From contig NC_087078.1 in assembly GCF_026151205.1 (NCBI RefSeq), positions 2,125,675 through 2,189,674 on the forward strand: a stretch of 64,000 nucleotides of DNA. The letters run 5' to 3'. Every line of letters starts with the position of its first letter. Position 1 is the first letter of the stretch. Of the stretch, positions 1-64,000 are shown piece after piece. Under the pieces are notes generated by a model, which was not told the origin of the DNA, searched no databases, and worked only from the letters and a program-made list of their open reading frames with translations. The stretch comes from Bolinopsis microptera (lineage: Eukaryota > Ctenophora > Tentaculata > Lobata > Bolinopsidae). A program made the position numbers and the translations under genes.

Positions 1-1534
1 TTGCAGTGATAGCAACTAGGAGTGAGATGATACCGATCATTCTCATTCTGTCTGAAATATTGTAAGTGAATATTCACTAATAGACTCTACATTATAAATA
101 TAATATGTTAAGAACATAATGCTTCAGGTGTCTGAGATATGCATATTCATTTAAAGAGTTGTTTATTACTTTTAATGATATTTTAATATTAAATCCATAT
201 GAAAAAGTTTACTTTTAATGAAATCGACAAATTCCGTCAATACAACAAACATGGCCTTTCAAAATTGAATATAATCGCGTCTCAACAAAACATTTTATTT
301 TTCTGAAAAAGAAAGCCACGTGAGAAACTGGCAAACAAATACGGTAATGAGGCAGATTTTATTTTACCTGCTGCACAGTGCACATAAATACATGGTTTCT
401 AACGTGGTGATTGCGTGGCTTCGTTATATTCAAAATATGATTAACCACTTTAATTAGATTTTAATTAGATTCAGTGGGAAAGATAAAAACTTATACTAAT
501 CTCTTGGCAGTATCCTCGAAGCCTGACGCTAAAAATACTGGGAAATATCTCTTTTTGTTCGCAAGTGGTGCGATTTGGCTAATGACAAATCCCTCACAAT
601 CTACTCGAATTGTAATAGATAATTCTGTCTGGCAGCTGTGATTTGAAATTTAATTTTAAAATCCTAATTGGTTGACCAAATCTAGTTAGTGTTGCCAGTT
701 ACACTGCGACTGTTATACGAGTTAAATTGATTTCTTATCTAACCAGAAAACTTAATGAGCCCTCAAGTCGCCCTGAAGTCGCCCTGAAGTCACTCTGATG
801 TGGCTCTGGTGCAGTCTTACTGCTTATGTGCTTATTAAAGTTGCACCGGGCACCCTAGTCCCTCAACCCACGAACTTTCGACTTTTGGTTAGGAAGCTAC
901 CCTTCACTTCATATATTATTGAAAACTTACATTGTCATGTCTAAATTCACGAGCAGAATTATAGAAAAGCCAAGGATTATATAGCCAAAGTTATTATTTT
1001 ACTGTTACTTTTTTGCAACATTGAAATCATCCCCGGCTCCTTGTCGTATAGCCAGAACTTCACTGCGATAGAAAAAGCTAGGCGATTCTTGAAACAACCT
1101 GCCCGTCTTTGTGAAACTAACAAGCTTGAGATCCTTAGGCACATATTTTAAAATAATAATTCTCGAAGACCTCCTACTTTTAAGCCTTATCAACCTTTAA
1201 AGAAAATATATATGGTAGGGACTTTAGGACTGCTAGTTTTACACTGTATCCAGAAAATCCACATTTTAATAAATATGAAATTTTCACGAGTATGTCTACC
1301 GAATTTATAAATCAAACCAGGAAATAGTTATTCAAAATATTCATAAATCAAATTTCAAAAAAACATCAATTATTACTATTATAATTTTACATTTTGCAAC
1401 ACGGTTTGATAATAAACATTTCAATTATGGTTATCTCAAGAAAAATTATTTTAACTAGCAATTTTGTCGTCCACAAAGTACAAACTTGAATCACCGTACT
1501 TATTTAATATTTCAATCGAAATTTACACAGTCAG
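1..1534. other. Intergenic, no gene recognised
   Basis: AT-rich sequence with only short open frames that match nothing I recognise. The right end is the 3' flank of the minus-strand Jupiter/HN1-like gene. A short repeated motif (cctgaagtc) occurs near 760-800. Confidence 0.5.
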
Positions 1535-1540
1535 TTTATT
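1535..1540 (-). terminator. Poly(A) signal AATAAA
   Basis: TTTATT on the plus strand reads AATAAA on the minus strand, about 70 nt past the stop codon of the Jupiter/HN1-like last exon. That is normal spacing for an animal 3' UTR. Confidence 0.45.
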
Positions 1541-1611
1541 CCCTAATCCTGAAAACTCAAAATCCTCGGAATCAAAGTCTCAAATCGGAGTTTTTAAAAT
1601 TTTTAGTCCTT

Positions 1612-3144
1612 CTACCCGAACAGAGAGAGGGAGGTTCGTCCTCCAGGAGGTTGCATGATCTTGGTTGCAGGTTTCTTAGGAGGAGGAAGGGGATGCTCAA
1701 TAACGGGGCTCTTCAGATCGTCCTCTGGTGCTTCCTGACCTGAATTGGTTACATGTGTGTTAATTTATAACTCCTGTGTTGTAATATTTATCTGAGAAAT
1801 ACTCTTTCTAGCCAGAAGGCTACTGTGTTATCCAGCTAGCTGACTCATTACACCACACAACAAATAGGTACAATGCCGACCGGCTATTAACCGGCTCATA
1901 GCCCTTTAACAGCCGGATTATAGCCACAACAATTCACAAGTAAGCGTCGGCTATTAGCCAGCTAATAGAGGGCTGTTAAAGGGCTGTAAGAGGGCTGTTA
2001 AGATTTTCCAAAGAGCTGACCGAGGTTAGTGGAAAGGGCTGTTAGATGGCTGTTAGAAATGCAATTAAAATAGGAAAGTAACAGCCCTCTAATAGCTATT
2101 TTGGGGGCACAAATACCTATCAGCCGGCTATAGCCAGCTAGCTGGTTAATAGCCGGTCGGCATTGTATATCCAATGTTACCACACATGGTTTCTGCTATG
2201 GCTTTTATAAACCGTTTCAAGCATATTTATAGAGTGATAAGTAATAATAGGTTTGTCTAGTATCTAATTGCCAGTTTAACAAAGAACCTGTGTATTGGTC
2301 AGTGATAGAGGACTTGTTTCTCTCGTATTGGCACTGGTTGACGGTTTCTTTTCTAACTGGAGCTGGTTCTGGGGGACCCCCGAACAAGTTGAGTTGGGTG
2401 TGACCTCCTGGAGGTGCACTTATCCTGTGAGAGTTAAAATTTCACAGTTTAGAGTTGCCTTATTTGGACGAACATTACGTAGACGGATATAATTTTGGGT
2501 GGAAATGATTAGGGACACAAAAACATGGTAGCTGGACTTACAATTGAGTCGGACATTATAACATAATGAGACGGGAGACCTCTAGTTTTACGTAATGTCT
2601 GACCAAATAAAGTTCGATAAGGTAGTTCATATTAGACAAAGGATAGTCTAGTGACTAGGTATCCGGACATGGATCTTGATAGACTTGACTACAGTTGTTT
2701 GTGCCACCCTTTGTGCCACCCTTATAGTTGTCCCTTTGTGCCACCCTTATAGTTGTTCCTTTGTGCCACCCTTATAGTTGTTCCTTTGTGCCACCCTTAT
2801 AGTTGTTCCTTTGTGCCAACCTTATAGTTGTTCCTTTGTGCCACCCTTATAGTTGTCCCTTTGTGCCACCCTTATAGTTGTCCCTTTGTGCCACCCTAGA
2901 GTGCATTTCTAATATTGAATTTGAGCGTTGTGGGAAATAAGTTATCTTTCCTACGACCATAAAAAGCCGTCAATTTGAGAAGAATATATGACAATGTTCT
3001 ATTCGGGAAAAAATTTGGGTCACCTCCAAACCAATAGACAAGTGTCTTATAACAACGAAGCCGAAATGAATATAAAAGGGGAAAAGTAACCATTTGTCTT
3101 GTTCGCACTTACTTTGTGTAAGAAGATTGTCTTTTACCAAATCC
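1612..3144 (-). CDS. Jupiter/HN1-like (JPT) protein, three exons seen
   Basis: Minus-strand gene related to the Jupiter/HN1 family of small disordered, microtubule-associated proteins, known by PPGG motifs. Exons seen: 3113-3144 (32 nt, GFGKRQSSYTK) between acceptor tcttttcag and donor gtaagtg; an exon starting at 2424 after acceptor actctcacag, reading SAPPGGHTQLNLFGG then PAPVRK; and the last exon 1734-1612, ending MQPPGGRTSLSLFG and a TAG stop. HN1 proteins have the same layout: an N-terminal PPGG followed by PVRK, and a C-terminal PPGGxSSxxxG at the stop. The 3113 and 2424 exons join in phase (AA|G). The 3' end of the middle exon is unclear; weak GT sites lie around 2330-2360. A first exon with the ATG was not found and may lie beyond the hAT insertion. 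Whether an exon is missing between 2424 and 1734 is also open. Confidence 0.65.
1871..2165. mobile_element. TA-flanked MITE, 295 bp
   Basis: Terminal inverted repeats begin CAATGCCGACCGGCTATTAA at the left and mirror it at the right. The element is flanked by TA on both sides (1869-1870, 2166-2167). The interior is built of short GGGCTGTTA/TAACAGCCC motifs and has no coding capacity. TA duplication and size suggest a non-autonomous Tc1/mariner-type element. It lies in an intron of the Jupiter/HN1-like gene. Confidence 0.75.
2698..2896. repeat. 25-bp minisatellite, about 8 units
   Basis: Tandem units built on TTTGTGCCACCC followed by TTATAGTTGT, with single-base variants. The array lies between the 2424 and 3113 exons of the Jupiter/HN1-like gene, so it is intronic. 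Confidence 0.9.
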
Positions 3145-3246
3145 CTGAAAAGATTTTACCTCTGTTTGGCCGACCCGAATCTCTGGTCTGTCACACATTC
3201 TTAACTGAGAGTTACTATGGTTACTTAACTGAGAGTTACTATGGTT

Positions 3247-4690
3247 CTTAGTTGTAGTGAACGCTGAACTTAGTCGTACTGAACGTACGTTCCAATCATT
3301 TTGTAGTGAACGTTTGTGAACGTTAGTGAACGTTAGTCAATATTTTGATAATTTACAGTAAATAAACAATAATGAATAAAAATAAGTCACTAGTATAGCA
3401 AATAGTAATGAAATTATTGCTCCATAATTCGTGAATTGTTCATAAGACGCAAACTTGCGTTAACATAAATAAAGTCTCGCTGCTTGTCAACTGTGAGGCG
3501 GTTTCTTTTTTTGTTTATCACCCAGTCGTACAAGCTCCAATTCGTCTCACAGGGTGAGGCTGATGTCGATTGCGACAGCGCTTTCATTGCAAAACTCTGT
3601 AGTTCGGGTACCTCACAACCGAAGTTGCTCCACCAAGAGACTGGATCGTCAGAATCTTGGCTAAAACTTGAGGCAGCGTCAGTAGAGAATAAGCCTCTTT
3701 TCTCTCGGTAGAACGTGTACTGCGAAATTATCTTCTTCTTTGTTGCGCCGTCACACCACGTGTCCATGACATCTAGAAACTCCTTCCAGACATCCTGATT
3801 CGTGTGCTGATCATATCCCTGATAAGCCGGGTGAGCACAAAACCCTACTGAATGTAGGGGGGAATGGAGCTCGAGCCACCTTTTGTTGGCAACACTAACC
3901 ATATCACTTTTATAATGGTTTCTATTGCGGAAAGCAAAATTTGCTAACTTTAAGGTGAACAGATAATATTTGTAATAAATTACACCGATGAAACCAACAG
4001 GAATCTTAAGACTATTGTCTGAAAATCTAAGCAAGACTATTATCGGCTCGAGAATTGAGCATAAATAGTCGACTTCTATCCAGAAATGGGGGTCAAACAC
4101 TAAATCTTTAGCGCACTCAAACAAATTCTTGTAGCATTACTTTTATTGCTAACAGACTCAGTACGGGTTGGATCAATATTCAATATAAGTCTTAATCAAA
4201 GTATCCTTGGAACCCTTCAGTCTCTCTAACATAATAAACTGGGTGGCAAACCGAGTTTCCCCTGGTTTTAGCAAATTGACATGAGAATGGGTTCTTAACG
4301 TTTTTAGAATCATGTCGTGATTCTTCACATTTGTAACTATTTTGTTACAATTCGACAATGTCTCATTGGTCCAGCTCAACTTCCCGACATCCTCGGCAAG
4401 TAGATCGAACTGGTGGGTTACACAGCATGATCCTATGATGTGTTCATAATCAGCTCCGATTAAGCGTCGTAGAGATTTATTGACATTTGGATTGTCTGTT
4501 ACAACGTGGCAAATCCTGTCGGCAAGTGGCAATGGAAACGCTAGTACTTTGCCGGATAATTGGGCTATGTCCGGCATTTTAATTTCATAATAGCAATTAA
4601 CGTTCCTTATGTTCCGAACGTTAAAATCTTTTAGCGAACGCGTTCACAAACTATTTTTAGTGAACGTTCCGTACGTTCACTACAACTAAG
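3247..4690 (-). mobile_element. hAT-family DNA transposon, 1,444 bp
   Basis: Terminal inverted repeats CTTAGTTGTAGTGAACG at the left and CGTTCACTACAACTAAG at the right, flanked by a perfect 8-bp direct repeat CTATGGTT (3239-3246 and 4691-4698). An 8-bp duplication is the hAT hallmark. GTGAACGTT-type subterminal motifs repeat at both ends. The element landed inside a tandem repeat of a ~24-bp unit (ttaactgagag-ttactatggttac) that continues on both sides. It carries a decayed, 5'-truncated transposase on the minus strand. Confidence 0.9.
3414..4577 (-). pseudogene. hAT transposase, truncated and broken
   Basis: Two minus-strand coding blocks. Block 4577-4173 (134 aa) has the DUF659-like core signature VVTDNPNVNKSL and GSCCVTHQFDLLAEDVGK. 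Block 4124-3414 (236 aa) ends with the hAT C-terminal dimerisation domain (DPVSWW, then ELQSFAMKALSQSTSASPCE and NWSLYDWVINKKRNRLT). The blocks are in the same frame but separated by 48 nt with several stops, so the gene is dead as it stands. The BED zinc finger and N-terminal part of a normal ~600-aa transposase are missing. It was probably a non-autonomous or decayed copy mobilised by a full-length relative. Confidence 0.85.
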
Positions 4691-4698
4691 CTATGGTT

Positions 4699-6509
4699 AC
4701 TTAACTGAGAGTTACTATGGTTACTAGACACTAGTTGCTCATGGTTAACAGCATTTATTACAGTGATTTGTGAAGCTTACACAACTATTATGCATGAGGC
4801 TAGTTAGGAAAACCCATGGTTTTATAGCTACCATGTTTGATGGTTGTTACCGTGAATGTCAACACTACCTATACAGATAATAAACTTGCTTTGTAGTTTC
4901 TATAGTTACTATTTTATGAATATGGCTTTTATCACTATCTTGCCTGACAGTTTCGAGTTAAATTGGCTACAATTCGGAACCAAATCAGGTGTGTTTGTTA
5001 GCCGAACTAACTTGCAGTAATTAACCACAATTATTTTCGAAGAGGAGGTCCATCAACTCTAACCTTACACAAAGATCGAAATCTGATTAAATAGAACCGG
5101 GTAAAAATCGATGCAAACGATAAATAATAGCACTTCTTAACAAAGCAACAACATGTTAGTCACTGACATTGTTTAGAAATCGTCCTTAATCCCAGTCTGT
5201 GAGTGTACGGTATAGTAAATTGCCAAATTGCCAAATCAGTCACGGTGATCCCACCATTCGCCCACCAAACAAATAAGCTGACCTCAGAAAGCTTAAACAC
5301 AACTAAACGTTTAGATTTATAAGACGGGAAGACTTAATAATAAATACTTGAAGGCCAGGTAGAACAAAGACTGACTTTAAACCAAAACAACATTATTCAA
5401 CACGCCACGAGGAGAGAAACCAGCGTGTTGTCCAAGAAAGATTTGAAGATAATAACTCATTATCAAACAATCTTGCCTTGTCAGCGCTAAACTGTGTGAC
5501 TAATGTTAATCTTAACGTGTTACTTCTAATCTTAACTACTGGGATTGCGAAATTTAAAATTGTGCCAAATTTTTCAAAGCTTGAAGCACCTAAAGCGTAC
5601 ATAATTATGATAAATGTCAGATTTGTCCTTGTATGATTCAAAGGAGAAGCCCGATGTTATATGCTCCTTAATATCGTAATATGTGATCCTTGGAACTGCT
5701 TTTAACTCATAGTTGTCAGCTACATGATCTTATGGCATATTTAGTAGTGTTAGTGTTACCATGGTAACATTACCTTATAAAGATGTGTTGATTTTTGGAA
5801 CAGCTATTTCCCTCGTCTGAGGATCAGGGAACTTGGATGTCAAACTTTGCTCAAATATTTAGGAAACATAATACAAATTTGTATTTAATTCATTGACATG
5901 GATAAATCGATGGATTTACTGAATAGAACTCGCATCACAAAATGAGACCAATCCCCCCAGAAGTCGACCTTTTACAGTAGCTGGAGTTAGTGAGGATAAT
6001 TTTATGAATGTAAGACGTAAGTGAACCATTGTCGAACGGGTGGCTTGAAGACTGCAGAAGGAGGACACGAATCAAATAGATGATCGTCTGTATTGAGCTT
6101 CAGTTTATTATTAATGTTAATTTAGTGAGGTACTTTGAATTATATTTGGGATTGGACTCTTTTTTTTATTTTTAAAAGCTGGACCTTCATGGCCCACAAG
6201 AGGATTGCATGAAGATGCTCTACCTGTCTCTGGGGTGTGGCACTTCTCCAGGAATGTTGGGGAAATCTATGTGAAGATGAAGGGGGGAACGTGGAATGAA
6301 GAGGAATTGATAAATAACCGAAAGTGTCATCTTGGTGTGTTTGGGACCATTTGTGGACCAATATTCCTGATTCAGTTTGGTGACTTAATTTGAATTGGAT
6401 TATTATCGAAACTCAATAAAACAATGGAATACAATTCACCAAATTGTTGTGAAAAAGCAAAAATAAAACTTCTAATCTCTACCTAAAACCGAAAAAATCA
6501 CCAAATAAC
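4699..6509. other. Intergenic, no gene recognised
   Basis: Continuation of the 24-bp repeat to about 4730, then AT-rich sequence. Short open frames (for example 5393-5641 and 6140-6393) have no recognisable motifs and no convincing splice context. It may contain the missing first exon of the Jupiter/HN1-like gene. Confidence 0.45.
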
Positions 6510-7304
6510 TTAAACAAGAATCCTGTGAACATCCCAAGGAGGTCCAACTTCATCATCCTCACCAGGCTTACATCCTTTAATATTGAGGAGGAAACTGCCA
6601 GCAGGGGGACCGTGTTTAGGAGGAGGAGGAATCCTCTGATAGAAGATTAGATACCCACCCTGGTCATCACAAGTCAGATTATCTGCTGAAGCTTCACCCG
6701 TCAGCTTGCTCGTGTCTCCACTCAGATCCACCTTGAATCTGGCGGCAGTGAACTTGTGATCTTTTGAAGCTTTGTCGATGTGAACCTGGTCTTTGTCCAG
6801 GTCAGCCTCAGATTTAGTGACGGTGAAGGAGAATGAGATGCTGGCTCCCTTTTCTCCTCTCTGGTTCTTTACTTTGATGGTCGGGTACCCAGGTGCTCTT
6901 TTGTCGTCCTCAAGAGGAGGGCATCCCTCAATTTCAAGCATGAAACTACCAGGTGGGGGGCCTTGCTTAGGTGGGGGTGGAATCCTCTGGTAGTAGATAA
7001 TATACCCACTTTGGTCGTCACAAGTCAGGCTATCTGCTGTAGCCTCTCCTGTTAGTTTGCTTGCGTCTCCACTCAGAACAACTTTGAATCGGGCATTAGT
7101 GAACTTGTGATCTTTTGAGGCTTTAGCAATATGGACTTGGCCCTTGTCCAGGTCTTTGTCCGCCTTCTCAATAGTAAAGGGAACGTCGAGATTTGCTCCC
7201 TTCTCTCCCTTCTGATCTGTCACAGTGATGGTAGGGGATTTAGGAGGCCCTTGTGCCAGTGCCCCGCTGAGAGCTAGCACGAAAAACACACCTGAGATAA
7301 ACAT
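6510..7304 (-). CDS. Secreted protein with two internal repeats
   Basis: Intronless 264-aa protein. The N-terminus MFISGVFFVLALSGALAQ is a clear signal peptide, probably cut after Ala-Gln. The mature part is two copies of a ~110-aa module. Each has a KGEKGA or RGEKGA start, a KDHKFT(N/A)ARFKV core, SKLTGEA, one LTCDDQ cysteine, a YQRIPPPPK linker and a second cysteine (EGC or KGC), suggesting one disulfide per module. The modules are about 65-70% identical, so the duplication is fairly recent or constrained. I do not recognise the fold; alternating polar/hydrophobic strands suggest a small beta-rich extracellular domain. A TATA box sits just upstream. Confidence 0.8.
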   Translation of the reverse strand: MFISGVFFVLALSGALAQGPPKSPTITVTDQKGEKGANLDVPFTIEKADKDLDKGQVHIAKASKDHKFTNARFKVVLSGDASKLTGEATADSLTCDDQSGYIIYYQRIPPPPKQGPPPGSFMLEIEGCPPLEDDKRAPGYPTIKVKNQRGEKGASISFSFTVTKSEADLDKDQVHIDKASKDHKFTAARFKVDLSGDTSKLTGEASADNLTCDDQGGYLIFYQRIPPPPKHGPPAGSFLLNIKGCKPGEDDEVGPPWDVHRILV

Positions 7305-7341
7305 AACGGTTGTGGTTAACAGGTGTTTATTTAGCTGGTTC

Positions 7342-7347
7342 TTTATA
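7342..7347 (-). promoter_or_regulatory. TATA box for the secreted two-repeat gene
   Basis: Reads GGGTATAAAG on the minus strand, about 38 nt before the ATG at 7304. A start site 25-30 nt downstream would leave a very short 5' leader. Confidence 0.45.
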
Positions 7348-7351
7348 CCCG

Positions 7352-7890
7352 GAACAGTAGATCATCACGTGACATGTGGCCAAGTCACGTGCTCTGCAGA
7401 TTGAGTGAGCCTGGACAATAGTATGTCAATTACCATGGTAACAATGAGATCTAACAACTCTTTTACTGGGTACCGGGCTTCTTCATCACGGCTTTGTCCT
7501 AACTTCAGACGTCCCTGCTAATCTTTATGCTAATCCGTTCGTTCCATTGTTTGGGGTGTAAATAACCGCCAGTTTCTGCCCGGTTGGGTCCCATTTTAGA
7601 TCCCCTGACAAGGTTGGCACTTGTCACAGACGGTAAAGTTAGCGTCAATCTTGTTTATCAGTCGAGTTTCTGTCAAGTAGGGAGAAAGTCTGTTAAAAGT
7701 TGTGAGTTCTGGTACATAATAAAGTTGTCATGGTAACGTTAAGGCCTGAGGATGATATAATATGTCAACTTAACATTGCTGTTTCGAAAATAGTTCAGCT
7801 GGGCAGAATTGTGGCAAGTTTCTATGAGAATTGAGAAGTAGTTTGGAAATTGTATTTTTAATTAATTGGGCTAATAGGGCAAACAGCGAC
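7352..7890. other. Intergenic
   Basis: Upstream flank of the secreted-protein gene. It contains CACGTG-type palindromes (tcacgtgac near 7364, tcacgtgc near 7385) that could be regulatory. No coding region recognised. Confidence 0.35.
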
Positions 7891-7892
7891 CA

Positions 7893-8210
7893 CCGCTTAA
7901 GAGCCGGTTAAGAGCCGTTTAAGAGCCGTTTAAGAACCGCTTAAGAGCCGCTTAAGAACCGTTTAAGAACCGGCTAGGAACCGGCTAAGAACCGCTTAAG
8001 AACCGGTTAAGAACCGGTTAAGAACCGGTTAAGAGCCGGTTTAGAGCCGGTCAAGAGCCGGTGAGCGGCCGCTTAAGAACCGTCTAAGGACCGCTTAAGA
8101 ACCGCTTAAGAACCGTTGAAGAACCGCCTCTAAAACTGCATTTAAACAACCTAAGGACCAACTTAGAGCCGTTTAAGAACCGGTTAAGAACCGTCTAAGG
8201 ACCGCTTATG
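7893..8210. repeat. Short-period repeat of AAGARCCG(C/G/T)TT units
   Basis: About 25 imperfect 10-11-bp units such as TTAAGAACCG and TTAAGAGCCG. They run directly into the truncated ISXO2-type transposase, so the array may be an expanded subterminal repeat of that element. Confidence 0.8.
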
Positions 8211-8214
8211 GATC

Positions 8215-8601
8215 CTAAGAAAGTGGGTGTTAGGCGGTGTAGCAAGAGGATCTAACGAATGTTTCCTAGTGGAATGTCCTAACAACAAGAGAGACCGTAG
8301 CACACTCTGCCTGTTAATCCTTCGGTTTGTCCGACCTGGAACAAGAATTATCACCGATAAATGGAAAGGATACCTTCCTCTTGAACATCATGGATATACT
8401 CACTACGATGTCAACCACAGCCGGAATTTTGTAGATCCACTGACGGGAGCCCATACGAACACGATTGAAGGGACGTGGTTTCATACGAAGCGGCACGTGA
8501 AGAGAGGCCATGGACGGGTGAGAAATGACGGAAAAGCTCTTGCTATCGCACTCTACGAGTTTATGTGGATGAGAAAACGAAAAGAATTGATTGCCCCATG
8601 A
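8215..8601 (+). pseudogene. ISXO2-like (IS1595-type) transposase, C-terminal part
   Basis: The reading frame enters from the repeat and continues WVLGGVARGSNECFLVEC, then IITDKWKGY with the second catalytic Asp, VNHSRNFVDP, and TNTIEGTWFHTKRH with the catalytic Glu. These are the diagnostic blocks of the ISXO2-like DDE domain found in many invertebrate genomes. The N-terminal half with the first Asp is absent, replaced by the short-period repeat, and there is no ATG at the start. It ends at a normal-looking stop. It is a 5'-truncated, inactive copy. Confidence 0.8.
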
Positions 8602-9090
8602 AATCAACCTCAATTAAGGATTGTGTGTTCGACTCCGTAACTAAATCTTTAAATAAGAGAACAAGAATAAGATTAAACCCTTTACAATAACGTGACTTAA
8701 AGCTCTGTCCTACAACAGCGAATAACAATACAAAAGGTTCAACAAACTGCACACCAGCTGTCGCCCGTCACAAGCTTAGAATCAAGGAGAGAAGACCTAA
8801 AGTGCCCAGATCTTGTTTAACCAGATTAAACACTTCATGCCAATTGTAGCCCTATTAGTATTAACGTATGCTCGTTTACCGCACACTTATCGCACTTATC
8901 GTTACCATGGTTGCTTATCGTTACAGGAAGTGCATCTATCAAACACTTCTAGGCCTTCCCTTTGAAGCTAATAGACTAACCGACCGCTGGCAACACCTTG
9001 CACCTTCTCTATCGCTTATTATTAATTATTAATTAGTAATTTTGAGTGCTTATTGCCTCATTGCCTATCACCTGAACTACTCTTTATAGT
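8602..9090. other. Intergenic
   Basis: No coding region recognised. It separates the transposase remnant from the G-rich minisatellite. Confidence 0.4.
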
Positions 9091-9507
9091 AGTTTGGGGA
9101 CAGGGGTGGGGACAGGGGTGGGACTGGGGAGAGGGGTGGGGACTGGGGAGAGGGGTGGGGACTGGTGAGAGGGGTGGGGCCTGGGGAGAGGGGTGGGGAC
9201 TGGGGAGAGGGGTGGGGACTGGGGAGAGGGGTGGGACTGGGGAGAGGGGTGGGGACTGGGGAGAGGGGTGGGGCCTGGGGAGAGGGGTGGGGACTGGGGA
9301 GAGGGGTGGGGACTGGGGAGAGGGGTGGGGACTGGGGAGAGGGGTGGGGACTGGGGAGAGGGGTGGGGACTGGGGAGAGGGTAGGAGGGGAGAGAGTTGG
9401 GGACTGGGGAGAGGGATGGGGACTGGGGAGAGGGGTGAGGACTGGGGAGAGGGGTGGGGACTGGGGAGAGGGGTGGGACTGGGGAGAGAGGTGGGGACTG
9501 GGGAGAG
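9091..9507. repeat. G-rich 18-19-bp minisatellite
   Basis: About 22 units of GGGGACTGGGGAGAGGGGT with small variants. Runs of four Gs every few bases on the plus strand make it a strong G-quadruplex candidate. Open frames on both strands result from the repeat. Confidence 0.95.
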
Positions 9508-9540
9508 GTCTGAATCTGGTTCATGTAACACGGTCCCTAG

Positions 9541-10844
9541 GGTCTGACTGTACCCAAATATGAATCACAATTGCAGCTTTAAATTATCTTCAGTTGAATC
9601 AGCTGCTGGTGCTTACTTCTGCTACTTCAACAAAAGACGTTGGTTAAATATACAGTATACACTATACACTACTACACTGTTATTTTAATATAACCAGAAT
9701 ACAGTTGCTTGGAATATTATGTGGTTATAGTGATAACCACATAACATTCCATAGTGATATTATTATAGTGAGGGAACACCATGGTATGAACATTAACTGC
9801 CTTGCAAGATAAACAATACAATTCAAGCGTGTAACCACCGTTAAAGCATTAATATCGTTAAATAGCTTTCAACGTGAAATTCTAAAACCGTAGAAACAGC
9901 AGCTAATACTAATAGCAAACGTTAAGTTTGGATGGATCTGGAATTTATTTGCGGGTGCCAACCGCGGAAAAATGGTATGGGTAATAGAATTACTTTGGAG
10001 CTGGTGTTGAACTGCCGGCGATTACCAATTACTGAATTACTTGACGTAGACTGCAGTTAATGAAAAACAATAAAAAACAATTTAAATCCAGTTTAGATGT
10101 TTATAAATTTGATCTAATTGTTTTTAGTAAATTAGTTTGCAGGATTGGGGAAAGGCTGGTTTAAAAAAATTAAACGTCGACTAAATAATTTAATTGCGTG
10201 CCAGAAAATTCACCAAATATCGTCTATAGCTAACTCAGTACCTGAAAGAGATACGAGATGGTAATAACTCAATTATGTGACAAACACGTTGACGTCAGAA
10301 AAAAGTTATATGATTCATTTCAAGAAAGTCAAAATAAGCCGATGTATGACAGGCCGTTTATCAAATGTAGATACATGGAAGCATGATGACCTAGAAAAGA
10401 GTAGGAAATTGACATTCTGATGACAATTTGAATTGTGAGAACTATTTCGGATGATAATTTGGAAGAAACTGAAGCCCTACTGATTTTTGGTGGCTTCACA
10501 ACCAGATTTATATCATATCAAATTAATACTTATACATGATGTTGACGTTTTCCGGAGGTTTGTACAAGGACGCAGGTTTATATTTTTGTCGCGAGTTATC
10601 TTTTTATGATAATTGTGATGCCACGTCTTCACTTTTACTGACCACTATTCCATGTATACGATATTGTAAAGCCCTGAAGTAAATTCCAGAAGTAAGAGTT
10701 TAAACTCTCTTACTTTCAAAGTGATAGAAAGGATTCCAGATTTTTCACCACTTTCGCTTGAACAGATTTGACTAGACAACATCAAATTTCACACAAGGAA
10801 ACTCCTGAGCAAAGCTGAGAAACAACTAAAAAACATCGCACTGC
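9541..10844. other. Intergenic, no gene recognised
   Basis: AT-rich sequence with no frame or exon I can support. A short inverted repeat lies near 9718-9750 (tattatgtggttat / ataaccacataac). Confidence 0.4.
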
Positions 10845-12025
10845 TAGTACAGGGAAATCCGTCTGAAAAAATCGATCTGCTGACACACGAAGCTTTCAGA
10901 GGATTTTTGACGTTTTTGAGTCCCATTAGGTGCCCTTTATGGCTGACCAACTTTTCCAAACTTTTCCACGTGGCTTAAGGCCACTTTTTGCCACTTTACC
11001 ACTTTTTACCACCTTTCTTGTTTGTCGAATATCTTTAGTTGTGAACATCGTAAAAGGTTGCAAATCAATCGAGTGTGTTCATATTATCAGGAAGAAAAAC
11101 TTTTGTCCTAACAATTTTTACGTCAGATAATAAGTTAATTGGATAATTATCAATTAACCAATTAGCAAAATTCTAAAAATTTTTTATTGGCTTAAAATGA
11201 TTGCAATAGCTTAAAACACGGAGAAAAGTAGTTTTTAGAAAAAATTTGAAAATTTTTCACTTACATTTTTTTTTCGAGACTTCAAAAATTTCGAAAATTC
11301 AAAATATTTTTTTCCGCCAAAAGTGATCAAATTGCATGAAACGCGGAGAAAAATGATTTTCAAAAAAAACTTAGTCAATTTTTCGTTTCAAGAATACTTA
11401 AATCACCAATATTTGTAGTTGGAGTTTAGTAAATCTCGGCAGATTTTAGTAATAATCAGGAATTACTAACTCTAAGTGGAAAGGTCTGAAACTGAAAAAC
11501 GTTAAGTTTAACCATACGATCGTGATATAAGAGTTTCATAACTAATTACAATACAGCCTTATCGATTTTCACAGAAACTGCACCAATAGCACAGTCAAGA
11601 TCGAAACGATAGCCTGCTGTACTGTCATTTTATTGATTTCAATGATGAATCAGTGGGGTTAAGATTTGTAATAAATAAAACCTCTCTGTACCGTCAATTG
11701 TGCTAATCTTAACCGGCCTACCTGTATTACCAGACCTCTTCTTTTCCTCAACAATCAAACCGAGTTGTTCATATCGCATTTGGTGGGTGATGTAAACTAA
11801 GTAGTAATACATATCGAGCTATATTCAATCACAATACGACACAATGCAACACGTGTATATTATATTATGGCCCTTAATGAGGTATATGAAATGTTCTATA
11901 CCGTACACTTCTCGTTTCTTCCGTGAGAGGCCCGATATGGAGAGGTTTTACAGTTTATCACGAAAATGTCTACTTGGTCTCATGGCTCTTTGACAGCTCA
12001 AAGAAGGCAAGAAAAGACCAGAAAG
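10845..12025 (+). repeat. E1 left arm
   Basis: Inverted copy of 12695-14737 minus the MITE. It contains the uninterrupted target site of the MITE near 11798-11808 (aactaagtagtaatac). Confidence 0.85.
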
Positions 12026-12082
12026 CTTAGAATGTCAACTCGCAAGAGCGGGCTACCGGACAACTGAACCCAATTTAGACAT

Positions 12083-12212
12083 TTAGATTAACCCTAACTC
12101 TAACCCTAACCCTAACCCTAACCCTAACCCTAACCCTAACCCTAACCCTAACCCTAACCCTAACCCTAACCCTAACCCTAACCCTAACCCTAACCCTAAC
12201 CCTAACCCTAAC
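12083..12212 (-). repeat. Interstitial telomeric array (TTAGGG)n
   Basis: About 20 uninterrupted AACCCT units on the plus strand, i.e. TTAGGG on the minus. The array is flanked by a short inverted repeat (ggacaactgaacccaatt near 12058 and aattgggttcagttgtc near 12246) and sits in the loop of E1. Confidence 0.95.
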
Positions 12213-12694
12213 CAATTAAGCTGATTGGTTAGTGGGAACTAGGTTCAATTGGGTTCAGTTGTCAGTCTTCGATCTGTCCCACATTAATCCCGAGCTGATC
12301 ATCATGGGCCCCGAATATCCTGCGGGAAGAACCTGTATTTTACTTCACGACGTCCGGATTTCAAATCAACATCCTCAATAACATTAACAATCCTTCCTGA
12401 TCAGGATCTGTCTCTATTAGCAATTTCCAAAATATCCTGACTCTCGTGGAACATTTCACTGAATTAATTATTACCGGTTCTTTACTACCCCTTGCCCGAC
12501 ACTGTACTCGTATCTAAATCTTACCCTTTCCCGTATGTTACCCTTGTTGATTTTACTTTTAGCCGACCCTGACATATGGGGGTGATTTGAGGTATCCCGC
12601 AAATGAAGCGGTATGCAGTACTGCAGTACAATACAAAACAGTCACAGTAGATGTTGGAAGGTGTATTTACACTTGCTTCCTGGACCTGGCTGTT

Positions 12695-14737
12695 CCTCAG
12701 TTTCCCTGATCTGTTCTTGCCCTTCTTCGAACTGTAAATGAGCCATGAGACCAAGTAGACAACTTCGTGATAAACTGTAAAACCTCTCTATACCGGGTTT
12801 CTCGCGGTATAAAGCGTTTCATAAACCTCATTAAGAGCCATATAACTATTATACACGTACTGTGTCGTATTGTGATTGAATATAGCTCGATATGTATTAC
12901 TACCGTAGATTGGGGTAAAATCGCCGTGTCGGGGAACTTCGCCACTATTTTTCAAATAATCATTTTACTGTTTTGAATTGTTAGGAGATCGAGTTTTTGT
13001 ATAGTATTGTGTTGAAAAAATGGTTATAAAGGTATTCCTATTCAAAAATAAACGTTTACTATGTTAATTAAACTCAGGCAACATAAAATATTGCTATAAA
13101 GTGGCTAAAATTTCCTGCTTGCATATTTCCCATATTTTACAATTATATCCTTAATTAATTCTGTGTGACATCATTAGCATATGTCCTGTTCATTTATTTT
13201 TAAGGGCAAATTTAGTTAGCCATGATGCACACAACTGATATTATAGAGTTTTCAAATTTGTGTGTGGCGAAGTTACCCTCTTCTGATCCCATCTGTTCGG
13301 CGAAGTTTGGCGCGAAATTCGCGCGCGGCTGGCAAAGTCACGCACGTGTATTGGCGAAGTTCGACTACATTTTTACTTCATCCCGGCGATGTTACCCGCA
13401 GGCCGCAGCATGGCGATGTTACCCCGGCGACCAAATTGCCCATTGTAACACGCAGGCTAGAGCTAGATAAGTAAAATTGGCAGGTATATCAAGGAAATAT
13501 AATTGAGTTTCGAGTGGTATGGTGCTTAGCACCGAATATGGTATAGTTTCAGAATGGCGAAGTTACCCCATATTGCAGGGTAACTTCGCCCTGATTTCAG
13601 TGGCACTAATCTAGCTGACTATTTATGCCTGGCTGATGTGGTTCATACGAAAACATTTGCTTTACCAATCCTGTTCATATGAGCTATAAAATTTTTCAAG
13701 TACTCGTGTCGTATTTTCTAAATAACATGAAATAGCTGTAAAACATGGCGAAGTTCCCCCATTCTACGGTACTTAGTTTACATCACCCACCAAATGCGAT
13801 ATGAACAACTCGGTTTGATTGTTGAGGAAAAGAAGAGGTCTGGTAATACAGGTAGGCCGGTTTAGATTAGCACAATTGACGGTACAGAGAGGTTTTATTT
13901 ATTACAAATGTGATTATCTTAACCCCACTGATTCATCATTGAAATCAATAAAATGACAGTACAGCAGGCCATTGTTTCGATCTTGACTGTGCCATTGGTG
14001 CAGATTCTGTGAAAATCGATAAGGCTGTATTGTAATTAGTTATGAAACTCTTATATCGCGATTGTATGGTTAAACTTAACGTTTTTCAGTTTCAGACCTT
14101 TTCACTTAGAGTTAGTAATTCCTGATTATTACTAAAATCTGCCGAGATTTACTGAACTCCAACTACAAATATTGGTGATTTAATTATTCTTGAAACGAAA
14201 AATTGAGTAAGTTTTTTTTGAAAATCATTTTTCTCCGCGTTTCATGCAATTTGATCACTTTTGGCGGAAAAAAATATTTTGAATTTTCGAAATTTTTCCA
14301 AGTCTCGAAAAAAAAATGTAAGTGAAAAATTTTCAAATTTTTTCTAAAAACTACTTTTCTCCGTGTTTTAAGCTATTGCGATCATTTTTAGCCAATAAAA
14401 AATTTTTAGAATTTTGCTAATTGGTTAATTGATAATTATCCAATTAACTTATTATCTGACGTAAAAATTGTTAGAACAAAAGTTTTTCTTCCTGATAATA
14501 TGAACACACTCGATTGATTCGCAACCTTTTACGATGTTCACAACTAAAGATATTCGACAAACAAGAAAGGTGGTAAAAAGTGGTAAAGTGGCAAAAAGTG
14601 GCCTTAAGCCACGTGGAAAAGTTTGGAAAAGTTGGTCAGCCATAAAGGGCACCTAATGGGACTCAAAAACGTCAAAAATCCTCTGAAAGCTTCGTGTGTC
14701 AGCAGATCGATTTTTTCAGACGGATTTCCCTGTACTA
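12695..14737 (-). repeat. E1 right arm, interrupted by a MITE
   Basis: Inverted copy of the left arm, in two pieces (about 12695-12902 and 13770-14737) around the MITE. Confidence 0.85.
12903..13769. mobile_element. TA-flanked MITE, 867 bp, in the E1 right arm
   Basis: Ends CCGTAGATTGGGGTAAAATC and, reversed, CCGTAGAATGGGGGAACTTC, flanked by TA (12901-12902, 13770-13771). The left arm of E1 has the empty site with a single TA, which proves insertion after the arms formed. The interior repeats GGCGAAGTTACCCC-type motifs and has no transposase. Likely a non-autonomous Tc1/mariner-superfamily element. Confidence 0.9.
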
Positions 14738-14740
14738 TGC

Positions 14741-17286
14741 ATCCGCACAGCTCTTATAAGCATAACTGGAATCCCGGTATATAAAGGACCTCTCCCGCAA
14801 ATTAAAGGCAGCTAAAAAATGTGCACGCACTGCTACGTTACTACGTTACTACTATACTATACACACTGCTGACTCTGCATACCGACAACAAGGTATATTT
14901 GTTACTTGTTTCAGCCTGCCCATGTGTGAAGTAAACACAAACCAGAACCACGTGACCGTGTGGAGCAAACAAATTACTCTCATCCGGTTCAGCTAGATAC
15001 AATTCCCACGCTACCCACGATAGAAAGTGACCTGCACCTGATTGGAATTATCAAGTAGGTCAGATAACTTAAAGCTTTGTATATCCCAATGTTTTGGTTG
15101 TGGGTGCTGACATTTGGAAGGCTTCTCCACGCTGTATACTCCAGTAAATATCAAATCAACCAACTTTTTGACAACCAAAATACCAAAATACCAAATATTT
15201 GAATGTACGGAAAGCGGAAAGTGAGTGACTCCGGCTAGGTGGTTGCGAGGTGGCTGATAATAGTTTAATAGCCGGATATCTTGACACCGGTAAAGAAAGC
15301 TCCAGGAGCGGGATAAAATAATGGGGAACAAGAAATAAAAGTTTAGCGTGTCACTGTGTATGTTTGTTTTGTGTCGGAAAACCTATAAGTAGGTAGTCGA
15401 TGACAGCTGATTTTTTACCGAAAGTCAGAGAGAATCAGGCTTCCTAGCAACAAGTCGGTACCTTGGTTACTGCGGAAAAGGAGCCGAGCAATGACCTGAC
15501 GAAATATCGCGCGACTGTAAGTTAAAATGTCTACTGATGAGGCAGGTTTATTTTAGTCCTTAAAACTTCTTTTGATAACGTTTGACGCTGAAATTTGATC
15601 AACTGCCAACAGGAGAGATCACGACTTTTAGAATGTCAACTTGTAGTATTTACTGACGTTCATCAGCCTATGATTCTACGCATCAATTATATGTCAACTA
15701 TTTATGCTCTGTGGGCTGACTGGTCTAGCTTATAATAATAAAGTCTTGTTGTCACGGTAACAAAATCTATCAGATGAAATAAGTATATTCATTCTGGGAA
15801 TAGTTTATACACAATTCAAACTCAAAGTTTATCGTATAAAACGTTTAAATTCGATGCATTCTTAGCTCCAAAGAACTTGTTATTCAATTTTTGTTGTTTC
15901 AGACTTAGAAAACAACCAACTTATAAGTCTTTCAGACCGATCACTACTTCTTAAATATTTGAACAGTTTTTGGATATCACACATATGAGCGGTACCCGGT
16001 GTAAATACCACTACCAGGTTTCTGATTGATCTCCGTCCAACCGAATAATAAGACAGACAAGCTTTTTATGTTAATGTAGATTTATAGAACCAGCCTTTAC
16101 CATCAGCAGTGCACACTGCACACTGCACACTTATATAGATTACCTAATGTCTATGAGTATGTAGATTGTAGAAGCTTGTATTGAACGTGCTCATATCATA
16201 ATTTGTTAGTTATCAAAGATTCAAGTGCACTCGGCATTTTTGTGAGCGATAGTATCACGTGTTTTAAAAATATAAAAAGTAAACTCACTTTTGTAAAGCA
16301 GTTTGTAACGTTTTAACACTACTCCACCTCTCACAACCGGTAAATTCCCATCTGATTTGCTCTCCCTTTTTTTAAATTCCCATCTGATTTGCTCTCCCTT
16401 TTTTAAATTCAATCCGTAAAATTAAAAGTTGTAGTGGATGCTTCACAAACAGGAGGAATCAAATACATCAATAGAAATAGTATAGCAAGCATCGGAGTAT
16501 AAAAACTAGTCTTGAAAAAAGAAGTAAAAATTTAAGCAAGCCTTTAGGAGCCAGCATGCTAACAGTACAAACGAATATATAAACTGTAGAAAAAAGTAGA
16601 CAGAGCAAGATATAATAAAGTGAGAAAAGTTTGGACGGCTAGAGAAATGAATATCGTCTGGAGGTGAACCACTCTTCATGATTCAATGTCTGATGGATCT
16701 GCTGACTATTGATGTCATGTATAAACACAGTTGCCTGGAAGTAGGTCTACACAGTTTCCACAGCTGCAGTAAGGAGCCTTAACAGTTCAATTCCACTGCT
16801 CCTGATTGCTCTAGTAATCCTAAAATATCCTAGCACATTTCTGATCATCTGCTACTGATTTCTATGATAAATCTCAAATATCCTAGCACATTTCTGATAA
16901 TCCGTTATTGATTACTATGGCAATCCTAAAGTACCCTAGCACACAATTCTCTGCTAACTACACACATCTCATTTCCAAACGGTAAATTCAGACATTAACC
17001 CTGTTACATAACAACTGTATCATTCACAGTGTAATTTACCACCCGCAGCTAACAGAACTAAAAGTCTCCACCTCAGGTTCGTCTGGCAACTGTCTGTCAC
17101 ACTGTCACAGTACTTAACAAGACTTGTTCTGCTCTCCACTTTGTATCGAGTAAACTCTTCTTCCTTTACTGCTCGCTGATGCATGGGTAAGTACAATTGT
17201 AGAATCACAATATCCCTCACACACTCTCACTTTTTTTTAGCCAGAGGCCTTCTTTTTAGCCAGAGCCCTGATTTTAGCTCTCATTC
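14741..17286. other. Intergenic, no gene supported
   Basis: A 106-codon minus-strand frame at 15331-15011 has no recognisable motif and no flanking exons that I can support. A ~30-bp direct repeat (aaattcccatctgatttgct) occurs at about 16343 and 16374. The rest is AT-rich sequence with short repeats (cctagcacatttctga near 16830 and 16875). Confidence 0.4.
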
Positions 17287-18209
17287 TTAGTCCAGATAAG
17301 CTTTAACAGCTGCTCCTATTGGTGGGTTATCGCCTGAATTTCCGTTATCACTTAACCCTCTGTCTAATCGTCCCTTCTTTCCCCGGGTTTTGGCGGCTTG
17401 TTTTCTGGATCCGTCCAGAGCTTCAATACCAAACACGTCTTTTAGATCAGGATACAGCTTTTCTGAAATAAATAGTTATCACTCAATTACTGCGTTGGTT
17501 TTCTAGGTTAGCTGGTTGTCGAACTGATCTGATTGCCTAGGTGATTGCCTAGGTGACCGTGGCCTGGTTTGTAGATGAACTGGTATTCTAGGTGAACTGG
17601 TTACTTACCTAAATTCTGTATAAGTGGTTCGTAATATTTCCTGCCCTTAGGATCAGTCTTTACGAGAACCAAAAGATAACAACCTCTTTCCTGCAAGAAA
17701 AATACAATACAATGAATACATCAGATAATAACTTACAGAGATATTCACAACAACAATTACCGGCTATATTCACAACATAAGGAAATGAAGTGACATTTAA
17801 GAATAACTTGCTAGATCCGTTTATTCTCTGTGACTAGTTAACGTTACTAACCGTAAGACACTCTGAACCCATAACACTTCCTTTTCTGGAGTATATCGAG
17901 AGGGCTCTACCTTCCTCATCCATCAAGTCTAAAGTGTAATCATCTGAAATATTAACGTTCAAACAGAAGCTAAGTTTTGTGAAATCACATGTTACTATAA
18001 TAGACCCAATATTGAGCATATCTTATCAAGTTAAGAGGAATATAAATCGAGCTTGATGTTGTAAAAGAAGCATTAAAAGTCCAACTAAACTCACCTTGTT
18101 CCACTTGAAATGGGCATCTATTCGTTATGTCTCTGAGGAGGGCGTCCAACTGACAATTTAAGTTAAACAACCGTTCTTCGCTCGCTCCAGATCGGACTGT
18201 TATAAACAT
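17287..18209 (-). CDS. CXorf65-like protein, four exons
   Basis: Complete spliced gene of 154 aa. Exons on the minus strand: 18209-18095, 17943-17852, 17690-17609, 17462-17287. Introns are 151, 161 and 146 nt with donors gtgagt, gttagt and gtaagt and acceptors ending ttcag/tgcag; all phases join without a break. The start MFITVRSGASEERLFNLNCQ, then LLRDITNRC, LDLMDEEGRALSI and RGCYLLVLVK resembles the uncharacterised vertebrate CXorf65 family, which has a beta-grasp-like N-terminal domain with the same opening. The C-terminal ~50 residues are basic and probably disordered (RKQAAKTRGKKGR). Molecular function is unknown. Family assignment is from memory of the pattern; the gene structure itself is firm. 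Confidence 0.8.
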
Positions 18210-20717
18210 TCTGCGGATTTTTGATTGGCTGAATATATTATATAAACATTATACATTATACATTATACATTAAATACATTTTCTTATCTCTCGAGTGTTT
18301 TAGTTTATTGGCTAAATATATTTTCTTATCTGTCGAGTGTCTATAGGTCAAAATTTTGTCGATTACTGAATTTTGAAAGTTGGAAAACATTTGGTAGAAT
18401 GCTTAATATAGGTTATCAGAATTTTTCGTAGTGACTGTCGAAGTGTTTATAGGTTTTAAATATTTTCCGGTCATTAAAATGTTTAATCAATCTAATGAGT
18501 GATCATAACCATTCCGTCTTAATAATGCTACAGCCAGTATGAAATTCAGTCGAGGGTCTTTTCTATTAAAAAAATTGAACATATTAACGATTGCTACAAA
18601 TTGAAGTAGTCATTTTTAAATAACGGCCGAGAAAAATTGCATCAATGTCAAATGACAACCAAAACAGTCGAAAGAACATAATGCATGGTCATTCCGTCTG
18701 CATTGAAATTTTTGACAGAATTTCAATTTGAAGCAAAACTGCGGGCCACCTGTTAGTTATTCACGAGAGATATGCTGCATAACGTGCCAAGAAAGTTCGA
18801 GAAACAAGTACCTCTGCTTGCCATGATGATGACTGAATATTTGTTTTTAAGTTCGAATTTCAAAATACAATAGATTAAAATCGAGAGTATTGTTTTGTTG
18901 TTTGATGTAACGATGTTCATTAAATGTTCTAACTTTTCGTTGGAATTGAAACTGAGCGATGTTGAAACTCTAAATGTTTAACGTATGGCCAGCGGCCAAA
19001 TCATAGTATATGTGGGAAAAAACATAAACTGTAATAAAAGCAGGTCATTAATTGTAAAATAAACGAAAGAAATACAATTTGGTAGCGCCAAAAAACATTA
19101 TTCTGAAAACATTGAACGAACTGAATGATTGCAACGTAAGTAAACGACAATCTGATCAAAGGAAAAAGTGCGGTAAACAAGACAAAAAGTTATTTGTAAA
19201 AAGTAAAAGCAGTTACCAGATTAAACTCCATTTTAAATGTACTACTTTAACAAACAACGCCGCCTGCAGCCAGTTGTGATCGCATGGTAGCGCTATAATA
19301 GTCTCTAATATAGAAAACATGGCAGTGGTAGTTTCTAATTTGTAACTTTACGGGAAATGGTGCACATCTTGCACATCACGGTAGCTTCTTTGTCGTCGTT
19401 TAAATGCTGTGATTGAGTGGTATTCTACACGATATCAATTAGAGATAAACTTAGCTTCATTGATCAAAGAGGAGATTCACGAGCAAATAAAAACGCCACT
19501 AAAAGACTTGCTTTGTTACGAATAGAGTAGTAAAGCGAGAAAATATGTGGTAAAGAAATATCAGAATATCGCTGCACGTGCAGGTGATGAGCTTGAGGTT
19601 TCCAACTCCTGAGTTTAGACTTATCATGTGGACCGATCAGTCGCTGCTTGATAGATCATCCTTACGTCGACAAACTGAAACTAGAAAGTGGCTGATTGCT
19701 AAAACATGGAGCATAGCAGTGGATTCGTGGTGTCAGTGAATTGTGGTCAAAACTTGTTTAACCCTGATGCGTGGGCATCGGTCGATAATGGCTGGTGGAC
19801 GTTTTGGTCGAAACTTGAATCTTCATAAGCAATCTTGAAAAGCAATCACTACTGTAAACTTTGCGTCAGCTGTTTTGATTAAGCTGATTCGGGGGATTTA
19901 AAACCGATGCAGTTTTTAAGTGTTGACCAGTCTTTTTTATTTACCGATAAGCATACATCAGGGTTGATTTCAAATATTATAAAACTGAGGCTTATTCACC
20001 AATACAAGTTAATCGAAGTAAATATTTCAAGCGTGATTTTATACATCATGGTTTGATTTATTTCAGCATTCTCGATTAATCCACCAAATCTTCAAGGCGG
20101 TTTCCAAAACCAACAAAAATACAGCACTCCTCAATTGCTCAATAGTGTATTGAATAATGGTCATGTGGCATACCGCAGTGGAATGAATTCAGCTGCATCC
20201 ACACTCTTAAAATGACTAAGACTATCAGGTGATTTGTTCAGCAAACTAAAAATACGGTTTTGTCCCTAGGACGGGTATCAACCTAACTCTTAGGGAACTA
20301 AATACGAATTATTGGACAAAGAAACAAACAATTAGCAGGGATAAATTCAATAAGACAAAGAATGAAAAGAATACGAATTGTTATGTAATGAATTGGACAC
20401 ATTGAAACTGTATTTGATAAGAAATTGTTTGACCAGTAGCAACTAGGTCTGAACCATGATAATTCAATTACAATTACAGCTCTGCACCTGTTGTGTACTA
20501 GATCAAGTTTCGAGACAGGTTATTTTGCCATGGTTACCAATACTGTTGCCATAACCACATCATCAGTCTAAAAACAAAATAACGCAAATTTGCATTCGTT
20601 TATCAGGAAATCTTGAAAAAAAACCTCAACTCTTGTTTATGAGCAAATTTCAAAAATGGCGTACTCAAAAGACGTATTCAACACATTGAATAAAAATCTC
20701 GAAGGTAGCACACTTAC
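18210..20717. other. Intergenic, no gene supported
   Basis: Long AT-rich stretch. A tandem cattatacattatacatta sits at about 18248-18270, upstream of the CXorf65-like start. A frame at 19079-19279 runs into a gtaagt-like donor at 19137 but has no matching acceptor or homology I recognise. Confidence 0.35.
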
Positions 20718-20887
20718 AATAAAACAAGTTTCACATTATAAAACTCTAGCTGGATTGAAACAACCGGAACTGAAAACTCACCTAGAGTTGGCTCGAATGT
20801 ATTTTCACACGTGACGTTGATCCTCAATTCTGATTGGTCACCAGTTCCATCCTTCAATTCTGATTGGTCACAAGTTCCATCCTTCAA
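20718..20887 (-). CDS. Possible exon of an unknown extracellular protein
   Basis: Open minus-strand frame ending at a gtaagtg donor (20717). It reads two copies of a 10-aa unit KDGTxDQSEL, then RINVTCENTFEPTLGEFSVP and VSIQLEFYNVKLVL. The 30-bp DNA duplication behind the repeat is a multiple of three. An N-glycosylation site (NVT) and a cysteine suggest an extracellular domain. No start codon, and neighbouring exons are not established. It could be chance. Confidence 0.3.
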
Positions 20888-21381
20888 TCATGAATATACC
20901 ACGTGATTAGTATGTACTGGAACTAACAATCGAACACTTTAAAATAACGACAACATTGTATGTTTAAGCCTGTGTCTTTGCTCAATTGACAAGTAAAAAG
21001 TACTCATGATTTGCTAAAGTTATTGGATGGCGCGCACACGTGGGTGCAGTTGATATAAAGACCAGTTTTGTCAATTAGAACGCACGATGATATGCAAGTT
21101 TGTAAGAGCTAGAACGAATGATCAGTGTCTAGATGAAATATCAAATGAATAGCAATTGTTCAGTTGGATCATGTTGTAATGTTGTGGTTAGTATAGCGTC
21201 ATGTTCATATGTAAAACTAATATTACATGATATGGCTAACCTTAATTAATGCGACTAATCTTGATACATATTACTGATATATTGTAAATTGCACTGGTTA
21301 TTTAATCCCTTTTGAATAATCCTCGTTGACAAATCATAGAAGGCAGTGACACAAGAAGATAATTCCTTGAGTTTTAACAGA

Positions 21382-21546
21382 ATGAACAGTCTACATTCCA
21401 CGAAATTTAGAGTCACTAGAGTAAGTGTACCTATTTAATATGCTCACGCGTCAAATTTTTGCCAGCCGTGAATAAATCTAAAGTTTTCTGCAACAGAGAA
21501 ACATCCCCAGAACTACCAGTCACACCCCCTACACATACACCACAGT
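21382..21546 (+). CDS. Possible first exons leading into the 76/77-bp array
   Basis: ATG at 21382 opens a 13-codon exon (MNSLHSTKFRVTR) ending at the strong donor gtaagtg (21421). A good acceptor (ttttctgcaacag) follows at the first array unit. Its 48-nt core, beginning RNIPRTTSHT, reads in the same phase and ends at donor gtaagtatag. All three sites match the splice consensus and the phase is kept. No homology supports the peptide, and transcription is unproven. It may be the 5' end of the TSPO-like gene downstream or a separate short transcript. Confidence 0.35.
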
Positions 21547-24500
21547 AAGTATAGATACTGTAATGTTAACAGAGAAACATCCCCAGAACTACCAGCCACA
21601 CCCCCTACACATACACCACAGTAAGTATAGATACTGTAATGTTAACAGAGAAACATCCCCAGAACTACCAGCCACACCCCCTACACATACACCACAGTAA
21701 GTATAGATACTGTAATGTTAACAGAGAAACATCCCCAGAACTACCAGCCACACCCCCTACACATACACCACAGTAAGTATAGATACTGTAATGTTAACAG
21801 AGAAACATCCCCAGAACTACCAGCCACACCCCCTACACATACACCACAGTAAGTATAGATACTGTAATGTTAACAGAGAAACATCCCCAGAACTACCAGC
21901 CACACCCCCTACACATACACCACAGTAAGTATAGATACTGTAATGTTAACAGAGAAACATCCCCAGAACTACCAGCCACACCCCCTACACATACACCACA
22001 GTAAGTATAGATACTGTAATGTTAACAGAGAAACATCCCCAGAACTACCAGCCACACCCCCTACACATACACCACAGTAAGTATAGATACTGTAATGTTA
22101 ACAGAGAAACATCCCCAGAACTACCAGCCACACCCCCTACACATACACCACAGTAAGTATAGATACTGTAATGTTAACAGAGAAACATCCCCAGAACTAC
22201 CAGCCACACCCCCCTACACATACACCACAGTAAGTATAGATACTGTAATGTTAACAGAGAAACATCCCCAGAACTACCAGCCACACCCCCCTACACATAC
22301 ACCACAGTAAGTATAGATACTGTAATGTTAACAGAGAAACATCCCCAGAACTACCAGCCACACCCCCCTACACATACACCACAGTAAGTATAGATACTGT
22401 AATGTTAACAGAGAAACATCCCCAGAACTACCAGCCACACCCCCCTACACATACACCACAGTAAGTATAGATACTGTAATGTTAACAGAGAAACATCCCC
22501 AGAACTACCAGCCACACCCCCCTACACATACACCACAGTAAGTATAGATACTGTAATGTTAACAGAGAAACATCCCCAGAACTACCAGCCACACCCCCCT
22601 ACACATACACCACAGTAAGTATAGATACTGTAATGTTAACAGAGAAACATCCCCAGAACTACCAGCCACACCCCCCTACACATACACCACAGTAAGTATA
22701 GATACTGTAATGTTAACAGAGAAACATCCCCAGAACTACCAGCCACACCCCCTACACATACACCACAGTAAGTATAGATACTGTAATGTTAACAGAGAAA
22801 CATCCCCAGAACTACCAGCCACACCCCCCTACACATACACCACAGTAAGTATAGATACTGTAATGTTAACAGAGAAACATCCCCAGAACTACCAGCCACA
22901 CCCCCTACACATACACCACAGTAAGTATAGATACTGTAATGTTAACAGAGAAACATCCCCAGAACTACCAGCCACACCCCCCTACACATACACCACAGTA
23001 AGTATAGATACTGTAATGTTAACAGAGAAACATCCCCAGAACTACCAGCCACACCCCCTACACATACACCACAGTAAGTATAGATACTGTAATGTTAACA
23101 GAGAAACATCCCCAGAACTACCAGCCACACCCCCTACACATACACCACAGTAAGTATAGATACTGTAATGTTAACAGAGAAACATCCCCAGAACTACCAG
23201 CCACACCCCCTACACATACACCACAGTAAGTATAGATACTGTAATGTTAACAGAGAAACATCCCCAGAACTACCAGCCACACCCCCTACACATACACCAC
23301 AGTAAGTATAGATACTGTAATGTTAACAGAGAAACATCCCCAGAACTACCAGCCACACCCCCTACACATACACCACAGTAAGTATAGATACTGTAATGTT
23401 AACAGAGAAACATCCCCAGAACTACCTGCATCCACACCCCCTACACATACACCACAGTAAGTATAGATACTGTAATGTTAACAGAGAAACATCCCCAGAA
23501 CTACCAGCCACACCCCCCTACACATACACCACAGTAAGTATAGATACTGTAATGTTAACAGAGAAACATCCCCAGAACTACCTGCATCCACACCCCCTAC
23601 ACATACACCACAGTAAGTATAGATACTGTAATGTTAACAGAGAAACATCCCCAGAACTACCAGCCACACCCCCCTACACATACACCACAGTAAGTATAGA
23701 TACTGTAATGTTAACAGAGAAACATCCCCAGAACTACCAGCCACACCCCCTACACATACACCACAGTAAGTATAGATACTGTAATGTTAACAGAGAAACA
23801 TCCCAGAACTACCAGCCACACCCCCCTACACATACACCACAGTAAGTATAGATACTGTAATGTTAACAGAGAAACATCCCCAGAACTACCAGCCACACCC
23901 CCTACACATACACCACAGTAAGTATAGATACTGTAATGTTAACAGAGAAACATCCCCAGAACTACCAGCCACACCCCCTACACATACACCACAGTAAGTA
24001 TAGATACTGTAATGTTAACAGAGAAACATCCCCAGAACTACCAGCCACACCCCCTACACATACACCACAGTAAGTATAGATACTGTAATGTTAACAGAGA
24101 AACATCCCCAGAACTACCAGCCACACCCCCTACACATACACCACAGTAAGTATAGATACTGTAATGTTAACAGAGAAACATCCCCAGAACTACCAGCCAC
24201 ACCCCCTACACATACACCACAGTAAGTATAGATACTGTAATGTTAACAGAGAAACATCCCCAGAACTACCAGCCACACCCCCTACACATACACCACAGTA
24301 AGTATAGATACTGTAATGTTAACAGAGAAACATCCCCAGAACTACCAGCCACACCCCCCTACACATACACCACAGTAAGTATAGATACTGTAATGTTAAC
24401 AGAGAAACATCCCCAGAACTACCAGCCACACCCCCCTACACATACACCACAGTAAGTATAGATACTGTAATGTTAACAGAGAAACATCCCCAGAACTACC

Positions 24501-27500
24501 AGCCACACCCCCTACACATACACCACAGTAAGTATAGATACTGTAATGTTAACAGAGAAACATCCCCAGAACTACCAGCCACACCCCCCTACACATACAC
24601 CACAGTAAGTATAGATACTGTAATGTTAACAGAGAAACATCCCCAGAACTACCAGCCACACCCCCCTACACATACACCACAGTAAGTATAGATACTGTAA
24701 TGTTAACAGAGAAACATCCCCAGAACTACCAGCCACACCCCCCTACACATACACCACAGTAAGTATAGATACTGTAATGTTAACAGAGAAACATCCCAGA
24801 ACTACCAGCCACACCCCCCTACACATACACCACAGTAAGTATAGATACTGTAATGTTAACAGAGAAACATCCCCAGAACTACCAGCCACACCCCCCTACA
24901 CATACACCACAGTAAGTATAGATACTGTAATGTTAACAGAGAAACATCCCCAGAACTACCAGCCACACCCCCTACACATACACCACAGTAAGTATAGATA
25001 CTGTAATGTTAACAGAGAAACATCCCCAGAACTACCAGCCACACCCCCTACACATACACCACAGTAAGTATAGATACTGTAATGTTAACAGAGAAACATC
25101 CCCAGAACTACCAGCCACACCCCCCTACACATACACCACAGTAAGTATAGATACTGTAATGTTAACAGAGAAACATCCCCAGAACTACCAGCCACACCCC
25201 CTACACATACACCACAGTAAGTATAGATACTGTAATGTTAACAGAGAAACATCCCCAGAACTACCAGCCACACCCCCTACACATACACCACAGTAAGTAT
25301 AGATACTGTAATGTTAACAGAGAAACATCCCCAGAACTACCAGCCACACCCCCTACACATACACCACAGTAAGTATAGATACTGTAATGTTAACAGAGAA
25401 ACATCCCCAGAACTACCAGCCACACCCCCTACACATACACCACAGTAAGTATAGATACTGTAATGTTAACAGAGAAACATCCCCAGAACTACCAGCCACA
25501 CCCCCTACACATACACCACAGTAAGTATAGATACTGTAATGTTAACAGAGAAACATCCCCAGAACTACCAGCCACACCCCCTACACATACACCACAGTAA
25601 GTATAGATACTGTAATGTTAACAGAGAAACATCCCCAGAACTACCAGCCACACCCCCCTACACATACACCACAGTAAGTATAGATACTGTAATGTTAACA
25701 GAGAAACATCCCCAGAACTACCAGCCACACCCCCCTACACATACACCACAGTAAGTATAGATACTGTAATGTTAACAGAGAAACATCCCCAGAACTACCA
25801 GCCACACCCCCTACACATACACCACAGTAAGTATAGATACTGTAATGTTAACAGAGAAACATCCCCAGAACTACCAGCCACACCCCCTACACATACACCA
25901 CAGTAAGTATAGATACTGTAATGTTAACAGAGAAACATCCCCAGAACTACCAGCCACACCCCCTACACATACACCACAGTAAGTATAGATACTGTAATGT
26001 TAACAGAGAAACATCCCCAGAACTACCAGCCACACCCCCTACACATACACCACAGTAAGTATAGATACTGTAATGTTAACAGAGAAACATCCCCAGAACT
26101 ACCAGCCACACCCCCTACACATACACCACAGTAAGTATAGATACTGTAATGTTAACAGAGAAACATCCCCAGAACTACCAGCCACACCCCCTACACATAC
26201 ACCACAGTAAGTATAGATACTGTAATGTTAACAGAGAAACATCCCCAGAACTACCAGCCACACCCCCTACACATACACCACAGTAAGTATAGATACTGTA
26301 ATGTTAACAGAGAAACATCCCCAGAACTACCAGCCACACCCCCTACACATACACCACAGTAAGTATAGATACTGTAATGTTAACAGAGAAACATCCCCAG
26401 AACTACCAGCCACACCCCCCTACACATACACCACAGTAAAGTATAGATACAGTAATGTTAACAGAGAAACATCTCCAGAACTACCTGCAATCCACACCCC
26501 TACACATACACCACATAAGTATAGATACTGTAATGTTAACAAGAAACATCCCAGAAACTACCACCACACCCCCTACTACATACACCATCAGTAAGTATAT
26601 ATACTGTAATGTTATCAAGAAACATCCCAGACTACAGCCACACCCCCTACACATACACCACAGTAATATAGATACTGTAATGTTAACAGAGCAACATCCC
26701 CAAACTACCAACCACACCCCCCTACACATACACCACGATCAATTATAGATACTGTAATGTAACAGAGAAACTCCCCAGAACTACCAGCCACACAACCCTA
26801 CACATACACCAGAGTAATAATAAATACTGTAATGTTAACAGAGAAACATCCCCACCCCAAGAACTACCAGTCAACACCCCCCTACACATCACCACAGTAA
26901 GTAAGATACTGTAATGATAACCAGAAAAACATCCCCAAACTACCAGCCACACCCCCTATCACATACACCACATAAGTTAGATACTGTAATGTAACAGAGC
27001 AACATCCCCAGAACTACCAAGCCCACACCCCCTACTACACATACACCACAGCAAAAGTATAAGTAAAGATACGTAATGTTATCAGAAAACGAATCCCCTG
27101 GATACTACCGGTATCCACCACCCCCACACATACACCACAGTAAGAATATATAGGCAGGTATAGCTAACTTAGAAACAGCCCAGCACTACCCAGCCCACAC
27201 CCCCCTCACATACACCACCGTAAGTATAAGATACGTTGTAATTTAACAGGAGAACCATCCCAGAACTAAGCCAGCCACACCCCCCTACACATACACCACA
27301 GAAATATAGATACTGATAAAGTATAACAGCGAAACAACATCCCCATAACTACCAGCGCCACACCCCCTACCCATACACCACAGTAATTATAAGAACTGTA
27401 ATGTTAACAGATAAATATCCCCCAGACTACCATCCACACCCCCCTACACATACCACCACAGAAATTATCGATACTGTAATGTTAACAAGAAAGAAACATC

Positions 27501-27545
27501 CCAGAACACCAGCCACACCGCCCCTACACATACACGCACATCGTG
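21499..27545 (+). repeat. 76/77-bp tandem array with exon-like units
   Basis: About 65 very regular units to ~26430, then ~14 units with many small indels to ~27545. Each unit is a 48- or 49-nt core (starting AGAAACATCCCCAGAAC, ending ACACCACA) plus 28 nt that begin GTAAGTATAG and end TGTTAACAG. Every unit therefore presents a 3' splice site before the core and a 5' splice site after it. Units differ mainly in a run of five or six Cs, in blocks that repeat (pattern 5-6-6 recurs), plus a rare CTGCATCC variant at about 23427 and 23581. Long frames read straight through the array are a by-product of the repeat. Confidence 0.95.
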
Positions 27546-27610
27546 AGCTTATTCTGCTTAACAGCTAAATATTGTTCTTGATGGACTTCCCTCCTTCTCT
27601 CCTCCTACAG

Positions 27611-28602
27611 TACTTTACAATTTCCCTGTGATTATCACAAATGGTGGGAGAGATATGATAAACCCACTTCCTTTGAGATACCCACTCCAGGTACTCAAAA
27701 GTTGTAATCATCATTGTTCAAATTTATCCGTTTTTCATATTTCTGCGGTTAGGTAAAAAAGCTTTTTTTTTATAATATGTTATGCGGCTCTTCAAACTGA
27801 ATGTTGCTGTGCTTTTTTATTTGTCTTCAAACTATTCCTGATTTTGTTTTCAACTTCATGATTAAGTAATTTATTATCACTTATCATTCTTAATTTATTC
27901 ATTCTTACATATTCGTGTGGACAGTATTTGTAAGTTCGTTGTGAGTCATGTTAAATAATGTTTCAAGTCATAATAAAAGTTTTTTCAGTTTAACCCGTTC
28001 CTTTTATATAAAGCTTTAGATCTGATAAAATCGATAATAAATTGAAGTTGAACGTAATTAAACTTAACAATATAGTCACAATGAGAATCTCACTTTATTT
28101 TTCTACCCAGATATATTCCTGGCTGTCCAGGTTGCTGCATTTATAATATTCGGTATCGGAGCATTTTTGGTCTGGCAAGTTGGGGGTTACAGAAGAGGGG
28201 CTATCAGATGACTGGATACTGGTTTGTTTGTATTGGATACGGTGGTTCATTCCTCGCCTTCATTTACATCGAGAAATTATTGGCGGTCAGTTTTATTCTG
28301 ATAATAATCAATAACTTATTTTTGGCAAAAAGCCTATAATTTGTGATCTACATTTTGTCTCTTTCGCACAGTCAACCGAATTTTTTCTTTTCCATGCTCG
28401 TTAGCGAATCGTAATTCATGTAATTATCTTATCTTTCTCCCAGGGACTGTTGGTGTTGATAGTGAGTACAGCTCTGTCTGTAGTGACCTCGTTCATGTTC
28501 GGGAGGATCAACTGTACTTCTGCACTTCTCGTTCTCCCACTTATATCCTGGCATTGTTATCTTGTCTATCTCATGGTCAAGATTATACAAATCAACGGAT
28601 GA
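27611..28602 (+). CDS. TSPO-like (translocator protein) membrane protein, 3' exons
   Basis: Three exons: 27611-27690 (acceptor cctcctacag, donor gtactc), 28111-28285 (acceptor ttctacccag, donor gtcagt) and 28444-28602 (acceptor tttctcccag, stop TGA). The peptide runs HKWWERYDKPTSFEIPTP, then DIFLAVQVAAFIIFGIGAFL and VWQVGG, then GLLVLIVSTALSVV and LLVLPLISWHCYLVYLMVK. This matches the TSPO/MBR order (WYxxLxKPxxxPP, VW-GG, then two helices with LLxPYLxW), but is divergent. TSPO proteins are five-helix membrane proteins that bind porphyrins and sterols. Helix 1 is missing and should lie on an upstream exon; the first exon here starts two bases into a codon. Frame is lost by one base in the middle exon at the G run 28182-28186, so this is either an assembly error or a pseudogene. 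Confidence 0.6.
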
Positions 28603-30339
28603 GAGCTTGTGAGGAATTTCTGGGGATTTTATTTATTATAATGAGTGTCTTGGACTCCGGATCAGATTCAATGATCAGATGTGATAGTTGGAAATACCCG
28701 AAATCTATCTGCAAATTACTTTACTCTTTCATGAATTTCTCGATAGTAGAGTATGATATGAACATTAAACATTGTTTAAATAATGATGGGGGCTTTCTCA
28801 AAAGTGAAACGTTTGCAAATCAAAATTCCCAGTTTTTGCCCGGGCCCCGACATAATTCGGGTCCCAGAACTTTCTGCCAGTCCCGACCAGCAAAACGGTC
28901 CCGGTTGATCCCTGGAGATATATAATATAACTATTATCCCACATTTATCCAGACGTACCGTGTATTTTGATTTTAATTTTATAACCGGGTTTTTAAGAAC
29001 CTATATCGAGCAACCATTACATTTACATAACAGTGTTACACATCTCTTATTAAGTTATTATAACTTATAGTGCTCTGATAGTGATACTCACATGTGATAG
29101 GATTCAGGAATAATGACTCCCACGAGACACAAGGATGACTCCCACGTGCTGCATTTCTTCCCACTCACAGCGACGCAATACTAAAACGTGTCACAGATAT
29201 ATGCCCACGTGTCACATCAAATTTATATATTCTCGTTCCTATAATGCACATGACTTGCGGGTCGGTGACCTACTACTCTCTTTGTCACTCCGTTATTCTC
29301 TGTTTTTTCTTTTCCGTAGTCCGATCTACGTCACTAGTTACATTAAGACAATTATTATAGCTGTACCATGTTTACATTGTATTACATTATAACGATTTAA
29401 TGAGTTGAGCACACGTTTCGTGTTCACGCGAGATCTTGTAATCTTATCAGCACCGAGTGTTAACTGCAGCATATGTTAGCTGCAGTTCCGGGCTCGATCT
29501 TCACATAGCCATGTGTATACGCGTACTGCGTGCGAGAGGGCTTTGGTTAGAGCAAGGCTCGATCAATTAATTATCTGCGCGCCGGATATCTCATATCTAA
29601 TTTTTGGAAAGCGGTTCTAAAATCTTGAAATGGATATTTTTAAATGAAAACTATTGTGCTGTCTAAAACGATCCAGTGATTACTTATGTCTTAACCATGT
29701 CATACTCATAACAGTGGCGTTACGTTGCATGTTAGTCACTAGGCGGCTACTAGCCGGCACTTAAAATTATTAAGAAGCAACATTCTTTTCAGAAAATGTT
29801 TGACAATCCACTGAATTTACCTGCCATATTGCAAAACTCTACCCAATTTTTCTTCCAGAGTGTGTTTTCGTTTGCAGTTTCAAAGTAAAATAACATTTAA
29901 AATTGAAAGTATTTTAGTATAATATCTTTGTAATTGTTGATATAATGGATAGGAAGCAAGTTTAACTTTAAATAGGCAATAATATGTATCATAGCACGGA
30001 CCGTACTGCACGGTAACAATCATTTAACAGTACTTGTTCGTCCATTACAACCAAATTATTTGACATTTTATAATAAAACCACCTCGTTATGGTCACATTT
30101 CCTAGAAAGTGAGTTCATGACGCTTGTTTCAATGTAATAAAGGAACGATAAAACTATTATGTCCTATATCCTGTCAGAACTCCAAAAGTTGACTCGGCGG
30201 GTTTTATTATGACGGGTAAAAACAATGGCAGGTTAAAATATGGCGGAATTTCCGAAAAACCGTCAAATCTTCGAGTGTATTTTCAATAATCAATAATCAA
30301 TAATATAATGGAGTAGGGCTTGCTCTAGAGGAATTTGTT
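28603..30339. other. Intergenic, no gene recognised
   Basis: 3' flank of the TSPO-like gene, then AT-rich sequence. Short frames at 28554-28925 and 29135-29392 are not convincing; the first is an out-of-frame reading that starts inside the TSPO-like last exon. Confidence 0.4.
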
Positions 30340-32162
30340 TCCCTTTGAATCAATCAAACTAGATGAATTGTTGTAAATACTGAGATCAAACTATCAATCT
30401 ACAGGCTATCGTCAAACATGTTGCAAGGCGTCATCTTCAGTGACATAAGCCCTAGAAATTGTAAAAAGTTAGTAAAACCCAAAATTCCTTTAAAAATCTG
30501 AACACTCTTAAAACGGTTATAAAGTTAAAATTAAGAAGTTAGGAGTAATGGAAGGCCAAAAGGATTTATAGTGTTAATTCCCAAAGGTTTTAAAGTCTTG
30601 AGTAGTTGAATATATTTATGTTCACGGACATCCAAAGTTTTAGGACTAGAATTATCAATAATTGACACATTAAAAATTTTGTTAAAATCTTCCCTTTGTC
30701 TAAAACCATGATCCAACAAATGTAAACCCAAACTATATTCATCACTTGTTTCATCTACCTTATCACCATTTAAAAGTTTGTAATATTTGACCCTATGTTC
30801 TCCAGTCCTAACCCGTAGAGATCGAGTTGTGCGACCGACGTAAGCCTTTCCACAGACACTACATTGGAACAGATAAATGATGTTGTAGCTCTGGCAGTTT
30901 CCAGGGGAAGCTTTAACCTTCTTGCCGTTCACTTTGAATTCACGGGTGCCTTTGACAAGTTCACAACCTTTGCATCTTGGCACATTGCATTTGCTGGTTG
31001 GGCCATGTTGAGCTCCTAAAGCAAGTTCTTTCAATTTGACGAGGCGAGATTTTAGGCTTGGCCCTGTTTTCTTTGTGTAACTGAAAATTGTCTTTCTAGG
31101 CGTGGTGGATGTTGAGGAGGTCTCTTGGGATGTTTCAGCAGTGTCACTTTCACTAAAACTCCTCGTTCTTGAGAGGTGTTCTTCATACTTCTTAGTCACA
31201 GACACCAGATCATCATCACTACCATAAGTAGATATGACCCTGATTGGAAGATGTAATGATGTCTGGTCATCAGGAGCCTGAACTTTGCGTGACAGTGATC
31301 TTGCTGTGTTAAGGACCTTATTACTGATGTTCTCAATCATTTTTCTAGGGTAACATGCGGCAAGGAATGCTTTTTTGAGGTTGTTGAGATGTTCTTTCAG
31401 GCGTTCTTGGCAGTTGATGATCCTTCTGAGTCTAAGGCATTGAGAGTACACGATACCGGAATAGATATGGTTAGGGTGGGAGCTTTTAAAATGTAGATAT
31501 GAACGAGAGTCTGTTGGTTTTATGAACAAATCCGTTTGGAGGGATCCTAAGGAATCGAAGGTGAACATTATGTCAAGGAAAGATACGTATTTACCAGGAT
31601 CTTCTATTTGGTATTCATCAATGATTAGGCCATGGGAGAGGAGTGCTTTGTTAACATCTGCAATCCAAACTTTGAACTCATCTGTAGTTCCCTCAAACAT
31701 ACCTGCTCCGTCGTCAATGTAACGCCTGGCTGATACGATCTTATTCATGATCTCTGGGTTCCTATAAACACATTTGTTCATTAGGTAGTAGACTGCTATG
31801 TTTGCGATTTGGACACATAGTGATCCACCCGTAGGGATACCGATGAGCTGTATGAACCAATTTTGATCGAACACCCCAGCAGAGGATCGAAGGCTCAATT
31901 CCACCAATTTGGTGAGCCATTTGCAGAAATCTTCAGACCAATCTTCTCTGCATGATGACATAGCGGAATTCAGGGCCTCTATGGCTTGCTCTAACCATGA
32001 GAGCCCTCTCGCTTGCAGTTGTGAAATAAGCGCGTCACGCAGTACGCGTAGACCTATGGCTATCTGAAGACTAATGGAGCTCATTGTCTCATCATCAGAA
32101 ATATAGATACTACCACCTTTATCATCTAGTGTGATGAGGCCTGATACTTCACGATGGATCAT
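30340..32162 (-). mobile_element. Penelope-like element, 3' half with RT and GIY-YIG
   Basis: Minus-strand frame 32162-30531 (543 aa). It holds the RT palm with the active-site variant RRYIDDGAGMFEG, and the SSHPNHIYSGIVYSQCLRLR block typical of Penelope-like RTs. A Cys-rich linker (CNVPRCKGCEL) follows, then a GIY-YIG endonuclease (NIIYLFQC, GKAYVGRTTRSLRVR-x-GEHR, and ...KYIQLLKTLKPLGIN). The endonuclease makes the nick used for priming. The N-terminal part of RT is missing, since full elements encode ~800 aa or more. The 3' untranslated tail runs to about 30340 and is shared with the fragment at 44303-44822. Confidence 0.85.
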
Positions 32163-32949
32163 GTTGGTCTTCCCTTACCTGAGGACCCCAGGCTGAGCGC
32201 GGCCCAGTAAGGTCTTCCCCTTCCTCTAAGATGCATGTTCTATAGTACGCTTTAAGTCCTCCATCAGAATCTCTAGTCTCTTATCCGGTTCAGGAGGCTA
32301 GGATGTGCCTACTGCCTGTTGGTGATAAACTATTCAGGTAACACTATTGGTGAGCTGTAGTCATATCCGAGCGTGCTAAATCACTCTACAGTCGTTCTTC
32401 GAGATTGTTCTAAAAGGGCCCCGACAGTTGAAACCAACCTCAATAGATGTACTTTCGGACGCTGATTCCGAATCACCCCCATGACATAGGGTTAAAATGC
32501 TCCCCTGACGAGATATTGCCGAAAAACTGTTTCGATCACGTGATATGACCGTATAAGGAAGTTAGTCTAATATCTAGTTAGGGTTAGGGTTTCAGCATAT
32601 GCTTTTGTTAAGGATTGGGTTAGGGTTAGGGTTGGGATAAGATTAGAGGGTTAGGGTTTCGAACAGTCGTTCAGGACCAGCTAGAGAAAGGATTGAAAAA
32701 GTCACGTAACAGTCGAGTGTAGTACTAGTAGAGTGATTAATCATCATCCAGTCATATCTGTTTCTGCAGGGTCTTCCTCGCTGTCCATAGGAGGGTTTTT
32801 ACTCTGGTGTTAGGCTGCCCATGCCACCTTTCTACTAAAGAGTTTGCCGTCATACATGTGCTTTCTAAAGCAAGATAGAGGTAAACACCATTTGGAATGC
32901 CGAGGGAAGAAAAGTTGATTTTCTTATAAATATCTTCAACACTCGTAGG

Positions 32950-33324
32950 ATGTTATTTTTCATTTTTTCCTTCTTTGCTAGTCGGGTTAGAAACACTCAT
33001 GAAGTGCTGGAGCGTGCAAAGATAAATCCAGTAGAGATGTACATAGGAGCAAACCGCCTGCGTTGGTTTGGCCATGTCACCATAATGCCAGACACTAGGC
33101 TTCCTAAGTACCTGCTTAACTGGACCCCTGCGCATGGGAGAAGATCTAGGGGTCGTCCAAGAAAGAACTGGATGAAATGTTTGTTGGAAGATGCTGCAGC
33201 GTTTACAGGAAACACTGACATAGACCTAGAAGGAGCGAGCGAGATGGCTAGTGACCGCAAACTTTGGAGGGAGATGATACGTCACAAACGGGAGTTCATT
33301 GGTGCAGGCCACTCGAATGATTGA
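32950..33324 (+). pseudogene. LINE reverse transcriptase C-terminal fragment (copy 1)
   Basis: 124-aa frame reading NRLRWFGHVTIMPDTRLPKY, LLNWTPAHGRRSRGRPRKNW, and SDRKLWREMIRHKRE. This is the widespread tail of RTE/CR1-like non-LTR reverse transcriptases (RxRWxGHVxRM, GRRxRGRPxxxW, DRxxWR). Everything upstream of the tail is missing. Further copies lie at 35422 and 57600 because of the duplications. Confidence 0.8.
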
Positions 33325-33878
33325 GGAGACCTAATCAAGTACAAGTACAAGTTGCTAGTCGTCGTTGCGTGTCATGCTTTTTGTTACGGGTTTTCTGCAG
33401 AATGTGTGTTTCTTCTTTCTCGTAGGCTTGAGAGGCACTATACTGTGTGGAAAATGATTGGTGGCGTTATTCTTCCTTCAATGATCATCAGATCGGGAAA
33501 AATTGTACAGCTTTTCAGTAGATACTTATGTTGAAGGTCAGGGGCAGACAAAAGGGGATAGCTAATTACTGATTACTGATTCTATTTTCTGTGGCAGAGG
33601 TATGTTAAAGCAGCAGGTAATGACGCTGCTTGAGGTGTGGAATTTAGGACGAAAACAGAAAACTACAAGGTGTGATAGGGGTTGGGGACGACTTGTTTTT
33701 GGATGAATACTGAATAACTGAATACTCCTACAGGAGAACTTGCGTTCCTTTTAGAATTAGAAGCTGGTTCGCCCATTATTTTAATTTTAAGGGAATGCTG
33801 GTCAATACGAATTGTGAGGATGTGGAAAAGATCTATTCAAATTTTAGAAGTACATTTTAGATTTTTCAGGGTTATAGG
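33325..33878. other. Non-coding part of duplication unit 1
   Basis: Flank between the LINE fragment and the E2 end. Repeated at 35797-36350 and about 58076-58632. No gene recognised. Confidence 0.5.
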
Positions 33879-33960
33879 TACTCTAGTAGCAGGGAATAGT
33901 TGAGTGTGCACTTCGATGTGTACTATTTCTGACAACACAGGGTTGTTTGTTATGTCATAC

Positions 33961-34641
33961 TTAACCAAAATGTAGATATGAACGAGAGTCTGTTGGTTTT
34001 ATGAACAAATCCGTTTGGAGGGATCCTAAGGAATCGAAGGTGAACATTATGTCAAGGAAAGATACGTATTTACCAGGATCTTCTATTTGGTATTCATCAA
34101 TGATTAGGCCATGGGAGAGGAGTGCTTTGTTAACATCTGCAATCCAAACTTTGAACTCATCTGTAGTTCCCTCAAACATACCTGCTCCGTCGTCAATGTA
34201 ACGCCTGGCTGATACGATCTTATTCATGATCTCTGGGTTCCTATAAACACATTTGTTCATTAGGTAGTAGACTGCTATGTTTGCGATTTGGACACATAGT
34301 GATCCACCCGTAGGGATACCGATGAGCTGTATGAACCAATTTTGATCGAACACCCCAGCAGAGGATCGAAGGCTCAATTCCACCAATTTGGTGAGCCATT
34401 TGCAGAAATCTTCAGACCAATCTTCTCTGCATGATGACATAGCGGAATTCAGGGCCTCTATGGCTTGCTCTAACCATGAGAGCCCTCTCGCTTGCAGTTG
34501 TGAAATAAGCGCGTCACGCAGTACGCGTAGACTCATGGCTATCTGAAGACTAATGGAGCTCATTGTCTCATCATCAGAAATATAGATACTACCACCTTTA
34601 TCATCTAGTGTGATGAGGCCTGATACTTCACGATGGATCAT
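33961..34641 (-). pseudogene. Penelope-like RT fragment (second copy)
   Basis: 226-aa copy of the RT frame made by the tandem duplication. It has the YIDD active site but is cut at the duplication junction after SRSYLHF, losing the rest of RT and the GIY-YIG domain. It differs from the first copy at AIGLRV versus AMSLRV. Confidence 0.9.
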
Positions 34642-36438
34642 GTTGGTCTTCCCTTACCTGAGGACCCCAGGCTGAGCGCGGCCCAGTAAGGTCTTCCCCT
34701 TCCTCTAAGATGCATGTTCTATAGTACGCTTTAAGTCCTCCATCAGAATCTCTAGTCTCTTATCCGGTTCAGGAGGCTAGGATGTGCCTGTTGGTGATAA
34801 ACTATTCAGGTAACACCATTGGTGAGCTGTAGTCATATCCGAGCGTGCTAAATCACTCTACAGTCGTTCTTCGAGATTGTTCTAAAAGGGCCCCGACAGT
34901 TGAAACCAACCTCAATAGATGTACTTTCGGACGCTGATTCCGAATCACCCCCATGACATAGGGTTAAAATGCTCCCCTGACGAGATATTGCCGAAAAACT
35001 GTTTCGATCACGTGATATGACCGTATAAGGAAGTTAGTCTAATATCTAGTTAGGGTTAGGGTTTCAGCATATGCTTTTGTTAAGGATTGGGTTAGGGTTA
35101 GGGTTGGGATAAGATTAGAGGGTTAGGGTTTCGAACAGTCGTTCAGGACCAGCTAGAGAAAGGATTGAAAAAGTCACGTAACAGTCGAGTGTAGTACTAG
35201 TAGAGTGATTAATCATCATCCAGTCATATCTGTTTCTGCAGGGTCTTCCTCGCTGTCCATAGGAGGGTTTTTACTCTGGTGTTAGGCTGCCCATGCCACC
35301 TTTCTACTAAAGAGTTTGCCGTCATACATGTGCTTTCTAAAGCAAGATAGAGGTAAACACCATTTGGAATGCCGAGGGAAGAAAAGTTGATTTTCTTATA
35401 AATATCTTCAACACTCGTAGGATGTTATTTTTCATTTTTTCCTTCTTTGCTAGTCGGGTTAGAAACACTCATGAAGTGCTGGAGCGTGCAAAGATAAATC
35501 CAGTAGAGATGTACATAGGAGCAAACCGCCTGCGTTGGTTTGGCCATGTCACCATAATGCCAGACACTAGGCTTCCTAAGTACCTGCTTAACTGGACCCC
35601 TGCGCATGGGAGAAGATCTAGGGGTCGTCCAAGAAAGAACTGGATGAAATGTTTGTTGGAAGATGCTGCAGCGTTTACAGGAAACACTGACATAGACCTA
35701 GAAGGAGCGAGCGAGATGGCTAGTGACCGCAAACTTTGGAGGGAGATGATACGTCACAAACGGGAGTTCATTGGTGCAGGCCACTCGAATGATTGAGGAG
35801 ACCTAATCAAGTACAAGTACAAGTTGCTAGTCGTCGTTGCGTGTCATGCTTTTTGTTACGGGTTTTCTGCAGAATGTGTGTTTCTTCTTTCTCGTAGGCT
35901 TGAGAGGCACTATACTGTGTGGAAAATGATTGGTGGCGTTATTCTTCCTTCAATGATCATCAGATCGGGAAAAATTGTACAGCTTTTCAGTAGATACTTA
36001 TGTTGAAGGTCAGGGGCAGACAAAAGGGGATAGCTAATTACTGATTACTGATTCTATTTTCTGTGGCAGAGGTATGTTAAAGCAGCAGGTAATGACGCTG
36101 CTTGAGGTGTGGAATTTAGGACGAAAACAGAAAACTACAAGGTGTGATAGGGGTTGGGGACGACTTGTTTTTGGATGAATACTGAATAACTGAATACTCC
36201 TACAGGAGAACTTGCGTTCCTTTTAGAATTAGAAGCTGGTTCGCCCATTATTTTAATTTTAAGGGAATGCTGGTCAATACGAATTGTGAGGATGTGGAAA
36301 AGATCTATTCAAATTTTAGAAGTACATTTTAGATTTTTCAGGGTTATAGGTACTCTAGTAGCAGGGAATAGTTGAGTGTGCACTTCGATGTGTACTATTT
36401 CTGACAACACAGGGTTGTTTGTTATGTCATACTTAACC
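33967..36438. repeat. Tandem segmental duplication, unit 2 (2,472 bp)
   Basis: Second copy of 31488-33966. At its right end the E2 sequence continues intact, so this is the original context of the E2 end and unit 1 is joined to Penelope sequence by the duplication. Confidence 0.95.
35422..35796 (+). pseudogene. LINE reverse transcriptase C-terminal fragment (copy 2)
   Basis: Identical at protein level to the fragment at 32950-33324; copied by the tandem duplication. Confidence 0.8.
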
Positions 36439-39215
36439 AAAATCGTGTGGGTGCACAATTTGTTTCGCTAGAGACAACCCTACAGGGCAAATTTTCTAAA
36501 TTACCCTCAGTCGCGTATACGATATTTTCGTATTTCGGCTCCTGAAGGTCATAGGGACTTCAATTTTGGCTTAAAATTACCGCAATAGCCATATTTATAT
36601 ACAACTTATGAAGCAACATAAGGTCTCCAGTGCTTTGTTTTATAGATATTGACAAAAAACTGTTTTTTGGCTCAGCGAACCAAAAATGGGACTGAATTTT
36701 GGTAACTTGAACTAGGAAGATCGTAGAGACTTGAATTTTAGCTTAAAATGAGCGCAAACATCACATTTATATACAACTTATAGAGCAATATAAGCCCTTT
36801 AATGCTTATTTGTTAAGATATTGACAAAAATCGGTCATTTTGACTACACGCGTGAGGAAAAATACCAAATTGGGCAACAACTTTGGTCTTTTTTTTAACC
36901 AGTTTTGTGCTCAAGTTATTAAAATGTGCTTTGATGTTGTAGATCGGGTGTTTTCTTCCAATATGGGTTTCGGTATAAATCCGGAAGCACCCGGTTCATG
37001 GGTGATAGGGGTTAAAAACCCTAAAATGTCAGGCGATGGGCGAGACAATTGTCTGAATTTGGTTATAAAAACACTTGCACTCTTTCACTCTTTGCTAGGG
37101 TTTGCTTTTTTCTGCTACATCGATCCGATTTCTAACTACTAATCATCCCCCTCTACATCATTCTCTTTTAGATACATGATTTCTATAAGTTCTTGAAGGT
37201 ACATCCGGCATGATGTAAAGTCTATATCAAAGCATTTTAATGTGGTCTTAACAAGTTGCAAGATATTCAAGTTCACTAATAAAACAGAGATTGTAGGATA
37301 TTCTTCTTTTACATATTGAGTAATTGTGGGCTTTTTGAGGGGAGGCTATAAAATGGCCAAATATAACTTTAAAACGTAAACGACCCAATAATTATATTAA
37401 ACGTAGAATGAAACTACTTAAAACTTATACAGATTCATGGTATCCTGTTTCAAGACGCTTGCTCCTGATTTTTAGCAACAATATCGACTGACCCCACGAC
37501 GTTGTAATATAATTGTGGGTAGGCTATCACTTGATCTATAAGTTTTGAACGGTAGTTTGTAAAAATAATTACATCCTACAAACATTATACGCTCCTACTA
37601 TGCAATTACTAGCCTCTGGACTAACTCCCAATCATCTGTCCATATAATGGTGTTTCTGGACAGATAGATGGTGTATGATGTCCTCGTGCTAAATTCAGCG
37701 ATCTTCATGCAGGCCTTTTTCTCTTTAGTGTTTACGTTCAGGTGGTTCATAAAGGTTTGGAGGCTGCAGTTGTAAATGCCTCGAACTCGAACTCGAACTG
37801 CTACTGTCTGGAGCTTGCAATCTCTTCTGTCAGCTGCTGATATCTCTTAATATTCTTTTCTCTTGATCAGCAAAGTTCTCTTTATTTCAGATGCACCTTC
37901 TTCGCTTTATCTGAATAGATTACTACATCTGGTCTCAGTGGTATTACACTAATGTAATGTCTAACAATAACGTTTATAAGTGCTAAAATTTCGAACTAGC
38001 GGACCATATTCGGAGGAGAAATTTGGGGCAGTTTTTTGCTTGGAAATACTGATTTAATCGAATTTTAACCACAAAATGACTCCCAATAATATTCTTATGG
38101 AGAGTGTGGATAAATATTAAATATTTAAAATAATACAGGTTTGACTATAAAGTTGCGTCAATAATCATGTAAAGAATAATAGATAACCTACAATCTTCGT
38201 TTGGTAAACCAATTTGGTATCTTTCCTCACATGTGTAACCAAAATTACTCAATAATCAATATGTAAAAGAAGAATATCCTACAATCTCTGTTTTATTAGT
38301 GAACTTGAATATCTTGCAACTTGTTAAGACCACATTAAAAAGCTTTGATATAGACTTTACATCATGCCGGATGTACCTTCAAGAACTTATAGAAATCATG
38401 TATCTTAAAGAGAATGATGTAGAGGGGGATGATTAGTAGTTAGAAATCGGATCGATGTAGCAGAAAAAAGCAAACCCTAGCAAAGAGTGCAAGTGTTTTT
38501 ATAATCAAATTCAGACAATTGTCTCGCCCATCGCCTGACATTTTAGGGTTTTTAACCCCTATCACCCATGAACCGGGTGCTTCCGGATTTATACCGAAAC
38601 CCATATTGGAAGAAAACACCCGATCTACAACATCAAAGCACATTTTAATAACTTGAGCACAAAACTGGTCTAAAAAAGACCAAAGTTGTTGCCCAATATG
38701 GTATTTTTCCTCACGCGTGTAGTCAAAATGACCGATTTTTGTCAATATCTTAACAAATAAGCATTAAAGGGCTTATATTGCTTTATAAGTTGTACATAAA
38801 TGTGATGTTTGCGCTCATTTTAAGCTAAAATTCAAGTCTCTACGATCTTCCTAGTTCAAGTTTCCAAAATTCAGTCCCATTTTTGGTTCGCTGAGCCAAA
38901 AAACAGTTTTTTGCCAATATCTATAAAACAAAGCACTGGAGACCTTATGTTGCTTCATAAGTTGTATATAAATATGGCTATTGCGGTAATTTTAAGCCAA
39001 AATTGAAGTCCCTATGACCTTCAGGAGCCGAAATACGAAAATATCGTATACGCGACTGAGGGTAATTTAGAAAATTTGCCCTGTAGGGTTGTCTCTAGCG
39101 AAACAAATTGTGCACCCACACGATTTTGGTTAAGAATGACCTAACAAACAACCCTGTGTTGTCAGAAATAGTACACATCGAGGTGCACACTCAACTATTC
39201 CCTGCTACTAGAGTA
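36351..39215. mobile_element. Long-inverted-repeat element E2, 2,865 bp
   Basis: Begins TACTCTAGTAGCAGGGAATA and ends with its mirror image, flanked by AGG on both sides (36348-36350, 39216-39218). The arms are ~0.98 kb (36351-37329 and about 38236-39215), nearly identical. The loop holds a decayed retroelement-type fragment. The duplicated locus at 58632 lacks the element, giving an empty site (gggttataggg-atatatgaag) that differs by one base from a clean excision. The ~100-aa frames in the arms lie at mirror positions and are broken in the diverged arm at 50529, so they are probably not genes. Confidence 0.8.
37605..37965 (-). pseudogene. Decayed retroelement-associated endonuclease-like fragment
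   Basis: On the minus strand one frame reads VPLRPDVVIYSDKAKKVHL; further on, another frame reads VRVRGIYNCSLQTFMNHL and IAEFSTRTSYTIYLSRNTI. The spacing and residues recall the RPDxV...K..ELTVPxE / VxCRGFxxxS / AExAS.WIW pattern of a PD-(D/E)XK-like ORF common in invertebrate retroelements. Stops and frame changes show it is dead. It occupies the loop of E2. Confidence 0.4.
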
Positions 39216-39441
39216 AGGATATATGAAGCATTTTAATAGAAGACGGCAATGTAAAAGAGTAGTTAACTGTGGCAGCAATTGAAAGCAATGTCTACTGACA
39301 AAAAAAACTTTTTGATAAAATTTACACTTGAAATTCGTACTTTTTACATCACTGCATCTACATATCATAATTCGTTCACAAGCATACCCCAACGCACGTC
39401 TACCCTGAACAATTTACTTTCTCTAAAATTGCTAATTGAAC

Positions 39442-40386
39442 ATGTTTTTAACACAACCATTTAATCTCATAGCCAAAACAATGGGACAAATTCCCCTTGT
39501 TAGACAAAGGGGAATTGCAGACCAAGCCCAGTCTATTGAAGTTATTGATTGTTCGGACGATAATGGAACATGTTATGAGGTGAATTCAACGTTCGGAGAA
39601 TATATGGGATCCGCCATAAATCCGTACCACAATTTTGAACGTGAGGCAATTTGGGCAAGAGAAATGGTTTGCCCTGGCGCTGCGAAATATAATACTCTAG
39701 TGACAGGACTAAACCGTGTGAACGAAGAAAGATATACTAAGGCTGAACACTGGGCTTTCATAGCTTATTCGAGAACGAGAGGGGACAATGATGTGATTAA
39801 GGAGGCCTTTATTATCGCTCATCTCAACATATTTGAATACATCTCAACGCCCCAAGGAAACACCTTTTTTGGAAGATGGTGGTTTCCAACTTGGAAAAAA
39901 ATGTTTAAACCACTTAACACCAAAGACAAAAGAGGAGCAGCCTTAAAAATGCAATCCTCTGAATTGAATCCCCAAGATGTGTGGCTTATCTATCCAGACA
40001 TTCCTGCTGATGGACAAAGATTCGTCCTTAGAAATGGGGAGTTGGAAAACGAACTGTTTGATGAAAATGACTGGAAGGCGCTCTTACCGCCTGTTACGAA
40101 TGGAGAGCTGATTGACCGTATCGTCAGAAGATGCTCAGGTAAAAATTACAATATTTTTAACTTCAACTGTCAACACTTTGCAATAAAACTCCTATCGGAC
40201 GAGAACCATTCCCTAAATTCGGAAATTTCGTGGAAGACGATTTTTCAGGTTCTGAAAATGTTTTTTAGTGATAATTTTTATTGTTTTTTATCACTGTTAG
40301 TTATGATTCTCTCGTGTATACTTTTTCATTCATGCTTCATAAAAAGTGCTGATAACGGCAGTATGAAAATAGACATATTTAAATAA
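39442..40386 (+). CDS. LRAT-like membrane protein 1 (copy A)
   Basis: 314 aa, intronless. NlpC/P60-type thiol fold of the LRAT/PLAAT family: His box AEHWAFIAYSRT (His103) and catalytic box NIFNFNCQHFAIKLL (Cys243, His245), matching the family's H-W-A and NCEHF motifs. Relatives transfer acyl groups between lipids at membranes. A C-terminal hydrophobic segment (about 279-300) with a short basic tail suggests a tail anchor, as in PLAAT proteins. The ATG at 39442 is in frame after an upstream TTG; a second Met follows at residue 14. The duplicate at 58856-59794 differs mainly in the last 60 residues and supports the reading. The region before it, to 39215, is the E2 junction. Substrate not predictable. 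Confidence 0.8.
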   Translation: MFLTQPFNLIAKTMGQIPLVRQRGIADQAQSIEVIDCSDDNGTCYEVNSTFGEYMGSAINPYHNFEREAIWAREMVCPGAAKYNTLVTGLNRVNEERYTKAEHWAFIAYSRTRGDNDVIKEAFIIAHLNIFEYISTPQGNTFFGRWWFPTWKKMFKPLNTKDKRGAALKMQSSELNPQDVWLIYPDIPADGQRFVLRNGELENELFDENDWKALLPPVTNGELIDRIVRRCSGKNYNIFNFNCQHFAIKLLSDENHSLNSEISWKTIFQVLKMFFSDNFYCFLSLLVMILSCILFHSCFIKSADNGSMKIDIFK

Positions 40387-40449
40387 TATATTTTGTATAT
40401 ATACAAGATACTTGTCACTGAGTTTGATTTTTTGTTCTGATTTATTCTC

Positions 40450-41269
40450 TTTCTCTCAAAAATCCGCTCCATTAGCCATGACCTTCTTATTGAGAGAGGG
40501 AGATACACAAAAGAAACTGGAACGTGGACGAGAGCCTGCAGATTCTGCTGCAACAAGGAGAACGTTCAAGGCTTAGAATATCTCCCCTTTTTCGAAGGAA
40601 CAATCATTGAAAATGAAGAACACTGCCTCACTGAATGTCCAATGTACCACTCAGCGAGACTCTCACTGTCGGAAAACCTTAAGAGTCTTTTGCTGCTCAA
40701 GGAATACGGAGCTATCATGAATTCTGCCCATGTGCAAGAACTGGGCAAATTCCTTTGCAACGGTTACCGCATCAGGAACCCGAAAAAGACGCCAATACTG
40801 CCTGTGACCCCATCAGGACTACCAACTCAACAGACATAATACAGATCAACCATCATTATGCAGATTTCACGATCTGTTGTACGAGCATGGAACACTAGTG
40901 ATTAATGTTTCCAGTACATTGTGACTGTGAGTGGGAGGACTGTTCGAGTATGAATGTGTCTTTTGTGGACTCGAATACTGATATCGCAGTTTAGTGATCA
41001 TTGAAGTTGCCTTTTACTACTTCCTCTTATGTTAAATTATTATTTCAGCAATTATTTCTATTTCGGTTGTTTGTACGGGAGTTAAATTTTAAGTGTTTTT
41101 GTTTTAAATTTTCATGATTCTTGAAATTCGAATTTTACTTACTCTAGGTATGTTATTCATTCATGTATAGTCGAGACGATGGTGTTAGTGCCATCTCCGA
41201 CAACTTTACGTTTAATTCCGTTTAATACCGTTTAATTCCGTTTAATTCCGTTTAATTCCGTTTAATTCC
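40450..41269 (+). mobile_element. LINE 3'-end insertion, 820 bp
   Basis: Absent from copy B, where gatttattctc runs straight into atcgtttttcat, so both ends are exact. It reads the C-terminal Cys-rich tail of a non-LTR RT (RSISHDLLIERGRYTKETG, ACRFCCNK, NEEHCLTECPMYHSARL). The 3' end is a microsatellite of TTTAATTCCG (about five units, 41219-41269), as usual for LINE tails. 5'-truncated and inactive. Confidence 0.85.
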
Positions 41270-41699
41270 ATCGTTTTTCATATCAAAGAATTAATGAAAA
41301 GAGATGAGTTCAACAGTATTCAATCCCATAGCGGGTGTTTTATTAATTACTCCTAAATAAATAAGTTTATCGTTTCCATCAACACTTTCTATGCATGCTG
41401 CAGAAACATTGTGAGATATAATCGAATTTGATGATAAATATGAGTTTTCCAATCACTTTCGATAGAAATATAAAATGTTAACTTACTATGTCAACAACTT
41501 TTATTAACTTTTGTTCCCATGTCTTGTCTATGTGTTTCACTAATCTATACACTATAAAGGGTGCCCCACAATTACTTACATACGTCATCGTTCTGATATA
41601 ATCGATCAGTCCTATCTAAACTGATACAAAGAATCAGAACAATAATTGTGAACTGACCTATAAAATGAATTTGGGCCACACTGTGCCATAAAGATACAG

Positions 41700-41706
41700 C
41701 TATAAA
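41700..41706 (+). promoter_or_regulatory. TATA-like box of LRAT-like gene 2 (copy A)
   Basis: CTATAAATCG, conserved with 60311-60318 in copy B and about 30 nt upstream of the first ATG. Part of a ~170-bp conserved upstream block. Confidence 0.35.
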
Positions 41707-41731
41707 TCGTAAACCCATCTTTTGCTTTCTA

Positions 41732-42523
41732 ATGATAACATGGGTTAACACTTTATTTTCTTACGATAACATTAACAATTACTATCTTAGCATGCGAATC
41801 GATGGACTTCTCGATGGACTTGGAGGAGGGTATCGAATTCGAGTTATAATGATAGTTGGTACAGTAGTAATCACACCGTTTCTTGTGCAATTGGCAAGAC
41901 ATTTGTTGGGGAAGAAGAAGATCCCACTTTACAGAATTGATTCAGCACTCCTTAAGTTTATGGAGCACTTGGGCGATGGCTACAATTTTACCCATATTGC
42001 AGTATGGGCTACCGACCAGATAATAGTGCCGACTGCCTTCCTCGATAAGATTGCAGCATTTCAGTCCTCAAAGGGATACCCTACAATTGAGCATAAAGCT
42101 TTGATAGCACGTGGGACTGTCAAAGTCAATGATATTGAGAAGCATGCCTTCTTTATTGCTCAGTTCAATTACTATGATCATGATTTCATCCCAGACAAAG
42201 ATAATGATATCGATACAAATAATACTGTGGGACTGGGAGAATTCAAACCATTCGTAGCTTTATTCACTGGTGACAAAAAGATCGCAGCATTGAGCATTAC
42301 ACCATCCCCTGAATCTAATGTATGGGTCATCCCATTGGACTGCGAAGTAATAGATCTTGAAAGTGCAATAACGAAATTTGTATATAAAAATGAACTATTG
42401 GTCAGTACCGAATTCAAAGAAGAAGAATGGATTTTGATGGATAAATCAATGAAGCTCAGAGAGCTGAATGCCTGCATTTACAAAACTTCGTGCATTTTGT
42501 TAATCGTTTTGTTGCTTGTATGA
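41732..42523 (+). pseudogene. LRAT-like protein 2 (copy A), C-terminus damaged
   Basis: Shares almost all of the LRAT part of the copy B gene at 60356. It has an N-terminal transmembrane segment (IRVIMIVGTVVITPFLVQLA) and a His box NFTHIAVWATDQ. At ACIYKTSC it departs from copy B: about 38 nt covering CSGKKYDV and the NC-box equivalent are missing, the frame shifts, and a hydrophobic run and stop follow. The donor that in copy B leads to the next exon is not recognisable. Either a broken gene or one with a new end. The ankyrin exon at 49320 would have been its downstream partner before mobile elements filled the interval. Confidence 0.65.
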
Positions 42524-42612
42524 AGGCGATAATCCTTGGTTGTGAGAACTTATCCACTATTTTTTATTTTTTATTTGAAAATTCAATTAATCATTATTTA
42601 TATAAATCAAGC

Positions 42613-42846
42613 GTTACATTTCAGCCATGCAAAGTTACAATGACATATTTTGATATACTAAATGATAAATGGTACTGTAATATAAGTTGCTTAATGTTTG
42701 GCCGGATGACAACTAACGAGAAAAATAAACTTGATTACATAATAATTAATTCGGCTGAACCAACACAAAGCAAGAGCCACATTAACGTTGGGGCCGTCTA
42801 CCAAATTTGGATGACAAACATTAACAAGAAATCAAACATATCATAA
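42613..42846 (+). CDS. Orphan coding-like exon
   Basis: After the acceptor-like gttacatttcag a frame reads PCKVTMTYFDILNDKWYCN, ISCLMFGRMTTNEKNKLDY, then HINVGAVYQIWMTNINKK and stop. Composition looks protein-like, with five Cys/Trp residues in a short span. No family recognised. It lies between the damaged LRAT-like gene and the LINE, and copy B has no counterpart. Confidence 0.25.
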   Translation, partial: VTFQPCKVTMTYFDILNDKWYCNISCLMFGRMTTNEKNKLDYIIINSAEPTQSKSHINVGAVYQIWMTNINKKSNIS

Positions 42847-42983
42847 ATAATTATAAGGATTTTGTTCATTACAATTCCGTCACAACTGATAAAGAAAAAA
42901 GAAGAGGACAAGCAGATAGGAAATTGGACGGACAGAATTGTAACCAACAAAAACAAATTTCTGAGACTCATAAGACTGATGAG

Positions 42984-43289
42984 CTAATCTGGCCAGACTG
43001 TATCGGCAGCCCAGAGGTACTTGATCAGTTTTGCCTTAAAAGTAGAAATCCGCTCTGACTGCCGGATACATACTGGTAGACTATTCCATTTCAGCATAGA
43101 TCTATGAAAAAAGCTATTTCGGAAGGTATCCGAGCAGGGCACAGTGGTACTCATGTAAGTTGAAGTAGCCGACCTATCAATTATTTGAGCATTGTGTCTA
43201 GTGTATCGGGTGCCCTCTGGACGGCATAGGACTATATATGTAGGGAGCGAAACTGGAATTGTGCTATTCACTATTTTATTGAAGCTCAT
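42984..43289 (-). pseudogene. LINE ORF2 C-terminal tail
   Basis: Reads LPTYIVLCRPEGTRYTRHNA, FFHRSMLKWNSLPVCIRQSE and FKAKLIKYLW, the usual end of CR1-like ORF2 proteins (R.S.....WN.LP......F...L...L). Compare the LINE tail at 63443. Separated from the RT part by a deletion and frameshift. Confidence 0.75.
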
Positions 43290-43330
43290 AAGATCGTTAT
43301 AAATAAACTTCTGTTTAACAGGGAGAATAT

Positions 43331-44299
43331 TTAGTTTCTTTTGCTCTGTAGCAAGTTTATCGTCATTATAACTGGAGTAAGGTTCACCATTGATCCATTA
43401 GGTATCATTTGGGTTGTGCATGAACGTTCATTAACAAAACCGTGTTGTCGGTCATCCAACAGATCAGAGCATGCAGCGTATAAGGCAGTCTTTATGCACC
43501 TTTCAAAGACTTTCATTACAAGAGATGTTAACGAGATAGGCCTGTAGTTCTCAACCGAAGACTTATCGCCCTTTTTGTGCACTGGTACTACAAGTGCCAG
43601 CTTCCAATCAGGGGGTATGCATCCGCTCGAGAAAGACAGGTTAAATAAAACACTAAGTGGGCATGCAAGGCTTTGGGCACAGTTTTTGAGAACTTTCCCA
43701 TGAATCCCATCAGGGCCAGGGGCCTTGTTAGGATTTAACTTTTTAAGAATCAACAGAACATCTTCTCTACTAAACACAAGACTTGAAAAACAATCATCAC
43801 GAAAATCTATGTCAATGCCATAATCGCTCTCTTGAGAAAACTGCTCATAGAAATATTCGTTAAAAAGGGCAGCTTGATCAGATGGATTGTTTCGAAAGCG
43901 ATTATGATATTTGACAGTTTCAGGGATCCTGGTTGACTTTGATTTAGATTTAACGTAGGTCCAGAATTTCTTGGAGATAAGAGCATCATCGGAGTCATCC
44001 TCAACACTGAGTCTCATTCTTTCGTCCATCAAATTTTTAAATTTTGTGCGAAATGCACGAAACTTTTGTTTATGAGACTCAGAGTTGCTCCCCTTATGCC
44101 TTATTCTCCATTTCTCCTTATTTCGTAGGAGACGATCACATTCGGAGTCATACCATGGGGGCTGGAACTGAGACTTAATGGTCTTTTTAGGGATCCATCG
44201 GTCACAGGCTGCACCGAGAACTCCTCTGAATCGACTCCAGGCAAGATAAGGATCATTACACTCAACTGCCTGAGTTACAACATCATTTATCTGTTCCAA
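43331..44299 (-). pseudogene. LINE reverse transcriptase, N-terminal part
   Basis: 322 aa. RT fingers are recognisable: LKKLNPNKAPGPDGIHGKVL, VPVHKKGDKSSVENYRPISL, and DDRQHGFVNERSCTTQM. The frame is then lost and the palm is missing. The start of this block abuts the Penelope insertion. Confidence 0.85.
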
Positions 44300-44302
44300 T
44301 GT

Positions 44303-44822
44303 AGTTTCTGTAGAAAGGCTTACGTCGGTCGCACTACTCGCTCTCTACGGGTTAGAACTGGAGAACATAGGGTCAAATATTATAAACTATTAAATGGTGA
44401 TAAGGTAGATGAAACAAGTGATGAATATAGTTTGGGCTTACATTTGTTGGATCATGGTTTTAAACAAAGGGAGGATTTTAACAAAATTTTTTATGTTTCA
44501 ATTATTGATAATTCTAGTCCTAAAACTTTAGAAGTTCGTGAACATAAATATATTCAACAACTCAAGACTTTAAAACCTTTGGGAATAAACACTATAAATC
44601 CTTTTGGCCTTCCGTTACTCCTAACATCTTAATTTTAATTATTATATAACCGTTTTAAGAGTGTTCAGATTTTTAAAGGAATTTTGGGTTTTACTAACTT
44701 TTTACAATTTTTAGGCTTATGTCACTGAAGATGACGCCTTGCAACATGTTTGACGATAGCCTGTAAATTGATAGTTTGATCTCAGTATTTACAACAAATC
44801 ATCTAGCTTGATTGATTCAAAG
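44303..44822 (+). mobile_element. 5'-truncated Penelope-like fragment inside the LINE
   Basis: Reads the end of the GIY-YIG domain (KAYVGRTTRSLRVRTGEHR, YIQQLKTLKPLGIN) and the same 3' tail as the element at 30340, in opposite orientation. It splits the LINE ORF2 between NERNLILPL and the RT block, so it inserted after the LINE. Confidence 0.85.
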
Positions 44823-46264
44823 GGAGAATTAAATTCCTCTCATTACACTCAAATATACTATCCCAATCGATGCTAAATAACTCAGAATTCAGGCCCCTAA
44901 AATTACTTTTACTATAATTAAATATCTTTCTTTTAGGCTGCTTAATATACTTGGTCTTAATATCAATGTCAAATGTGATACAAAAGTGGTCGGACATACA
45001 CATTTCGTTTTTATCTAAAACTTTAACATTCTTAATAAGGTTTTGAATGTTAGTGAACACAAGATCTAAGGTGTTGCCTGACTTGTGAGTAGGGGAGCTA
45101 ATAAGTTGTGTATATCCGAGGTCATAGGTGAGAAAATTTACAAAGCTAGAATGTAGCTGGCAAGATGACTGACCATCTGGCCAGGAAATCGAAGCCAAAT
45201 TAAAGTCACCTACCAGAATGTGCCAATTTTCTGGCAGATGCTAAAGTAACAAAATGTTTCTTGAAAGATTCAAAATTATCTAAGCCAAGCGTTCCTACTC
45301 TATAAAATGTTGATATACAAAAGTTTCTTCCACACTGAGTCTTAATTATGATGGATAATAATTCAGCTTGAACACTAACTTTAGAGAGCTTTAGACTCGA
45401 GATATCAATGTCTGTTCTATGGGCAATCAGAACACCACCACCGTTTTTTCTGAATTTCTTGGGCTGGGTTGCATCCACTGGATGCGATCTTAAGGATCGG
45501 TCAAGCCTAAATACTTTGTATTTGTCAGGGAGCACCTCATTACTGAGAATGGAATTTTTCAGCCATGTCTCGTTTAGAATAATGATGTGAGGCTTATGTT
45601 TGTAGATATTACCATGGAATTCATGTATCTTGGTCATATTTAGTGGTGGTGTTCCTGATGCTAAATCGCGTGTATTTAGGAAACCATGGACATTATTGTA
45701 AACAACGGATAAATTTGGTCCAGGGTTCAGTAAGGAACAATTACAAATCACTATCAGGGAAATATTAAGGAGAGATAGAAAAACCAGACCACACCTAGAC
45801 ATGACCCCAAGCCAGCTGCTGGTTATACCGAAAAGTAACTTAACAGTCTGTTTCGGTGACATGGTAGGTGACAGTTCGGTTTTTGTGGTAGATAGCAATT
45901 TTACAGAAATTGCAGCTAAGGCTGCCCCAATGCCCCTCTCCCCCCTATACACAAGTTTAAAGTGTCTGAGAAAAATGGTACAAAATACTACCATAAAGTA
46001 AAGATTTATGGATGACCTCAAACATGGTACAGAGTGTATTTTAGGTTGTAGGGGAGCACCAGGGAGTATATTAGCATCGATAGTCAAAGAAAATATATAC
46101 AAAATAACATAAAAATAAAATATACCCAATAGAGCACATAACATATGACGAGACAGAAGACAGGACAACAAATTTTCCCCGTTACCTCTATTACTTTTAC
46201 TGATGATAACATACCTAGAAAACACACCAGTTGCAACACGGTGTTGTTGAGCCGATATTCCCAT
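44823..46264 (-). pseudogene. LINE ORF2 endonuclease domain, frameshifted
   Basis: APE-type endonuclease: IILNETWLKNSILSNEVLP (Asn/Glu), NGGGVLIAHR, then after a one-base frameshift near 45205 WHILVGDFNLASISWPDG and MSDHFCITFDI (the SDH box). It is preceded by a hydrophobic, cysteine-rich leader with NPGPNLSVVYNNVHGF, the usual start of the domain. In a working element this cuts the target strand for priming. Confidence 0.8.
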
Positions 46265-46458
46265 GAAACTTTAAAGTATATTATTAACAGAATTGTTTCT
46301 CGCCGTTGTGTTTTGTTAGGTATTGTGCTATAATATGAAGTAACATACATTATGCTATCACTTCGTTTGAATACATATAAATAACATCCAAATGATCAGA
46401 TCCAATAGGATACTGATGCAGACAATGAACAATTTAAATATTGAATTGAATTACCACA

Positions 46459-47310
46459 TCAGTATCCCAATGGATTAAACCACTTTGAGTGTATGATTCT
46501 GAGATAGAACTTTGCCAACACTGGCATCCCAGCCTTGGGGCTGGGATGAATATCATAAAAGCCCCTATTGTCACATTTAGGAAATAATCTCTCGTTTCTG
46601 TTTCCATAGCGGTCTAAGAAAGCCCAAAAAACATCAAGGTAAAACAGTTTATGCCTAGAGCAGCGATCAAAGATCAAATTATTCATAGCACAAACATTAC
46701 CAGGGATTTTATCTTGTCCGTTGGGGTGGACTGGTGGAATAGCTTGTACAAAAACACGTGCATTTGGATAAAGTTTTTTTGCTGTCTTCATAAGGTCACT
46801 CACAGGGGTCTTGAGATGATTGACACCCTGGGTACAGTACCGGATGTCGTTGGCACCGAAGCTTAAGAACAGTTTCTTTACCTGCACAAGAGGGTTCTTT
46901 GTATGAAAGGCCTCAATAGATTTCTGTATAGCTGAGATCTTAAGCCCACCCTTAGCTATGTTGGTGACAGTTTCTTTACCTCTACTGAGGCGATCAGCAT
47001 CCAATCGAGCAGCAAAGGAGTCACCAGCAATGAGAATGATAGACTTCTGGTGTTTTTGAGAGTCTGTGATGGGAGCTTTTGGGGATACTTTATTAGGACT
47101 GTCGGATGTAGGAGAGGGAAGAATAGGAGATGAAGGGGGAGACGAAGGTGTGGTTAACTTTCTGAAGGAGAGACTATACCTCCAACAAATTTCATTGTCA
47201 GAAGGTGCAACTCCTGGGGCAATCCTGTGCCTCATGACTTGCTGTGCACCAGGCTTCATGATGTTCAGTGTGCCATTGGTGGCAGGAAGGGTGAAGTCTG
47301 CGTTAATCAA
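46459..47310 (-). CDS. LINE ORF1 protein with SGNH esterase domain
   Basis: 283 aa, apparently intact. The N-terminal part has a Pro/Ser-rich linker (SSPPSSPILPSPTSDSP). The C-terminal ~190 residues form an SGNH/GDSL esterase: LIAGDSFAARLDADRL (catalytic Ser), SFGANDIRYC (GxND block) and FYDIHPSPKAGMPVLA (DxxH pair). Esterase ORF1 proteins are known from CR1/L2-type LINEs and are thought to help with membranes or nucleoprotein handling. It ends 195 nt before ORF2. Confidence 0.75.
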   Translation of the reverse strand: MINADFTLPATNGTLNIMKPGAQQVMRHRIAPGVAPSDNEICWRYSLSFRKLTTPSSPPSSPILPSPTSDSPNKVSPKAPITDSQKHQKSIILIAGDSFAARLDADRLSRGKETVTNIAKGGLKISAIQKSIEAFHTKNPLVQVKKLFLSFGANDIRYCTQGVNHLKTPVSDLMKTAKKLYPNARVFVQAIPPVHPNGQDKIPGNVCAMNNLIFDRCSRHKLFYLDVFWAFLDRYGNRNERLFPKCDNRGFYDIHPSPKAGMPVLAKFYLRIIHSKWFNPLGY

Positions 47311-47344
47311 CTCTTGGGCTGGCCTTGACCAATGTCTGTCACAC

Positions 47345-47480
47345 TAAGGTAGAAAGAGTCAAAGTATCCTCCTCGTTGGTATGACCACTTCGGGCACTGG
47401 CCAATAAAATGGTTCATTGTCTCCTCTTCCATGTCTCCATACTCGTTTGAAATGAGTGTTGGGCAACGTTCTCCATCTTT
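47345..47480 (-). pseudogene. Retroelement C-terminal fragment
   Basis: Frame reads CPTLISNEYGDMEEETMNHF, then IGQCPKWSYQRGGYF. The E.xxHFLxxCPxYxxxR pattern is typical of the C-terminal Cys/His motif of non-LTR RTs. Fused upstream of the LINE ORF1. Confidence 0.5.
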
Positions 47481-47797
47481 CCCTCATTGTCAGAGCCTTT
47501 TTCGGTAAGAGAGTCTGCATTTTCGTTATCTGGCAGGTTACTTGGCTCAGATTACTTGGCTCAATGGCTCAGGTTACTTGGCTCAGATCTCGTGTCTTTT
47601 GATGCTTTGGGAGGGCCTGCCATGGTTCAGATCTCGAGCCTTGGGTCGGATCTCGATGCTTGAGGAGCAGTGGATCGTATCCTTTTTGGCACGCTTCGTG
47701 AACACGTAAGCTTGTTAGATCAGATCTCGCGATCGAAAGGCACCTGAGACCTTGTCATCTATTAGTACGCTTGTTATACAGATCGGATCAATATACT
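47481..47797. other. Intergenic with simple repeats
   Basis: Repeated ggctcag-type and agatctcg motifs (47540-47730). No gene seen. Confidence 0.4.
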
Positions 47798-47803
47798 CAG
47801 GGT

Positions 47804-47830
47804 GGCCCAAAAGTAACTACCCACACGCAA
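47804..47830. repeat. Mariner-like terminal repeat (left end only)
   Basis: CAGGGTGGCCCAAAAGTAAC resembles mariner-type inverted repeat ends (GGxTGxCCCAAAAGT). A matching right end was not found before 49020. It may belong to the mariner remnant downstream. Confidence 0.4.
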
Positions 47831-48364
47831 CCCTTTAATAACTGACGTAATTCGTCTCAAAAATGCACCAAAATTTCAGAGATTATAGATATGGGTCAAA
47901 CTTAGATTTCCTGAAAGTTTCGTAAGCCACGCCTAATTACAGTGGGCGTGGCGTGACACTCTCTCTTTTTCACTATTGTCTTCATAAAATGAAAACGCTT
48001 TAAGCTAAGAACTCAACATTTTTGCACACATTTTGCTTGATAATTTAAAACTTTTCCCAAAGTTTCAAGTTCATACTTCAAAATCTGGTTGAGTTATGAC
48101 CATTTCAAAATCCATCGGATACGTGATCCGAGCACTCAGTCAGTGATCTCTGCACTCAATCAGTGATCTCGTCAATCAATCTGATCAAGAGTAAGGCGTT
48201 AGCGTGTATAATGAGGTCCATTAGGCGTTACCAAACATACTGAGGAGATGACTTGATTGGATACCGATAATGACTTTGCTAGACAGGAAAACACCAAGTT
48301 TTAGGATAAATGAAATCAACTAATCAAAATTCCCACACAAAAAGAATTCAATAATTTCAATTAA

Positions 48365-48730
48365 GATGTCCAAATTGCCGTCCCCCAGCTGCGATCACTT
48401 TGCGGCACCGCTTCTTTACACTCCGACAAGCGTTCATAGCAAACGCTGGGTCCATATTGTGGATGATGTCGATCAGGTGGTGCTTTAGCTGCGTGATGTC
48501 TGTAATAGGATATCTCTTATAAAGTTGGTCCTTCACCCACCCCCACAGGAAGAAGTCATACGGTGTAAGGTCAGGACTTCTAGCCTAGTTCCAAGATGTT
48601 GTCCGATGGTTCTGTGGGCGAACTTGTTAGCGAGGAAATTCTCATGGATGTGGTACACTACTTTGAACGTAGTTATCTTGGTTTGATGCTTCACGGCGCT
48701 TGCAGTTGCCGCTTGGTCGCGCAAAATTTG
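48365..48730 (-). pseudogene. Mariner-like transposase remnant
   Basis: Minus strand reads VVYHIHENFLANKFAHRTI, then after a frame change ARSPDLTPYDFFLWGWVKDQ, then MDPAFAMNACRSVKKRCRKV and a stop. SPDLxPxDFFLWG is the diagnostic C-terminal block with the last catalytic Asp. The N-terminal half and the first catalytic residues are missing. The sequence beyond 48750 resumes similarity to copy B (ttatttcgaaatgaatt), so the remnant is an insertion in the segmental duplication. Confidence 0.75.
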
Positions 48731-49019
48731 CAGTTTTTATAGTTTTTGGCCTATAACTCCCAAAGTTTTAGTTATTTCGAAATGAATTAAATAAGCTCAT
48801 GATCAGCTAATCGAGACGAAACTTTTGGTACTAATATCTTAAAATTTAAAGAAATATTATTTTTTTAATTTGGAACCTGAACACAACATGAACAACTCTT
48901 GTGCGGATTTTTTTTTAATTGTTTGAAACATTTGGTCCTTCAAATATAAAAATATTGTAAGGCTCATGATAGTCGGTGCCGCGCACTCTGCACTCGACTG
49001 TCACGTGACTTTTTAAACA

Positions 49020-49319
49020 CGTCCTCTACTTCTAGGTGGCTTTCAATGACTATTCGAAACTATTTATTTCAAACCCTATTTCAACTGTCATGGGTCCTTT
49101 TACAAACATCTCGAAGATCGACTGTACAGTGATTAAGCACGCTGTGCCAACTCATGGCGCGTATTACATAAACTTCCAGTTAAAGAATTTTGCATTTGCG
49201 CTAAAAACGAGGCAGCACTGTTATCACTTGTTATACAAAATTTAGCTTTTTAAACAAATTTTGTTAAAAATTGATAATAATTTGGTTACAAAAATAATAC
49301 AACATACACATAATTTCAG
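49020..49319 (+). repeat. Intron block shared with copy B
   Basis: Strongly similar to 61480-61822 (gactattcgaaa, aaaacgaggcagcactg, gataataattt). It ends at the same splice acceptor (taatttcag here, catcatttcag in copy B). Confidence 0.85.
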
Positions 49320-49689
49320 GACAAAGCAAGAATATGGGCGTACTGCACTCTACTTCACTTTACAAAAAAGGAATTTAGATGTGGTTTGTGACTTAGTTGA
49401 GGCTGATGCTAATGTTAACGAAAAGACGGACGGTGGGTGTACTGCACTTCATGTAGCTACACAAGAAGGGAATTTAAATGTAATTCGTTACTTAGTTGAG
49501 GCTGGTGCTAATGTTAACGAAAAGACGGACAATGGGAGTACTAGACTTCATGTAGCTACACGAAAAGGGAATTTAGATGTGGTTCGTTACTTAGTGGAGG
49601 CTGGTGCTAATGTTAACGAAAAGACGGACGATGGGTGTACTGCACTTCATGACGCTTCACTAAAAGGGAATTTAGAGGACCTTTACTGA
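49320..49689 (+). CDS. Ankyrin-repeat exon, truncated
   Basis: Starts after acceptor cataatttcag. About 3.5 ankyrin repeats follow, with the consensus TALHVATQEGNLNVIRYLVE and AGANVNEKTD, so it is a protein-interaction module. The last repeat is cut at KGNLE by a 10-bp tandem array, with a stop three codons later. The acceptor context and first codons match the exon at 61823 in copy B, where it follows an LRAT-like domain. The likely original architecture here is therefore LRAT-like plus ankyrin. The link to 41732 is now interrupted by the LINE and mariner. Confidence 0.75.
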
Positions 49690-50265
49690 TAGTTGAAATT
49701 CGACATATGACGTCATCTAGCGTCATCTAGCGTGAAATATCGCCAGATGATGATAGATGACGCTATATCAGTATATGACGCTAGATGACGCCAATTAGCG
49801 CCATTGTCGCTAATTGCACGGCACCTTTCGAATGTCGCTATCTAGCGCTACCTTTCGAATGTCGCTATCTAGCGCTACATGACGCTATATGACGCTATAT
49901 GACGCTAGATGACGCTAGATGACGCTAGATGACGCTAGATGACGCTAGATGACGCTAGATGACGCTAGATGACGCTAGATGACGCTAAGCACGCAGCACT
50001 GACGCCAGGCGACAGATAGCGCTATTTTCATAAAATTTTCGCCTTTTTTTGCGACATCCAGCGGTGTCTAGCGCTATCTAACGCTATATGTCGCAACGAC
50101 ATCTGACGCAGCGCTAGATAGCGCTATCTAGCGGAGAATGTCGGTTTGTGACAGTTTACGCTAGATATCGCGGCGACAGCTAGCGCTAGATATCGCGGCG
50201 CCATCTAGCGCTATTTAGCGTAAACTAGCGCTAGCTAATGAAGAATGTCGGTTTGCGACAGTCCA
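49690..50265. repeat. 10-bp array of GACGCTAGAT and palindromic TAGCGCTA motifs
   Basis: About ten perfect GACGCTAGAT units at 49870-49990 in a wider region of degenerate copies (gacgctatat, tagcgctatc). Many motifs are self-complementary. The array directly ends the ankyrin frame. Confidence 0.9.
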
Positions 50266-50528
50266 CGCAGTACGCGTAGACACATGGCTATCATGTCATA
50301 TGTGAATCCAAACCCTCACCCCAAAGCTATCAAAGTTATTTAACCTGATCCTTAATTGACGATGTCGATTCATCGCAGCTCGGCGGGGCACAGAAGCGCA
50401 TTTCGCAGATCTAGCGAGAAGCATAATTGGATGCGCGGCACGGCACAGTAACGCTTATATTATAGCTTCAAGCAATAGCGAGCAGTAAACTGTAGACTCG
50501 TGGCTATGTGAAAATGAAAAGTATAATA
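50266..50528. other. Spacer with a short Penelope-derived tag
   Basis: cacgcagtacgcgtagac at 50264-50282 matches the Penelope RT region at about 32034. No gene seen. Confidence 0.4.
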
Positions 50529-51240
50529 TACTCTACTAGCAGAGAGGAGTTGAGTGTGCACTTCAATGTCCACAATTTTTGACCACACAGGGTCTTTCAT
50601 TAGGTCATTCCAAACCAAAATCATCTAGGTAGCAATTTTGTATCGCTAGTCCCAGTCCTACAGGGCGAAATTTCTAAATTGCCCTCAGGCGCCAATTTGG
50701 GATTTTTGTATCTCGGCTTCTAAAAGACTTAGAGACTTGAATATTGGCTTAAAATAACCGCAATACCCTTATTTATATACAAGTTATGAAGCAATATAAG
50801 GTTTCAAGTGCCTAGTTTTAAAGATATTTACGAAAAACTGTTTTTTTGGCTCATCGCAGCCGGAATTATCGGATTATTTTTATATCTCGAGCTAGAAAGG
50901 TCGTAGAAACTTCTCCGATATTGAAAATTATTCGCAATGAGCACATTTATCTAAGACTTATGAATCATTGTATGCTCTAAAATGCTTATTTGTAGAGATA
51001 TTAGCAAAAATCGGTAATTTTGGCTACACCAATACAAATTTGGTAATTCGTTTTGTCTTTTTTTTGCAAATTTTCACGTTGCAATTTTCAAGATGCGGTT
51101 TGTGGCTATCGATAGGGCTTTATATGCTATTGCATGGTTTTGATACAATCCTTCAGCACCTAGGACATAGGCAATAGGGGTCACAAACCCTGAAATGTCA
51201 GGAACTGGGCAGTGGCCGAGATAAATATTTGATAATTACT
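50529..51240. repeat. Diverged single arm of an E2-type element (E3)
   Basis: Begins TACTCTACTAGCAG and follows the E2 left arm throughout (gttgagtgtgcacttc, cctacagggc, attggcttaaaataaccgc, ggggtcacaaaccctgaaatgtcagg). Similarity is roughly 70-75% by eye. No second arm nearby. A solo arm or old truncated copy. Confidence 0.75.
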
Positions 51241-51702
51241 TGGACTCTTGACTCACATTCATCTTTTCAACGGTTAGTTAGACATCTTAAACCAGTATTG
51301 AACGTTGAGTAAAACTTCTAATCCATTTGTAGCTCAGGTCATGCGCCCCAGAAAAACACGCCTGAGTGACAGTGGGCCTTATCGATCATGAGCCGCAAAT
51401 CACAAGGGCATTCGTACTCTTGGCTTAAATTGGCTCTTCGTTAGTATCATCAATGAGGTTTCTAACTTCTATTATATCATCTGCCTGTCCAGTGTCCATC
51501 CGTCTCTTTGAGATTCATTATTAATTCAAGTTCAGTCATTTCGTTTCTGTTCAACTGTAGGCGTAATGAGGGACTTCAGTCCAGCAATAAAGTCAATATC
51601 TCTAGATTTAGCAATATTTGGTTTCGCTACTTTTAAGGTAATTGTGTTCAGCAAGCAAGGTTGTAAGTTTCCAGCCCTACGCCCCTACTGCCCCAAAATA
51701 TT

Positions 51703-51768
<66 letters not shown>

Positions 51769-52347
51769 GCACAAATATATAATCTTGAACCTGGGCTCTA
51801 CAGGTAATCGAATATCCACCTGTTATTCGATAAATATCGTATCAAGTAACAGCACCATCTCCACTCTCTCCGGGCTACCGTGTTGTACACTTGTTCCGAT
51901 GCCCCTTTGCGTTTTCGTTGTGTTTGAATTGATTGTTAGTTTCGGTGATTGTACGCCGCGTGATCGAAATTGTTTTGGTCTTAACAGGCTTGTGATTGTT
52001 TGATTGTTCCCATTGTTCCTTTCTGAACATTTTACGGAAAGTTTATACCCTATTTTTAGTGATGACGTTATTATACGTACAAATTAAGTTGATCTTCGCT
52101 AATTCTATATTCCGTGTGTGTTCCTGCTTTTGTATCTTTGTCCCGTCAGGCCTCGATAGTATGATTTTTCTTGAAACATTTTGCACCTCCTCACCCTTTG
52201 ATATTTATCATTAGTTCTGAGATCGTTAAGTTAGCAACGTTTTGATACCTTGTTATCTGATCAATTAGTTGACCACTCACTAGAAAAACCCTCTAAGTCA
52301 CCAGGTGACTTACAAATTACTTTAACACTAATCCCCTACTCCTATAG
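51241..52347. other. Mostly intronic or intergenic sequence
   Basis: A possible upstream exon lies at 51559-51641 (acceptor caactgtag, frame MRDFSPAIKSISLDLAIFGF then ATFK, donor gtaattg), ending in the phase needed by the exon at 52348. Weak evidence. The remainder contains a poly-C tract. Confidence 0.25.
51704..51766. repeat. Poly-C tract, 63 bp with one G
   Basis: Nearly pure C run; its length is probably unreliable in the assembly. Confidence 0.95.
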
Positions 52348-52396
52348 GATGACAAACAAGTTAGTCCTATACGGGCTACTGCCGCTTTAGTGGTCG
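52348..52396 (+). CDS. Shared exon before alternative terminal exons
   Basis: 49-nt exon between acceptor ctactcctatag and strong donor gtaagtgag. Reads DDKQVSPIRATAALVV and one extra G, so it ends in phase 1. Each of the four terminal exons downstream starts with two bases that complete this codon (Gly three times, Asp once). Protein family not recognised; the upstream gene body lies before 52348 and was not resolved. Confidence 0.5.
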
Positions 52397-52642
52397 GTAA
52401 GTGAGTTTGTAACATTTGTATGGAATGATTTTAGTAGTCATTAAATTCTTAATTTGCACGTTCTTTCAACTATAAGTCTTGCATTGAATGACAGCTTGTC
52501 TTTTATTTAAATCAATGAACCATATACCCTTCTAAACATACCTATGTCCTATAACCTAACGCATGGCATGTTGATTTGTTTAAATGTTTAGGATAATCTG
52601 AATGTTTGTGCATGATGATTACAAGATAACATGTGCTTGTAG

Positions 52643-52740
52643 GAGAGTTGTTTGGGAGAAGGAGGAGTCCTGGTAGTAGGAGGAGATCAGGAGATCGACC
52701 TAACACTAACATCAAATATGGGGTATCTAATACAAGTTAG
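52643..52740 (+). CDS. Alternative terminal exon 1
   Basis: After acceptor gtgcttgtag: ELFGRRRSPGSRRRSGDRPN then TNIKYGVSNTS and TAG. Short, strongly basic tail. Same phase and acceptor as exon 2, and clearly related to it (ELFGRRRxPGSRxRxG). Confidence 0.5.
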
Positions 52741-53848
52741 TATCAGCAGCTTGTTCTTATCTCATGTCCATTTACTGAACTTTGTAGTCAGTTTTTCTAG
52801 TTTTGTGCTTAATTTAAGGCAGTTTTGTGGGTTAAGTTTTAGAAATAAGAGAACTTTTCCTTGTATTCAGTTTTTATTGTCTGGTCTTTGCATTTGAAGA
52901 CTAGGTTAAGTTAAGATCTCAAATCCATTAGTTATTGTGGTTAACTTTATGGTTAACTCTCGTCTGTTTGCCAGCTCCCTACTTCCTGAATGTATCCTGG
53001 ATTTCTTCAACCGAACAACTCTACTGAACAGGTTACAAACGTGCTTAATTGTTAACAATCTGGAGATTGTCTGCTCTCTTCTTGGCATGGTCTATTGAAT
53101 ACTAACATGATAATGAAATCAATAATTACATGATATTCTTGCAAGCATGTGCAACAAATCTTTATTGTATAAATGCAAAAACATCTTTTTATGTAACAGG
53201 ATATCTTGTTTGACAATATGAAAAGTTTGATAAAGAAACAAATTCTGCGCATGGATGTGTAGCGACATCATTGATCTAATATTTTGGGTTCCCAGTTGAC
53301 CTTCATTAAATTAGGAGCCCCTATTTTTCCTCTTCCTGCAGGTCCCATCTTCTATTCCTCAGATCCCTCTCCAACTCCAGTCCACCTAATTTCCCCCTCT
53401 ATGCCCCACCTTTCTGTTTCTCCTTCTCCCTCTGGCTGTCCCTGCTCTCTTATATCCCCCTCCATTATCGGCAATTCTATTTTGTTCGCTAGCTCCCTAG
53501 GCTAACACCCTTTATCTATCCGTCAGATCCGCCCTTTTTTCTTCACCTCTCTCTCTCTTTCTCAATTTCTTTTTCAGTTCCCACTCCTGGTTTCTGTCCC
53601 CGTTCCCCTCCATCTTTATTCATCTCTCAGATCGCTCTCCCACAGAATCATCTCTCTCACCGACCCTCTAACCTCTACCACTCTCCACCTCTCTTTATAT
53701 TCCTCTCTATTCCCCTCTGCTCTCATTCCCCTGACTGTTCTAATACATGTCGGTCAACTGGCTACTATAAAAAAATCGCCTAGAAAATCAGAAATGTTTG
53801 CCTTGTAACAATAACCCCCGGCCATTGACCCGTGTTTGTTGCTTGTAG

Positions 53849-53949
53849 GTGAGTTGTTTGGTAGAAGAAGGAATCCTGGGAGCAGACAAAGAGCCGGGAC
53901 CAGGAACAGCTACACTCCCAATTACTCTGTCTCCCATACAAGTCTGTAG
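53849..53949 (+). CDS. Alternative terminal exon 2
   Basis: After acceptor gttgcttgtag: ELFGRRRNPGSRQRAGTRNS then YTPNYSVSHTSL and TAG. The end TSL resembles a class I PDZ-binding C-terminus. It shares PGSR-x-RAG-x-RN-x-YTP-x-Y-x-VS with exon 3. Confidence 0.55.
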
Positions 53950-54680
53950 TCTGTATAGTATAGTCTATACTCTGTAATACAAGTCTGCAGTCTTTCCAGT
54001 GATAGCAATGGCTAGCACTGTAACTCAGTACTGTAACACTAGTACTGTAACACTATTACTGTAACACTCAACACACCCATCTCGTAATTTTAGAAAACTA
54101 ATGTTTGATTAGAATCAAGTCAGACTTTAATGTCCTCCTTTGAATCATACAGAAAGGATGGTGTTTTATGACAGTGACTGGGAAATTTTTCATTAATGAC
54201 AAGGAGATTTGTTGTGAATATTACTTTAACCAGGGTGTAGTCAACTTAGGCCGAAGTTGGCTATTGGCCGATGTTTGCTACATCTTGGTGTCTTGTTACA
54301 GTTAGAGAAACATATCACATACTTTCAGCGAGCACATACTTAGATATTATGCTGTTTTTTACTGTGTTTATTTCCTTGTAATGTTTAATGAATTGAATTG
54401 GGTCCCATTGATTTCCAAAGGTAATGACAGAAATGGTATCGTTACCATATCAATAGTTGACCATCGGTGACAATAGCGGAATTTAATGGCACCTACGGCG
54501 ATGATTCTGATTGTGTCCAGTAAGGACCTCTAGGATGATGCAACTCAATTGGGAAGGAGACACTACAAACAACCCTTCTGCGTGATAAAGATTCCTAAGT
54601 GCCGAGTACACATTCCGCAGCAGAACTGGATGATACCGGTAATGTGAAGCTTTACAAAGATCCACCAGCCGTTGACACCT

Positions 54681-55083
54681 CAACCGAACAACTCTTTTAT
54701 CAATTATATATAAGAAACCGAACAACTCTTTTACCAATTTTCTATAAAAACCGAACAACTCTTTTACCAATTTTCTATAAAAACCGAACAACTCTTTTAC
54801 CAATTTTCTATAAAAACCGAACAACTTTTTTACCAATTTTCTATAAAAACCGAACAACTCTTTTACCAATTTTCTATAAAAACCGAACAACTCTTTTACC
54901 AATTTTCTATAAAAACCGAACAACTCTTTTACCAATTTTCTATAAAAACCGAACAACTCTTTTACCAATTTTCTATAAAAACCGAACAACTCTTTTACCA
55001 ATTTTCTATAAAAACCGAACAACTTTTTTACCAATTTTCTATAAAAAACCGAACAACTTTTTTACCAATTTTCTATAAAAAAT
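54681..55083. repeat. 33-bp minisatellite, about 12 units
   Basis: Units of TTTTACCAATTTTCTATAAA followed by AACCGAACAACTC. The unit is divisible by three, so long frames appear on both strands, but no start context or homology supports coding. It lies in the intron between terminal exons 2 and 3. Confidence 0.9.
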
Positions 55084-55590
55084 ATAATTAGTCAGGTGAT
55101 GTTGTTTATTGAAGCCCTCTTCAATGATTCGCTGTCTTGGCTCTTCTGAGCTTGCTGTTGTAGGAACTTCTCAATCCATACAAGCATGTGCAACAAATCT
55201 TTGTGTTACTTTTAAATAATACCTCTAGTAATGGGTCGCACGATGCACAGAAAAGTATGTATTGGTTTGTAAGACCCTCCGAATGTCCTCGTTAGTACTT
55301 CTACTAACAATATTAATTCCTTCTTCACCCTTTTTATAACTCAGAACCTTTTTTCCCCATCCTTGATTGACTCATAATTCTTAGGTTCTCCCTAACCATC
55401 CAGCAATCCGTTTTATAACCCTGCTATATTTCCCACTGTCATGATTATTCCCCTGTCCCTTCTTTAACCCTTGCCCCCTACCCCAAACAGTTCCAGAGCA
55501 TGAAATCTTCCTTGTTGGACAACTGACCATTAGAAATTACCATTTTTTCCTAAAAATAACCCAACTTTGACCGTTTATGCTCGTTCGTAG

Positions 55591-55715
55591 GTTCTCAGAT
55601 CTCACCAGGAAGCAGAAGAAGGGCAGGAATCAGAAACAAGTACACTCCATCCTATCGAGTCTCCATGACAAGTCTGTATATTAGTCTTAAGAGTGGTGGT
55701 GTGCATCTGTTCTAG
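55591..55715 (+). CDS. Alternative terminal exon 3
   Basis: After acceptor gctcgttcgtag: SQISPGSRRRAGIRNKYTPS then YRVSMTSLYISLKSGGVHLF and TAG. Same starting phase as exons 1 and 2, and conserved core with exon 2; the tail runs 11 residues past the TSL position. Confidence 0.5.
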
Positions 55716-56349
55716 CAGTCAATGTATCGACTCCTAGAAGACCATGCAATGACACTGATTCTTTGAGAGATGACCTGATAGTTGTTATAGTGGTTTTGGT
55801 TAATTTCCCTGTGATTTATGAAACGTTTCCCAGTCGCTGTCTATATTTCATTATTGGGGTCATTTGAATTCAGATTCAAGGGCAAGTAACCCTAGTGAGG
55901 GATATGGTATTGAAATTATAGTTTTACCGGTACTAAGACATTGTACTAAGAGAGTTAAAGAAGTTAGCTGAAGGAGTTACCTTACAGTATAAAATCGTTG
56001 ATCAAAATTTAGCCTAGTATAACTTAGTTTAAACCATCGGTCTCATTAATCTATTCTAAAACCTGTTTGTCCCATTTTAAACTTATCATTTACATAATTA
56101 GGTTCAGTTTTAACAAATATAAGTCATGCAATTGAATCTAATTGAATACAATAAGGGATCTTGTGTTCAGTATTTCTGGTAATTTCTTATCACACTCTAG
56201 TAAAATATTGTTACCCGAGTCTGATTAGAAATAACCAAACATTTGAACACAAGAATAAAACAAATATTATAAAACAAATATTATATTCAAATCTCCTTAT
56301 TCAACAATATAAATATTAAATCATTATAGAACCTAATTTGTGGATCAAG
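55716..56349. other. Intronic or intergenic
   Basis: AT-rich; no further terminal-exon copy seen. Confidence 0.35.
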
Positions 56350-56567
56350 ATCACGTGATCAACACATCTAACCTAACATTTCTCACAGTCTGGTACGTGG
56401 TTATCGGAGTTGCTGTAGCGTTTGTACTGGCCCTGATTGCATCCATTGTGTATTACTGTGTCGTGGTAAGGAAGAGGAACAGGGATAAGAGGGAAGCGGA
56501 GAAGTACAAGCCCATGGGAGGAGGTTACAAGTCCAAGGCTGATCAGGACAGGGAGATGGGACTTTGA
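56350..56567 (+). CDS. Alternative terminal exon 4 with transmembrane segment
   Basis: From a possible acceptor (gtggatcaag) the frame begins in the same phase: HVINTSNLTFLTVWYVVIGV, AVAFVLALIASIVYYCVVV, then RKRNRDKREAEKYKPMGGG and ...DREMGL, stop. N-glycosylation sites (NTS, NLT), one transmembrane helix and a basic cytoplasmic tail with GGGY. The acceptor has a poor pyrimidine tract, and a stop at 56334 blocks any earlier start. Use of this exon would give a membrane-anchored form. If not linked to the gene upstream, it is the last exon of an unknown type I membrane protein. Confidence 0.5.
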
Positions 56568-56721
56568 CGGGCTATAACTTCCGCTAGGAACAGCCATTTG
56601 CCCAAAACTTGATACCAAACGACTCTACTCAATGATACCTTTCCAATGATGTATAATATGTTGGGTTTTGAGACATAAAATGTTCACCCGCAAGTTGACG
56701 CTCTTAGTACATACACTAGTA

Positions 56722-58632
56722 CGCGTAGACTCATGGCTATCTGAAGACTAATGGAGCTCATTGTCTCACCATCAGAAATACAGATACTACCACCTTTATC
56801 ATCTAGTGTGATGAGGCCTGATACTTCACGATAGATCATGTTGGTCTTCCTCTTCCTCTAAGTCTACGATGCATGTTCTATAGTACGCTTTAAGTCCTCC
56901 ATCAGAATCTCGAGTCTCTTATCCGGTTTAGGAGGCCAGGATGTGCCTGTTGGTGATAAACTATTCAGGTAACACCATTGGTGAGCTGTAGTCATATCCG
57001 AGCGTGCTAAATCACTCTACAGTCGATCTTCGAGATTGTTCTAAAAGGGCCCCCGACAGTTGAAACCAACCTCAATAGATGTACTTTCGGACGTTGATTC
57101 CGAATCACCCCCATGACATAGGGTTAAAATGCTCCCCTGACGAGATATTGGCGAAAAACTGTTTCGATCACGTGATATGACCGTATAAGGAAGTTAGTCT
57201 AATATCTAGTTAGGGTTAGGGTCTCAGCATATGCTTTTGTTAAGGATTGGGTTAGGGTTAGGGTTGGGATCAGATTAGAGGGTTAGGGTCGTTCAGGACC
57301 AGTTAGAGAAAGGATTGAAAAAGTCACGTGACAGTCGAGTGTAGTACTAGTAGAGTGATTAATCATCATCCAGTCATATCTGTTTCTGCAGGGTCTTCCT
57401 CGCTGTCCATAGGAGGGTTTTTACTCTGGTGTTAGGCTGCCCATGCCACCTTTCTACTAAAGAGTTTGCCGTCATACATGTGCTTTCTAAAGCAAGATAG
57501 AGGTAAACACCATTTGGAATGCCGAGAGAAGAAAAGTTGATTTTCTTATAAATATCTTCAGCACTCGTAGGATGTTATTTTTCATTTTTCCTTCTTTGCT
57601 AGTCGGGTTAGAAACACTCATGAAGTGCTGGAGCGTGCAAAGATAAATCCAGTAGAGATGTACATAGGCGCAAACCGCCTGCGTTGGTTTGACCATGTCA
57701 CCATAATGCCAGACACTAGGCTTCCTAAGTACCTGCTTAACTGGACCCCTGCGCATGGGAGAAGATCTAGGGGTCGTCCAAGAAAGAACTGGATGAAACG
57801 TTTGTTGGAAGATGCTGCAGCGTTTACAGGAAACACTGACAACACTACAAATCTATTACATTTATTGAGAAAATTATGTAACGCGATGGAAGTTCTTTAA
57901 GCGGGAAATTCCAGTCCAAACCCTGGAAACATGACATAAAGGATTGGTTTTACTTGTTGCATGAAAAGCACTAATAGACCTAGAAGGAGCGAGCGAGATG
58001 GCTAGTGACCGCAAACTTTGGAAGGAGATGATACGTCACAAACGGGAGTTCATTGGTGCAGGCCACTCGAATGATTGAGGAGACCTAATCAAGTACAAGT
58101 AGTAGTACAAGTTGCTAGTCGTCGTTGCGTGTCATGCTTTTTGTTACGGGTTTTCTGCAGAATGTGTGTTTCTTCTTTCTCGTAGGCTTGAGAGGCACTA
58201 TACTGTGTGGAAAATGATTGGTGGCGTTATTCTTCCTTCAATGATCATCAGATCGGGAAAAATTGTACAGCTTTTCAGTAGATACTTATGTTGAAGGTCA
58301 GGAGCAGACAAAAGGGGATATCTAATGACTGATTTTATTTTCTGTGGCAGAGGTATGTTAAAGCAGCAGGTAATTACGCCGCTTGAGGTGTGGAATTTAG
58401 GACGAAAACAGAAAACTACAAGGTGTGATAGGGGTTGGGGACGACTTCTTTTTGGATGAATATTGAATAACTGAATACTCCTACAGGAGAACTTGCGGTC
58501 CTTTTAGAATTAGAAGCTGGTTCGCCCTTTATTTTAATGCATAAAGGGAATGCTGGTCAATACGAATTGTGAGGATGTGGAAAAGATCTATTCAAATTTT
58601 AGAAGTACATCTTAGATTTTTCAGGGTTATAG
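56722..58632. repeat. Third copy of the Penelope-flank unit (copy B)
   Basis: Matches 34526-36350 with scattered differences and ends exactly at the E2 insertion point. It includes the TTAGGG-type tract (57211-57290). The Penelope frame is reduced to its first ~40 codons. Confidence 0.9.
57600..58075 (+). pseudogene. LINE RT C-terminal fragment (copy 3) with a ~133-bp insertion
   Basis: Same RLRWF-GHV-like tail as 32950 (here WFDHV), split at 57841-57973 by ~133 bp absent from both copy A units. Confidence 0.75.
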
Positions 58633-58855
58633 GGATATATGAAGCATTTTAATAGAAGACGGCAATATAAAAGAGTAGTTAACTGTGGCAGCAATTGAAA
58701 GCAATGTCTACTGACAAAAAAACTTTTGATAAAATTTACACTTGAAATTCGTACTTTTTACATCACTGCATCTACATATCATAATTCGTTCACAAGCATA
58801 CCCCAACGCACGTCTACCCTGAACAATTTACTTTCTCTAAAATTGCTAATTGAAC

Positions 58856-59794
58856 ATGTTTTTAACACAACCATCTAATCTCATAGCCAAAACAATGGGA
58901 CAAATTCCCCTTGTTAGACAAAGGGGAATTGCAGACCAAGCCCAGTCTATTGAAGTTATTGATTGTTCGGACGATAATGGAACATGTTATGAGGTGAATT
59001 CAACGTTCGGAGAATATATGGGATCCGCCATAAATCCGTACCACAATTTTGAACGTGAGGCAATTTGGGCAAGAGAAATGGTTTGCCCTGGTGCTGCGAA
59101 ATATAATACTCTAGTGACAGGACTAAACCGTGTGAACGAAGAAAGATATACTAAGGCTGAACACTGGGCTTTCATAGCTTATTCGAGAACGAGAGGGGAC
59201 AATGATGTGATTAAGGAGGCCTTTATTATCGCTCATCTCAATCTATTTGAATACATCTCAACGCCCCAAGGAAACACCTTTTTTGGAAGATGGTGGTTTC
59301 CAACATGGAAAAAAATGTTTAAACCACTTAACACCGAAGACAAAAGAGGAGCAGCCTTAAAAATGCAATCCTCTGAATTGAATCCCCAAGATGTGTGGCT
59401 TATCTATCCAGACATTCCTGCTGATGGACAAAGATTCGTCCTTAGAAATGGGGAGTTGGAAAACAAACTGTTTGATGAAAATGAATGGAAGGCGCTCTTA
59501 CCGCCTGTTACGAATAGAGAACTGATTGACCGTATCGTCAGAAGATGCTCAGGTAAAATTTACAATATTTTTAACTTCAACTGTCAACACTTTGCAATAA
59601 AACTCCTATCGGACGAGAACCATTCCCTAAATTCGGAACTAAAGTGGAAGACGATTTTTCAGGTTCTGAAAATCTTTTTAAGTGATCATTTTTATTGTTT
59701 TTTATCACTGTTAGTTATGATTCTCTCGTTTATACTTGTAGTTATCATAAAATATGCTGATAACGGTAGTATGAAAATAGACATATTTAAGTAA
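58856..59794 (+). CDS. LRAT-like membrane protein 1 (copy B)
   Basis: 312-aa duplicate of 39442-40386, with His box AEHWAFIAYSRT and catalytic box NIFNFNCQHFAIKLL unchanged. Most differences are in the last 60 residues: the tail helix is FYCFLSLLVMILSFILVVII, more hydrophobic than in copy A. That the two catalytic boxes stay identical while the tail drifts suggests both copies kept function for a time. It sits ~560 nt before the LRAT-nuclease gene on the same strand. Confidence 0.8.
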   Translation: MFLTQPSNLIAKTMGQIPLVRQRGIADQAQSIEVIDCSDDNGTCYEVNSTFGEYMGSAINPYHNFEREAIWAREMVCPGAAKYNTLVTGLNRVNEERYTKAEHWAFIAYSRTRGDNDVIKEAFIIAHLNLFEYISTPQGNTFFGRWWFPTWKKMFKPLNTEDKRGAALKMQSSELNPQDVWLIYPDIPADGQRFVLRNGELENKLFDENEWKALLPPVTNRELIDRIVRRCSGKIYNIFNFNCQHFAIKLLSDENHSLNSELKWKTIFQVLKIFLSDHFYCFLSLLVMILSFILVVIIKYADNGSMKIDIFK

Positions 59795-60312
59795 TATATT
59801 TTGTATGGTTCAACTTCAAGATACTTGTCACTGAGTTTGATTTTTTGTTCTGATTTATTCTCATCGTTTTTCATATCAAAGAATTAATGAAAAGAAACGA
59901 GTTCAACAGTATTCAATCCCATAGCGGGTGTTTTATAAATTACTCCTAGTCCTAAATAAATAAGTTTATCGTCTCCATCAACACTTTCTATGCATGCTGC
60001 AAAAACATTGTGAGATATGACCGAATTTGATGATAAATATGAGTTTTTTTAATCACTTTCGATAGAAATATAAAATGTTAACTTACTATGTCAACAACTT
60101 TTGTTAACTTTTGTTCCTATGTCTTGTCTATGTGTTTCACTAATCTGTACACTATATTAATATAGGGTGTCACACAATTACTTACATACGTCATCGTTCT
60201 GATATAATCGATCAGCCCTATCTAAAGTCTAAACTGATACAAAGAATCAAAACAATAATTGTGAACTGACCTATAAAATGAATTTGGGCCACACTGTGCC
60301 ATAAAGATACAG

Positions 60313-60318
60313 CTATAA
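60313..60318 (+). promoter_or_regulatory. TATA-like box of the LRAT-nuclease gene
   Basis: CTATAAATCG about 40 nt before the ATG at 60356, conserved in copy A. Confidence 0.35.
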
Positions 60319-60355
60319 ATCGTAAACCCATCTTTTGCTTTCTAATGTGCAGAAT

Positions 60356-62950
60356 ATGTCGATAATAATAAAGCTTGTTGTGATACACACTTTATTTTCT
60401 TACGATAACATTAACAATTACTATCTTAGCATGCGAATCGATGGACTTCTCGATGGACTTGGAGGAGGGTATCGAATTCAAATTATAATGATAGCTGGTG
60501 CAGTAGTAATCACAGCGTTTCTTGTGCGATTGGCAAGACATTTGTTGAGGGAGAATAAGATCCCACTTTACAGAATTGATTCAGCACTCCTTAAGTTTAT
60601 GGAGCACTTGGGCGATGGCTACAATTTTACCCATATTGCAGTATGGGCTACCGACCAGATAATAGTGCCGACTGCCTTCCTCGATAGGATTGCAGCATTT
60701 CAGTCCTCAAAGGGATACCCTACAATTGAGCATAAAGCTTTGATAGCACGTGGGACTGTCAAAGTCAATGATATTGCCTTCTTTATTGCTCAGTTTAATG
60801 ACTATGATTTCATCCCAGATAAAGATAATGATATCGATACAAATAATACTGTGGGACTGGGAGAATTCAAACCATTCGTAGCTCTATTCACTGGTGACAA
60901 AAAGATCGCAGCATTGAGCATTACAACATCCCCCGAATCTAATGTATGGGTCAGCCAATTGGACTGCGAAGTAATAGATCTTAAATGTGGAGTAAATAAA
61001 TTTGTATATAAAAATGAACTATTGGTCAGTACCGAATTCAAAGAAGAAGAATGGATTTTGATGGATAAATCAATGAAGCTCAGAGAGCTGAATGCCTGCA
61101 TTTACAACACTTCGTGCTCTGGCAAAAAGTACGATGTGAACAACAACAACTCTCGACACTTTGTAAGTGAATTGTGGAACTCTCTCAAGACTTGCAATGA
61201 AAGGTAATCGTAATAATAATATGTGTAATGTGCGTATGTGTTTTTATTTGTGATTCAATGTTTCAAATTTGTTAGTGTATACTGTATAACCAAGCACGAT
61301 GGGGGTTTCAGGTTTCGAAATAACTGAAACTTCAACAGTTTCAGTTATTTCGAAATGAATTTATTCGGCTATAATGTTCATAAACATAATAGCCGAATAG
61401 AGATTCGGCGGAATGACGGGCTGACTCAGCTGAGCGCCGCCCAGTAAAGTCCTCCAAGTCCAAACGTCATTTTACCTTTAGGTGGCTCTGAATGACTATT
61501 CGAAATTATTTATTTCAGACCCTATTTCAACTGTCAAGGGCCCTTTTAAAACCTTTTCGAAGATCGACTGTAGAGTGATTTAGCACACTGTGCCAACTCA
61601 TGGCGCTTATTACATAAACTACCAGTTATAGAATTTTGTATTTGCGCTAAAAACGAGGCAGCACTGTTAATGTTATCATTTGTTATACAAAAATTAGCTT
61701 TTTAAACAACCGGATATCGCCATACAAAAACGTAAATTTATTTTTATGAAGAATAACAAATTTTTGTTAAAAATTGATAATAATTTAGTTACCAAAATTA
61801 TTCAACATTCACATCATTTCAGGACACAGCGAGAATCTACAAATGTTATCCAAAAAGACGATCTTGATACGATACAATTTATTTCAACTCACCAGGATGA
61901 CACCCTATCCCTACGCAAAAAGCTTTACTACGCTTTAAATCAAAGGTATGTTGTTGATAAGACTTTGTTGTTTAGACTTGAGATGTGGAAATTTGACAGT
62001 TGAATCATGCATCATTTCAATTTTTTTCGTACCTCAACTAACGACCGCACGTATTTCGTTTCAGCCTTGTGTATGAAATTTCATATATTGCTATATCATT
62101 GTCGTAGTTTCGAAACTTGAATAAAGAAATAAAGGTACACAATTATTTCAGAGAACTCGAAATGGAGGAATATCTCAAGAACGGGAAAGATATCTACGAT
62201 ACGTATTGTACGTCAACAGAAACACGCCCAATCATGCTACCTAAAGCTCCACAACACACGTATATTGACGTATACCCAGATGAAGGTGAGTCTGGTCCCA
62301 GTTTTAAAGATGATAAAAAACGTCAGTTAGACTATGAGACCGAAGTTGTAGTTTATAGAGCACTGGAGGAGCTACTAGATGAAGATATAAACGTTCTACA
62401 CAGTTTCGAATATACTCACCGTCAATATCGTTTGTGCGATAAAAGTCATGTTAGAAAAGGGTGTGTGGCTTGCCGAAAAACACCAAACAATCGCGAGGGA
62501 GAGTGCGATTTTTTGATCATAGGAAAGAACTATTTTGTGATCATTGAAGTGAAGAATATGACAAGTTTTAGTGAAGCAAAACAGCAGAATCCTGGATTAG
62601 ATGAACAACAGCATAAGTTAGGATTGCAGGGATCATACAAGAAATCAGAAAAACAGAGGGAAAGAATGGTGAAATTGATCAGAAGCATCGAGAACAGCAC
62701 AAATATCTCCCACTTTACAGCTTATCCTAACTTCACGAAGGGATCCAGAGCAGAACTTACATTGGAGTCTGATCAGCTATCATCGGTTATATTCAAAGAA
62801 GATACAGAAGATTTTGCATCTTGGTGGAAAGGCAACGTTACAGATTTTCACACGGAAGAAGCTTTGAACTCTGACTTTCAAGCAAAACATGATAAAGTCA
62901 GGAACATGCTGCTTGCAATTTGGTGTACGGATAATAAGGGCCACTGTTGA
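60356..62950 (+). CDS. LRAT-like / NERD-type nuclease fusion protein, three exons
   Basis: Exons 60356-61203, 61823-61945 and 62152-62950 join in phase (AAAG|gtaatc to catttcag|G, then CAAAG|gtatgt to ttatttcag|A), giving ~589 aa. Residues 42-59 form a membrane helix. The LRAT-like part has its His at NFTHIAVWATD (His93) but Ser266 where Cys is expected (CSGKKYDVNNNNSRHF, compare CSGKNYNIFNFNCQHF in LRAT-like 1), so acyltransferase chemistry is doubtful. The last exon encodes a PD-(D/E)XK/NERD-like core: EGECDF (Asp443) and VIIEVKN (Glu456, Lys458), preceded by a Cys cluster (RLCDKSHVRKGCVACRK). NERD domains are predicted nucleases or nucleic-acid binders, often joined to helicase or kinase modules; here the protein stops soon after IWCTDNKGHC, perhaps cut short. 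The start could also be the conserved Met at 60431. Exon joining is inferred. Confidence 0.6.
61208..61822 (+). other. Intron 1 of the LRAT-nuclease gene
   Basis: The second half (61480-61822) is the block shared with 49020-49319. A stretch at 61423-61455 (gctgagcgccgcccagtaa) resembles Penelope flank sequence near 32190. Confidence 0.5.
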
Positions 62951-63442
62951 TGACATTGAGGGAAAGAATTACATTATGACAACGTTATGTTCTTTGCCGG
63001 AGGTTAATCAGGGCAACCGTTATATCTGGATAGTTCATGACATGGCACAGGGTAGTTGTTGTATAGTTTTTTTTATCAATAAACTTTCAAATTGTTACAC
63101 AAATACATCATTTTATTTCAAAGAAAATATCGCCGAATGACCTTACATGCCTTGACAAGTGACCGAGTGTAAACAAAATAAGGGACACCGAAACACCAGT
63201 TGACCAGTAATCATAGCAATTACATCGGGCCCTAAATGCACCTATAAGTGAAGCGATGCTGCAACCGAGGCATGCTAGGTTTATTCCATTGAATTAATAA
63301 GGTTACAGCCTAAAATATAAATATAACAAATAACAATGTACCATAAATCATAATTATAAACACACTTTATTTAACATATTTTATTAATTATACTTTTTAT
63401 CAATTTATATTCAGACAATATAGTTACATTAAGGTAAATTGT
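62951..63442. other. 3' flank and LINE tail
   Basis: A frame at 62970-63140 (NYIMTTLCSLPEVNQGNRYI) may be a displaced continuation of the nuclease protein. Beyond ~63300 the sequence is likely 3' untranslated tail of the LINE. Confidence 0.35.
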
Positions 63443-64000
63443 TTAACTGTCAGAGGATGTTATATGGTCGTTTAGAACTGTCCAGAGGTACTTAATTAAA
63501 TGGGTTTTAAACACGGATGGCCTTGAGATTTCCCTTAATTCATAAGGGAGTTTATTCCAAAGAATGTGTGCTCTGTAAAAGTAAGACTTAGATATGCCTG
63601 AACATCTGGTCTGGCTTGACGTAAGGTTTTGTGGAACTTGAGGAGAAATGTCACTAATCATACTGAGATCGTCTAGATGTGATCGCCTTAACCTACTTCC
63701 CATGAAACGTCGTAAGTAAGGTGGAAATGTCACAACTGACATGTCATAAAAAATATTATGAAAATATAATATATCCTTGTAATCAAACCTTACCGAGAGT
63801 GGAAGGATATTTAGTTCCTTACACGCTATGAAATACCTTTTTTTGTCCCTAAGGCTCAAGTAAATATCATTAAGGATCCACTTGATACCTCTTTTTTGTA
63901 TCGATTCAAGTTTCTCCACCGAGGTTTCTGAATGAGGCCGCCAGACAATTGTGCAGTGTTCGAAATGACTTCTAACCTGAGATAGATAGAAGGCCCGACG
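63443..64000 (-). pseudogene. CR1-like LINE ORF2, C-terminal part, runs off the window
   Basis: Frame is open to the window edge: SQVRSHFEHCTIVWRPHSET, KLESIQKRGIKWIL, LNILPLSVRFDYKDILYFHN, ending YRAHILWNKLPYELREISRP and a stop. This is the standard post-RT region of CR1-like elements (LExIQxR, WNxLPxxxR). The RT core lies outside the window, so integrity cannot be judged. Confidence 0.8.

Follow-up and report, generated by a model that had tools for sequence, protein, structure and literature searches.

In the ctenophore Bolinopsis microptera, positions 60356-62950 of a 64,000-nucleotide segment of contig NC_087078.1 (hereafter the window, meaning the whole segment that was analyzed) can be read as a single gene in which an LRAT-like segment is joined by splicing to a NERD nuclease-like domain. 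Is this pairing a protein architecture in its own right, or a product of the way the locus was assembled? The three exons with fitting splice sites and phases described in the original prediction could be retraced: all borders follow GT-AG, both junctions are in phase 2, and the joined frame of 589 amino acids ends in TGA (Table 1). Exon 3 carries the GECDF-(12)-EVK pattern that had been claimed for it, and the proposed NERD nuclease-like domain was borne out by the Pfam profile (PF08378), which scored above its curated cut-off of 22.1 bits for both the joined protein (29.1 bits) and exon 3 (31.2 bits, 3.4e-7). We consider it quite likely that the stretch arose recently by an accidental join at the DNA level, in which the front of a NERD-helicase gene copy that is itself broken came to be linked to a duplicated LRAT-like gene. 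The resulting LRAT-like-NERD chimera is probably young, specific to this locus, and without a selected function.

Table 1. Features of the window that bear on the join (positions count from the first base of the window; locus names, L, denote places in the same genome).
Feature	Position	Strand	Remarks
Sister block	39214..42493	+	DNA copy; holds a copy of gene A (39481-40383) and a copy of gene B exon 1
Ankyrin-repeat exon behind a similar acceptor	49320..49683	+	Ank_4 2.3e-29; same phase as exon 2 of the window gene
LRAT/PPPDE-like gene A	58895..59794	+	Single open frame with motif NCQHF and, by eye, a hydrophobic segment at the C-terminus
Exon 1, LRAT/PPPDE-like gene B	60356..61203	+	N-terminal hydrophobic segment (by eye) and domain, with Ser replacing the motif Cys
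GTAATC, proposed donor of intron 1	61204..61209	+	Overlaps in-frame TAA 61205-61207
Intron 1 (3' part) with its acceptor and exon 2 up to base 14	61464..61836	+	Similar to 49019-49333
Proposed exon 2	61823..61945	+	123 bases
Intron 2, first intron of the NERD-helicase family	61946..62151	+	Common to the family from its first base
Exon 3, NERD	62152..62950	+	Family's own Met at 62162; TGA at 62948-62950 from the deletion junction
Remnant of the helicase half after the 586-bp deletion	62948..63065	+	99% to L002:2882-2999
End of a high-copy LINE-like element inserted in the helicase remnant	63066..64000	-	

The NERD part of the window copy is undamaged. Its motifs read YETEV, GECDF, and IIEVK, it retains the E, D, and E-x-K residues of its family, which we take to be the catalytic residues of PD-(D/E)XK enzymes, and it contains no stop. 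The same residues are present in 11 of 11 close copies, with variation around them in L012 (YEAEV), L006 (ECDF without the preceding G), and L002 (IIEAK). Downstream of the family's Met, the window NERD differs from the state common to L002, L003, and L005 by 1 nonsynonymous and 2 synonymous changes, which are too few to distinguish constraint from youth. Sequence searches of the PDB returned no match for the NERD exon or for the family member L018; with the family profile, they gave two P-loop matches and a weak one to Fur.

When the NERD exon was searched against the genome that contains the window (264.65 Mb, 232 contigs), this copy proved to be part of a large family, found at no fewer than 146 places that correspond to at least 141 loci on 13 contigs, all of these family counts being lower bounds. 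An open frame of at least 700 amino acids without a stop in the match was seen at 77 of the 146 places, two of which belong to a single locus that has stops in the piece between them, while every piece carries a stop in 13 of the 141 loci. Full-length members consist of NERD followed by a helicase-type P-loop part. The NERD domain was recognized by Pfam in L005 (6.2e-7), L018 (4.6e-8), and L017 (1.5e-8); matches to the P-loop part of these three proteins were weak and mostly below cut-off. For L005, they comprised the Schlafen group 3 helicase (PF09848; 5.9e-5, below cut-off) and ResIII (1e-4, just above), and for L017, UvrD (2.6e-5) and NPHP3_N (2.2e-5), both above cut-off. Across 10 aligned members, the NERD residues E65, D122, E135, and K137 (L018 numbering) are invariant, and P-loop, DDxQ-like, LSKNLRNT-like, and SRAR motifs follow in that order.

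Pairwise comparison of L012 with nine other copies, that of the window included, gave dN/dS values of 0.15-0.21, and values among closer copies, which differ by few changes, were 0.22-0.94. Overall, the NERD-helicase family has evolved under constraint. Members are also found in clusters, with 8 loci at C12:12.80-12.91 Mb, where some copies have stops, and 9 at C13:8.008-8.056 Mb. Individual copies vary in form: L002 has a shortened frame of 341 amino acids, and L064, listed with a 1042-aa frame in the genome search, has no ATG-started frame of 400 amino acids. L063 (495-4016, minus strand) holds a 1173-aa open frame in one piece, with matches to NERD (9.3e-8) and ResIII (3.5e-6); by eye, it starts with a hydrophobic segment at the N-terminus, and a first, degenerate NERD-like part can be made out. 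In L006, the 5' intron and the start of NERD are doubled in tandem (820-1130 and 1314 onward).

The borders of DNA homology indicate how the window copy came to lie behind exon 2. Alignments to L002, L003, L004, L005, L007, and L009 all start at 61945, immediately before the GT with which intron 2 opens, and those to L006 and L010 (61967) and to L008 (62057) start later. Over 61945-62947 the window is 97% identical to L002, which lies on another contig and is the sister of the window copy in a tree of 12 copies (support 0.94). In the 80 bases before the join, six copies (L002-L005, L007, and L009) end alike in GATCTACACTCG, whereas the window has the different sequence of exon 2. This 5' stretch of the six copies is presumably the 5' exon of the NERD family; its last 80 bases before the donor contain no ATG in five of the six copies and one in L007, and more DNA common to family copies lies further upstream. 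Among the 15 copies shown, the intron acceptor is present in nine (L002-L010) and absent in the six more distant ones. The shared boundary and acceptor identify intron 2 as the first intron of this part of the family, with the join at its donor, and since homology begins at the family's own donor (61946), the 5' DNA of the family is missing from the window copy.

Two other derivations were considered. Exon 2 could have been part of the family's own 5' exon, which we rejected because it is unlike that exon by eye and has no second genome match: no further match to 61837-61945 was listed in the search of the window's own genome. Dispersal of NERD by a mobile element carrying it was thought unlikely, because the close copies share gene-like 5' DNA and an intron.

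At the other end of the NERD exon, the window lacks 586 bases that are present in L002 (62947/62948), and the deletion junction creates the TGA. The helicase remnant is then interrupted by an insert of 4,070 bases starting at 63066, whose far end lies outside the window and which we call LINE-like on account of a reverse-transcriptase-like frame recognized by eye. Its first 375 bases occur at 40 places with at least 95% identity among the matches listed, the window's own included. The helicase sequence resumes beyond the insert at C7:2192810 (L069), with 96.5% identity to L002 over 800 bases. As a result of the deletion, the TGA, and the insert, the four helicase-part motifs conserved in the aligned members are gone from the open frame of the window copy.

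The other half of the predicted protein belongs to a less clearly defined group. Among eight proteins (gene B, five relatives, gene A, and the copy of gene A), PPPDE matched six (best 7.3e-5) and LRAT four (best 0.011), all weakly; for gene A itself, both Peptidase_C97 (0.0057) and LRAT (0.029) were below cut-off. The window gene B protein matched neither LRAT (PF04970) nor PPPDE (PF05903) in Pfam. The label LRAT-like given in the original prediction is thus a weak one. The catalytic Cys of LRAT sits in an NCEHF-like motif. An N-C-x-(H/N)-F pattern, the feature shared with PPPDE (Peptidase_C97) and LRAT, is found in gene A (N-C-Q-H-F) and in the Cys-bearing relatives L034, L036, L037, L038, and L039. 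At the same place, window gene B reads NNNSRHF (N-S-R-H-F) and thus differs from PPPDE and LRAT in having Ser for Cys. Ser is also found in L033 and L035, so that the change from Cys is older than the locus and not by itself a sign of decay. The genes with the motif Cys in L036-L039 are LRAT/PPPDE-like and lie at C8:17.88-18.05 Mb and C1:22.4 Mb; L038 and L039 have long Ala/Gly-rich N-terminal stretches. Sequence searches of the PDB gave no match for the four window LRAT-like sequences and six for a wider LRAT-like set, all with E 1.1 or worse.

The second LRAT-like gene that had been noted nearby is gene A, and the description of the locus as duplicated and rearranging was apt; the window contains block copies of gene A (39214-40449, 96%) and gene B (41256-42493, 91%). 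The gene B copy in this sister block is broken at 42493, and the block has no NERD match. A search of the genome for the LRAT-like domain gave 17 places, the two of gene A included. The nearest NERD copy is the same one for all four places in the window, at 1.8 and 3.2 kb for the block that includes the join and 20-23 kb for the sister block, and is at least 88 kb away for the remaining 13. A conserved LRAT-NERD architecture was rejected because only these 4 of the 17 LRAT-like places, all in the window, adjoin a NERD copy (within 23 kb).

Further features were seen elsewhere in the window. A 547-aa frame (30531-32174, minus strand) resembles reverse transcriptase with a GIY-YIG-like tail, presumably as in Penelope-like elements, and is partly repeated at 33961-34653. 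A 6-kb array of a 76-bp satellite with about 79 copies and a strong strand skew occupies 21492-27540. A 283-aa frame (6510-7361, minus strand), which by eye has two halves resembling each other and a signal-like N-terminus, may encode a secreted protein. Elsewhere in the genome, one glutamate receptor matches PDB chains of ML032222a iGluR, a Mnemiopsis protein (256 aa, 181 bits), although the total scores of longer kainate-receptor chains are higher; for a second receptor, ML032222a was not among the 60 of 246 matches listed. The first match agrees with a ctenophore source without proving it.

From these observations, the following course of events can be proposed. One member of the NERD-helicase family would have been copied to this locus, cut at the donor of its first intron, and placed behind exons 1 and 2 of the duplicated LRAT/PPPDE-like gene. 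The deletion and the LINE-like insertion broke its helicase half. Transcription through the LRAT-like gene could let the family intron splice and give rise to the 589-aa LRAT-like-NERD chain, which would most likely be a by-product without selected function.

Whether exon 1 is spliced at all bears on this proposal. Its frame continues into a TAA that lies within the proposed donor, so that gene B may also be read as a single-exon gene. On that reading, the stretch would comprise two units, an LRAT/PPPDE-like gene ending at this TAA and an unrelated NERD-helicase pseudogene without the family's 5' exon, to which we give somewhat less than an even chance. The lack of that exon from the NERD unit is consistent with it, as are the single open frame of gene A, the in-frame TAA within the donor of both the window and L033, the plain stops of L036-L039, and the roughly 7.4 kb after L033, where neither ankyrin nor exon 2 gave a match with E below 0.6. 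However, an AG/GT occurs at the end point of exon 1 in L033 (GAGAG/GTAAGC) and L035 (ACAG/GTATAT), in phase 2 as in the window (phases by eye), which means that exon 1 may be spliced onward; L034 has no AG/GT in that phase (by eye). In addition, the acceptor at 49019-49333 that resembles that of intron 1 leads in phase into ankyrin repeats, so that the older gene may have been an LRAT-like-ankyrin gene. Together, the AG/GT sites and the ankyrin acceptor suggest that the LRAT-like gene once had a further exon. A dispersed repeat of 65 bases (61525-61589) lies within the similar stretch, with full-length matches only at the window's two places. A literature search found no paper on LRAT with a domain fusion and ankyrin.

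The joined protein could also be a young functional chimera, in which the promoter of the LRAT-like gene drives, and its N-terminal hydrophobic segment anchors, a NERD nuclease freed of its helicase. We regard this as unlikely, as we do a selected function of the joined protein in general. The junctions are in phase, and the join falls exactly at the family donor. Intron 2 has kept its donor and its acceptor, and its frame fits, for which the chance is one in three. Of 114 AG sites in 61208-62950, 15 can be joined openly to the NERD frame, of which that of the original prediction (62152) alone precedes the family Met. Skipping of exon 2 would also keep the frame, the catalytic NERD residues are retained, and an AATAAA at 63078, within the insert, could terminate the transcript. 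The Ser form is shared with L033, and exon 1 of these two genes shows a dN/dS of 0.35. By contrast, a dN/dS of 1.03 separates exon 1 from its sister copy (5.5 synonymous and 20.5 nonsynonymous changes), the donor of exon 1 doubles as a stop and has no G at +5, the helicase was lost through a deletion and an insert, and NERD is borne by just 1 locus among the 17 LRAT-like places. The undamaged NERD, the intact intron 2, the AG/GT in L033 and L035, and the Ser form fit a young pseudogene equally well. In a more specific form, this would be the birth of a new gene, with an LRAT/PPPDE-ankyrin gene having swapped its ankyrin exon for NERD at a splice donor and being expressed as a membrane-anchored, helicase-free protein; the large, immune-like NERD-helicase family of the ctenophore would then be the source of the nuclease. 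We give this version only a slim chance. Far less probable still is that the three exons are a pre-existing gene from which the dispersed NERD-helicase copies arose: homology alone would allow it, but the close copies share 5' DNA that is absent from the window, most of them still have the helicase half, and in the tree the window copy falls within the family. An accidental join remains our preferred reading. The purposeful membrane-tethered nuclease of the original prediction is not supported. Its NERD exon represents the start of a NERD-helicase gene that was cut at its 5' end, carries a deletion, and is interrupted by an insert, although the chimera could still be expressed.

The intact family can be compared with several known systems. 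It resembles the PD-(D/E)XK nuclease-like NERD (PF08378) in its Pfam match and in the E, D, and E-x-K residues invariant in the 10 aligned members, and differs from it in an additional invariant CxxC (C107 and C110 in L018). The order of NERD followed by a P-loop helicase-like part is shared with prokaryotic NERD-helicases in PADLOC. Of 10 members searched, RTasNERD-Hel matched six (best 3.5e-11), C3a187 ("NERD+UvrD") seven, and Nhi eight. Among the matched stretches of three members, those to Nhi, C3a187, and GajB are confined to the P-loop region, and the RTasNERD-Hel match in L017 covers the NERD part. In a review table, NERD is listed in Mokosh type I and Nhi-like defence (PMC10952713). 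Unlike the prokaryotic systems, the Bolinopsis genes form a multigene family in an animal genome, and the window copy's frame is without the helicase half. When the family profile was used to look for prokaryotic relatives, 50 pattern matches were obtained, none of them confirmed. Schlafen proteins share the weak P-loop match of L005, but the Bolinopsis family has NERD at the N-terminus, and for three of its members the listed families do not include a Schlafen core. Among titles and abstract openings, no study devoted to animal proteins with PF08378 was found, nor was any on NERD combined with helicase and schlafen or with ctenophore. In an animal paper (PMC13126795), "nuclease-related domain" is used once, for MARF1, and NERD is absent from the main text of PMC11797021.

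Intact members are probably nucleic-acid-processing enzymes, in which cleavage by NERD would be driven or placed by a superfamily-1-type helicase. By analogy with the prokaryotic systems, and given the clustering of the loci, the intact family possibly serves in defence against foreign or mobile nucleic acid. The antiviral role that had been suggested for the fusion is more plausible for the intact family, in which 6 of 10 members match the prokaryotic defence model RTasNERD-Hel. Although probably accidental in itself, the LRAT-like-NERD fusion draws attention to a family with at least 141 NERD-helicase loci in a single animal genome, which is the more interesting find. The domain order of this family matches that of prokaryotic anti-phage NERD-helicases, and its clusters, close duplicates, and broken copies would be in keeping with a family engaged in conflict.
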